Shown one piece after another: positions 1-41,029 of a DNA stretch of 41,029 nt. Both the position numbers and the translations under genes were made by a program. This DNA is from Clostridia bacterium (GTDB lineage: Bacteria; Bacillota; Clostridia; Oscillospirales; Acutalibacteraceae): NCBI GenBank assembly GCA_017471765.1, contig JAFURT010000009.1:79367-120395 (forward strand). The letters are read 5' to 3'. The first letter of the stretch is position 1. Every line of letters begins with the position of its first letter. The notes below the pieces were generated by a model, which did no database searches, was not told the origin of the DNA, and saw only the letters and a list, made by a program, of their open reading frames with translations.

Positions 1-672
1 CAGCACGCCGGAATAAAACACCCGCCCTTCCAGCAGGTGGATGTGCTGTTTTTGCCCATACAGCTCCTCCAGGGTACAGCCGTTTGCGCCTGCATGCCAG
101 ACATCTTCCTGCAGGGTGTACCGGTGACCCGCCAGGATTGTCCACATCTCCCGGGTGGGACAGCCGTGGACCTCCAAATGCTCCCCCTTTTTCTGTAAAA
201 TCTCGCCATGGGGATCCAAAGGGGCGAGCCGGCTCTGGGTTTCCGCCGGCAGATGGAGGCGAATGCCGTATTTCAGGCTGACCGTGAGCACAGCGTGCCG
301 GGCGAAATCCGCCAAAAAAGCGGCCTGGTCGGCATGCAGCGTAAAGCAGTGGCTGTGTGCGGCGATAAAGGCATCCAACCCTTCCGGGGTGGAAAACTGC
401 CCCTTGGAAATGGCGGTGATGATGAGATGTCCATCGATTTCGGGGGAGACCCCATAGTAATAGTTGTCAAATTCATCCGTCAATACGGGGTTCAGCCCGG
501 CGTCCAGTACAGCGAAGCGCTCGCCGGCTAAGGCGGGGGTGTATCGGGCGGTGATGGACAGGTTGTTGGTATAGGATAGCGTTACGGCCCGGCAGAAATC
601 CAGGCATTGCCCGGCTACGGCGGTAGCGGCGGTTTGGTTGAAGGCGGCAAGGGAAAAGTCCGATAGCTTCAC
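1..672 (-). CDS. Partial protein of unknown function, 3' end outside window
   Basis: An open frame of 224 codons runs leftward off the window edge. It starts at a GTG (complement of 670-672), and an AGGAGG ribosome binding site lies about 10 bases upstream on the minus strand (complement of 681-686). No stop occurs in this frame down to base 1. The protein begins VKLSDFSLAAFNQT and has no signal peptide or membrane segment in the visible part. I do not recognise a family: the visible sequence is mixed alpha/beta with no catalytic motif I can name. It lies downstream of the GH109-like gene on the same strand, but a terminator separates them, so it is probably a separate unit or a read-through partner. 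The C-terminus cannot be judged. Confidence 0.75.
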   Translation of the reverse strand, partial: MKLSDFSLAAFNQTAATAVAGQCLDFCRAVTLSYTNNLSITARYTPALAGERFAVLDAGLNPVLTDEFDNYYYGVSPEIDGHLIITAISKGQFSTPEGLDAFIAAHSHCFTLHADQAAFLADFARHAVLTVSLKYGIRLHLPAETQSRLAPLDPHGEILQKKGEHLEVHGCPTREMWTILAGHRYTLQEDVWHAGANGCTLEELYGQKQHIHLLEGRVFYSGVL

Positions 673-730
673 AAGAAAAGCCTCCTCTTGGCGATAGGGT
701 TACCTGTATAGCATACCTTTCCTGACGGAA

Positions 731-764
731 AAAGTCAAGAGCCTGCAGTTGCCTGCAGGCTCTT
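731..764 (-). terminator. Rho-independent terminator of the GH109-like gene
   Basis: A perfect 12-bp stem (737-748 pairs with 753-764, loop 749-752) lies 14 bases beyond the stop of the minus-strand gene at 778. Read on the minus strand, the stem is followed by GAC and then five T residues (complement of 729-733), as expected for an intrinsic terminator. Confidence 0.85.
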
Positions 765-777
765 TGATCCCATTTGA

Positions 778-2058
778 TTAATAGGCGCTGTCGGCGTGGT
801 ACAGGTCATGCTTGTCCAGCCGGTCCAGCGTATAGGCGTTGTCGGCGATGTCGGCGCGGATGGTCCAACGGCCGGCGGTGAAATCCGGGAAGGGGATGGG
901 CATACCGCCGTGGGCGACAGACTGCTCGCTGAGCACGGTGATCGCCATGTAGGTAGCGGCATCATACACATCAATGGGGGGGTGCAGGCCGTCCCGCACA
1001 GCGGTGATGAAGGCGGCGAATACCAGGTGGTCAATGCCGCCGTGCATATCGTTGCCGACGCCGTCCTTCCACAGAGAATGGAGATACTCCTCCTCATACT
1101 CCTTGGCGTTGCCCCACATCTTGTCCCAAATAGCCCACTCATGCTTGCGGTGCTCCTCGTTGCCGTCGATGAACAGGCTGTCGTTATCCTCCAGATAGGT
1201 GGCCTTGGTGCCCAGCACCTCAAAGCGGCGGGAATAGGCACGGGGCCGGGTGGTGTCCAGGGTGATGCACACCGTCTGGCCGCCGGCGCAGGTCAGCAGG
1301 GTGGTGATAACGTCGCCCTGCTTGAAATCCACCTGAGCCAGGGGATGGTCAGCGCCCTTGGTGTCCACCACATACTGGTGCATGCTCTTGGCGCAGGAGG
1401 CCACCGAGGTGATGCTGACAAATCGGTTGCCGTTGTTGATATCCAGCAGCTTGGCGATGGGGCCAATCTCATGGGTGGGGTAGTTCTCGCCGTTGCGGAG
1501 CAGGTAGTTGCGCAGGCGGTAGTGCTTGATTTCCTTGCCGGCGATGATTTCGGTACGCAGGTCATGGCAGTAGGCACCGTTGCAGTGCACCACATCGCCG
1601 AACACGCCCTTGCGCACCATGTTGAGCATCATCAGCTCCCGCTTGCCGTAGCAGCAGTTCTCCATCAGCATCAGCTCACTGCCGGTGCGCTCATAGGTGC
1701 GAACCAGCCGGTAACAGTCCTCCAGGTCGTAGGCACCGCCGGCTTCCAGGCCGACATATTTGCCGGCCTCCATGGCGGCGACGGCCACCGACACGTGAGC
1801 CTCCCAGGAAACGGCGATGTACACTGCCTCGATTTCCTCGATAGCCAGCAGCTCTGCCAGCTTTGTAGTGCCAAAGGGGGTGGGCAGGCCGTTGTCGGTA
1901 ACGATTTGCTTCACATCGTCCACCCGGTCCTGCAACAGGTCGCACACAGCGACGATTTCCACCTCACCCTCCTTGGCCATGGGGATGATCGGGGAGCCCA
2001 GCATGCCGTGGCCACGGTTGCCCAGGCCGACGATGGCTAATTTTACAGCTTTACTCAT
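778..2058 (-). CDS. Gfo/Idh/MocA-family protein, GH109-like
   Basis: A 426-residue protein, probably cytoplasmic. An N-terminal Rossmann fold is shown by VGLGNRGHG (residues 10-18) and an acidic end of the second strand (VAVCD, about 36-40). The usual EKP motif of sugar dehydrogenases is absent: the position reads LEAGG (E105). Sequences such as MENCCYG (132-138), NYPTHEIGP (192-200) and a late HGGIDH resemble the GH109 alpha-N-acetylgalactosaminidase branch, which uses tightly bound NAD to cleave glycosides by oxidation-elimination. The activity is therefore likely glycosidic or redox on a sugar, with the exact substrate unknown. The start is fixed by AAGGAGG seven bases upstream. A TATAAT box (complement of 2103-2108) gives a likely promoter. 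It is divergent from the isomerase gene at 2296, and the two share a regulatory region. Confidence 0.85.
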   Translation of the reverse strand: MSKAVKLAIVGLGNRGHGMLGSPIIPMAKEGEVEIVAVCDLLQDRVDDVKQIVTDNGLPTPFGTTKLAELLAIEEIEAVYIAVSWEAHVSVAVAAMEAGKYVGLEAGGAYDLEDCYRLVRTYERTGSELMLMENCCYGKRELMMLNMVRKGVFGDVVHCNGAYCHDLRTEIIAGKEIKHYRLRNYLLRNGENYPTHEIGPIAKLLDINNGNRFVSITSVASCAKSMHQYVVDTKGADHPLAQVDFKQGDVITTLLTCAGGQTVCITLDTTRPRAYSRRFEVLGTKATYLEDNDSLFIDGNEEHRKHEWAIWDKMWGNAKEYEEEYLHSLWKDGVGNDMHGGIDHLVFAAFITAVRDGLHPPIDVYDAATYMAITVLSEQSVAHGGMPIPFPDFTAGRWTIRADIADNAYTLDRLDKHDLYHADSAY

Positions 2059-2102
2059 AGGAAATTCCTCCTTAATGGGGCGTTATGACGCCAATCATCC
2101 TT

Positions 2103-2108
2103 ATTATA
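2103..2108 (-). promoter_or_regulatory. -10 box for the GH109-like gene
   Basis: The minus strand reads TATAAT here, about 45 bases upstream of the start codon at 2058. No good -35 element is found 17 bases further upstream (that position reads TGGCAT), which suggests activator dependence. Two direct copies of TGCCAT(N)nATTTT (2127-2140 and 2141-2156) sit at and beyond the -35 position. Confidence 0.5.
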
Positions 2109-2126
2109 CAGGAGTTTGTAAAAAAA

Positions 2127-2156
2127 TGCCATGTATTTTATGCCATAGATTTTGTG
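2127..2156. repeat. Tandem direct repeat in divergent promoter region
   Basis: Two adjacent copies of a TGCCATxxATTTT element, at 2127-2140 and 2141-2156, 14 bases apart. They resemble the 5' half of the 21-bp candidate operator at 2199. They may be additional AraC half-sites acting on the leftward promoter. Confidence 0.4.
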
Positions 2157-2198
2157 TTTTTGAAAAGCCAGCCCACCAGAAGGCAGTATCGTCCTCTT

Positions 2199-2219
2199 GT
2201 CCATATTTTGTGGTGAAAA
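2199..2219 (+). promoter_or_regulatory. Candidate AraC operator, copy 1
   Basis: A 21-base element with core GTCCATA..TTTG.GGTGAAAA matches a second copy at 4179-4199 at 19 of 21 positions without gaps. Its end is 29 bases from the TATAAT box at 2249, almost the same spacing as copy 2 to its own -10 box. AraC-type activators commonly bind at this distance upstream of a promoter that lacks a good -35. The neighbouring AraC gene at 3280 is the obvious candidate binder (inference). Confidence 0.55.
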
Positions 2220-2248
2220 ATCCATTCTGTATTGCCGGCATCTGTGGT

Positions 2249-2254
2249 TATAAT
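2249..2254 (+). promoter_or_regulatory. -10 box for the isomerase/AraC unit
   Basis: A perfect TATAAT lies 41 bases before the ATG at 2296. There is no convincing -35 hexamer at 16-18 bases spacing, consistent with activation from the site at 2199. Confidence 0.6.
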
Positions 2255-2295
2255 GGAAGCAGATGCTAGAATTGTGCGAAAAGGAGCGAAGAACA

Positions 2296-3108
2296 ATGAA
2301 AAAAGGTATCAGTTATTGGACGTTTGGCGACATGCCCATCCGGGAGTGCTTCCGCCTGGCCAAGGAGACCGGCTTTGACGGTGTGGAGCTGACGCTGGAC
2401 CCCACCGGCGAGCTGACGCTGGAGACCACCGACGAGCAGGCACTGGCCATCAAGGCCGCCGCCGCCGAGGAGGGCATCGAGCTGTACAGCCTGGCCAGTG
2501 GCTACGGCTGGATTCACCCTGTCAGCGATAATGACCCCGCTGTGCGGGAAAAGGCGGAGCAGGTTGTTCGCCGCCAGCTGGAGCTGGCCGCCCTGCTGGG
2601 CTGTGATACCATCCTGCTGGTGCCTGCCGTGGTGACCGAGGAGGTGGCCTACGACGTGGCTTATCAGCGTGCTATGGAGACGGTCAAGCGGCTGGCTGCC
2701 TATGCAGAGGAGAAGGGCGTGGTGATTGCCCTGGAGAATGTGTGGAACAAGTTCCTGCTGTCCCCCATGGAGATGGCTCGCTTTATCGACGAGATCGGCA
2801 GTCCTTATGTCAAGGCGTACTTTGATGTGGGCAACGTGGTGGTCAACGGCTACCCCGAGCAGTGGATCCGCATTCTGGGCGACCGTATCGCCAAGGTGCA
2901 CTTCAAGGATTACCGGCGGGATGTGGGCAACATCTACGGCTTCACCGAGCTGCTGACCGGCGATGTGGATTACAAGGCGGTCATGCAGGCCTTCCGGGAT
3001 GTGGGCTACGATAACTGGGTCACCGGTGAGCTCACCCCCTATAAGCAGTTTGGCCCCGACTATATCGCCACCGCCTCTCGCACCATGGGGATTATCCTGT
3101 CTGTATAA
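2296..3108 (+). CDS. Sugar phosphate isomerase/epimerase-type TIM barrel
   Basis: A 270-residue cytoplasmic protein of the xylose isomerase-like/AP endonuclease 2 TIM-barrel superfamily. Four conserved metal-ligand positions are visible in order: E in ALENVWNKF, D in AYFDVGN, H in KVHFKDY and E in VTGEL. Family members isomerise or epimerise keto-sugars or inositol-derived compounds, and the substrate here is unknown. ATG 2296 is chosen over the upstream in-frame TTG at 2263 because AAAAGGAG ends about ten bases before it. It has a TATAAT promoter with a candidate AraC site upstream, and an intrinsic terminator follows directly. With the divergent GH109-like gene it would form an enzyme pair acting on the same sugar (inference). 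Confidence 0.85.
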   Translation: MKKGISYWTFGDMPIRECFRLAKETGFDGVELTLDPTGELTLETTDEQALAIKAAAAEEGIELYSLASGYGWIHPVSDNDPAVREKAEQVVRRQLELAALLGCDTILLVPAVVTEEVAYDVAYQRAMETVKRLAAYAEEKGVVIALENVWNKFLLSPMEMARFIDEIGSPYVKAYFDVGNVVVNGYPEQWIRILGDRIAKVHFKDYRRDVGNIYGFTELLTGDVDYKAVMQAFRDVGYDNWVTGELTPYKQFGPDYIATASRTMGIILSV

Positions 3109-3115
3109 CGCATAA

Positions 3116-3150
3116 AAATCCCCCTGCCCGGCGAGGACAGGGGGATTTCT
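3116..3150 (+). terminator. Intrinsic terminator after the isomerase gene
   Basis: An 11-bp stem (3116-3126 with 3138-3148) closes an 11-base loop, and the 3' arm ends in TTT followed by CTTAT. It begins eight bases after the stop codon. The AraC gene downstream therefore needs its own promoter or partial read-through. Confidence 0.75.
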
Positions 3151-3279
3151 TATCGTACACTTCATCGTGTGGCGAGAGGGCGCTTTCGGGGTGCCGGATG
3201 GCGTCTTGCCCACCACTTGCACAAGAATGATACAGGTGGATTATTCTGCTGTTTCCAGCAAGAGAAGGAGTGCATTTGT

Positions 3280-4176
3280 ATGCGCTATATCAAAGTGGTG
3301 TTTTCCGAAATGCCCCGGATTGTATTTGCCCACCACTACCACACAGAGCCCAGCCGGTGGATGCTGAATATGGACCCCCGGCTGGTGGAAATCACCTACT
3401 GCCAGGCGGGTTCTATCTTCCGGGAGGTGGACGGCAAAGCGGTTTTCTACCCACCCCAGGCGGTTGCCTGCTATCTCCACGACGCACCTGCCAGGGCGTG
3501 GTGCGAGGAGGAGCACCGCCACTTTACGGTGGCTTTTTCTGCCGGCGCGCAGGTGGAGTATATTGGCGCCGACAGGGTGTGGAAAACCCAGCCGGCCGCC
3601 GACGGGCAGGCAGGAGTGTTTACCGTGATTTTGCCGGAGCTGTTGCCTCCGGGTGCCGCCGCAAGTGACATTTCCCGGGAGCTGGAAGCCATTGTCCGGC
3701 ATATGGCGGCCGGGATGCCCTATTCCCGGCTGGAGGCGACCCAGCGGTTGCTGGCGGCGCTGTCCCGGCTGACCCGGTGGTCGGTGGAGCAGGCCGGGTA
3801 TGGGGCGGCCAATGCCGCTGTCAGCCCATACAGCCGCCGGGCAGTAGAATATATGGCAGAGCACCTCCATGAGCCGATGACGGTAGGGGAGCTGGCGGAG
3901 GAACTGCAGATCAGCTATGAGCACTTGAGCCGGCTGTTTAAGCGGGATTTTGGCATGAGTCTGATTGAATACCGCAACCGGATGAAGCTGGAGCGTATCA
4001 AGGAGCTGTTGCTGACCAAAAATATCACCCTGGCGCAAGCGGGAGAGAGCGTGGGCATCGAGGACGAAAAATACCTCAGCCGGCTGTTCCGGAAATACAC
4101 CGGAATGACCGCCACCGCCTACCGGCGTGCCCACAAGGTGTACGAAAATGACCAAAACGGAGCACTTTTAAAGTAA
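3280..4176 (+). CDS. AraC-family transcriptional regulator
   Basis: A 298-residue DNA-binding protein. The N-terminal ~180 residues form a sensor-like region (MRYIKVVFSEMPRIVFAHHY...). The C-terminal ~100 residues carry two helix-turn-helix units: one around MTVGELAEELQIS, the other around ITLAQAGESVGIEDEKYLSRLF, followed by the family signature RKYTGMTATAYRR. The ATG at 3280 has AGAAGGAG nine bases upstream, so the longer in-frame reading from 3169 is not used. It lies between two genes preceded by near-identical 21-bp sites, which suggests it activates both the isomerase unit and the M24 operon. The ligand is probably a sugar or its metabolite, not determinable here. Confidence 0.88.
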   Translation: MRYIKVVFSEMPRIVFAHHYHTEPSRWMLNMDPRLVEITYCQAGSIFREVDGKAVFYPPQAVACYLHDAPARAWCEEEHRHFTVAFSAGAQVEYIGADRVWKTQPAADGQAGVFTVILPELLPPGAAASDISRELEAIVRHMAAGMPYSRLEATQRLLAALSRLTRWSVEQAGYGAANAAVSPYSRRAVEYMAEHLHEPMTVGELAEELQISYEHLSRLFKRDFGMSLIEYRNRMKLERIKELLLTKNITLAQAGESVGIEDEKYLSRLFRKYTGMTATAYRRAHKVYENDQNGALLK

Positions 4177-4178
4177 AA

Positions 4179-4199
4179 GTCCATAGTTTGGGGTGAAAA
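4179..4199 (+). promoter_or_regulatory. Candidate AraC operator, copy 2
   Basis: Matches the element at 2199-2219 at 19 of 21 positions. It begins three bases after the stop of the AraC gene. Its end is 28 bases upstream of a TTTAAT box (4228-4233), against 29 bases for copy 1, so both lie on the same face of the helix relative to their promoters. It precedes the operon starting at 4290. Confidence 0.55.
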
Positions 4200-4227
4200 T
4201 CACATGGGCTATGGGCTGATTTTGTGG

Positions 4228-4233
4228 TTTAAT
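4228..4233 (+). promoter_or_regulatory. -10 box for the M24/phosphotriesterase operon
   Basis: TTTAAT, about 57 bases upstream of the ATG at 4290, placed relative to the operator copy 2 as TATAAT is to copy 1. No clear -35 is present. Confidence 0.45.
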
Positions 4234-4289
4234 TACCGTAGAGAACAAGGCGTGTCACCGACACAACAACATAGAAAGGACTGATTTAC

Positions 4290-5465
4290 ATGGCATTTTG
4301 TATCCCCAATGAAGAGTTCCGTGAGCGTGTAGTCAAACTACAGGCGAGCATGAAGAAAGAGGGGCTTGACCTGCTGCTGGCCTACGGCAACGAGGCAGAG
4401 CCCCAGTATGTCCGCTACCTGAGCGATTACTGGCCGTCCTTCGAGACCGCCGGCGTGCTGGTGCCGGTGGAGGGTGAGCCCATGTTGCTCATCGGGCCGG
4501 AGAGCATGACCTACGCCGCCGACCGCACCAAGATTCCCACCATCCGGGAACTCAAGGCGTTCCGTGAGTCCTCTGACCCGGAGTACCCCGGCAAGAAGCT
4601 GGACACCTTCGAGAGCGTGTTTGACGAGTGTCTGCAGGGCCGTCCGGTCAAGCGCATCGGCGTGGCCGGCCTGAGCCTGATGACCATCGGTGTGTATTTC
4701 GCCCTCACCGAGGCGGCTAAGAATCTGGGTGACGTAACGGTGGAGAAGGCAGACCAGCTGATGCTGGATCTGCGTATGATTAAGAGCGAGAACGAGCTGG
4801 CCTGCCAGCGTGAGGCGGCCCGCATCACCCACCTGACCTTTGACTACGTGCTGGAGAATATCCGTCCCGGCATGACCGAGACCCAGGTGGTGGGTCTGGC
4901 TCTGGGCAAGATGCACGAGCTGGGTGCCGACCGGGAATCCTACCCCCTGTGGGTGCTCACCGGCGACGGTAGCGACCAGGCGATCAGCCGTCCCCGCCAC
5001 AAGATCATCCAGCCCGGCGATATGACCTTTATCCAGATTGGTGCCCGTGTGGGTGGCTATGCCTCCAGCATCGGCCGTCCGGTGGTGTTCGGTAAGGCTA
5101 CCGCCCAGCAGAAGTCCCTCATCGAGGCCGGCTACACCGGCCAGCGTGCCATGCTGGATTACATCCGTGCCGGTCTGCCTGCCGCCCAGGTGGCACAGAA
5201 GTATATCGACGTGATGACCGAGATCGGCTACGGCGATTGGCTGTTGTACGGGCCCTGCCACGGCAACGGTCTGATGGAGGGCGAGGCCCCCTGGATCGAG
5301 ACCTCTGCCGACTTCATCCTGCAGGAGAACATGACCTTCTGTCTGGATGTGTTCCTGGGCAACCACGCCCTCAAGACCGGCCTGCGTATGGAGGACGTTA
5401 TCCGCGTGACTGCTGATGGGGTGGAGGATCTGACCCACTATCCCCGTGAGCTATTCGAGCTGTAA
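4290..5465 (+). CDS. M24 'pita-bread' family protein lacking metal ligands
   Basis: A 391-residue protein with an N-terminal creatinase/prolidase-like domain (about 1-165) and a C-terminal M24 domain (about 170-391). In aminopeptidase P or prolidase the dinuclear metal site uses Asp, Asp, His, Glu, Glu. Here the first Asp is Q249 (FIQIG), the second is S260 (ASSIGRP), the His is kept (H324, GPCHGNG), the first Glu is D353 (CLDVF) and the second is kept (E368, GLRMED). The metal site is therefore probably gone, as in creatinase, which uses the fold without metal to hydrolyse a C-N bond. A peptidase role is unlikely; an amidino- or amidohydrolase-like role is possible. RBS AAAGGA precedes the ATG. 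First gene of a four-gene operon, 15 bases before the next gene. Confidence 0.82.
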   Translation: MAFCIPNEEFRERVVKLQASMKKEGLDLLLAYGNEAEPQYVRYLSDYWPSFETAGVLVPVEGEPMLLIGPESMTYAADRTKIPTIRELKAFRESSDPEYPGKKLDTFESVFDECLQGRPVKRIGVAGLSLMTIGVYFALTEAAKNLGDVTVEKADQLMLDLRMIKSENELACQREAARITHLTFDYVLENIRPGMTETQVVGLALGKMHELGADRESYPLWVLTGDGSDQAISRPRHKIIQPGDMTFIQIGARVGGYASSIGRPVVFGKATAQQKSLIEAGYTGQRAMLDYIRAGLPAAQVAQKYIDVMTEIGYGDWLLYGPCHGNGLMEGEAPWIETSADFILQENMTFCLDVFLGNHALKTGLRMEDVIRVTADGVEDLTHYPRELFEL

Positions 5466-5480
5466 GAGGAGGAACGAGCG

Positions 5481-6521
5481 ATGGCTGTACAGTCTGTTTT
5501 GGGCCCGGTGGCCAAAGAGGCACTGGGTATCGTCGCCCCTCACGAGCATATTTTCATCGACCTGAGCGGATTTTTCGAGTATCATCCGGTCAAGGGCTGT
5601 GCCGACCCTATCAACGACCGGGTGGCGATGCAGCATCTGGGCATTCTGTCCCGTGACCCCTACGCTATGCGGGACAACCTGATTATGACCGACCCCGACC
5701 TGCAGTACCGGGAGATTATGGAGTTCAAAAACGCCGGCGGCACCACCGTGGTGGACGCTTCCTCCCCCGGTATTGGCCGGGATGTGCGCCAGCTGCGTAA
5801 GATTGCCGAGCGCACCGGTCTGCATGTGGTGGTGGGCACCGGCTATTACGTGGAGCCCACCCATCCGGCGGAGATGGCGGGCATGACCGACGAAGAAGCC
5901 GCCGCCATGATGATCCGGGAGCTGACCGAGGGCATTGACGGCACGGATATCAAGGCCGGCTTCATCGGCGAGATCGGTATCAGCGAGAACTTCTCTGATG
6001 GCGAGCGCAAGGCGCTCCGGGCATCGGCGATTGCCCAGCGTGCTACCGGCGTGGCGGTGGAGGTACATATCAATCCCTGGGTGGACAGCGGCCTGGAGGC
6101 GGCCCAGATTCTGTTGGATGGCGGCGTGCCGGCCAACAAGATCTGCATCTGCCACAGCGACGTGCGTAACCACAAGGAGTACATCAAAGCCATGCTGGAC
6201 ATGGGCCTGTACGTGGAGTTTGACAACTTCGGCAAGGAGTATTATGTCAACCCCGACGTGCGCCGTCCCGGTTATGATATTTTCGTCAAGGATACCGACC
6301 GTGTTGCTCTGCTGGTGGAGCTGTTGGCCGAGGGCTATGGCGATCGGTTGCTGCTCACCTGCGACCTGTGCCTGAAAAATCTGCTCCACGCCTACGGCGG
6401 CTGGGGCTATGACCACGTGCTGACCAACATCGTGCCCATGATGCGGGAATACGGCATCACCGAGGCGCAGATCGATCAGATGCTCCGGGTCAACCCGGCG
6501 AATTTCTTTGACGTGCCCTGA
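5481..6521 (+). CDS. Phosphotriesterase-family metal-dependent hydrolase
   Basis: A 346-residue amidohydrolase-superfamily TIM barrel. All expected dinuclear metal ligands are visible: HEH (H21, H23), the bridging carboxylate E164 in GFIGEIG (Glu replaces the carboxylated Lys, as in E. coli PHP), H196 (VEVHIN), H225 (CICHSD) and D295 (TCDLCLKN). Members hydrolyse phosphotriesters, lactones or sugar lactones, and a lactonase-type role would fit a sugar pathway (inference). AGAGGAGG lies eight bases upstream of the ATG. It follows the M24 gene by 15 bases and precedes the next gene by 31, so the three are co-transcribed. No signal peptide, so cytoplasmic. Confidence 0.87.
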   Translation: MAVQSVLGPVAKEALGIVAPHEHIFIDLSGFFEYHPVKGCADPINDRVAMQHLGILSRDPYAMRDNLIMTDPDLQYREIMEFKNAGGTTVVDASSPGIGRDVRQLRKIAERTGLHVVVGTGYYVEPTHPAEMAGMTDEEAAAMMIRELTEGIDGTDIKAGFIGEIGISENFSDGERKALRASAIAQRATGVAVEVHINPWVDSGLEAAQILLDGGVPANKICICHSDVRNHKEYIKAMLDMGLYVEFDNFGKEYYVNPDVRRPGYDIFVKDTDRVALLVELLAEGYGDRLLLTCDLCLKNLLHAYGGWGYDHVLTNIVPMMREYGITEAQIDQMLRVNPANFFDVP

Positions 6522-6552
6522 TGGACGAAGTTTTTAGGAGGAAATAGAAAAA

Positions 6553-7350
6553 ATGGCAACTTTGCGTGACAAATTGTGGATCTGGGGGCAGACGCCGGGT
6601 ACCCACCATGGCGCCCTGGACAATATGTGGAAGCTGCCGGGCGTCAACCGCATGACCCCGGCGGAGGGGTGCTATTATCTGGGCATCCCCAACTGCTGCC
6701 GTGTGGGTATGCTGGGCGAGCCCCAGCCCCCGTGGGACCAGGAGGCTATGCCGCTGGAGTCTCTGGATAAGGTGGTGTGGTCCATCCTGGGCGACACCCA
6801 TTCCGGCAACGATGAGTACCTGGATGAGGTACTGCGCATGGCGAAGCTGCACCCCAATGTGACCGGTGCGGTGATGGATGATTTCATCTGCTCCCCGGAG
6901 CGGAGCGCTATCTACACCCCCGAGCGTGTGGCCGGCTTCCGTGAGCGCCTGCACACCGAGGTGGACCGCCCGCTGGACCTGTGGGTGGTGCTGTATGAGT
7001 ACGAGCTGGACAAGCCGGTGAAGCCTTGGCTGGACGAGGTGGATGCGGTCACCTTCTGGACCTGGTACGGTGAGAAGCTGGAGGAGCTGGAGGAGAACTA
7101 TCAGCGCCTGCGTGCTATCGTCGGTGAGGAGAAATCCCTCATCATGGGTCTGTACATGTGGGATTACGGCAACGCCTGCGAGCTGACCGACGAGCGGATG
7201 CAGCTGCAGTTGGATACCTACTACCGTTGGCTGAAAGAGGGCAAGATCGATGGGGTCATCGTCTGCTCCAACTGCATCGCCGACGTGGGCATCCCGGCTG
7301 TGCAGACTCTGCGCCAGTGGGTGCGTGAGCACGGCGACGAGGAAATCTGA
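6553..7350 (+). CDS. Conserved-looking protein of unknown family, TIM-barrel-like
   Basis: A 265-residue cytoplasmic protein that I do not recognise. It begins MATLRDKLWIWGQTPGTHH, rich in Trp and His. Alternating beta-strand and helix segments suggest a TIM barrel. Candidate active-site strands are GAVMDDF (paired Asp), LWVVLYEYELD, AVTFWTWYGEKL and GLYMWDYG, and aromatic-plus-acid strand ends of this sort resemble glycoside hydrolases. The start is set by TTTAGGAGG 11 bases upstream. It is third in the operon with the M24 and phosphotriesterase genes, which suggests a role in the same pathway. Function is unknown. Confidence 0.75.
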   Translation: MATLRDKLWIWGQTPGTHHGALDNMWKLPGVNRMTPAEGCYYLGIPNCCRVGMLGEPQPPWDQEAMPLESLDKVVWSILGDTHSGNDEYLDEVLRMAKLHPNVTGAVMDDFICSPERSAIYTPERVAGFRERLHTEVDRPLDLWVVLYEYELDKPVKPWLDEVDAVTFWTWYGEKLEELEENYQRLRAIVGEEKSLIMGLYMWDYGNACELTDERMQLQLDTYYRWLKEGKIDGVIVCSNCIADVGIPAVQTLRQWVREHGDEEI

Positions 7351-7360
7351 GACGACAAAA

Positions 7361-7390
7361 TGCCGGAGGCGCCTGCTTGCGCCTCCGGCA
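7361..7390. other. Intergenic hairpin inside operon
   Basis: A perfect 12-bp GC-rich stem (7361-7372 with 7379-7390, loop CTGCTT) lies between the unknown gene and the ASRT-like gene. No T-tract follows on the plus strand (AAAGTCGCC), so full termination is unlikely. It may be a processing or stability element, or give partial termination that lowers expression of the last gene. Confidence 0.6.
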
Positions 7391-7428
7391 AAGTCGCCAT
7401 TTAAAGAGAAAATTTGGAGGAAAACACT

Positions 7429-7806
7429 ATGGCAAACGGAAAAAAGACCTGGTTTATCGCGGATGGCTACCTGCCCTACAAGGGCACCGTCCCGGAGGGG
7501 GAGTGCCTGGAGGGGCACGAGGCCATCATGATTCTCAACTGTAACGATGAGGATGCCCACGTCCGTATGGATGTGTACTTTGAGGACAGAGAGCCGCTGA
7601 CCGGTATGGTGCTGGAGGTGCCGGCTCGCCGCATCCGCAGCTTCCACATGAATGTGCCGGAGGAGATTGGCGGTGCGGTCATCGAACAGCAGACGCAGTA
7701 TGCCCTGCGGTTTGAGTCCAACGTGGAGGTTATCGTCCAGTACGGCCGGATGGATCTGTCCCAGCCCAACCTGGCCTATATGGCACTTATCGGCCACGGA
7801 GAATAA
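7429..7806 (+). CDS. ASRT-family protein (sensory rhodopsin transducer-like)
   Basis: A 125-residue soluble protein of the family of the Anabaena sensory rhodopsin transducer. Diagnostic features are WFIADGYLP near the N-terminus, HEAIMILNCNDEDAHV followed by an acidic-aromatic stretch (DVYFEDREP), VPARRIRSF and, near the C-terminus, SNVEVIVQYGRMD. The cyanobacterial founder is a tetrameric beta-sandwich that signals from sensory rhodopsin; homologs are common in bacteria that have no rhodopsin and sit in sugar operons, where a ligand-binding role is suspected. The ATG at 7429 is preceded by TTGGAGG at nine bases; the in-frame TTG at 7414 overlaps that site and is not used. Last gene of the operon, followed by a strong terminator. 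Confidence 0.85.
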   Translation: MANGKKTWFIADGYLPYKGTVPEGECLEGHEAIMILNCNDEDAHVRMDVYFEDREPLTGMVLEVPARRIRSFHMNVPEEIGGAVIEQQTQYALRFESNVEVIVQYGRMDLSQPNLAYMALIGHGE

Positions 7807-7823
7807 GTCCCCTGTTATGCACG

Positions 7824-7850
7824 AAACCCCCGGCGTGGCCGGGGGTTTTC
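7824..7850. terminator. Terminator between convergent units
   Basis: An 11-bp stem (AAACCCCCGGC at 7824-7834 with 7838-7848, loop GTG) ends in a T run followed by CTC. It lies 17 bases after the ASRT-like gene and just before the stop of the leftward AraC gene, so it may serve both directions, though the T-tract is better for the plus strand. Confidence 0.85.
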
Positions 7851-8681
7851 TCATTCTTCTGTGCCGATGTTGTAGGAAAGTGTGGCGTAGTGGCGGCGGT
7901 ATTGGGTGGGGGTTTCGCCGCAGGAGCTTTTGAAAAACCGGGAGAAATAAAACTGGTCGCAAAAGCCCAGTTTTTTGCTGATTTCCGCTACGGACAGCGT
8001 TTGCTGCTCCAGCTCCAGCCTGGCCTGGCAGATGATGCGGAACCGAATATATTTCCCGAGGGGGATGCCGACGTCTTTTTTGAAGCGAGCCGACAGGAAG
8101 CTGGCAGAAACGCCGCAGTGCTCGGCTAACTGTTGGGTGGTCAGTTGCAGAGAAAGGTGTTTCTGGATATACCGGATGGTCGTCTGCACCGCCGGATGAT
8201 AGACGGGGGCGGCGGTTTCTGCCTGGTTGGCGCGCAGAAAGTCTGTCAGCAACGTATACAGCGTGCTTTTCACAAAGAAGAGCTGCTCTGTTTTTTCACT
8301 GAAGTATTGCTCCAGCATGACGGACAGCTGTTCTTTTGCAAAGGGGAGCATCAGGGTGGTGGTGCTGTCTGCCAGCATATTTTCCCCATCCGGGGTGAAA
8401 ATGTTGAGATTCATAAAGAACTTGCGCAGATTGGTGTGGTAGTGGATTCTCCACGAACTGCCGGGAGGGATAAGATAGGCATATCCTGGCTGGAAAGGGA
8501 GAGATTGCCCTCCGGCCACCAGCTCGCCTTCGCCTTCTTCCACGATGAACAGAAAACACATGGTGCCGGCATAGTCGTGGGAGGGGTACCCGGCAGGCAA
8601 CTCGCCGTAGCCGGTGTTGTAAATATCTATGCGCAACTGATCGGCGGTGTTTTCGAGCAGGGGATTGTGCTGCATACTCAT
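7851..8681 (-). CDS. AraC-family regulator (first of tandem pair)
   Basis: A 276-residue regulator with an N-terminal cupin-like sensor (about 20-110, with EEGEGELVAGGQ and YLIPPGSSW) and a C-terminal double helix-turn-helix (LTTQQLAEHCGVSASFLSARF and LSVAEISKKLGFCDQFYFSRFF, then TPTQYRRHY). It is closely similar in layout and motifs to the AraC protein encoded just upstream on the same strand, so the two are tandem duplicates. Only 23 bases separate them. AAAGGAG lies eight bases upstream of the ATG. It is transcribed away from the long transport and enzyme series and probably shares the promoter at 9577-9605. Confidence 0.88.
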   Translation of the reverse strand: MSMQHNPLLENTADQLRIDIYNTGYGELPAGYPSHDYAGTMCFLFIVEEGEGELVAGGQSLPFQPGYAYLIPPGSSWRIHYHTNLRKFFMNLNIFTPDGENMLADSTTTLMLPFAKEQLSVMLEQYFSEKTEQLFFVKSTLYTLLTDFLRANQAETAAPVYHPAVQTTIRYIQKHLSLQLTTQQLAEHCGVSASFLSARFKKDVGIPLGKYIRFRIICQARLELEQQTLSVAEISKKLGFCDQFYFSRFFKSSCGETPTQYRRHYATLSYNIGTEE

Positions 8682-8704
8682 GCGGCGGCTCCTTTCCGTG
8701 GATA

Positions 8705-9538
8705 TTACTCCTCGTCTTTGCTCAGATAATAATCCTGCGCAGTGTAATGGCTACGGTACTGGGAGGGAGTCTCTCCGGTGTGCCGTTTGAAAAAGCGGGA
8801 GAAGTAGAACTGGTCGCAGAAGCCGAATTGTTCGCTGATTTCCGCTACGGACATCTTCTGTTGTTCCAGCTCGATCTTGGCCTGCATAACGATGCGGGTG
8901 TCGATGTACTGCCCCACCGATACGCCGATTTCCTTCTTGAACTGGGAGGAGAGAAAACTCTTGGAAACAAAATTACGCTCTGCCAGCACCTGTACCGTCA
9001 GCTTGAGGGACAGGTGCTTTTGAATATACTTGAGGGAGTCCAGCACGATGGGGTGGTACTTCACCGTGGGGCTTTCAATACGGCTTGCACGGATGATCTC
9101 TGCCAGTAGCTGATATACCACGCTTTTGACGAAGAACATCTTTTCCGTCTGCTCGCTGAGATACCACTCGATGGTCTGCGCCAGCTTATCCTCGGGGAAG
9201 GGGATCTCCAGGATGGAGGAGCAGTCCTCGAACAGGTTTTCGCCGTCCGGCTTAAACACGTTCAGGTCCACAAAAAACTTGCGGATGGTGACGCGAAACT
9301 GCATATTCCAGGAAACGCCGCTGGGGATGAAATAGACATGCCCCGGGCGGAAGTGGATGGCCTGGTCGTTGCCGGCGATCTCGCCCTCGCCGCTTTCAAT
9401 GAAGTACAGGCGGCACATAGAGCCGGCAAAATCGTGGCTCAGCTTGTCCTGGTTCAGCTCGGCGTAGCCGGAGTTGTATATATCCACTTTCAGATGGTTG
9501 GCGTTGGAGTTGAAATGCTGGTAGTGCTTGATAAACAT
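8705..9538 (-). CDS. AraC-family regulator (second of tandem pair)
   Basis: A 277-residue paralog of the preceding regulator. It has the same N-terminal cupin-like core (IESGEGEIAGNDQ, YFIPSGVSW) and C-terminal double helix-turn-helix (LTVQVLAERNFVSKSFLSSQF and MSVAEISEQFGFCDQFYFSRFF, then TPSQYRSHY). The second recognition helix region (GFCDQFYFSRFFK) is identical in the two, which predicts overlapping DNA targets. AAAGGAG precedes the ATG. A near-consensus promoter lies upstream. The gene is divergent from the dehydrogenase at 10065 and is the best candidate controller of the rightward series. Confidence 0.9.
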   Translation of the reverse strand: MFIKHYQHFNSNANHLKVDIYNSGYAELNQDKLSHDFAGSMCRLYFIESGEGEIAGNDQAIHFRPGHVYFIPSGVSWNMQFRVTIRKFFVDLNVFKPDGENLFEDCSSILEIPFPEDKLAQTIEWYLSEQTEKMFFVKSVVYQLLAEIIRASRIESPTVKYHPIVLDSLKYIQKHLSLKLTVQVLAERNFVSKSFLSSQFKKEIGVSVGQYIDTRIVMQAKIELEQQKMSVAEISEQFGFCDQFYFSRFFKRHTGETPSQYRSHYTAQDYYLSKDEE

Positions 9539-9576
9539 CCTACTGCTCCTTTCTGTTTTGGGAATGATACGGGCTC

Positions 9577-9605
9577 ATTCTAGCGCATATTTTCGACAAA
9601 GTCAA
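9577..9605 (-). promoter_or_regulatory. Sigma-A promoter for the AraC pair
   Basis: On the minus strand TTGACT (complement of 9600-9605) and TAGAAT (complement of 9577-9582) are separated by exactly 17 bases, close to the consensus. The -10 box lies 38 bases upstream of the ATG at 9538. Confidence 0.75.
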
Positions 9606-9611
9606 GAGGGT

Positions 9612-9632
9612 GTGTTAAAATTTACATATTTT
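9612..9632 (+). promoter_or_regulatory. Candidate operator for AraC pair, copy 1
   Basis: The element GTGTxAAAATxTACATATTxT occurs here and at 9914-9934 with 18 of 21 positions identical. This copy sits immediately upstream of the leftward -35 box, a position suited to autoregulation. Confidence 0.5.
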
Positions 9633-9850
9633 GCCGCATGGCTTGCTGATGGAAAAACCCGCCAACCGCAATGGGTTACGGCTGTGTTTTGTCCACATCT
9701 TCGCTCTTCTGCGGCTAAAATTACATAAATTTATTTAAATAATATTATATACTATGCAAACGCGTGGGCGTCGGAGGGTGGTCGCTGGATTATTATTGCT
9801 TTCCGGTAAAGTGTCCAACCTCTGCCGGAGGACACAGGAGGGGGTTCGCC

Positions 9851-9882
9851 TGTTTGTGCATATTGGGAAATATGCCCAAACA
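9851..9882. repeat. Inverted repeat upstream of long gene series
   Basis: TGTTTG-T-GCATATT (9851-9864) pairs with AATATGC-C-CAAACA (9869-9882), 13 of 14 pairs, with a four-base centre. It could be an operator dyad or an RNA hairpin. It ends 31 bases before the second 21-bp motif. Confidence 0.5.
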
Positions 9883-9913
9883 TGGTAAGAATAAGGAGCA
9901 TTGGGTGCGCTTC

Positions 9914-9934
9914 GTGTCAAAATGTACATATTCT
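9914..9934 (+). promoter_or_regulatory. Candidate operator for AraC pair, copy 2
   Basis: Second copy of the 21-bp motif, in the same orientation as copy 1 and 38 bases upstream of a TATATT box (9973-9978) that could serve the gene at 10065. No good -35 is found for that box, which fits an activator-dependent promoter. Confidence 0.5.
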
Positions 9935-10064
9935 CACTTGAAAAACACATGGGTTTTGTGGGGGCGATATGTTATATTATGTTTGAGCAAAAGCCCAAGG
10001 GGGTTTTGCGGCCTATTTTGTGGAAAACGCATAATGCGCAAATAAAAAACTGGGAGGTTTTACT

Positions 10065-11081
10065 ATGTTAAAAGTGGCAATCATCGGTTATGGCGGCATT
10101 GCGGGCGCCCATGCGCCCTCCTGGCAGTTGCTGGAAGAGCGTGGCAAGGCGAAGCTGGTCGCCGTGTGCGACATCGACCCGGACAACTTCTCTGCGACGG
10201 TGGAGACCAACATCAACTCCGGCCGTGAGCTGCCGGCGGATGTCCGCACCTACACCGACTACAAGGAGATGCTGGCTAACGAGGAGCTGGATCTGGTGGA
10301 CATCTGCCTGCCCACCCCTCTGCACAAGGACGTGACCATCGACGTGCTGAACAGCGGCATCAACGTCCAGTGCGAGAAGCCCATGGCCCGTAACTACGCT
10401 CAGACCCAGGAGATGATCGCTGCGGCCAAGGCCAGCGGCAAGATCCTGATGATCGGTCTCGGCCTGCGCTTCGCTGTGGAGTATGAGTATGTGAAGAAGC
10501 TCATCGAGTCCGGCGAGTACGGCCGCCCCGTGGCCGCTTCCTTCCAGCGCCTGAGCGGCCCGCCCCTGTGGAGCCGTTGGCACAGCTGGTACATGAACCA
10601 CGAGGAGTCCGGCGGCTGTCTGCTGGATATGCACATCCACGATGTGGATATGGTGCGTCACCTGTTCGGTGAGCCCAAGGCGGTTTCCTGCGTGACGCAG
10701 GACCTGTACGCCGGCGACGACGTGGTGCACTCCCGTTTCATCTACGACGATCTGGCGGTCACCGCTGTGGGCGACTGGTCTCTGGAGGGCACCGGCTTCT
10801 ACTGCGGCTACCGCATCGCCTTTGAGAAGGCGACGGTGATTTGCGAGATGAGCAAGGTCACTGTCTACCCCCGTGGCGGCGAGGCCTTCGAGCCGGAGCT
10901 GAACGGCGACAACTTCTTCACCCGTGAGCTGACTGTCATCTCCGATGCGGTGGCCGGCAACGGAGAGGTAGCCGTCACCCCGCCCCAGAGCGCTGCTAAG
11001 TCCATCCGTCTGTGCGAGCTGCTCAAGGAGAGCGCCAACGCCAACGGTGCCATCGTCTCCTGCGACGAGCTGAAGGACTAA
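10065..11081 (+). CDS. Gfo/Idh/MocA-family oxidoreductase
   Basis: A 338-residue NAD(P)-dependent sugar or polyol dehydrogenase, cytoplasmic. The Rossmann motif GYGGIAGAH (8-16), VAVCDIDP at the second strand and the catalytic-type EKP (104-106) are all present, so this is a classical member, unlike the one at 778. The C-terminal domain has the family segment GGCLLDMHIHDVDMVRHLFG, with the His pair expected at the active site. GGGAGG lies nine bases before the ATG. First gene of a long rightward series, followed after 27 bases by a TIM-barrel isomerase; this pairing is typical of inositol or uncommon-sugar catabolism. Substrate unknown. Confidence 0.9.
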   Translation: MLKVAIIGYGGIAGAHAPSWQLLEERGKAKLVAVCDIDPDNFSATVETNINSGRELPADVRTYTDYKEMLANEELDLVDICLPTPLHKDVTIDVLNSGINVQCEKPMARNYAQTQEMIAAAKASGKILMIGLGLRFAVEYEYVKKLIESGEYGRPVAASFQRLSGPPLWSRWHSWYMNHEESGGCLLDMHIHDVDMVRHLFGEPKAVSCVTQDLYAGDDVVHSRFIYDDLAVTAVGDWSLEGTGFYCGYRIAFEKATVICEMSKVTVYPRGGEAFEPELNGDNFFTRELTVISDAVAGNGEVAVTPPQSAAKSIRLCELLKESANANGAIVSCDELKD

Positions 11082-11108
11082 GCGAACAAGAGAACGGAGG
11101 ATTGACCA

Positions 11109-11942
11109 ATGAATGTTGGTATTGCCATTGTCTTTGACGACAAAGACCTGAGCAAACTGAAAAAGAAGGTGGACGACAGCGTGGGCCGTGGCTTCCACCA
11201 CTGCCAGCTGATGTGCTGGGATCCCACCCTGTTCACCGACGAGAACGCGGAGGTTATCCGTACATATTTCGCCGAGAAGGACATGACCATCACCGCCTTC
11301 TGGTGCGGTTGGGAAGGTCCGGCGGTGTGGAACTTCTTTGACGGCCCCGAGACCCTGGGTCTGGTGCCGGAGACCTACCGCTACACCCGTGTGCGCAACC
11401 TCATCGACGGCGCTGACTTCGCCAAGAAGCTGGGTGTCACCGATGTCATCAGTCACATGGGCTTCCTGCCGGAGAACCCCAATGACCCCGCCTTCCCGGC
11501 GACGGCCAACGCCCTGCGGCACGTGGCGGAGCACCTGAAGAAGAACGACCAGTATCTGCTGTTCGAGACCGGCCAGGAGACCCCCACCTGCATGCTGCGG
11601 ATGTTCGAGAAGATCGGCACCGACAACCTGGGCGTCAATCTGGACCCCGCCAACCTGATCATGTACGGCAAGTCCAATCCGGTGGACGCCCTGGATGTTT
11701 TCGGCAAGTTTGTCCGCGGCGTCCATGCCAAGGACGGCAAGTACCCCTCCTGCGGCCAGTACCTGGGGCCGGAGGTCAAGCTGGGTGAGGGCAAGGTCAA
11801 CTTCCCCGCCCTCGTCAAGGGCCTGCATGAGCTGGGCTACGATGGCAGTTTTACCATCGAGAGAGAGATCTCCGGTGAGCAGCAGACCATCGACATCATG
11901 GAAGCAAAAGAAAAACTGGAAGCGATCTTTGCCACCCTCTGA
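11109..11942 (+). CDS. Sugar phosphate isomerase/epimerase-type TIM barrel
   Basis: A 277-residue cytoplasmic protein of the same superfamily as the gene at 2296. Metal-ligand positions appear as E in LLFETGQE, D in VNLDPANL, H in GVHAKDG and E in FTIERE. It begins MNVGIAIVFDDKDLSKLKKK, and ACGGAGG precedes the ATG by eight bases. It is only distantly similar to the protein at 2296, so the two probably act on different substrates or steps. It forms a tight pair with the preceding dehydrogenase; the next gene encodes the binding-protein fusion. Confidence 0.87.
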   Translation: MNVGIAIVFDDKDLSKLKKKVDDSVGRGFHHCQLMCWDPTLFTDENAEVIRTYFAEKDMTITAFWCGWEGPAVWNFFDGPETLGLVPETYRYTRVRNLIDGADFAKKLGVTDVISHMGFLPENPNDPAFPATANALRHVAEHLKKNDQYLLFETGQETPTCMLRMFEKIGTDNLGVNLDPANLIMYGKSNPVDALDVFGKFVRGVHAKDGKYPSCGQYLGPEVKLGEGKVNFPALVKGLHELGYDGSFTIEREISGEQQTIDIMEAKEKLEAIFATL

Positions 11943-11979
11943 TTGAGGGTGGCACACGCAAAGGAAGGAGTTGAGTGAG

Positions 11980-14811
11980 TTGGAAGCGAAGCGTTTCAGC
12001 AGGGCGATTGCCGGTCTGCTGGCAGTCGTCGTATTACTGACGATGGCTCCTTCCTTTGCTCTTTCGGCAATGGCGGAGGAGGACATCTCCGGCTACACCG
12101 AGTATCGGCAACAGTACGCTACGGCTGTGTATCCCCAGGCGGCGGTCTCTGCTACCGCTGATGGGGCCACGGTCAGCGGCGCTACCGTCACCGAAGAGGA
12201 TGGCAAGGCCGTTGTGCTGTTGGATGAGCAGGGCGAGACGGCGACCTTTTCTGTGGAGGTGCCGGAGGAGGGCCTGTACCACATCCGGGTAGAGTATCTG
12301 CCGGTACAGCAGGAGAAAAGCCTGATGAAAACCGAGATCGGCCTGCAGATCGACGGCAAGAGCCCCTATACGGAGGGGGACAGCCTTCTTATTGAGCAGC
12401 CTTGGGCGGATGTGGCGGAAAAGGCCGGCTACGATATGCTGCCGGAGCAGGCGGTACAGATCGCCTGGACCACCATGTCCCTGCAAGACCCGGAGGGCTA
12501 CAGTGCAGAGGCGCTGTATTTCCACCTGACCGCCGGGGTTCACACCGTCACCGTCACCCAGCACAAGGGAGCATGGATGCTCCACCGGCTGGAGGTGTAC
12601 AACGACGCCCCGGCCCCCACATACGAGGAGCTGGCACAGCAGTATGCCGCAAATGGCTATACAGACGCTCCGTCCTTCTCGGTGGAGATTCAGGCAGAGG
12701 ATTATCTCCGCAAGTCGGACTCCACCCTGATGCCGGACAGCGACCCCTCGGACCCCAACACCCACCCCAACGACCCCACCAAGCAATACTTCAACTACAT
12801 CCCCGGAACCCGGTATCTGGGTGCCGGCCAGTGGATGGAGTGGCAGGTGGAGGTGCCGGCCGATGGCCTGTATACCATCGACCTGCGTGTGCGGCAGAGC
12901 ACCAAGAACGGCATGGTGTCCACACGGCGCCTGCTCATCGACGGAGCACTGCCCTTTGCGGAGTGTGATGACCTGCAGTTCCCCTATGGGCGGAACTGGT
13001 ATCTGTACAGCTTCGGGAAGGAGGACGACCCCTACCTGTTCTACCTGGAAAAGGGCGTTCACACCATCCGGCTGGAGGTCACCCCCGGTATTCTCATTGA
13101 AAATTACGTAGCCATCTACGACTACATATCCCGGCTCAACGCCCTCTACCGCAAGGTGGTGGCGGTGACCGGCTTCTCGGCGGATAAATACCGCAACTAC
13201 AACCTGCGGGATGCCATCCCCGGCATCCAGGAGGAGATCGAATCCCTCAAGGCTGGGCTGGAGGAGCAGAAAGCCTCCGTCATCAGCCACACCGGCAAGG
13301 CCGGCGAACAGTTATCCAGCCTGCAGGCGATTATCAACGCCTTGGTGGTGTTTGCGGATGACCCGGATAAGATTCCGCTGATGCTGAACAGCTTCAAGGG
13401 CCATATCGAGTCCCTGTCTTCCTGGAACGGTGCCCTCAACCAGCAGCCGCTGGACGTGGACTATATCCGGGTGTACACCGCCGGCACAGAGCTGGCGGAG
13501 GAGCAGGTAGGCTTCTTCCAGAGCTTGCTGTTTGCCATCCGCCGCTTCCTCTCCTCCTTCCGGGAGGATTACACCGGCACCGCCGGCAACGAGGACGCCC
13601 AGAAGGAGCTGACGGTTTGGCTGAGTTCCGGCCGTGACCAGTTGCGGGTGACCAAGAATCTGGTGGAGGGCGATTTCGCCCCCAACCACAACACGGTCGT
13701 GAACCTGTCCATTTCTACCGACATCACCAGCGCTGTCATGGCCGGCAAGGGCCCGGATGTGGCGCTGTTCCAGACCGGCGATGACCCGGTGCGGCTGGGT
13801 TGCCGTAATTCTCTGCTGGATCTGTCCTCCTTTGAGGGCTTTGACGAGGTGGCCGGCCGCTTCTCGGCGCAGGCACTGGTGCCTGCCACCTACAAGGGGG
13901 CGGTGTACGGCCTGCCGCTGACCGAGATTTTCCCCATGATGTTTGTGCGCAACGATGTGCTGGAGGAATATGGGCTGAAGGCTCCCACCACCTGGACGGA
14001 TATGTACCTGGCGGCCGCCGTGTTACAGCGCAACAACATCGACATCGGTATCCCGTCCACCACCGGTATGTTTTTCACCCTGCTGATGCAGAACGGCGGC
14101 TCGGTGTTTGACGAGAACTACATGGCCGCCTTCGACCAGCAGGCATCCATCGACGGATTCCAGACCTGGACGGATTTCTACAAGAAGTACAGCTTCCCGC
14201 TGACCTTCGACTTCTTCAACCGTTTCCGCAGTGGCGAGATGGCCATTGGTATCACCGACTACACCATGTACGCCCAGCTGCAGGCCTCTGCCCCGGAAAT
14301 CAAGGGCAAGTGGAGCATGTTACCCCTGCCTAGCGTGGTGGGTGAGGACGGCACCATGAACAGTTCGGTGAGCATCTGCGGTGCCACCGGCATCACCGTT
14401 ACCTCCGGTCTGTCTCAGACCATCACCTACGGTGTGATCTTTGATGCCGTCAAGGATCCTCAGACGGCATGGGATTTCCTGGCCTGGTTTACCGAGGCGG
14501 ATACCCAGACCCAGTTCGGCTATGACATCGAGGCACAGATGGGCCCGGCCGGCCGGTATGCGGCCGCCAACCTGGAGGCGCTGGGCCGTCTGCCCTGGGA
14601 GGAGGATGAGTTGGCCCAGCTGTATGCGGCGGTGGATAATGTGGTGGCGGTACAGGAACTGCCCGGCACCTACTACATCGCCCGGGAGATCAACAACGCT
14701 TTCCGTGCGGTGCTGTATAACGGGGCCTATCCGGTGGATACCCTGTGTCAGCACAACACCGTCATCAACACCGAGCTTTTGCGTAAGTACAAGCAATTCG
14801 ACATTGGATAA
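11980..14811 (+). CDS. Extracellular solute-binding protein fused to CBM-like domains
   Basis: About 943 residues. A hydrophobic N-terminal segment (IAGLLAVVVLLTMAPSFALS) ends in an AMA-type cleavage site with no lipobox Cys. Two jelly-roll-like domains follow, around residues 60-215 and 230-375; the second begins VEIQAEDYL and resembles CBM35/CBM6 modules. A helical connector spans about 385-540. The C-terminal ~400 residues are a CUT1-type substrate-binding domain (LTVWLSSGRDQLRVTKNLV, GPDVALFQTGDDP, YGLPLTEIFPMMFVRNDVLE). The TTG at 11980 is chosen because AAGGAG ends nine bases before it; TTG 11971 directly abuts that site. It lies 12 bases before a permease gene and is therefore the dedicated receptor of that pair. 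Binding proteins are normally about 430 residues, so the N-terminal half is an addition. Confidence 0.85.
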   Translation: MEAKRFSRAIAGLLAVVVLLTMAPSFALSAMAEEDISGYTEYRQQYATAVYPQAAVSATADGATVSGATVTEEDGKAVVLLDEQGETATFSVEVPEEGLYHIRVEYLPVQQEKSLMKTEIGLQIDGKSPYTEGDSLLIEQPWADVAEKAGYDMLPEQAVQIAWTTMSLQDPEGYSAEALYFHLTAGVHTVTVTQHKGAWMLHRLEVYNDAPAPTYEELAQQYAANGYTDAPSFSVEIQAEDYLRKSDSTLMPDSDPSDPNTHPNDPTKQYFNYIPGTRYLGAGQWMEWQVEVPADGLYTIDLRVRQSTKNGMVSTRRLLIDGALPFAECDDLQFPYGRNWYLYSFGKEDDPYLFYLEKGVHTIRLEVTPGILIENYVAIYDYISRLNALYRKVVAVTGFSADKYRNYNLRDAIPGIQEEIESLKAGLEEQKASVISHTGKAGEQLSSLQAIINALVVFADDPDKIPLMLNSFKGHIESLSSWNGALNQQPLDVDYIRVYTAGTELAEEQVGFFQSLLFAIRRFLSSFREDYTGTAGNEDAQKELTVWLSSGRDQLRVTKNLVEGDFAPNHNTVVNLSISTDITSAVMAGKGPDVALFQTGDDPVRLGCRNSLLDLSSFEGFDEVAGRFSAQALVPATYKGAVYGLPLTEIFPMMFVRNDVLEEYGLKAPTTWTDMYLAAAVLQRNNIDIGIPSTTGMFFTLLMQNGGSVFDENYMAAFDQQASIDGFQTWTDFYKKYSFPLTFDFFNRFRSGEMAIGITDYTMYAQLQASAPEIKGKWSMLPLPSVVGEDGTMNSSVSICGATGITVTSGLSQTITYGVIFDAVKDPQTAWDFLAWFTEADTQTQFGYDIEAQMGPAGRYAAANLEALGRLPWEEDELAQLYAAVDNVVAVQELPGTYYIAREINNAFRAVLYNGAYPVDTLCQHNTVINTELLRKYKQFDIG

Positions 14812-14823
14812 GGAGGGAAGAAC

Positions 14824-15732
14824 ATGATCGTCAGTAGCGGAACTACCTGGCAGAAGATGAAGAAAAATGCTGATTGTTATCTCATGGTTCTTCCCTTCGC
14901 CCTGCTGTTTATCACCTTTGTGGTGTTGCCTGTCATCGGGGCTGCGTTCATCAGCCTGACAGACTACAATATGCTGGAGACCCCCTCCTTTGTGGGGTTG
15001 GATAACTACCTGCGTGTGTTCCTGGAGGATAACGATTTCATCACCGCTGTCCGGAACACGCTGGTGTTTGCCGTGGTCACCGGCCCCTTAAGCTACATCG
15101 CCTGTCTGATTTTCGCCTGGCTCATCAATGAGCTGGGGCGGCACGCCCGGGCGGTGCTCACCACGATTTTCTACCTGCCCACCATGTCGGCGTCGATGTA
15201 CGTCATCTGGACGTTCATCTTCTCCGGCGACCAGTACGGCTTTATCAACTCCATGCTCATGTCCATGCGGCTGGTCGACGAGCCGGTGCAGTGGCTGACG
15301 GACGCCAACACGGTACTGCCGGTCATCATGCTGGTGCAGCTGTGGATGAGCCTTGGCACCTCGTTCCTGTCCTTCATCGCCGGTCTGCAGAACGTGGACC
15401 GCACGCTGTATGAGGCGGCGGCGGTGGACGGTGTGCGTAACCGCTGGCAGGAACTGTTCTACATCACCCTGCCCTCTATGGGCCCCCAGCTTCTGTTCGG
15501 TGCGGTGATGCAGATTTCCGCTTCTTTCTCGGTCAGCTCCATTTGTATTACGCTGGCGGGCTTCCCCTCCACGGACAATGCGGCACTGACCATCGTGACC
15601 CACATTATGGACTACGGCAATATGCGTATGGAGCTGGGCTATGCCAGCGCCTTGTCGGTGGTGCTGTTTGCCTTTGTGCTGCTGGTGAACAACATCGTGC
15701 AAAAGGTCATCCATAAGTACGCAGCTACCTGA
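14824..15732 (+). CDS. Sugar ABC transporter permease (MalF type), system 1
   Basis: A 302-residue inner-membrane protein with six predicted helices, starting near YLMVLPFALLFITFVVLPVI. The permease EAA loop reads LYEAAAVDGVRNRWQELFYI followed by TLPSMGPQL, the contact point for the ATPase. AAGGAGG lies seven bases before the ATG. It pairs with the next gene as a CUT1 importer. No ATPase gene lies in the window, so a shared MsmK/UgpC-type ATPase from elsewhere must be used, as is usual in Firmicutes (inference). Confidence 0.92.
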   Translation: MIVSSGTTWQKMKKNADCYLMVLPFALLFITFVVLPVIGAAFISLTDYNMLETPSFVGLDNYLRVFLEDNDFITAVRNTLVFAVVTGPLSYIACLIFAWLINELGRHARAVLTTIFYLPTMSASMYVIWTFIFSGDQYGFINSMLMSMRLVDEPVQWLTDANTVLPVIMLVQLWMSLGTSFLSFIAGLQNVDRTLYEAAAVDGVRNRWQELFYITLPSMGPQLLFGAVMQISASFSVSSICITLAGFPSTDNAALTIVTHIMDYGNMRMELGYASALSVVLFAFVLLVNNIVQKVIHKYAAT

Positions 15733-15759
15733 TGATACCGAAGCAAGGGAAGGTCGAAT

Positions 15760-16626
15760 ATGAAGATAACCTTACATAAGCCGAAAAAGCGGGTCAACCG
15801 CTCGATGTTCGGCAACATTTCCATATTGATCGTGCTGCTGCTGGTGGCTGCATTTATGCTTCTGCCGTTTATTTATTCCGTAGTGCAGGCGTTCAAGCCG
15901 ATGGAGGAGATTTTCGCCTATCCGCCCCGGTTCTTTGTGCAGAACCCCACCCTGGAGAACTTCTCGGAGCTGTGGCGTATCTCGGATTCCTTGTGGATCC
16001 CCTTCTCCCGGTACTTTTTCAATACTCTGTTTGTGACCGTAGTGGGCATTATCGCCTCCATGGCGCTGTCCACGCTGGCCGCATTCCCGCTGGCGAAATA
16101 CGATTTTCCCGGCAATGCGGCATTTTCCAAGCTGATCACCATGACCCTGCTGTTCACCGGCCCGGTGACCGCACTGCCCCAGTACATCATCGTCACCAAA
16201 TTGGGGATGTTTGATACCTTCTGGGCGGTGTTGCTCCCCACCATCGGTGGCCCGCTGAACATCTTCCTTATCAAGAATTTTCTGACCCAGGTGCCGGATT
16301 CGATGCTGGAGGCCGCCACGCTTGACGGCGCATCGAAAATGAAGATCCTCACCCGCATCTGTCTGCCGCTGGTCAAGCCAGCCATGCTGACGACGCTGAT
16401 CTTCACCTTCCAGGCCATGTGGAACTCCACCGGCGGCAACTACATCGTGTCGGAGGATATGAAGCTGTTGCCCACCATGATGAGTCAGCTGTCCACCGGC
16501 GGTATCGCCCGTACCGGTGTGGGCGCCGCCTCGTCGGTGCTGATGATTTTACCCTCGCTGATTATTTTCTGCCTGACCCAATCGAAGATTGTGGAAACCA
16601 TGGCCTATTCCGGTATCAAAGAGTAA
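15760..16626 (+). CDS. Sugar ABC transporter permease (MalG type), system 1
   Basis: A 288-residue membrane protein. The first helix is around ISILIVLLLVAAFMLLPFIY, and the EAA loop reads MLEAATLDGASKMKILTRI followed by CLPLVKPAML. It ends in AYSGIKE, as MalG-type permeases often do (GxxKG/E). It lies 27 bases after its partner and 12 before the propeller gene. The substrate is presumably the one bound by the CBM-fused receptor. Confidence 0.92.
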   Translation: MKITLHKPKKRVNRSMFGNISILIVLLLVAAFMLLPFIYSVVQAFKPMEEIFAYPPRFFVQNPTLENFSELWRISDSLWIPFSRYFFNTLFVTVVGIIASMALSTLAAFPLAKYDFPGNAAFSKLITMTLLFTGPVTALPQYIIVTKLGMFDTFWAVLLPTIGGPLNIFLIKNFLTQVPDSMLEAATLDGASKMKILTRICLPLVKPAMLTTLIFTFQAMWNSTGGNYIVSEDMKLLPTMMSQLSTGGIARTGVGAASSVLMILPSLIIFCLTQSKIVETMAYSGIKE

Positions 16627-16638
16627 GGAGGAAGACAG

Positions 16639-18123
16639 ATGAAACAGTTGAAAAAAGCGGCCCTGTTCCTGCTGGCCGTCATCTGTCTGGGCTCCTTCGC
16701 CCTGTTGCCCGTAGGGGCCGAGGGCGTATGGCACTCCTACACCTACAACAACAACGGCGAGGACGTGTTCTCCCCGGACATTTACGAGGTGGAGCAGGTC
16801 GTCTACGGAGCCCAGATGGGGCTGGAGGAGCTGGAGCGCCTGGACAATCCCCAGGATATGTGCTTCGATAACGAGGGTGACCTGTACATCCTCAATGCGG
16901 ATGCCAAGAGTGTGATCATCCTGGGCAGAGATATGCAGGCAAAGGCCCACATCACCGCCTTTACCAAGGACGGGGCGGAATCCCCTCTGCTTAATCCTAC
17001 CGGCATTTATGTGGATGCCCAGCAGCGTATCTACATCTGCGACGGCGGCAACCGCCGCATTATCCGCACCGATCGCCAGGGCGTGATCAACCTGGAAATT
17101 CTCAAGCCGGATGCGGAGTATTTCCCGGAAAGCGTGGAGTTTATCCCCAAAAAGATGCTGCTGGACAGCGCCGGCAACATTTATGTCAGCGCCATCGGTA
17201 TTTCCGACGGTATCGTGCTGTTTGATAAGGACGGCCGGTTTACCGGCTTCTACGGTTCGCCCAAGGTGGCCTCCACGGCAGAACTGCTGGCCGACTATTT
17301 CTGGCGGCAGTTCATGACCGACGAGCAGAAAGAGGCGATGGCCAGCTATGTGCCGCCGGAGGTGGCCAACTTCTGCATTACCGACGATGACTTTATCATC
17401 ACGGTGACCAACTCCTACTGGAACGCCGGCGGCGAAAACAAGACGGAGATGGACACCATCAGCATGCTCAACCCCAAGGGCGTGGACGTGTTGCAGTTTG
17501 ACAAGTCCACCAAGGCGGGGCAGGCCATCAGCGATAATGCCCGGTATCTGAACTTTGTGGCCGTGTGTGCGGACGACGCCGGGTTTATCACCTTTGTGGA
17601 CAACCGCATGGGCAAGATCTACCAGTTTGACCAGCGGATGAATCTGCTGGCGGCCTTTGGTACCAGCGGCAGCTACGAGGGGGCATTCCTCTCCCCGGTA
17701 GCCATCCAGACCTATGAGGATAAGTTGTATGTGCTGGATGCCGAAAGCGGCACCGTGACGGTGCTCCGACCCACTGTTTACGGCGACACCATCCACCAGG
17801 CAATCACCGCCTACAGCACCGAGAAGCAGTCGGAGGTCATCAAGCCCTGGCAGGACGTGCTGGCACTCAACGCGAACTATGATCTGGCCTATATCGGCAT
17901 CGGCAGCGTTTTGCTCAATCAGGGCGAATATAAAGAGGCTATGCGGTATTTCGAACTGGGCCATGACAGCAAAAACTACAATGCGGCCTTCCGGCAGCTG
18001 CGCCTTATCTTCCTGCGGGAGAATCTGGTGCTGTTCCTCGTGATTATCGTGGTGCTGGTGGTGCTGGTCAAGGGCGGCCGGTGGCTGTGGCGCCGACGTA
18101 AGAGCCGAAAGGAGCGTGCATGA
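16639..18123 (+). CDS. Secreted NHL-type beta-propeller with C-terminal membrane anchor
   Basis: A 494-residue protein. A signal peptide (MKQLKKAALFLLAVICLGSF, cleavage near VGAEG) is followed by a propeller made of NHL-like blades, e.g. LDNPQDMCFDNEGDLYILNA, LLNPTGIYVDAQQRIYICDG and MLLDSAGNIYVSAIG. A TPR-like stretch follows (ALNANYDLAYIGIGSVLLNQ, then GEYKEAMRYFELGH). A single membrane helix near the C-terminus (LVLFLVIIVVLVVLV) and a basic tail leave the propeller outside the cell. GGAGGAAGACAG precedes the ATG. It overlaps the YIP1 gene by four bases. It may be a scaffold, or a sensor for the importer. Confidence 0.85.
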   Translation: MKQLKKAALFLLAVICLGSFALLPVGAEGVWHSYTYNNNGEDVFSPDIYEVEQVVYGAQMGLEELERLDNPQDMCFDNEGDLYILNADAKSVIILGRDMQAKAHITAFTKDGAESPLLNPTGIYVDAQQRIYICDGGNRRIIRTDRQGVINLEILKPDAEYFPESVEFIPKKMLLDSAGNIYVSAIGISDGIVLFDKDGRFTGFYGSPKVASTAELLADYFWRQFMTDEQKEAMASYVPPEVANFCITDDDFIITVTNSYWNAGGENKTEMDTISMLNPKGVDVLQFDKSTKAGQAISDNARYLNFVAVCADDAGFITFVDNRMGKIYQFDQRMNLLAAFGTSGSYEGAFLSPVAIQTYEDKLYVLDAESGTVTVLRPTVYGDTIHQAITAYSTEKQSEVIKPWQDVLALNANYDLAYIGIGSVLLNQGEYKEAMRYFELGHDSKNYNAAFRQLRLIFLRENLVLFLVIIVVLVVLVKGGRWLWRRRKSRKERA

Positions 18124-18758
18124 TGAAAAAAGAAACCATCTATACAATGCCGTTCCATGCGCTGAAAAATCCCTTTTCGGCGTTTGAGACCATGCGGTAC
18201 CGCAAGCTGACCTCGCTGAAAATGTCCGTCATCCTGTTTTTCGTGTTCGCTTTACAGAGCGTCATTCAGCTCCAGATGATGGGCAAGCAGTTTCAGATTG
18301 TCCAGCAGAGCGCCATTAACCTGCCGCTTTCGGTGTTTTCGGCCTTTATCATCCTGTTCATTTGGACGTTGGCCAACTGGTGCTTCTGCGTACTGATCGA
18401 AGGCAAGGCGACCTTCAAGAACATCTGGATCATTTCGGTATACTCCCTGATGCCCTACACCATTGCCGGGTATATCAACATCGTCCTCGGCCTGGTGCTG
18501 ACCCAGGAGGAAGGGGTATTCCGCACCATCATTACCGCCCTGGGGGCGCTGTGGAGCCTGGTGATGATCATTGCGGCGTTTATGAATTTCCATGAGTTTG
18601 AGTTTGGAAAGGCCGTGCTGTCCATCATCCTGACGGTCATCGGCATGGTTATCATCGCCGTGCTGATCTTCATTGTTTACAGCCTGTTCCAGCAGTTGTT
18701 CTCCAACGTGCTGGTGCTGGTCAACGAGATTATATTCCGCATCAAGCTGGCGGGATAA
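18120..18758 (+). CDS. YIP1-family membrane protein
   Basis: A 212-residue integral membrane protein with about five hydrophobic helices and the YIP1 domain pattern: NPFSAFETMRYRK at the N-terminus, a polar-aromatic WTLANWCFCVLIEGKATFK loop, and YSLMPYTIAGYIN. ATG 18120 overlaps the previous stop as ATGA; the ATG at 18123 is equally possible, and AAAGGAG serves both. The tight overlap with the propeller gene suggests the two act as a complex. Its molecular role in bacteria is unknown. Confidence 0.85.
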   Translation: MMKKETIYTMPFHALKNPFSAFETMRYRKLTSLKMSVILFFVFALQSVIQLQMMGKQFQIVQQSAINLPLSVFSAFIILFIWTLANWCFCVLIEGKATFKNIWIISVYSLMPYTIAGYINIVLGLVLTQEEGVFRTIITALGALWSLVMIIAAFMNFHEFEFGKAVLSIILTVIGMVIIAVLIFIVYSLFQQLFSNVLVLVNEIIFRIKLAG

Positions 18759-18775
18759 AAGGAGGAAGCATACCA

Positions 18776-20992
18776 GTGAAATCGAACAACCTGCAAAAAA
18801 TCCTGTGTGCGTTCCTCGCCGCTGTGTTGCTGTGCGGTGGGCTGGCCATCACCGGCTATGCCCAGCCGGAGGACGATACCGCCCCGGCAGACAGCACGGC
18901 GCCCCTGCCGGACAGTGGGCTGTATGCGGAAACGGACACCATGGAGCTGTTCCTGGAGCCGGAATATGCCACCTTTGCTGTGCGCAGCAAGGCGGACGGC
19001 TACAGCTGGTACAGCCATCCCCCCGCATGGGAGGACGATGAGTACGCCTTCGGCCTGTCCCGCATGGAGATGCCGGCGTGGCTTGTTCTGGACTATACAT
19101 TGAAATCCACCGGCATTTCTGACCGTGTGAACAGCTACACCGGTAGCGTGCTGGAGGAAACCTTCACCGTCACGAAGTTGGACAACGGCTTCCGGGTGGA
19201 GTTCACCTTCCCGGACCTTTCCCTGACGGTGCCGGTGGAGGTGACGCTGACCGCGGACGGGCTGGATGTCCGGGTGCTGACCGGTAGCATGAAGGCGGAG
19301 AACAGCGATATTTTCGTGGAAAATATCACGGTGCTGCCCTATTTCGGTGCCGGCAAGGCAGAGGAGGACGGCTACCTGCTCGTCCCCGACGGCAGTGGTG
19401 CCATTATCAATTTTGATAACGGCAAGTACAGTGCCGAAACCTACGCCTCCCCGGTGTATGGCACCGAGCCCACGGAGGCGGAGGAGCACCTGTACGCAGA
19501 TTTGTCTGCCCACAAGATTACCATGCCGGTGTTCGGCATCAAGAACGGCACCCATGCCTGCCTGGCCATTCTGGAGGATGGGGCAGAGCTGGCCACCGTC
19601 AAAGCCAATACCGGTCGGCAGATTACCGGCTACGCCAATGTGTACGCCCAGTATGGGGTGTACGGCAAGATGCTGTACTCCCTGGCGGACAACGAGACCA
19701 TGATTTACGAAAAGGCCAATCCCAACCTGACGGATTTGGCCATCTCCTACCGGTTCCTGACCGGGGCAGAGGCCAATTACAGCGGTATGGCCCGTACCTA
19801 CCGGCAGTATCTGCAGGCTAAGGGGGCGCTCCCCCAGTCGGCCGTGTCCGGGGAGACCTGCTATGTCACCCTCCACGGCGCTGTGACCAAAAAGGTGTCC
19901 TACCTGGGCATTGTGGTGGACAGCATTGTGCCGCTGACCACAGTGGAGGAGGTCGAGGCGACCATTCGCCGGCTGAAAGAGCTGGGGGTGGCCGATGTGA
20001 CCGTCAATTACGTGGATTGGAACCGGCAGGCCCTGCGTGGCAACCAGGTGACAAAGGCGGCGATGCCCCGTAAGCTGGGCACGCTGAAAGAGCTGAACGC
20101 CCTGCAGGCGGCCGGGCAGACGGTGTACGCCACCTTCTCCAACGTCCTGCAGCATGAAAAGCAGGATTTCTTCGGCCGGTTTACCAACCTGGCCTCGGTG
20201 ATTTCCGGCTCGGAGCTGAAACTGAGCCGCTATGCCGTGGGTCTTGGCCGGGCGTTGGAGGGCAAGCCCTACTACCTGCTCACCGCCGACCGGATCGACA
20301 AGCGGGCGGCGGCGCTGACCAAGACCATCGATAAAAACGGCTTGACCCACGTGGGCCTGACGGATATGGGTAGCCTGCTGTATAACGACTACCGTTCTCC
20401 TACCATCAAGCGCAACAACACCCGGGGCATCCTGACGGATGCACTGTCTGCGCTGGGCAAGGCGGCCGACAGTCTGCTGTTGGATAACCCCAACCAGTAC
20501 GCCCTGGCTTATGCGGCGGATGTGGTGAACATCCCCGTGGGCAGCAGCCGGCAGAGCCTGCTGGATGAGACGGTGCCCTTCCGGCAGATCGTGCTCAGCG
20601 GTGCGGTACGGTACGGCACGGATATGCTGAACTTTACCGATGCGGGTGAGGGCCTGCTGAAAGCCCTGGAGACCGGCAGTATGCTCCATTACGAGGGCTT
20701 CTATCGGGACACCTCGGTGATTAAGGGAACAGAGCTGGCTCACCTGTGCAACGGTAGCCTGTCCCTGTTTGCAGAAACGCTGGCTCAGCAGTATACGGCT
20801 CTGTCTACCGCCCGGGAGGCGGTGGCAGGCAGCCGCCTGTACGCCCACGAAAAGCTGGCAGAGAATGTATATGCGGCGGTATACGAGAACGGTGTCCGGA
20901 TTCTGGTGAATTACGGCGAGACAGCGTACACCTCGGCCGGCGGTAGCGAGGTTGCGGCCGGTGGATATGCGGTAGAACGGGGGGAGAACTAA
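18776..20992 (+). CDS. DUF5696-type secreted protein
   Basis: A 738-residue protein with a signal peptide (KILCAFLAAVLLCGGLAITG, cleavage near GYAQ). An N-terminal beta domain reads LYAETDTMELFLEPEYATFA with YSWYSHP, and continues through VFGIKNGTHACLAILEDGAE. The C-terminal half looks like a TIM barrel, with a strand ending DVTVNYVDWN. This is the layout of DUF5696 proteins, which occur beside sugar ABC permeases in Firmicutes; a glycosidase role is suspected but unproven. The start is GTG 18776 with AAAAGGAGG 11 bases upstream. The stop abuts the next permease gene, so translation is coupled. No membrane anchor or sortase signal is visible at the C-terminus. Confidence 0.8.
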   Translation: MKSNNLQKILCAFLAAVLLCGGLAITGYAQPEDDTAPADSTAPLPDSGLYAETDTMELFLEPEYATFAVRSKADGYSWYSHPPAWEDDEYAFGLSRMEMPAWLVLDYTLKSTGISDRVNSYTGSVLEETFTVTKLDNGFRVEFTFPDLSLTVPVEVTLTADGLDVRVLTGSMKAENSDIFVENITVLPYFGAGKAEEDGYLLVPDGSGAIINFDNGKYSAETYASPVYGTEPTEAEEHLYADLSAHKITMPVFGIKNGTHACLAILEDGAELATVKANTGRQITGYANVYAQYGVYGKMLYSLADNETMIYEKANPNLTDLAISYRFLTGAEANYSGMARTYRQYLQAKGALPQSAVSGETCYVTLHGAVTKKVSYLGIVVDSIVPLTTVEEVEATIRRLKELGVADVTVNYVDWNRQALRGNQVTKAAMPRKLGTLKELNALQAAGQTVYATFSNVLQHEKQDFFGRFTNLASVISGSELKLSRYAVGLGRALEGKPYYLLTADRIDKRAAALTKTIDKNGLTHVGLTDMGSLLYNDYRSPTIKRNNTRGILTDALSALGKAADSLLLDNPNQYALAYAADVVNIPVGSSRQSLLDETVPFRQIVLSGAVRYGTDMLNFTDAGEGLLKALETGSMLHYEGFYRDTSVIKGTELAHLCNGSLSLFAETLAQQYTALSTAREAVAGSRLYAHEKLAENVYAAVYENGVRILVNYGETAYTSAGGSEVAAGGYAVERGEN

Positions 20993-21877
20993 TTGGCAAA
21001 GAGACGCTTGTCGTATGAGAAGAAAAAATCGGCATACGGATATATCTTTATCAGTCTTTGGCTGATTGGTTTTGTGGCTCTGTTCCTCGTTCCGTTCATC
21101 AACGCCATTATTTACAGCTTCAACGAGCTGGATATCGAGCCCGGCCAACTGCATATGACCTATGTGGGGTGGGAGAACTATCTGCGTGCCTTTACCCAGG
21201 ACGCTGACTTCCTGCCGGTCTTCACCGGCACCCTGACGGCGGCGGTGGTACAGACACCGGTAACCGTGCTGTTCTCTCTGTTTGTGGCTATTCTGCTGAA
21301 TGCGAATTTCAGAGGCCAAGGCATTGCCCGCGCCATCTTCTTCCTGCCGGTGGTCATTATGAGTGGCCCGGTGGTGGCGGTGATGAACTACGATGTGTTC
21401 TTCAACACCCTGGTCAGTGGCGACAGAGCCTCGGCCATGCTGACCATCACCAGCACCCAGGATATTTTGCAGACGCTGGGTGTCAACCCCCTGATTGCGG
21501 ATTACATTGTGAATATCACCAACCAGCTCTTTAACTTGTCCTGGAGCTCCGGTATTCAGATTCTTATCTTCATCGCCGGCCTGCAGGGTATCCCCACCAC
21601 CTATTACGAGGTGGCGCAGATCGAGGGAGCTACCGGCTGGGAAATTTTCTGGAAGGTGACCCTGCCCTCCATCGGGCCGATGATTCTGGTTAATGTGTTC
21701 TACACGCTGTATGACGGCTTGCTGACCGGCGGTGAGATGTTCGGTAAGATCTCCCATCATTTGGGCAACCTGGAGTTTGCCTATGCGTCGGCACTGTCGC
21801 TGATGTGCTTTATCGTGTGGGGATTGCTCATCGCCATTGTGTACAAGATCGTCAGCAGTTGGGTTTCGGTAAAATAA
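20993..21877 (+). CDS. Sugar ABC transporter permease (MalF type), system 2
   Basis: A 294-residue membrane protein starting at a TTG directly after the DUF5696 stop codon, with GGGGGGAG five to ten bases before it. Helices begin at YGYIFISLWLIGFVALFLVP. The EAA loop reads YYEVAQIEGATGWEIFWKV followed by TLPSIGPMI. It differs clearly from the first MalF-type permease, so this is a second importer rather than a recent duplicate. Confidence 0.9.
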   Translation: MAKRRLSYEKKKSAYGYIFISLWLIGFVALFLVPFINAIIYSFNELDIEPGQLHMTYVGWENYLRAFTQDADFLPVFTGTLTAAVVQTPVTVLFSLFVAILLNANFRGQGIARAIFFLPVVIMSGPVVAVMNYDVFFNTLVSGDRASAMLTITSTQDILQTLGVNPLIADYIVNITNQLFNLSWSSGIQILIFIAGLQGIPTTYYEVAQIEGATGWEIFWKVTLPSIGPMILVNVFYTLYDGLLTGGEMFGKISHHLGNLEFAYASALSLMCFIVWGLLIAIVYKIVSSWVSVK

Positions 21878-21913
21878 GCAGGCGCTGTTTTGAGCCGAGA
21901 AAGGAGAAATGTT

Positions 21914-22888
21914 GTGAGCGTTTTCACAGGTATCGCCGACCAGGCGAAGAATACAGCACCCAAAAAGGCGGGCATGGACAGCGTCCTTTTCCGCAAAAAG
22001 CTGGTGGAAAAGCTGATCGCCTTTTTCCGGATATTTTTGATTATCGGCCTGTCCTTTGTCATTCTGTATCCGGTGCTGTATATGCTCAGCGTATCCTTCC
22101 GGGCGTCTGCGGACGTGCTGGACCCGGCGGTGGTGTGGATTCCCCGCACCTTTACGCTGGAAAATTATAAAATGGCGGCGTGGTTGCTGGACTACCAGAA
22201 GTCTTTGGTGACCTCTCTGCTGATGGCTGTGTTGTGTGCGGTGCTGCAGTGCTTCACCTGCTCGGTAACCGGCTACGGCTTTGCCCGGTTTAATTTCAAG
22301 GGACGCACCGCCCTGCTGTTGGGCGCACTGGCCACGCTGCTGGTGCCCATCCAGACCACCATGATGCCCCTGTACAACAGCTTTGTACAGTTCACTCACC
22401 ATACCGGCATCCCCACCATCGACACCCCCATCCCCATGGCGGTGTCCGCCCTGTTTGGCGTGGGCTTGAAGGCGGGTCTGTTCATCTTTATTTTCTTCCA
22501 GTTCTACAAAGGGATGCCCATGGAGCTGGAGGATGCGGCATACATCGACGGATGCGGCCCCATCAAAGCGTATTTCCGCATTATGATTCCCAACGCCGGC
22601 GCCATGTTCCTGGTGGTGTTCCTGCTCAGCCTGGTGTGGTATTGGAACGATGATTACGCTTCAGTGCTGTATTATCCTTCCAACGCCCCCCTGTCGGTAG
22701 GGCTGTCCAACATGGCCAATAAGATCTTGGCCTCGGCCAAGCCGGACGGCACCGCCTATACCCAGGCGGATACCATGGCCTATCTCAAGACCGGCGCCCT
22801 GCTGTGCGTCGCCCCCATTCTGGCGGTGTATGCGGTGTTGCAGCGTCGGTTCACCAAGAGCGTGATTACTTCCGGTATTGTAGGGTAA
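21914..22888 (+). CDS. Sugar ABC transporter permease (MalG type), system 2
   Basis: A 324-residue membrane protein. The GTG at 21914 is preferred because AAGGAG lies seven bases upstream; the in-frame TTG at 21890 has no ribosome site. The first helix is around IFLIIGLSFVILYPVLYML, and the EAA loop reads MELEDAAYIDGCGPIKAYF followed by RIMIPNAGAMF. It lies 23 bases before the enzyme array. No binding protein adjoins this pair directly; the four binding lipoproteins from 32242 onwards are the likely partners. Confidence 0.9.
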   Translation: MSVFTGIADQAKNTAPKKAGMDSVLFRKKLVEKLIAFFRIFLIIGLSFVILYPVLYMLSVSFRASADVLDPAVVWIPRTFTLENYKMAAWLLDYQKSLVTSLLMAVLCAVLQCFTCSVTGYGFARFNFKGRTALLLGALATLLVPIQTTMMPLYNSFVQFTHHTGIPTIDTPIPMAVSALFGVGLKAGLFIFIFFQFYKGMPMELEDAAYIDGCGPIKAYFRIMIPNAGAMFLVVFLLSLVWYWNDDYASVLYYPSNAPLSVGLSNMANKILASAKPDGTAYTQADTMAYLKTGALLCVAPILAVYAVLQRRFTKSVITSGIVG

Positions 22889-22911
22889 TGTGTAAGCAGG
22901 AGGCGAGACAT

Positions 22912-24570
22912 ATGAAGAAAAAGAATTTTTTCCTGGATGAAGCGGTGCATACCCCCCGCTATGACGAGGAGGGCTTCAGCATCTACACCGATTACGGCCG
23001 TCACGGCCCCTCGCAGGACCTGCCCCGTGACCTGGTGGAGAAGACCATCCGGGACCTGCGTTTGGGCCGTCTGTATGACGATGCCTTTGACGGCCCGAAG
23101 AATGCGGTGGGCGAGTGGGGCTACTCTTTCCTCAACCTGGACAATTTCGCCTCCTCCTTTGACGTGTATCTGCAGGGCGGCGGTTGGCGGAGGAATACCC
23201 CCACCGACGACCGGGACGCCCTGGCTATCATCCGGCGCTGGCTGTTCACCCAGTTTGCGGCGGCACCCCACTCCCTGGAGGAGGGGTCTGCCGGGATGGG
23301 CAGCTTCAACGGCCACTCCCACTGGCAGCACTATGCCGGCGAGTGGGGCTTCGACTACATCGGCGCCGAGATTGGCGAGAATGTAGCCTCCCACCAGGCC
23401 CACCTGGCCTTTTCCCGTGGCGCCGGTAAGCAGTATGGGAAGTTCAGCATTTTGTACTTCTCCGACTGGTACCAGAGCACCACCGGCTCCTGGGAGGAGA
23501 CCAACACCTGGGAGGGCTTCGGCTTCCCGGACGGTGGCCACTCCATGAGCCTGCTCAAGCGCACTTATATGATGAGCTACATGGGCAGCGTATCCAAGTT
23601 TGTGTTCGAGGCCGGTGCCTGTCTGGGCTTCCTTGGCCCCAACCACCGGACAGAGGATGGCCTGCTGGCCCTCAGCCCCTACGGTGAGGCGATGCGGGAA
23701 TTGTGCGATTTTACGCACCGTCATCCGGATGTGGGCCTTTGCTATGTCCCCATCGGCATCGTGCTGGATTATTACCACGGTATTGCCGGGTATAGCCTAC
23801 AGGATGGGGCGTCGCTTAAATGCCACGGCAAGGCCTTCGGCTATTTTGACGAGACCCCCGGGGACAAAATGACCTGGGACCTGTTTGCGCTGTATTACCC
23901 CGGCGGCGGGCTGCTCGGTGGCTATATGGCCCCCGGTATGCCTATGGAGGAGACCTACCAGGTGAACACCCCCTATGGCGACACCTGTGATGTGCTGTTG
24001 CAGAACGCTGACCAGCGGGTGCTGAACAGCTATCCGGTGCTACTCCTCTCCGGCGACATCACTCTGTCGGCCGAGGAGGCGGCCCGGTATGTGGCCTATG
24101 TGCGGCAGGGGGGCACCCTGCTGTGCAACACCGCCTATCTCAAGTATTTTGATAAGTACGCCGCTGCCTATCAGGGCGGCACCCGGCAGGATATCCCCGA
24201 TGGGGAGGGCACCGTCATCGTGTACGGCCCCGACTACAGCGTGGAGAATCTGGGGGACATCCTGCAGGAGCAGTTGCGTAAATATATCCCCTTCACCTTC
24301 TCGGAGGATGTGGAATACCTCATGAACGTGAAGGACGGCAGCCTTATCGTCACCGTCATCAACAACAAGGGCGTCACCAAAGAGCGCCTGGGCGACCCGG
24401 TGGTGGATGAGACCGCCGCTATCGACCTGACGGTGACCTACACCGGTGAGACGGCAGTCAAAGCGGTGCGAGAGCTGTATTATAACCAGCCGGTGAACGC
24501 CGACGGCAACACCGTCCGGATTACCGTCGGCCCCGGCGATTACCGGGTGCTGGAATTTGTATTTGACTGA
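22912..24570 (+). CDS. Novel glycoside-hydrolase-like protein, copy 1 (cytoplasmic)
   Basis: A 552-residue protein without signal peptide, first of five tandem paralogs. Residues about 1-290 resemble a TIM-barrel hydrolase with strongly conserved stretches: GEWGYSFLNL (67-76), NGHSHWQHYA (133-142), GAEIGENV with E153 and E156 (151-158), QAHLAFSRGA (162-171), FEAG with E233 (232-235) and YVPIGIVLDYYHG (278-290). E153 or E156 and E233 are candidate acid/base and nucleophile. Residues about 360-480 look like the glutamine-amidotransferase-like trimerisation domain of GH42 (LNSYPVLLLSGD, RYVAYVRQGGTLL). The last ~80 residues are beta-rich, ending LEFVFD. I know no named family for it. Start ATG 22912 with AGGAGG upstream. 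It is most similar to copy 4. Confidence 0.8.
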   Translation: MKKKNFFLDEAVHTPRYDEEGFSIYTDYGRHGPSQDLPRDLVEKTIRDLRLGRLYDDAFDGPKNAVGEWGYSFLNLDNFASSFDVYLQGGGWRRNTPTDDRDALAIIRRWLFTQFAAAPHSLEEGSAGMGSFNGHSHWQHYAGEWGFDYIGAEIGENVASHQAHLAFSRGAGKQYGKFSILYFSDWYQSTTGSWEETNTWEGFGFPDGGHSMSLLKRTYMMSYMGSVSKFVFEAGACLGFLGPNHRTEDGLLALSPYGEAMRELCDFTHRHPDVGLCYVPIGIVLDYYHGIAGYSLQDGASLKCHGKAFGYFDETPGDKMTWDLFALYYPGGGLLGGYMAPGMPMEETYQVNTPYGDTCDVLLQNADQRVLNSYPVLLLSGDITLSAEEAARYVAYVRQGGTLLCNTAYLKYFDKYAAAYQGGTRQDIPDGEGTVIVYGPDYSVENLGDILQEQLRKYIPFTFSEDVEYLMNVKDGSLIVTVINNKGVTKERLGDPVVDETAAIDLTVTYTGETAVKAVRELYYNQPVNADGNTVRITVGPGDYRVLEFVFD

Positions 24571-24591
24571 TTTTTACGGAGGAGAAGCCCC

Positions 24592-26250
24592 ATGAAGGCG
24601 ACCGACTACATTCTCAACCCGGCGCTGTTCGCCACCCGGTATGCGGCAGATACCAGCGGCTTTATTGGCTATTCCCACTACGGTAAGCACGGCTGTAACG
24701 AAACCGTGCCGCCCCATGTGGCTGAAGAGAACATCCGCCGGCAGGGACTGGGCGAACTCTACCACGCCCCTTACGATGGAAAAAAAGGCTGTTGCGGCGA
24801 GTGGGGATTTACCTTCCTCAATCTGCGGGGCTATTATGCCGGCGATGGCATGCTGGCAGAGGGGTGCGGCTGGATAGAAAATCCCCCCCGGGATGATGCC
24901 GATGCAGTGGCTATCATGCGCCGCTGGATCTTTAAGCAGTATGCCGGAAAACCGTATTATTTAGAAGAAGGCGCTACGGGTATGACCAGTTTTAATGGGC
25001 ATACCCTGTTCCAGCATTATGCTGCCAGCTGGGGCTTTGACCATATCGGTGCCGAAATTGGAGAGAACATCGCCTGCTACCAGGCGCATATGGCCTTCAC
25101 CCGTGGCGCCGCCCGCCAGTACGGCTGTGTGCCGCTGATGTATTTCTCCAACTGGAATCAGGGCACCATCGGCACCGAGGAGCTTCACCCCACCTGGCCC
25201 CAGGGCCTTCCCACCGGCGGCCACTCCATGAGCATCCTGCGCCGGGCCTTCCTTATGAGCTATTTTGGCGGTGCGGCCAGCTTCACCTTTGAAGCCGGTG
25301 CCAACCTGGCCTTCTATGGGCCGGAGCGGGTCACCGAGGAGGGCTTGCTGGAGCTGACCCCCTACGGCAGGATGATGCAGGAGTTGGTGGCCTTCTCTGC
25401 CAAGCACCCCCATATTGGGTATACCTATACCCCTATCGGCGTGGTGCTGGATCACTACCACGGCCTGGCGCTGTGCTCGGCACTGGAAAGTGGCACCGGC
25501 CTCCGCCACGATATGGCCTTTGGTTATTTCCCCAACACCGCCGGGGACGAGATGACCCGGGAATTTTTCAAGAAGCTGTATGCCGGTGCCGGCTTCTTCA
25601 CCTGGCGTGACTGGTACAGCCAGGCGCCGGAGCAGATGCACCTGCTGAATACCCCCTACGGCGATACCCACGATGTCATCACCCACACCGCCTCTCAGGA
25701 GGTGCTGAACAGCTATCCGGTGCTGGTGCTGATGGGGGATATCCAGCTGACGGAGGAGGAAGCCCGGCGGTATGTGACCTATGTGCGGCAGGGCGGCACG
25801 TTGCTGTGCAACACCGCCTACCTCCGCTTCTTTGCGGACTATCAGGCGGCGTATGACGCCGGCGCACAGACCATCGCCGACGGGGAGGGCACAGTTATCG
25901 TCTATGGTCCGGATTACAGTGTGGAGGCGCTGGATGCCATCCTGAAAGAACAGATTAAGAAATATATCCCCTTCACCCTGTCGGATGAGGTGGAGTACCT
26001 GGTGAACGTGAAGGATGGCAGTCTCATCCTCACCCTCATCAACAACGAGGGCGTCACCAAGGTGTATAACGAGGCACCGATCACCGACCCGAGCAAGGCC
26101 AAGACCCTGACGGTCACCTACACCGGCGATGAACCGGTGGTACAGGTGAAGGAGCTGTACTACGGCGAGACGGTGGAGGTAGACGGCAACGCCGTCACCG
26201 TTACCGTCGGGCCCGGTGATGTACAGGTGCTGGAATTTATGTTTGGTTGA
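24592..26250 (+). CDS. Novel glycoside-hydrolase-like protein, copy 2 (cytoplasmic)
   Basis: A 552-residue paralog of copy 1 without signal peptide. It keeps the same landmarks: GEWGFTFLNL, NGHTLFQHYA, GAEIGENI, QAHMAFTRGA, FEAG, YTPIGVVLDHYHG, then the amidotransferase-like part (LNSYPVLVLMGD, RYVTYVRQGGTLL) and a beta C-terminus ending LEFMFG. The middle segment (NTAGDEMTREFFKKLY) groups it with copies 3 and 5, not with copy 1. ACGGAGGAG lies about 10 bases before the ATG. It lies 21 bases after copy 1. Presumably it acts on imported oligosaccharide. Confidence 0.8.
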   Translation: MKATDYILNPALFATRYAADTSGFIGYSHYGKHGCNETVPPHVAEENIRRQGLGELYHAPYDGKKGCCGEWGFTFLNLRGYYAGDGMLAEGCGWIENPPRDDADAVAIMRRWIFKQYAGKPYYLEEGATGMTSFNGHTLFQHYAASWGFDHIGAEIGENIACYQAHMAFTRGAARQYGCVPLMYFSNWNQGTIGTEELHPTWPQGLPTGGHSMSILRRAFLMSYFGGAASFTFEAGANLAFYGPERVTEEGLLELTPYGRMMQELVAFSAKHPHIGYTYTPIGVVLDHYHGLALCSALESGTGLRHDMAFGYFPNTAGDEMTREFFKKLYAGAGFFTWRDWYSQAPEQMHLLNTPYGDTHDVITHTASQEVLNSYPVLVLMGDIQLTEEEARRYVTYVRQGGTLLCNTAYLRFFADYQAAYDAGAQTIADGEGTVIVYGPDYSVEALDAILKEQIKKYIPFTLSDEVEYLVNVKDGSLILTLINNEGVTKVYNEAPITDPSKAKTLTVTYTGDEPVVQVKELYYGETVEVDGNAVTVTVGPGDVQVLEFMFG

Positions 26251-26290
26251 ACTTTGTATTTCCTTACATATAACAAAGGAGGCTTCCCTT

Positions 26291-28231
26291 ATGAAAAAAC
26301 TGGTTTCTATTCTCGTGCTGTTGGCGATGTTGGTTAGTATGACCGCCTGCAACAAAGAGCCGGCAGGTAGCGACCCGGTCTCCACCCCCACGCAGGACGG
26401 AGCGGCGACCACCACAGAGACGGCGGACACGACCACCACCGGTAGCGAGGCCGACGAAACCACCACGACCGCCGGCGATGCTACCACCACGGTGGGCGGC
26501 GGCAAGAACACCACCGCTACCACAGCCAAAAAGGTGACCACCACCACGACAAAGGCACCGGCAAAGAACTATACCTTGAAGGTGTCTGACTTTGTCAAGG
26601 ACGAGTCGGTATGGGCCACCAATTATGTGGAGGGCACCGACGGTTTTACGCCTTACACCGGCTTTGGTCATAGTGGTCCTAATGCCTATGTCCCTCGAAC
26701 CATGGCGGAAAAGAATATCACCCATCACAAGCTGGGCGAGTTGTATTACAGCCCTTATGACGGCAAGAAGGGTATGACCGGCGAGTGGGGCTACACCTTC
26801 CTCAACCTGAACGGCTATACCGCCGGTGACGGTATGCTGGCGGAGGGCTGCGGCTGGATCGTCAACAAGCCCAAGAATGACAAGGACGCCCTGGCCATCA
26901 TGCGCAACTGGCTGTTTAAGCAGTATGCCAATCCTCCTTACAACCTGAAGCATGGGGATAGCGGCATGGGGAGCATGAACGGCCACACCCTGTTTCAGCA
27001 CTATGCGGCGGATTGGGGCTTCGATTCGGTGGGCTCCGAGATTGGCGAAAATATCCTGATGCACCAGGCACATATGGCCTTCACCCGCGGTGCTGCCCGG
27101 CAGTACGATGTGGTGGGCAATATGTATTTCTCTAACTGGAATGCCAGCACCATCGGCACCTGGGAGACCTATCCCAGCTGGCCCCAGGGCGGCCCCACCA
27201 AGGGCCATTCCATGAGCCTGCTCAAGCGCTCCTACCTGATGTCTTATATGGGCGGCGCCTCCAGCTTTACCTTTGAGGTGGGTTGCCGGTTGGCTTTCTA
27301 CGGCACGGAAAAGGTGGACAATGATGGCTGGCTGGAGTTGAGCCCCTACGGCAAGACGATGCAGGAGCTGGTGGCCTTCTCCACCAAGAATAGCGACATC
27401 GGCTATACCTACACCCCCATAGGTGTGGCGCTGGATTATTTCCACGGCCGTGCTACCTATTCCACCCTTCCCGGCAGCAGCGGCTATCGCTACAACATGA
27501 CCTTCGGCTATTTCCCCAACACCGCCGGCGACGACATGTATATGAAGCTGTTTGGCATGCTGTATCCCGAGGCTGGTGATATCGCCGGTAAGGGCTCCTA
27601 CGCCGGCGAGCAGTATTATCAGGTGAACACCCCCTATGGCGACACCCATGACGTCATCATGCACAACGCCAGCCAGAAGGTGCTGAACAGCTATCCCGTG
27701 CTGGTGATGGCCGGCGATATCGCCCTCTCCTCGGCGGAGGCTAAGCGGTATGTGGCCTATGTCCAGCAGGGCGGCACCCTCATCTGCAACACCGCCTACC
27801 TCAAGTATTTCGACAGCTACAAGGCGGCCTATAAGGGCGGCACCCGGCAGGATATCAAGGATGGCAAGGGCACCGTCATCGTGTACGGCCCCGATTATAG
27901 CGTCGATAACCTGGCCCCCATTCTGCAGGAGCAGCTCAAGAAGTATGTTCCCTTCACCATCTCCGACACCGTGGAGTATGTGGTGAATGTGAAGAATGGC
28001 AGCCTCATCCTTACCCTTATCAACAATGCCGGTGTGACCAAGGACCCCAACCAGGATCCGGTGATCGACAAGTCCAAGGCGAAAAACCTGACCATCAAAT
28101 ACACCGGCAACCTGAAGATCAAGCAGGTGAAGGAACTGTATTATGGCACCAAGGTAAGCCTGTCTGGCAACAGTGTGAATATCACTGTGGCCCCCGGCGA
28201 CGTGCAGGTGCTGGAGTTTGTGTTTGATTAA
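26291..28231 (+). CDS. Novel glycoside-hydrolase-like lipoprotein, copy 3
   Basis: A 646-residue lipoprotein. The signal peptide MKKLVSILVLLAMLVSMTAC ends in an MTAC lipobox. It is followed by a ~70-residue Thr-rich linker and then the ~550-residue catalytic-like part seen in copies 1 and 2 (GEWGYTFLNL, GSEIGENI, QAHMAFTRGA, FEVG, YTPIGVALDYFHG). The start is ATG 26291 with AAAGGAGG ten bases upstream; an in-frame upstream codon at 26216 lies inside the previous gene. It belongs to the copy 2/3/5 subgroup. Tethered to the membrane exterior, it would act before import. Confidence 0.82.
   Translation: MKKLVSILVLLAMLVSMTACNKEPAGSDPVSTPTQDGAATTTETADTTTTGSEADETTTTAGDATTTVGGGKNTTATTAKKVTTTTTKAPAKNYTLKVSDFVKDESVWATNYVEGTDGFTPYTGFGHSGPNAYVPRTMAEKNITHHKLGELYYSPYDGKKGMTGEWGYTFLNLNGYTAGDGMLAEGCGWIVNKPKNDKDALAIMRNWLFKQYANPPYNLKHGDSGMGSMNGHTLFQHYAADWGFDSVGSEIGENILMHQAHMAFTRGAARQYDVVGNMYFSNWNASTIGTWETYPSWPQGGPTKGHSMSLLKRSYLMSYMGGASSFTFEVGCRLAFYGTEKVDNDGWLELSPYGKTMQELVAFSTKNSDIGYTYTPIGVALDYFHGRATYSTLPGSSGYRYNMTFGYFPNTAGDDMYMKLFGMLYPEAGDIAGKGSYAGEQYYQVNTPYGDTHDVIMHNASQKVLNSYPVLVMAGDIALSSAEAKRYVAYVQQGGTLICNTAYLKYFDSYKAAYKGGTRQDIKDGKGTVIVYGPDYSVDNLAPILQEQLKKYVPFTISDTVEYVVNVKNGSLILTLINNAGVTKDPNQDPVIDKSKAKNLTIKYTGNLKIKQVKELYYGTKVSLSGNSVNITVAPGDVQVLEFVFD
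26346..26575 (+). repeat. Thr-rich linker module, closely matched at 30352-30575
   Basis: The DNA coding the lipobox and Thr-rich linker of copy 3 is closely similar to that of copy 5 (both begin TGCAACAAAGAGCCG and share GGTAGCGAGGCCG, for example), although the enzyme parts differ more. It marks a recently copied or converted secretion module. Confidence 0.65.
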
Positions 28232-28282
28232 CCTCATTATACTGTTTAGGAGTATAAAAAGGGGGCTATCCCTACGAAAAAA

Positions 28283-30265
28283 GTGATTTCTACTCTCGTG
28301 CTGGTGGCGATGCTGGTTGGTATGACCGCCTGCGGAGACAAGCCTGCGGAAAGCGCCCCGGTGTCCACGCCCACGGCGGATAACAGCGCCACCACCACGG
28401 CGGCGGGGGTTAGCCCTTCTCAGGCCGGATCTTCTGCCGTTGCCGGCACGGACACCACCGCCGCCGGGCAGACTTCTACTGCTGTGGGTAGCGGCACTAC
28501 GGCGAAGACCACCGCGGGGGAAGCCACCACCAAGCCCCAGACCCAGACAGGAGGAAACTACAACTTGAAAAAGAGTGATTTTATTCTTAATGAGTCGGTG
28601 CTGGCTCCCCGTTATTACGGCGACACCACAGTGTTTTACACCGGCTACGGTGTGCTGGGCGGCAGTGACAACACCCCCGCTGAGCTAACCGAAAAGAGCA
28701 TTGAGGCTCATGGCCTGGGCGAGGCCTGGTTCCACCCCCTGGATGGCTGCGAGGACGGCTATGGCTACAACACCCCCCTGGGCTACAAGTGCAATGTGGG
28801 GGAGTGGGGCTATTCCTTCCTCAACATCTCCGGCAATTACCCCGGCGACGGCAAGGAGAAACAGGGTGCCGGCTGGCAGGTATATACCCCAAAAAATGAC
28901 AAGGACGCCCTGGCCATCATCCGCAACTGGCTGTTTGGCAAGTATTCTAATGACGCCCATCACCATATCGAATACGGAAAAGAAGGACAGATGGCCATCA
29001 ACGGCCATGCTCACTGGCAGCACTATGCGGCGGAGTGGGGCTTCGACTGTGTGGGGGCAGAGCTTGGCGAAAATGTCGCCTCTCACCAGGCCCACATGGC
29101 CTTTACCCGTGGTGCCGCCCGGCAGTATGGAATCAAGACGGCGGTAAGCACCTCTAATTGGTACAAGAGCACCATCGGCACCGAGGAGAGCACCGATTCC
29201 TGGCCGGGCTTCGGCAGTAAGGATGGCGGCCACTCCCTCAGTCTCCACCGTCGGGCATTCATCCTATCTTATATGAGCAATATTTCCATGTATGGCTTTG
29301 AGGCATCCTCCCGGCTGTCCTTCCTTGGCCCGGAGTATGTGGACGAGAATGGCATACTGGAATTGAGCAGTTATGGCAAGATGGCCAAGGAGTTGGTGGG
29401 CTTTGCCACTGCCAACCCGGACATCGGCATCAGCTATGCCCCTATTGGCATTGTGATGGATTTTTATCACGGTCTGGCGGCCTATTCCACCCTGCCCGGC
29501 GGAGTCTCGGGCAAGAGCCATAACAAGGCCTTCGGCTATTTCCCCAACACCCCCGGCGACAAGATGAACTGGGATTTGTTTGAGCTGTATTATCCCGGCG
29601 GTGGCCTGTTCGGCGGCTATATGGCGCCCGGTATGCCCGGCGAGGAGGTCTATCAGGTCAATACCTCCTACGGCGACACCTGCGATGTGCTGTTGCAGAA
29701 CGCCTCCCAGACGGTGCTGAACAGCTACCCGGTTCTGCTGCTGTGCGGCGACATCAAATTCACCTCGGCCGAGGTCAAGCGGTATCAGACGTATGTGGAG
29801 CAGGGCGGCACCCTCCTCTGCAATACGGCGTATCTCAAGTATTTCGAGAGCTACAAGGCCGCCTACAAGGGTGGCACCCGGCAGGATATCCGGGATGGCA
29901 AGGGCACGGTCATCGTGTACGGCCCGGATTATAGTGTGGTCAACCTGGGCCCTATCCTGCAAGAACAACTGAAACAGTATATCCCCTTCACCTTCTCCAA
30001 AACCGTGGAGTATTTAGTGAATGTCAAAGATGGTAGCCTCATTGTTACCGTCATCAACAATGATGGCGTTACGAAAGAAGCAACCAAGCCCCCGGTGGTG
30101 GATGCCACCAAGGCCGTTACATTGGACATTACTTACACCGGAGATCTGAAGATCAAGCGGGTCAAAGAGCTGTATTACGGTGAAGCGGTCAACCTGTCCG
30201 GCAATACGGTGAAAACCACGGTGCCGGCCGGTGACTATCGGGTATTTGAGTATGTATTTGATTAA
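28283..30265 (+). CDS. Novel glycoside-hydrolase-like lipoprotein, copy 4 (odd start)
   Basis: About 660 residues. The catalytic-like part is intact (GEWGYSFLNI, GAELGENV, QAHMAFTRGA, FEAS, YAPIGIVMDFYHG) after an MTAC lipobox and a Thr/Ala-rich linker unlike those of copies 3 and 5. Where copies 3 and 5 begin ATG-AAA-AAA, this copy has ACG-AAA-AAA (28274), and the ribosome site is GGGGG instead of GGAGG. The nearest standard start is GTG 28283, given here; it would remove both Lys of the signal peptide. Expression may be weak, or ACG may be used. The middle region (YYPGGGLFGGYMAPGMPGEE) pairs it with cytoplasmic copy 1. The reading frame is otherwise undamaged. Confidence 0.75.
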   Translation: MISTLVLVAMLVGMTACGDKPAESAPVSTPTADNSATTTAAGVSPSQAGSSAVAGTDTTAAGQTSTAVGSGTTAKTTAGEATTKPQTQTGGNYNLKKSDFILNESVLAPRYYGDTTVFYTGYGVLGGSDNTPAELTEKSIEAHGLGEAWFHPLDGCEDGYGYNTPLGYKCNVGEWGYSFLNISGNYPGDGKEKQGAGWQVYTPKNDKDALAIIRNWLFGKYSNDAHHHIEYGKEGQMAINGHAHWQHYAAEWGFDCVGAELGENVASHQAHMAFTRGAARQYGIKTAVSTSNWYKSTIGTEESTDSWPGFGSKDGGHSLSLHRRAFILSYMSNISMYGFEASSRLSFLGPEYVDENGILELSSYGKMAKELVGFATANPDIGISYAPIGIVMDFYHGLAAYSTLPGGVSGKSHNKAFGYFPNTPGDKMNWDLFELYYPGGGLFGGYMAPGMPGEEVYQVNTSYGDTCDVLLQNASQTVLNSYPVLLLCGDIKFTSAEVKRYQTYVEQGGTLLCNTAYLKYFESYKAAYKGGTRQDIRDGKGTVIVYGPDYSVVNLGPILQEQLKQYIPFTFSKTVEYLVNVKDGSLIVTVINNDGVTKEATKPPVVDATKAVTLDITYTGDLKIKRVKELYYGEAVNLSGNTVKTTVPAGDYRVFEYVFD

Positions 30266-30294
30266 AGTGATTTAATACAAAAGGAGGCTTCCCT

Positions 30295-32214
30295 ATGAAA
30301 AAAGTACTTTCACTCCTGTTGCTTGTGACCCTGCTGGTCACCATGACGGCATGCAACAAAGAGCCGACAGGTAGCGATCCGGTGTCCACCCCCACCCAGG
30401 ATGGTGCGGCGACCACCACAGAGACAGCGGACACGACCACCACCGGTAGCGAGGCCGCCGATACCACTACAACCGCCGCCGATGCCACTACCACGGCGGA
30501 CGGTGGCAAGAACACCACCGCCACAACGACCAAAAAGGCCACCACCACGACTACCAAGGCTCCTGCCAAGAACTACAACCTGAAGGCCTCGGATTTTGTC
30601 CGTGATCCCTCGGTGTGGGCGACCAAGTATGCCGACGGCTACAGCGATTTTGTGGCTTACGGCGGATTCGGTGTGCTGGGCCCCAATGCCTATGTTCCGG
30701 CTAACATCGTTGAGAAAAGCATCAAGGCGCAGAAACTGGGCGAGGTGTACTACAACCCCATCGACGGCGTCAAGGGTGCCACCGGTGAGTGGGGCTACTC
30801 CTTCCTCAACCTGAACGGCCACATGGCCGGTGACGGCACGACCATCGAAGGCGCCGGCTGGAGTGTGAACAGACCCAAGAACGACAAGGATGCGGTGGCG
30901 ATCATCCGCAACTGGCTGTTCAAGCAGTTTGCCAATCCTCCGCACAATCTACAGCACGGCTCCAAAGGCATGACCAGCATCAACGGTCACACCTTGTTCC
31001 AGCACTATGCCGGTGAGTTCGGCTTTGATAACATCGGCTCGGAGATTGGCGAAAACATCGGTATGCACCAGGCTCACATGGCCTTTACCCGTGGCGCAGG
31101 CCGTCAGTATGATGCCACCACCATCATGGACTTCTCCAACTGGTTCCAGACCACCATCGGCACCGAGGAGACCTATTCCTCCTGGGATCATATGGGCTTC
31201 CCCACCGGCGGTCACTCCTTGAGCCTCATTAAGCGTGCCTTCATGATGTCCTATATGGGCGGTAGTTCGGCATTTATGTTCGAGGCCGCCTGCCGCCTGT
31301 CCTTCTACGGCCTGGAGCGTGTGAATAACGACGGCGTCCTGGAGCTGACCAGCTACGGCAAGAATATGCAGCAGCTGGTGGCCTTCTCCGAGAAGGCAGA
31401 CGACATCGGCTATGCGTACACCCCCATCGGTGTGGCCATCGACCTGTACCACGGAAAAGCCGTCTATGCCGGCGACTATGCGTGGAACAAGGCGTTCGGC
31501 TACTTCAAGAACACCGCAGGCGACGACATGAACAATGCACTGTTCAAGATGCTGTATCCCGGTGCTCACCCCTTTACGCTGAATAATTCCGAGCACCTCT
31601 TCCAGGTGAACAACGCCTACGGCGATAACTTCGACTTTATCACCCAAAACGCTTCCCAGAAGGTGCTGAACAGCTACCCCGTGCTGTTGCTGTGCGGCGA
31701 CATCGCCCTCTCCAAGGCGGAGGCTGCCCGGTATGTGGAGTACGTCAACCAGGGCGGCACCCTCATCTGCAACACCGCCTACCTGCAGTATTTTGACAGC
31801 TACAAGGCGGCCTACAAGGGCGGCACCCGCCAGGACATCAAGTCCGGCAAGGGTACGGTCATCGTCTACGGCCCGGATTACAGCATCGATAACCTGGGGA
31901 CTATCCTGCAGGAGCAGATCAAGAAATATGTTCCTTTTATCATCTCCTCCGACATCCAGTATCTGGTGAATGTGAAGGACGGTAGCCTGTTTGTGACCCT
32001 CATCAACAACGACGGTGTGACCAAAGCGGCCACCCAGGCCCCTGTAGTGGATAAATCCAAGGCCAAGACCCTGACGGTCACCTACACCGGCAACCTGAAA
32101 CTCCTGCAGGTGAAGGAACTGTTCTACGGCAGCAAGGTATCCCTGTCCGGCAAAGCGGCCACCGTGACCGTGGGCCCCGGCGACGTGCAGGTGCTGGAGT
32201 TTGTGTTTGACTGA
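30295..32214 (+). CDS. Novel glycoside-hydrolase-like lipoprotein, copy 5
   Basis: A 639-residue lipoprotein. The signal peptide (MKKVLSLLLLVTLLVTMTAC) and Thr-rich linker are nearly the same as in copy 3 from the lipobox to residue ~90. The catalytic-like part keeps GEWGYSFLNL, GSEIGENI, QAHMAFTRGA, FEAA and YTPIGVAIDLYHG; the C-terminus ends LEFVFD. AAAAGGAGG lies nine bases before the ATG. It lies 29 bases after copy 4 and 27 before the first binding protein, whose leader is normal. Confidence 0.82.
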   Translation: MKKVLSLLLLVTLLVTMTACNKEPTGSDPVSTPTQDGAATTTETADTTTTGSEAADTTTTAADATTTADGGKNTTATTTKKATTTTTKAPAKNYNLKASDFVRDPSVWATKYADGYSDFVAYGGFGVLGPNAYVPANIVEKSIKAQKLGEVYYNPIDGVKGATGEWGYSFLNLNGHMAGDGTTIEGAGWSVNRPKNDKDAVAIIRNWLFKQFANPPHNLQHGSKGMTSINGHTLFQHYAGEFGFDNIGSEIGENIGMHQAHMAFTRGAGRQYDATTIMDFSNWFQTTIGTEETYSSWDHMGFPTGGHSLSLIKRAFMMSYMGGSSAFMFEAACRLSFYGLERVNNDGVLELTSYGKNMQQLVAFSEKADDIGYAYTPIGVAIDLYHGKAVYAGDYAWNKAFGYFKNTAGDDMNNALFKMLYPGAHPFTLNNSEHLFQVNNAYGDNFDFITQNASQKVLNSYPVLLLCGDIALSKAEAARYVEYVNQGGTLICNTAYLQYFDSYKAAYKGGTRQDIKSGKGTVIVYGPDYSIDNLGTILQEQIKKYVPFIISSDIQYLVNVKDGSLFVTLINNDGVTKAATQAPVVDKSKAKTLTVTYTGNLKLLQVKELFYGSKVSLSGKAATVTVGPGDVQVLEFVFD

Positions 32215-32241
32215 TAAATCGGTAAAAAGGAGGTTTCCACG

Positions 32242-33792
32242 ATGAAGAAACTGCTTTCACTTTGTTTGGCAGTGATAATGCTGGTCGGCCTGGCCGCCTG
32301 CGGCGATAAGCCGGCGGAAAGCGACCCGCTGACCAGCGATGTGACGACCACCACCGGGGATGCGGCAGATATCACCACCACTGCCGGTGACACGGCGGAT
32401 ACCACCGCCGGCGGGGCAGAGGAGTCCACCACCACGGCAGGGGACACGCCCACCACCGCCCCTACCGCCGGCAACACGGACAAAAAGCCAACTGCTGATG
32501 TCGGCAAGACTACCGCCACCACCAAGAAAAAGACGGATAAGCCGCCGGCTAACTACGACATCACCACCGCGCCTATGCCCAAGCGCACCTTGACTAATAA
32601 GGAGCTGGTTTATTATCAGTGGGAGGGCATAGTCACTGACAGCAAATCCTGGGATTCGCTGATGAAAAAGCAATTCGGCATCACCTTCAAGGTGAAGAAG
32701 GGAAACTTCTATAATTACTGGAGCTCCCTGGCGATGCTCATCCGTTCCGGCGACTCGCCGGACATCGTGGAGGTATCCAAATTCTCTCCCCGTGTGATGA
32801 GCATGGACGTTCTGCAACCGGTGGACGATATCCTCGACCTCAACGACGGTCTGTGGAACGAGACCCGGGAGACGATGGAAAAATACAGGTGGAAAGGCAA
32901 GGTATATCACACCTTCCTCAAGACCGAAATGGAATCCTGGTTCTTCTATAACACTAAGATGATGCGTAATTACGGTGTCAAGAAGACTCCCAAGGAGCTG
33001 TTCCTGGAGGACAACTGGACGCTGGAAGAGTGCAAAAAGATTATGGATAAGTTCGCCACCAAGGACGGCTCTATCTGGGGTCTGTCGGTGCAGAACTGCA
33101 ACCTGATGGCCATTGCCGGCGTTAAGCTGGTGGACTTCGACGGCACAAACTACCAGCTGAATCTGAAAGACCCGAAATTCGCCACCATCCTCAACTGGAT
33201 CCATTCCGTGGGTGTGGCCGGCAACAACACCATGCAGTGTAACGACCCGGTGGGCGATTTCTGCAACGAGAAGTGCGCTATGCTTCTCACCCCCACCCAT
33301 GTGCTGTATAGCGAGCGAGCCGAGAAGATTCGGGACGATATCGACTGGGTGCCCATGCCTAAGCTGGACAAGGATTCTCCCTACTATCTGGAGATGTACG
33401 AGATGCCCAACCTGGCCATTGCCAAGGGTGCCAAGAACGTGGAGGGGGCCGCCCTGGCTCTGGAGTTCCGCCGCTGGCTGTATCTGGGCCGTGTGCAGGA
33501 GACAGATTATCTCCAGCCTAAGATCAACGCAGCGGTGAAGAAATACAAACTCAACGTGGCTGCTGCTTACGATCACCTGGATAAGGATGAGGTGGCATGG
33601 ACGCAGGAGATCCTGAAGAAGTACGACTATGTCTACACCGATAACGACTGGATCGGCTGGTTGGCCGAGAACGGCTTTATCGCTTCCTTCCCCGGTTACT
33701 ATGAGACGCTCCGTGAGGGTAAGCCCTGGTCCAGCCTGGTAGAGACCGAGTATAATCGCATCAATGCCCTGTTAAAGGCGTTCACGGCCTGA
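32242..33792 (+). CDS. Sugar-binding lipoprotein, array copy 1
   Basis: A 516-residue solute-binding lipoprotein of the CUT1 type. The signal peptide ends in an LAAC lipobox (MLVGLAACGDKP). A ~85-residue Thr-rich linker ends KKKTDKPPANYDITTAP. The binding domain has LAMLIRSGDSPDIVE, LQPVDDILDLNDGLWNE and the YNTKMMRNYGVKKTPKEL hinge region. AAAAAGGAGG lies nine bases before the ATG, a normal leader unlike the next three copies. Conserved Cys residues (VQNC, and MQC...KCAM) suggest a disulfide. The lipobox context CGDKPAES is shared with enzyme copy 4. The likely partner is permease system 2. Confidence 0.87.
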   Translation: MKKLLSLCLAVIMLVGLAACGDKPAESDPLTSDVTTTTGDAADITTTAGDTADTTAGGAEESTTTAGDTPTTAPTAGNTDKKPTADVGKTTATTKKKTDKPPANYDITTAPMPKRTLTNKELVYYQWEGIVTDSKSWDSLMKKQFGITFKVKKGNFYNYWSSLAMLIRSGDSPDIVEVSKFSPRVMSMDVLQPVDDILDLNDGLWNETRETMEKYRWKGKVYHTFLKTEMESWFFYNTKMMRNYGVKKTPKELFLEDNWTLEECKKIMDKFATKDGSIWGLSVQNCNLMAIAGVKLVDFDGTNYQLNLKDPKFATILNWIHSVGVAGNNTMQCNDPVGDFCNEKCAMLLTPTHVLYSERAEKIRDDIDWVPMPKLDKDSPYYLEMYEMPNLAIAKGAKNVEGAALALEFRRWLYLGRVQETDYLQPKINAAVKKYKLNVAAAYDHLDKDEVAWTQEILKKYDYVYTDNDWIGWLAENGFIASFPGYYETLREGKPWSSLVETEYNRINALLKAFTA

Positions 33793-33850
33793 CCGCACGC
33801 CAGTGAAATAAGGTGCACGGCTATGTACGCCTGTCTAAGATAAAACAAGA

Positions 33851-33885
33851 AAGGAGCGTATGGATTATCCATACCAGGCAAGCGA
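33851..33885 (+). promoter_or_regulatory. Unusual translation leader, array copy 2
   Basis: AAGGAG (33851-33856) is 28 bases from the lipoprotein ATG (33885) but only 3 from an out-of-frame ATG (33860). Between them lies a perfect 7-bp inverted repeat TATGGAT-T-ATCCATA (33859-33873). The out-of-frame ATG would open a 42-codon frame overlapping the lipoprotein start. The same arrangement occurs before copies 3 and 4. Confidence 0.6.
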
Positions 33886-35432
33886 TGAAACTGAAAGCAT
33901 TGACAATGGTTTTGGTGATTGCGATGATGGTCTCCTGCTTTGCGGCCTGCGGCAAAGAGCCGGCAGAAAGCGACCCGCTGACCAGTGATGTGACCACCAC
34001 GGGCGATGTGGATGCCACTACTACTACGGCGGCAGATAACAGTACCGTAACGGGGGATGACACCACCACAGCGGCGGACGACACGCCCACCACCGCCACG
34101 GGCAGTAGCGATAACAAGCCGACTGCCGACTCCAACAAGACTACCGGAACCACCAAGAAAAAGACGGACAAACCACCGGCAAACTATGACATCACCACGG
34201 CGCCGCTTCCCAAGAGAACCCTGACGAACAAGAACCTGACCTATTTCTACTGGGGCGACCTGGAAACCGGCGCAAAAGACTGGAACGTGCTGATGAGCAA
34301 GCAGTACGGGGTGAAATTCTCCGTCAAGAAGGCCAACTTCTCCAACTATTGGAACACGCTGGCCATGCTCATCCGTTCCGGCGAGTCCCCGGACATCATC
34401 GAGATGCCGGCGTGGGACTTCTATCCCCGTGCCATCACCATGGATGTGCTCCAGCCGCTGGATGACATTCTGGATCTGAATGACGGCCTGTGGAACGAGA
34501 CCCGTGACATCATGGAAAAATACAAATGGAAGGGGCAGACCTACTTGACCTTCCTCAAGGCGGATATGTACTCCTGGTTCTACTACAACGAGAAAATGAT
34601 GAAGAACTACGGCGTCAAGAAGACTCCCAAGGAGCTGTTCCTGGAGGATAACTGGACGCTGGAGGAGTGCTACAAGATCATGGAGAAGTTCGCCACCAAG
34701 GATGGCTCCAAGTGGGGCCTGACGGTGCAGAACTGTGACCTGCAGGCTATCACCGGCGTGAACCTGGTGGACTATGACGCCACGGCCGGCTACAAGCTGA
34801 ACATGAAGGATCCCAAGATCGCCCAGCTGATGAACTGGATCTATTCCGTGGGCGTGGGCGGCAACAACACCATGCAGTGTAACGACCCGGTGGGTGATTT
34901 CGGCAGTGAGAAATGCGCCATGATCATTACCACTACCAGCCTGCTCTCCAGCGAGCGCGCCCAGAAGATCCGTGAACATATTGAGTGGGTGCCCATGCCC
35001 AAGCTGGATAAGTCCTCCTCCTACTATCTGGAGATGAACGAGGCCCCCAACCTGGCTATTGCCAAGGGCGCCAAGAATGTGGAGGGTGCCGCCCTGGCAC
35101 TGGAGTTCCGCCGCTGGCTGTACCTGGGCCGTGTGCAGACCTCCGATTTCCTGCCTCCCAAGACCAATGCGGCGGTGAAGAAGTACAAGATCAGCGTGGC
35201 CTCCAACTACGACCATTTGGATAAGGATGAGGTCGCCTGGACGGAGGAAGTACTGAAGAAGTACGATTACAAGTATGCCGACATCAGCTGGGGTAGCTGG
35301 GTGAACACCACCGGCCACTGGTCCAGCTATCCGGGCTACTATGAGGTGCTCCGTGAGGGCAAATCCTGGTCCAGCCTGGTTGAGACTGAGTACAACAAGT
35401 TGAACGCTCTGCTGAAGGCTATGTGTAGCTGA
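33885..35432 (+). CDS. Sugar-binding lipoprotein, array copy 2
   Basis: A 515-residue paralog of copy 1. The signal peptide MKLKALTMVLVIAMMVSCFA ends in an FAAC lipobox. The Thr-rich linker ends KKKTDKPPANYDITTAP, and the binding domain keeps LAMLIRSGESPDIIE, YPRAITMDVLQPLDDILD, FYYNEKMMKNYGVKKT and GAALALEFRRWLYLGRVQ. The ATG at 33885 fits the signal peptide best, but its ribosome site is 28 bases away, with a palindrome between. It is closest to copy 4 over most of its length and differs from it in the MQCNDPVGDF segment. It presumably delivers a related sugar to permease system 2. Confidence 0.85.
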   Translation: MKLKALTMVLVIAMMVSCFAACGKEPAESDPLTSDVTTTGDVDATTTTAADNSTVTGDDTTTAADDTPTTATGSSDNKPTADSNKTTGTTKKKTDKPPANYDITTAPLPKRTLTNKNLTYFYWGDLETGAKDWNVLMSKQYGVKFSVKKANFSNYWNTLAMLIRSGESPDIIEMPAWDFYPRAITMDVLQPLDDILDLNDGLWNETRDIMEKYKWKGQTYLTFLKADMYSWFYYNEKMMKNYGVKKTPKELFLEDNWTLEECYKIMEKFATKDGSKWGLTVQNCDLQAITGVNLVDYDATAGYKLNMKDPKIAQLMNWIYSVGVGGNNTMQCNDPVGDFGSEKCAMIITTTSLLSSERAQKIREHIEWVPMPKLDKSSSYYLEMNEAPNLAIAKGAKNVEGAALALEFRRWLYLGRVQTSDFLPPKTNAAVKKYKISVASNYDHLDKDEVAWTEEVLKKYDYKYADISWGSWVNTTGHWSSYPGYYEVLREGKSWSSLVETEYNKLNALLKAMCS

Positions 35433-35524
35433 TAGCCCGCAATCACCCGGAAATATGGGACGCCGCAAGCGATAATAGCGGCATCGTAAAAACGGCAGTT
35501 CCTTGTTTTATAAATATTCTAGGA

Positions 35525-35559
35525 AAGGAGCGTATGGATCATCCATACCAAGCAAGCGA
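35525..35559 (+). promoter_or_regulatory. Unusual translation leader, array copy 3
   Basis: Same layout as before copy 2: AAGGAG (35525-35530), an out-of-frame ATG at 35534 (32-codon frame ending at 35632), the palindrome TATGGAT-C-ATCCATA (35533-35547), and the lipoprotein ATG at 35559. Confidence 0.6.
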
Positions 35560-37118
35560 TGAAACTGAAAGCATTAACAATGGTTTTGGCGATTACAATG
35601 ATGGTTTCCTGCCTTGCAGCCTGCGGCAATGATCCGGTGGAAAGCGACCCGCTGACCGGCGATGTGACCACCACTACCGGCGATGTGGCTGTGACCACCA
35701 CCACGGCAGAGGACAACAGCACCGTGGCGGGGGATGACACCACCACGGCGGCGGACGACACGCCCGCCACCGCCCCGACCGGCGGTAGTAGCGATAACAA
35801 GACCACCGCTGACGCCGGCAAAACCACCGGGACCACCCGGAAAAAGACGGATAAGCCCCCGGCAAACTACGACTTCACGAAGGCACCGATGCCCAGAAGA
35901 GAGCTGACCAACAAGAATCTGACCTATTTCTTCTGGGATGACCTGGGAACGGGTGCTAAGGACTGGAATGTGCTGATGGGCAAGCAGTACGGGGTGAAAT
36001 TCACCGTCAAGAAGGCCAACTTCGCCAACTACTGGAGCACGCTGGCCATGCTCATCCGTTCCGGCGAGGCTCCGGATATCGTTGAGATTCCCAACTGGGA
36101 TATGTACCCCCGTGCCATCGCCATGGATCTGCTGCAGCCCGTGGACGACATCCTGGACCTGAACGACGGCCTGTGGAACGAGAACCGGGATATCATGGAA
36201 AGATACAAGTGGAAGGGTAAAACGTACCTGACGTTTACGGCTACCGGTATGTATTCCTGGTTCTACTACAACGAGAAAATGATGAAGAACTACGGCATCA
36301 AGAAGACCCCCAAGGAGCTGTTCCTGGAGGACAACTGGACGCTGGAGGAGTGCAAGAAGATCGCAGACCAGTTTGTGAACAAGAGCAAGGGCACTTTTGG
36401 TCTGGCTATTCAGAACTGCAACATCATGGCCGTTTCCGGTGTGCCGCTGGTGGAGAAGGATGACGTCAAGAACTACAAGCTGAACATGAAGGACCCCAAG
36501 ATTGCGGAAGTGATGAACTGGGTTCACTCCATGGGTGCGGCCGGTTCCAATGCGCTCGTCTGCGAAGACCCCATCGGTGATTTCTGCAACGCCAAGTGCC
36601 CCATGATTATCACCGTGAGCAGTCTGTTTGTGGATGAGCGTGTGCAGAAGATCCGTGACGACGTCGTTTGGTTGCCGATGCCCAAGATGGACAAGGATGC
36701 GGATTACTATCTGGAGATGGGCGACGCTCCCAACCTCGGCATCGTCAAGGGCGCCAAGAATGTGGAAGGCGCTGCTTTGGCGTTGGAGTTCCGCCGCTGG
36801 CTGTCTCTTGGCAGTAGCAAGACAATCAGTCAGTTCCAGAAGCCGGTTCAGAATGCGGCTGATGCAAAATATAAGATCAAGGTAGTTTCCCTCTACGATC
36901 AGTTGAGCGATGAGGAACGTGCTTGGACCGAGGAGGTTCTAAATAAGTACAAGTACAAATATGCCGATATGAGTTGGATGTCCTGGATCAATATCAACGG
37001 CTACTCCTCCAGCTACCCCGGCTATTATGAGGTGTTGCGTGAGGGTAAGTCGTGGTCCACGATGGTCAGTGCCGAGTACGACCGAATCGACACGCTGCTG
37101 AAAGGCATGTTCATATAA
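35559..37118 (+). CDS. Sugar-binding lipoprotein, array copy 3
   Basis: A 519-residue paralog. The signal peptide is MKLKALTMVLAITMMVSCLA with an LAAC lipobox, followed by a Thr-rich linker. The binding domain is the most divergent of the four: YFFWDDLGTGAKDW, EIPNWDMYPRAIAMDLLQPV, VEKDDVKNYKLNMKD, WLSLGSSKTISQFQKPVQNA. The segment CEDPIGDFCNAKCPM with VSSLFVDERVQKIRDD resembles copy 4, not copies 1 or 2. The divergence suggests a different ligand. An AT-rich stretch (TATAAATATT) directly upstream of the ribosome site is also found before copy 4. Confidence 0.85.
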   Translation: MKLKALTMVLAITMMVSCLAACGNDPVESDPLTGDVTTTTGDVAVTTTTAEDNSTVAGDDTTTAADDTPATAPTGGSSDNKTTADAGKTTGTTRKKTDKPPANYDFTKAPMPRRELTNKNLTYFFWDDLGTGAKDWNVLMGKQYGVKFTVKKANFANYWSTLAMLIRSGEAPDIVEIPNWDMYPRAIAMDLLQPVDDILDLNDGLWNENRDIMERYKWKGKTYLTFTATGMYSWFYYNEKMMKNYGIKKTPKELFLEDNWTLEECKKIADQFVNKSKGTFGLAIQNCNIMAVSGVPLVEKDDVKNYKLNMKDPKIAEVMNWVHSMGAAGSNALVCEDPIGDFCNAKCPMIITVSSLFVDERVQKIRDDVVWLPMPKMDKDADYYLEMGDAPNLGIVKGAKNVEGAALALEFRRWLSLGSSKTISQFQKPVQNAADAKYKIKVVSLYDQLSDEERAWTEEVLNKYKYKYADMSWMSWININGYSSSYPGYYEVLREGKSWSTMVSAEYDRIDTLLKGMFI

Positions 37119-37141
37119 TCTTTTTTGGGAATAACGGGTGT

Positions 37142-37173
37142 TACTGCTGCTGGATGCGGCATCAGCAGCAGTA
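37142..37173 (+). other. Hairpin between binding-protein copies 3 and 4
   Basis: TACTGCTGCTG (37142-37152) pairs perfectly with CAGCAGCAGTA (37163-37173) around a ten-base centre. No T-tract follows, so it is not a clear terminator; it may stabilise the upstream message or give differential expression. Confidence 0.55.
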
Positions 37174-37202
37174 TCTCGTATTTCAGTATAAATATTTTAA
37201 GA

Positions 37203-37237
37203 AAGGAGCGTATGGACTATCCATACCAAGCAAGCGA
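37203..37237 (+). promoter_or_regulatory. Unusual translation leader, array copy 4
   Basis: AAGGAG (37203-37208), an out-of-frame ATG at 37212 (32-codon frame ending at 37310), the near-palindrome TATGGACTATCCATA (37211-37225) and the lipoprotein ATG at 37237. The palindrome is weakened at its centre compared with copies 2 and 3. Confidence 0.6.
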
Positions 37238-38796
37238 TGAAACTGAAAGCATTAACAATGGTTTTGGTGATTGCGATGATGGTTTCCTGTTTTGCGGCGT
37301 GTGGTACTGAGCCGGTAGAAAGCGACCCGCTGACCAGCGACGTGACCACCACAGGCGATGTGGATGTGACCACCACCACGGCGGAGGACAACAGCACCGT
37401 GACGGGGGATGACACCACCACGGCGGCGGACGACGACACCCCCACCACCGCCCCGGGCAGCGGTAACAGCGACAACAAGACGGAAGCTGCTGACCCCGGC
37501 AAGACCACCGGAACCACCAAGAAAAAGACGGACAAACCACCGGCAAACTATGACATCACCACGGCGCCGCTTCCCAGGAGAACCCTGACAAACAAGAACC
37601 TGACCTATTTCTACTGGGGTGACCTGGAAACGGGTGCAAAAGACTGGAACGTGCTGATGAGCAAGCAGTACGGGGTGAAATTCACCGTCAAGAAGGCCAA
37701 CTTCTCCAACTATTGGAACACGCTGGCTATGCTCATCCGTTCCGGCGAGTCTCCCGACATCATCGAGATGCCCGGCTGGGACTTCTACCCCCGTGCCATT
37801 ACCATGGATGTTCTTCAGCCGCTGGATGACATCCTGGATCTGAACGATGGCCTGTGGAACGAGACCCGTGACATCATGGAGAAGTACAAGTGGAAGGACC
37901 AGACCTATCTGACCTTCCTCAAGTCGGATATGTACTCCTGGTTCTACTACAATGAGAAGATGATGAAGAACTACGGCGTCAAGAAGACCCCCAAGGAGCT
38001 GTTCCTGGAGGACAAATGGACGCTGGAGGAGCTGAAGAACATCATGAAGATGTTCCAGACCAAGGATGGCTCCAAGTGGGGCCTGACGGTACAGAACTGC
38101 AACCTGCAGGCTATCACCGGCGTCAACCTGGTGGACTATGACGCCAAGGCCGGCTACAAGCTGAACATGAAGGATCCTAAGATTGCCCAGCTGATGAACT
38201 GGATTTACTCCGTGGGCGTGGCCGGAGACAACACCATGCGGTGTGAAGACCCCATCGGTGATTTCGCCACTGAAAAGTGCGCTATGATCATCACCGTTTC
38301 CAATCTCTTTGTAGATGACCGTATCAAGAAGATCCGGGACGACATTGAGTGGGTGCCTATGCCCAAGCTGGACAAGGATTCCTCTTACTATCTGGAGATG
38401 AATGAGGCCCCCAACCTGGCTATCGCCAAGGGTGCTAAGAACCTGGAGGGCGCCGCTCTGGCCCTGGAGTTCCGCCGCTGGCTGTATCTGGGCCGTGTGC
38501 AGACCACCGACTTCCTGCCCCCCAAGACCAATGCTGCAGTGAAGAAATATAAGATCAGCGTGGCCTCTAACTATGACCGCCTGACTCCCGACGAGGTCAA
38601 ATGGACGGAGGAGATCCTGAAGAAGTACGACTACAAGTACGCCGACATCAGCTGGGGTAGCTGGGTGAACACCACCGGCCACTGGTCCAGCTACCCGGGC
38701 TACTATGAGGTGCTCCGTGAGGGCAAATCCTGGTCCAGCCTGGTTGAGACTGAGTACAACAAGCTGAATTCTCTGCTCAAGGCGATGTGCAGCTAA
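37237..38796 (+). CDS. Sugar-binding lipoprotein, array copy 4
   Basis: A 519-residue paralog with a signal peptide and FAAC lipobox like copy 2, a Thr-rich linker with an inserted acidic stretch (ADDDTPTT), and a binding domain nearly the same as copy 2 in YFYWGDLETGAKDWN, IEMPGWDFYPRAITMDVLQP and ADISWGSWVNTTGHWSSYPG. In the middle it carries MRCEDPIGDF with VSNLFVDDRIKKIRDD, matching copy 3. It is therefore a mosaic, probably from gene conversion within the array. Confidence 0.87.
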   Translation: MKLKALTMVLVIAMMVSCFAACGTEPVESDPLTSDVTTTGDVDVTTTTAEDNSTVTGDDTTTAADDDTPTTAPGSGNSDNKTEAADPGKTTGTTKKKTDKPPANYDITTAPLPRRTLTNKNLTYFYWGDLETGAKDWNVLMSKQYGVKFTVKKANFSNYWNTLAMLIRSGESPDIIEMPGWDFYPRAITMDVLQPLDDILDLNDGLWNETRDIMEKYKWKDQTYLTFLKSDMYSWFYYNEKMMKNYGVKKTPKELFLEDKWTLEELKNIMKMFQTKDGSKWGLTVQNCNLQAITGVNLVDYDAKAGYKLNMKDPKIAQLMNWIYSVGVAGDNTMRCEDPIGDFATEKCAMIITVSNLFVDDRIKKIRDDIEWVPMPKLDKDSSYYLEMNEAPNLAIAKGAKNLEGAALALEFRRWLYLGRVQTTDFLPPKTNAAVKKYKISVASNYDRLTPDEVKWTEEILKKYDYKYADISWGSWVNTTGHWSSYPGYYEVLREGKSWSSLVETEYNKLNSLLKAMCS

Positions 38797-38848
38797 GCAA
38801 ATTCCTTTTCCCCGGCGCGCTGGTGCACGCCAAGTGATTTAGCTATCA

Positions 38849-38870
38849 ACGGGGCGGTGCCCCGCCCCGT
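38849..38870 (+). other. GC hairpin before surface-protein gene
   Basis: ACGGGGCGG (38849-38857) pairs perfectly with CCGCCCCGT (38862-38870), loop TGCC. It is followed by CGGTAAATAAATAATG with no T-tract, so it is not a typical intrinsic terminator. It may reduce read-through into the last gene or protect the upstream 3' end. Confidence 0.55.
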
Positions 38871-38901
38871 CGGTAAATAAATAATGAAAGGAAGAAACTC
38901 T

Positions 38902-41029
38902 ATGAAACTCAGCAAACGGATTCTCTCTTATCTGGCTGTGCTGGCGATGGTAGCTACCCTGTTCTCGGGTGTTATCGCTGTCAGTGCAGAGGCTGACCTG
39001 ACCGCCCTAAATAAGGTGGTCGCCCAGGATTTCAGCAATACCGAAGCCGGTACCTGGACGCCTGACTTTAATTCGGGCAACGGTTGGGCTACCGGCTCGA
39101 TGGTTCTGAATGCCACCGAGATCAATGCAGAATGGGAAGGCTATGCTTTCTGGCTGTCTATGGGCTGCCAGTATGGTGTGGAAAACTTTATGCCTTACCT
39201 GTCTGACGGTAGCGGCATGTGGGGTGCAGCCAACGGCATCACCCTGGTAGCCACCGACGGGACTGTCACCGAGTTGGCTCCCGTGCAGGCCTATACCGCT
39301 GCCTATACTGGCATGCGCTACGTCATCCCTGCTGGCTTTGAGGGCTGGGTATATGTGGCCAAGTCCTCTATCGCCAACTATCTGTCTTATGGCTATCTCA
39401 GCGATATGACTTCTACCACGGCTTTTGCCAGCCTGAATGTCGAGATGAGTGGTTGGGTTGCTTCGACCATGTTCGACAACATCTCCTGGCTGGTAGACGC
39501 TCCCTGCACCCACGATTGGGCAGACGCTACCTGCACTGCCCCCAAGACCTGCGCTCTCTGCGGCGCTACCGAGGGCGAGGCCCTGGGCCACAACTACGCT
39601 GATTGTGTCTGCACTGTCTGCGGTGCGAAGGACCTGCCGGCTATGGACAAGACTGTCGCTCAGGACTTCAGCGATACCGATGCCGGCAACTGGATGCCTT
39701 CCTTCAACATGAGCAACGGTTGGGCTACCGGCTCGGTCGAGCTAAACCCCACCGACATCGGTGCAGAGTGGGAAGGCTTTGCTTTCTGGATTACCCTGCC
39801 TACCTACTATGCTGATGGTAGCAACGCCGTGCAGGTGCCTACCGACGTTAAGCCTTATCTGGTGGATAGCACTGGCATGATGTGGGTACCTACCAATGGC
39901 ATTGTTCTGGTAGCGGCCGATGGCACCGTTACCGAGCTGGCTCCCAAGAATGCCTGGAGCGGTGCTTACAACGGCGCACAGTATGACCTGTTCGATGATT
40001 TCGAGGGCTGGATTTATGTTCCTAAGGATGGCCTGGGTCAGTTCTGGGGTGGCGCAGTCTATCTCCCGGCTGATACTTCTACGGCTGTTTTCACCAACTT
40101 CGGCATTGAGATCAACGGCTGGATCAATACGGGCGTTGTCGACGACATCTCCTGGCTGACCATCCCTGCCGCTGCCTGCGAGCACGAGTACACCTATCCC
40201 TGCGATGCGCACTGTGCCCTGTGCGGCGAGCTGACCAACCCGGATGCGGCTCACAGCATCCAGCATGTGGAGGCTGTGGATAAGACCTGCTACGAGAACG
40301 GTAACATCGAGTACTGGTACTGCGCTGATTGCGGTACCGCTTGGGCTGACGAGGCTCTGACCATGCAGACCAACCTGATGAGCGTGGTGACCCCCATGGC
40401 TCATGCTGAGGCGACCCACGTTCCCGCTAAGGCTGCTACCTGCTACGAGAACGGTAATATCGAGTACTGGTACTGCGCTGATTGCGGCCAGGCTTGGCTG
40501 GATGAGGCTTGCACGCTGAACACCAACCTGATGAGCGTAGTGACTCCCATGGCTCATGCTGAGGCGACTCACGTGGAGGCTAAGGATGCTACCTGCTACG
40601 AGAACGGTAACATCGAGTACTGGTACTGCGCCGATTGCGGCCAGGCTTGGCTGGATGAGGCCTGCACGCTGAACACCAACCTGAAGGCGGTTGTTCTGCC
40701 CATGTTGGACGCTGTTGCGATGATCGGCGAGGACAAGTACGCTTCTCTGGCGGACGCCTTTGCTGCTGCTAAGGATGGCGACACCATCATTCTGCAGTCC
40801 GACATCGAGACCGACGCTACCTATACTGTGGCCGACGGCATCGCCATCACCCTGGATATGAACGGCAAGACGATCACTGCCACCGACAAGGCCGGTGCTA
40901 AGACAAACTACGAGCTGTTCTATATCCGTGGCGAAATGACCGTGATTGGTAACGGTACAATCACACTGACGGCTACGACCGACCGCAACTGGGATGCCCT
41001 GTCTGCTATTTTCCACAACCGTGGCGGCG
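38902..41029 (+). CDS. Secreted multidomain surface protein, 3' end outside window
   Basis: At least 709 residues, running off the right edge. A signal peptide (MKLSKRILSYLAVLAMVATL, cleavage near VSAEA) is followed by two copies of a ~160-residue beta-sandwich-like domain, each with VAQDFS(N/D)T(E/D)AG.W near the start and NGWATGS then EWEG(Y/F)AFW. Each is followed by a Cys-rich segment: CTAPKTCALCGATEGEALGH after the first, CEHEYTYPCDAHCALCGE after the second. Three 51-residue CxxC repeats come next, then the start of a right-handed beta-helix-like region (KYASLADAFAAAKDGDTIIL). ATG 38902 has AAAGGAAG ten bases upstream; the in-frame ATG at 38884 overlaps that site. It probably binds or displays at the cell wall; the anchor would be in the missing part. 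Confidence 0.8.
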   Translation, partial: MKLSKRILSYLAVLAMVATLFSGVIAVSAEADLTALNKVVAQDFSNTEAGTWTPDFNSGNGWATGSMVLNATEINAEWEGYAFWLSMGCQYGVENFMPYLSDGSGMWGAANGITLVATDGTVTELAPVQAYTAAYTGMRYVIPAGFEGWVYVAKSSIANYLSYGYLSDMTSTTAFASLNVEMSGWVASTMFDNISWLVDAPCTHDWADATCTAPKTCALCGATEGEALGHNYADCVCTVCGAKDLPAMDKTVAQDFSDTDAGNWMPSFNMSNGWATGSVELNPTDIGAEWEGFAFWITLPTYYADGSNAVQVPTDVKPYLVDSTGMMWVPTNGIVLVAADGTVTELAPKNAWSGAYNGAQYDLFDDFEGWIYVPKDGLGQFWGGAVYLPADTSTAVFTNFGIEINGWINTGVVDDISWLTIPAAACEHEYTYPCDAHCALCGELTNPDAAHSIQHVEAVDKTCYENGNIEYWYCADCGTAWADEALTMQTNLMSVVTPMAHAEATHVPAKAATCYENGNIEYWYCADCGQAWLDEACTLNTNLMSVVTPMAHAEATHVEAKDATCYENGNIEYWYCADCGQAWLDEACTLNTNLKAVVLPMLDAVAMIGEDKYASLADAFAAAKDGDTIILQSDIETDATYTVADGIAITLDMNGKTITATDKAGAKTNYELFYIRGEMTVIGNGTITLTATTDRNWDALSAIFHNRGG
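40285..40743 (+). repeat. Three 153-bp repeats coding 51-residue CxxC units
   Basis: Units start at 40285, 40438 and 40591, an exact 153-base period. Each encodes TCYENGNIEYWYCADCG followed by W.DEA.T..TNL. The second and third are nearly identical; the third departs after NTNL. The CxxC pair may bind metal or form a disulfide. In the CDS they separate the beta-sandwich domains from the beta-helix-like part. Confidence 0.8.

What the first reader, a model, noticed from the sequence alone, without database searches (positions are those of the whole stretch)
22912..32214. Five-copy tandem array of an apparently undescribed glycoside-hydrolase-like family
Five consecutive genes encode ~550-residue homologs with conserved GEWG(Y/F), NGH...QHYA, G(A/S)E(I/L)GEN, QAH.AF.RGA, FE and PIG...D..HG motifs, then a GH42-like amidotransferase-type domain (LNSYPVL...GD; YV.QGGTL). 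I cannot match the N-terminal part to a named family. Two Glu positions (E153/E156 and E233 in copy 1) are invariant in all five and could be catalytic. The array sits beside sugar importers, DUF5696 and binding proteins, so a role in breaking down a particular glycan is likely.
Basis: partly seen in the sequence, partly recalled or inferred. Interest (0 to 1): 0.78.

Follow-up and report, generated by a model that had tools for sequence, protein, structure and literature searches.

The report
Amplified GH42-like sugar-enzyme family
Five side-by-side genes in a bacterial genome encode members of an unnamed enzyme family that looks built to take complex sugars apart, but whose active site does not seem to follow the pattern of the known enzymes with the same shape.

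Summary
Five colinear paralogues (c1-c5, 22912-32214; c1-c4 are 54-71% identical to c5) are part of a genome-wide expansion: 22 ORFs in a 1.92-Mb assembly. No Pfam or NCBIfam model over cut-off and no significant PDB sequence matches the N-terminal part. The C-terminal ~200 residues are homologous to domains B and C of GH42 enzymes (hhalign E 2.8e-10). An AlphaFold2 model of c2 (pTM 0.87; N-terminal third partly poor) finds GH42, GH164 and GH35-type glycosidases. Relatives lie in a SusC/SusD locus of Phocaeicola and beside GH20C, GH95 and a SASA-type esterase, so a glycan role is likely. A sister family in Clostridia and a ~955-residue long form define a superfamily. By alignment, the presumed GH-A nucleophile position is Ser186 in the window family but Glu in the sister family, so GH42/GH164/GH35 membership fails a defining test, on inferred strand numbering. 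Best reading: a glycosidase or transglycosidase family with GH42-like architecture and a non-canonical catalytic set. Substrate, stereochemistry and catalytic residues are unproven; CAZy/dbCAN could not be searched.

The parts
22912..24570 (+). copy 1 (c1), 552 aa, no signal sequence
   Evidence: ORF and alignment; no Pfam/NCBIfam match over cut-off
24592..26250 (+). copy 2 (c2), 552 aa, no signal sequence; modelled by AlphaFold2 (pTM 0.87, mean pLDDT 78.5)
26291..28231 (+). copy 3 (c3), 646 aa, lipoprotein-type signal (MTAC) and Thr-rich linker
28283..30265 (+). copy 4 (c4), 660 aa from GTG, lipoprotein-type signal; the position homologous to the ATG of c3/c5 is ACG at 28274
30295..32214 (+). 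copy 5 (c5), 639 aa, lipoprotein-type signal and Thr-rich linker
11971..14811 (+). 946-aa extracellular solute-binding protein (SBP_bac_8/1) with a CBM35-like stretch below the curated cut-off
   Evidence: Pfam
14824..16626 (+). two ABC importer permeases (14824-15732, 15760-16626)
   Evidence: Pfam BPD_transp_1
16639..18758 (+). NHL-repeat protein (16639-18123) and Yip1-domain protein (18120-18758)
   Evidence: Pfam
18776..20992 (+). DUF5696 protein
   Evidence: Pfam PF18952 E 7.2e-148
20993..22888 (+). second pair of ABC permeases (20993-21877 by a Pfam match just below cut-off; 21890-22888 by reading the translation, not scanned)
32242..38796 (+). four tandem lipoprotein-type paralogues (32242-33792, 33813-35432, 35559-37118, 37237-38796), 60-88% identical to each other; read as solute-binding proteins by inference only (the first two of four were scanned: no Pfam match at E 0.001)

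Best explanation
The five genes encode three-domain carbohydrate-active enzymes: an N-terminal barrel-type catalytic domain (about residues 1-275 of c2), a GH42-type amidotransferase-like domain B and a C-terminal beta-sandwich. Lipoprotein copies (c3-c5) act at the cell surface and signal-less copies (c1, c2) in the cytoplasm, around ABC importers in the same locus, so that a glycan is trimmed outside, imported and trimmed further inside. The N-terminal part has diverged more than domain B, as expected if the copies differ in linkage or sugar but keep the same oligomer-forming domain. Most likely activity: exo-glycosidase or transglycosidase on a complex, probably amino-sugar-bearing glycan. 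I infer that E155 and E234, perhaps with E70, supply the chemistry, and not the strand-4/strand-7 Glu pair of clan GH-A. Shown: paralogy, domain B/C homology, conservation, context. Inferred: barrel topology of the N-terminal half, catalytic residues, localisation, substrate.
For: The C-terminal ~200 residues are homologous to GH42 domains B+C (hhalign prob 96.8, E 2.8e-10). In the AF2 model of c2 Foldseek finds 117 PDB chains at E<=0.001; the 50 listed are GH42, GH164 and GH167 enzymes, IaSGT (GH35), exo-beta-glucosaminidase-type enzymes and one rhamnosidase. Conservation: E155 23/23 and E234 21/23 in the close family; counterparts 57/57 and 57/57 in the sister alignment, 10/10 and 9/10 in the long form. 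Context: ABC importers and DUF5696 in the window; GH95, four GH20C and a SASA-type esterase interleaved with members on contig C4, GH95 and a GH20C again in genome G008; a long-form member directly behind FecR, SusC and SusD in Phocaeicola massiliensis. Twelve of 23 close members have an N-terminal hydrophobic segment; at least 5 switches on the tree with 22 rows labelled. Identity between copies: residues 1-345 47-66%, residues 346-456 62-79%.
Against: No activity data. The barrel has no detectable sequence similarity to any GH: the local alignment to GH42 covers the C-terminal part only, and the A3 and A5 profiles gave no significant GH42 alignment (E 0.022 and 0.016). Foldseek TM-scores are modest (query-normalised 0.32-0.47, rmsd 7.6-18.4 A) and residues 57-91 of the model, which hold E70, are below pLDDT 50. 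By alignment the presumed GH-A nucleophile position is Ser. E234 is Gln in 2 of 23 close members and 1 of 10 long forms. Of the window genes scanned, none is a recognised GH. The 97 scanned neighbours of the sister family show no enriched sugar family: the top Pfam families reach 3 of 97, GH20, rhamnosidase and GH5 families 2 each.
Confidence: 0.6

Rival explanations
1. The proteins are sugar-processing but not hydrolytic: an isomerase, epimerase, lyase or phosphorylase built on a barrel plus amidotransferase-like domain.
For: Two of the long-form members scanned show a C-terminal xylose-isomerase-like barrel (PF01261 E 1.1e-5 in L046 and 7.4e-7 in L161, both below the curated cut-off; three others scanned, L034:7336, L035:942 and L043:6448, did not); xylose-isomerase-like and GFO/IDH/MocA genes lie upstream in the window; the presumed GH-A nucleophile position is Ser in the window family.
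Against: Lipoprotein-type and SusC/D-linked members imply action on oligo- or polysaccharides outside the cytoplasm; the 50 structural neighbours listed are glycosidases or transglycosidases.
Confidence: 0.2
2. The array encodes catalytically silent glycan-binding surface proteins derived from glycosidases.
For: Ser in place of the sister family's strand-7 Glu; E234Q in two members; lipoprotein-type and LRR-fused versions; neighbouring lipoprotein paralogues.
Against: Signal-less copies c1 and c2 have no obvious use as surface binders; E70 and E155 are invariant in 23 of 23, unexpected for dead enzymes.
Confidence: 0.12
3. It is an ordinary, very divergent GH42/GH164/GH35 clan GH-A glycosidase whose catalytic strands I have mis-numbered.
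For: Same three-domain order and Foldseek neighbours. The model's own strand list allows E234 to be counted as strand 7 if 282-286 is taken as strand 8.
Against: 282-286 reads best as the first strand of domain B, and hhalign puts window S186 opposite sister-family E236 on the preceding strand. On the putative strand 4 no acidic residue is conserved in the close family; the sister family has Glu143 there in 42 of 57 only.
Confidence: 0.08

Closest known systems
GH42 beta-galactosidases (PF02449 + PF08532)
   Same: domain order; C-terminal ~200 residues homologous by profile comparison (E 2.8e-10); Foldseek hits
   Different: no match to the GH42 catalytic domain up to E 1; PF08532 scores of 13.7 (c3) and 11.2 bits (c5) against a cut-off of 25.8, none for c1, c2, c4; presumed GH-A nucleophile position is Ser by alignment
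GH164 beta-mannosidase Bs164 (6T5O, 6T7G)
   Same: barrel + trimerisation domain + beta-sandwich (passages of PMC7105311); Foldseek E 1.2e-10
   Different: 10% identity; Bs164 uses Glu160 (strand 4) and Glu297 (strand 7), 137 apart; the conserved pair E155/E234 of c2 is 79 residues apart
GH35-type beta-1,2-glucosyltransferase IaSGT (7VL3) and the exo-beta-D-glucosaminidase group (5GSM; that it is a GlmA is recalled)
   Same: top Foldseek hits (E 2.5e-12 and 3.8e-12); weak Pfam GLMA_2nd matches in the family
   Different: 10% identity; Glu176/Glu343 pair in IaSGT (passages of PMC8861115)
GH5 exo-mannosidase Op5Man5 with GH42-type trimer
   Same: shows that the GH42 domain frame occurs with other catalytic families (passages of PMC8233224)
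   Different: GH5 catalytic domain with Glu156/Glu281
Sister family, loci L074-L152 (unnamed; 76 of 79 titles Clostridia-type, one each Verrucomicrobiia, Kiritimatiellaeota, Lentisphaerae)
   Same: homologous over residues 98-550 of c2 (hhalign E 2.9e-35); shared positions E155/E205, E234/E297, R218/R281, W188/W238
   Different: Glu instead of Ser at the strand-7 position, 57 of 57 aligned, and Glu143 on the putative strand 4 in 42 of 57

Membership tests
GH42 | match to the GH42 catalytic-domain profile | tested here: not met
   no PF02449 match for c1-c5 up to E 1
GH42 | three-domain frame: barrel, amidotransferase-like domain B, beta-sandwich C | tested here: met
   hhalign of A2 to 28 GH42M-positive proteins, C-terminal part, E 2.8e-10; model and Foldseek. 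The barrel half is weakly modelled, so it is met firmly only for domains B and C
Clan GH-A (GH42, GH164, GH35, GH5) | acid/base Glu at the end of strand 4 and nucleophile Glu at the end of strand 7 | tested here: not met
   S186 (23/23) lies opposite sister-family E236; no acidic residue conserved in the close family on the putative strand 4. Rests on inferred strand numbering, not on coordinates
GH164 | sequence similarity to Bs164 | tested here: not met
   best profile match to 6t5o E 0.21, on 36 profile positions in domain B
GH35 (IaSGT/GlmA group) | curated GH35 or GLMA profile over cut-off | tested here: not met
   GLMA_2nd best 15.9 bits in the window copies against a cut-off of 27.7; no GH35 profile listed up to E 1
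Any existing CAZy family | dbCAN/CAZy profile match | not testable with these tools
   no CAZy library on hand
Glycoside hydrolase (by function) | measured glycosidic-bond cleavage | not testable with these tools
   context and fold only

The most novel reading that the evidence does not exclude
A new glycoside-hydrolase family (with its long form, and with a sister family that still has Glu on strand 7 and mostly on strand 4) that keeps the GH42 domain frame but has lost the strand-7 nucleophile of clan GH-A and works with another conserved carboxylate set (E155 on the putative strand 6, E234 on strand 8, with E70 nearby), amplified to 22 genes in one small genome as both surface and cytosolic enzymes.
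Probability: 0.3. Interest if true: 0.72.

Novelty: new variant of a known kind. Interest (0 to 1): 0.52.

Why it matters
The superfamily is found in many gut Clostridia (32 of the 79 sister-family record titles name a herbivore gut sample) and reaches Bacteroidota and three PVC-type records, yet the members scanned here carry no Pfam or NCBIfam family name for the N-terminal part. If it is a glycosidase family with a displaced catalytic set, it would show that the GH42 frame can host another mechanism, and it would give a first handle on 'hypothetical proteins' in gut glycan loci. The paralogue set in one genome is also a natural panel for testing how specificity diversifies.

Tried and rejected
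Rejected: that the N-terminal part belongs to a family held in Pfam, NCBIfam or PDB by sequence. Pfam scans of c1-c5, of ten close, long and sister proteins and of nine more relatives, NCBIfam scans of the first two sets and PDB sequence searches with c5 and with the A2 profile gave nothing over cut-off except a GH42M domain match in one remote relative (L048, 27.7 bits). PF01456 'Mucin' hits of c3 and c5 (E 0.0023, 0.0038, below cut-off) are the Thr-rich linker. The viral structure library gave no useful match (best E 2.3e-7 with TM 0.16).

Inconclusive: neighbours of the sister family. 97 adjacent proteins were scanned out of 141 picked by script from 154 candidates of 120-700 aa in 47 of 79 loci (471 neighbours called in all). 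The top Pfam families reached 3 of 97.

Led nowhere: the genome-contig scan with the window profile (71 pattern matches, none a relative), the viral-contig scan (7, none a relative), the sister protein against plasmids (none), the long-form profile in 391 genomes of the class (own genome only at E<=1e-30). Text searches, of which I saw listings and abstract starts only: DUF5696 gave 0 papers, one search gave 0, searches listed nothing that by title and abstract start describes this family. The global alignment of A2 to GH42 placed the GH42 nucleophile ambiguously, so the strand-7 statement rests on A2 against A3 and on strand order.

Not done: a model of the sister family (job interrupted, then the tool was off), distances between residues (no coordinates given), VIA-align (absent), dbCAN/CAZy (absent), naming of the window's organism.

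Full report
OBSERVATION. The window holds five consecutive + strand genes, c1 22912-24570, c2 24592-26250, c3 26291-28231, c4 28283-30265 and c5 30295-32214, with gaps of 21-51 nt. Identity to c5 is 71% (c3), 57% (c4), 59% (c2) and 54% (c1). c1 and c2 have no signal sequence; c3-c5 have a lipoprotein-type signal ending MTAC and a Thr-rich linker.

NOT IN THE FAMILY LIBRARIES HELD. No Pfam or NCBIfam model reaches its cut-off for any copy. The weak Pfam hits that are not linker or signal (DUF4159, GLMA_2nd, Glyco_hydro_42M, ABC_transp_aux, DUF4350) fall on the amidotransferase-like part. A profile of 23 members finds no PDB sequence at E<0.2; the best is GH164 (6t5o, E 0.21, domain B). Of ten close, long and sister relatives scanned, only one remote one (L048) passes a cut-off, that of the GH42M domain; nine further relatives pass none in Pfam. 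CAZy itself could not be searched.

A GENOME-WIDE EXPANSION. c2 matches 23 places in its own 1.92-Mb, 78.6% complete assembly. Counting two pieces of one ORF once, these are 22 ORFs: 17 of about 500-730 aa and 5 of about 955 aa (count). Searched with c2, 5 of 40 genomes match, own genome included; the only other one rich in copies is G008 of the same genus, with 10 places. With the A2 profile, 4 of 300 genomes of the family match at E<=1e-20, 17 of 394 of the order at E<=1e-10, and 1 of 398 of the phylum at E<=1e-15, own genome included each time. Matches outside G000 and G008 are remote (best E 3.1e-34, against 1e-217 or better inside). On the tree of 23 members, an 11-member clade (window five, four on contig C24, one each on C28 and C33) has no G008 member; the rest includes G000-G008 pairs (C34/G8C20, C32/G8C16, C4_1/G8C18_c, C4_3/G8C18_d). 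In this sample of genomes the window array is therefore part of a lineage-specific amplification. Both assemblies are incomplete (79% and 85%), so absences are not proof.

WIDER SUPERFAMILY. Two further groups are homologous by profile comparison: a ~955-aa long form (A4; E 1.5e-41) and a ~550-aa sister family (A3; E 2.9e-35, residues 98-550 of c2). A genome-contig scan with the sister profile gave 117 pattern matches, 110 relatives, of which the best 80 were kept as 79 loci: 76 with Clostridia-type titles and one each titled Verrucomicrobiia, Kiritimatiellaeota and Lentisphaerae; 32 titles name a herbivore gut sample (my count). A xylose-isomerase-like C-terminal barrel shows in two long forms (L046 E 1.1e-5, L161 E 7.4e-7, both under the cut-off) and not in three others scanned. 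The long form is also in Phocaeicola massiliensis and twice in Aureibacter tunicatorum.

FOLD. AlphaFold2 of c2 on a 50-row alignment gave pLDDT 78.5, pTM 0.87; residues 16-36, 57-91, 189-195, 295-308 and 335-342 are below 50. Foldseek against PDB gives 117 matches at E<=0.001; the 50 shown are IaSGT (GH35), GH42, GH164, exo-beta-glucosaminidase-type, one rhamnosidase and one GH167 enzyme, with TM 0.32-0.47 normalised by the query. Independently, hhalign of the family to 28 proteins from GH42M-positive loci aligns the last ~200 residues of c2 to the GH42 C-terminal part at E 2.8e-10, prob 96.8; the long form does so at E 1.6e-6; the sister profile and the mixed A5 profile do not (E 0.022, 0.016). 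So the GH42 frame is well supported for the C-terminal part and plausible, not proven, for the barrel.

ACTIVE SITE. In the close family E70, E155, S186, W188 and R218 are 23/23 and E234 is 21/23 with 2 Gln. In the sister alignment the counterparts of E155 and E234 (E205, E297) are 57/57, and E102, proposed as the counterpart of E70 from its EW motif only, is 57/57. In the long form the counterparts at 213 and 295 are Glu in 10/10 and 9/10. hhalign puts c2 S186 opposite sister E236 in the motif YYEPW (read); E236 is 57/57, and the long form has Ser there, 10/10. If residues 282-286 are the first strand of domain B, as in GH42, S186 sits at the end of strand 7, where clan GH-A has its nucleophile (Glu297 in Bs164, passages of PMC7105311; for IaSGT, Glu343, passages of PMC8861115). 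E155 then ends strand 6 and E234 strand 8. On the putative strand 4 the sister family has Glu143 in 42 of 57 (13 Ser), so many sister proteins could still be canonical GH-A enzymes; the close family has no conserved acidic residue between 72 and 131 except D/E104 (20 of 23) at a helix start. The model shows only five barrel strands of three or more residues before 282 and two of two residues, so this numbering is an inference. On it, the window family fails the defining residue test of clan GH-A while keeping the frame.

CONTEXT. In the window the genes from 10065 to the first lipoprotein paralogue at 32242 follow one another with gaps of at most 51 nt: MocA oxidoreductase, xylose-isomerase-like protein, solute-binding protein, two permeases, NHL protein, Yip1 protein, DUF5696, two permeases, the five copies, then four lipoprotein-type paralogues (60-88% identical). 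A matching core (binding protein, permeases, NHL, DUF5696) opens the contig C4 locus, followed by GH95, family members, five long forms, four GH20C genes (all four scanned and matched) and a SASA-type esterase. G008 has a similar cluster with GH95 and GH20C (one of its four GH20C-like genes scanned). DUF5696 itself is common in the genus (11 of 12 genomes searched), so it does not mark the family. In Phocaeicola the long form follows FecR, SusC and SusD. Against this, 97 scanned neighbours of the sister family show no enriched family, and no gene of the window that was scanned is a recognised GH.

HOW IT MOST LIKELY WORKS. Surface lipoproteins (c3-c5) and cytosolic enzymes (c1, c2) of one family lie beside sugar importers: trimming outside, import, further trimming inside. 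Types with and without an N-terminal hydrophobic segment switch at least 5 times on the tree (22 of 23 rows labelled, C28 left out because its N-terminus is fused; 5 of 20 inner branches are poorly supported). Residues 1-345 differ between copies (47-66% identity) more than residues 346-456 of domain B (62-79%), as expected of diversified specificity on a shared oligomer frame. GH20C and GH95 in the related loci point to an amino-sugar- and fucose-bearing glycan, but this is a guess for the window locus, which has neither among the genes scanned.

VERDICT. Real, unusual in copy number, and without a name in the libraries held. GH42-like in architecture, not a member of GH42, GH164 or GH35 on the tests made, probably a glycan-active enzyme family with a non-canonical catalytic set. 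Chemistry and substrate are open.

Noticed in passing
window 28274-28285: c4 has ACG where c3 and c5 have their ATG, with a similar ribosome-binding site upstream; the next start is GTG at 28283, which drops the two Lys of the signal peptide.
   Followed up: partly
window 32242-38796: Four tandem lipoprotein-type paralogues; the second and fourth are 86-88% identical. No Pfam match for the two of four that were scanned.
   Followed up: partly
L037:4667-6856 (contig C28, runs off the contig end): One family member is fused behind repeats that by eye are BspA-type leucine-rich repeats; a BspA-type LRR protein and an Ig/LPXTG protein flank the four copies on contig C24.
   Followed up: partly
L153, L034, L035 (contig C4) and L042, L043, L156 (G008): A shared large glycan locus: importers, NHL, DUF5696, GH95, family members, GH20C array and (scanned on C4 only) a SASA esterase.
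   Followed up: partly
L161:11386-17730 (Phocaeicola massiliensis record filed as plasmid): SusC/SusD locus with a long-form member followed by a protein with FGE-sulfatase-like and hydrazine-synthase-alpha-like domains.
   Followed up: no
L162 (Aureibacter tunicatorum plasmid pAT4): Two long-form-like proteins (1182 and 1510 aa ORFs) lie within about 25 kb of an annotated family 20 glycosylhydrolase.
   Followed up: no
window 18776-20992; 7 places in the genome: DUF5696 (0 papers) recurs beside NHL, Yip1-like and permease genes in the loci read; an undescribed component of importer loci.
   Followed up: no
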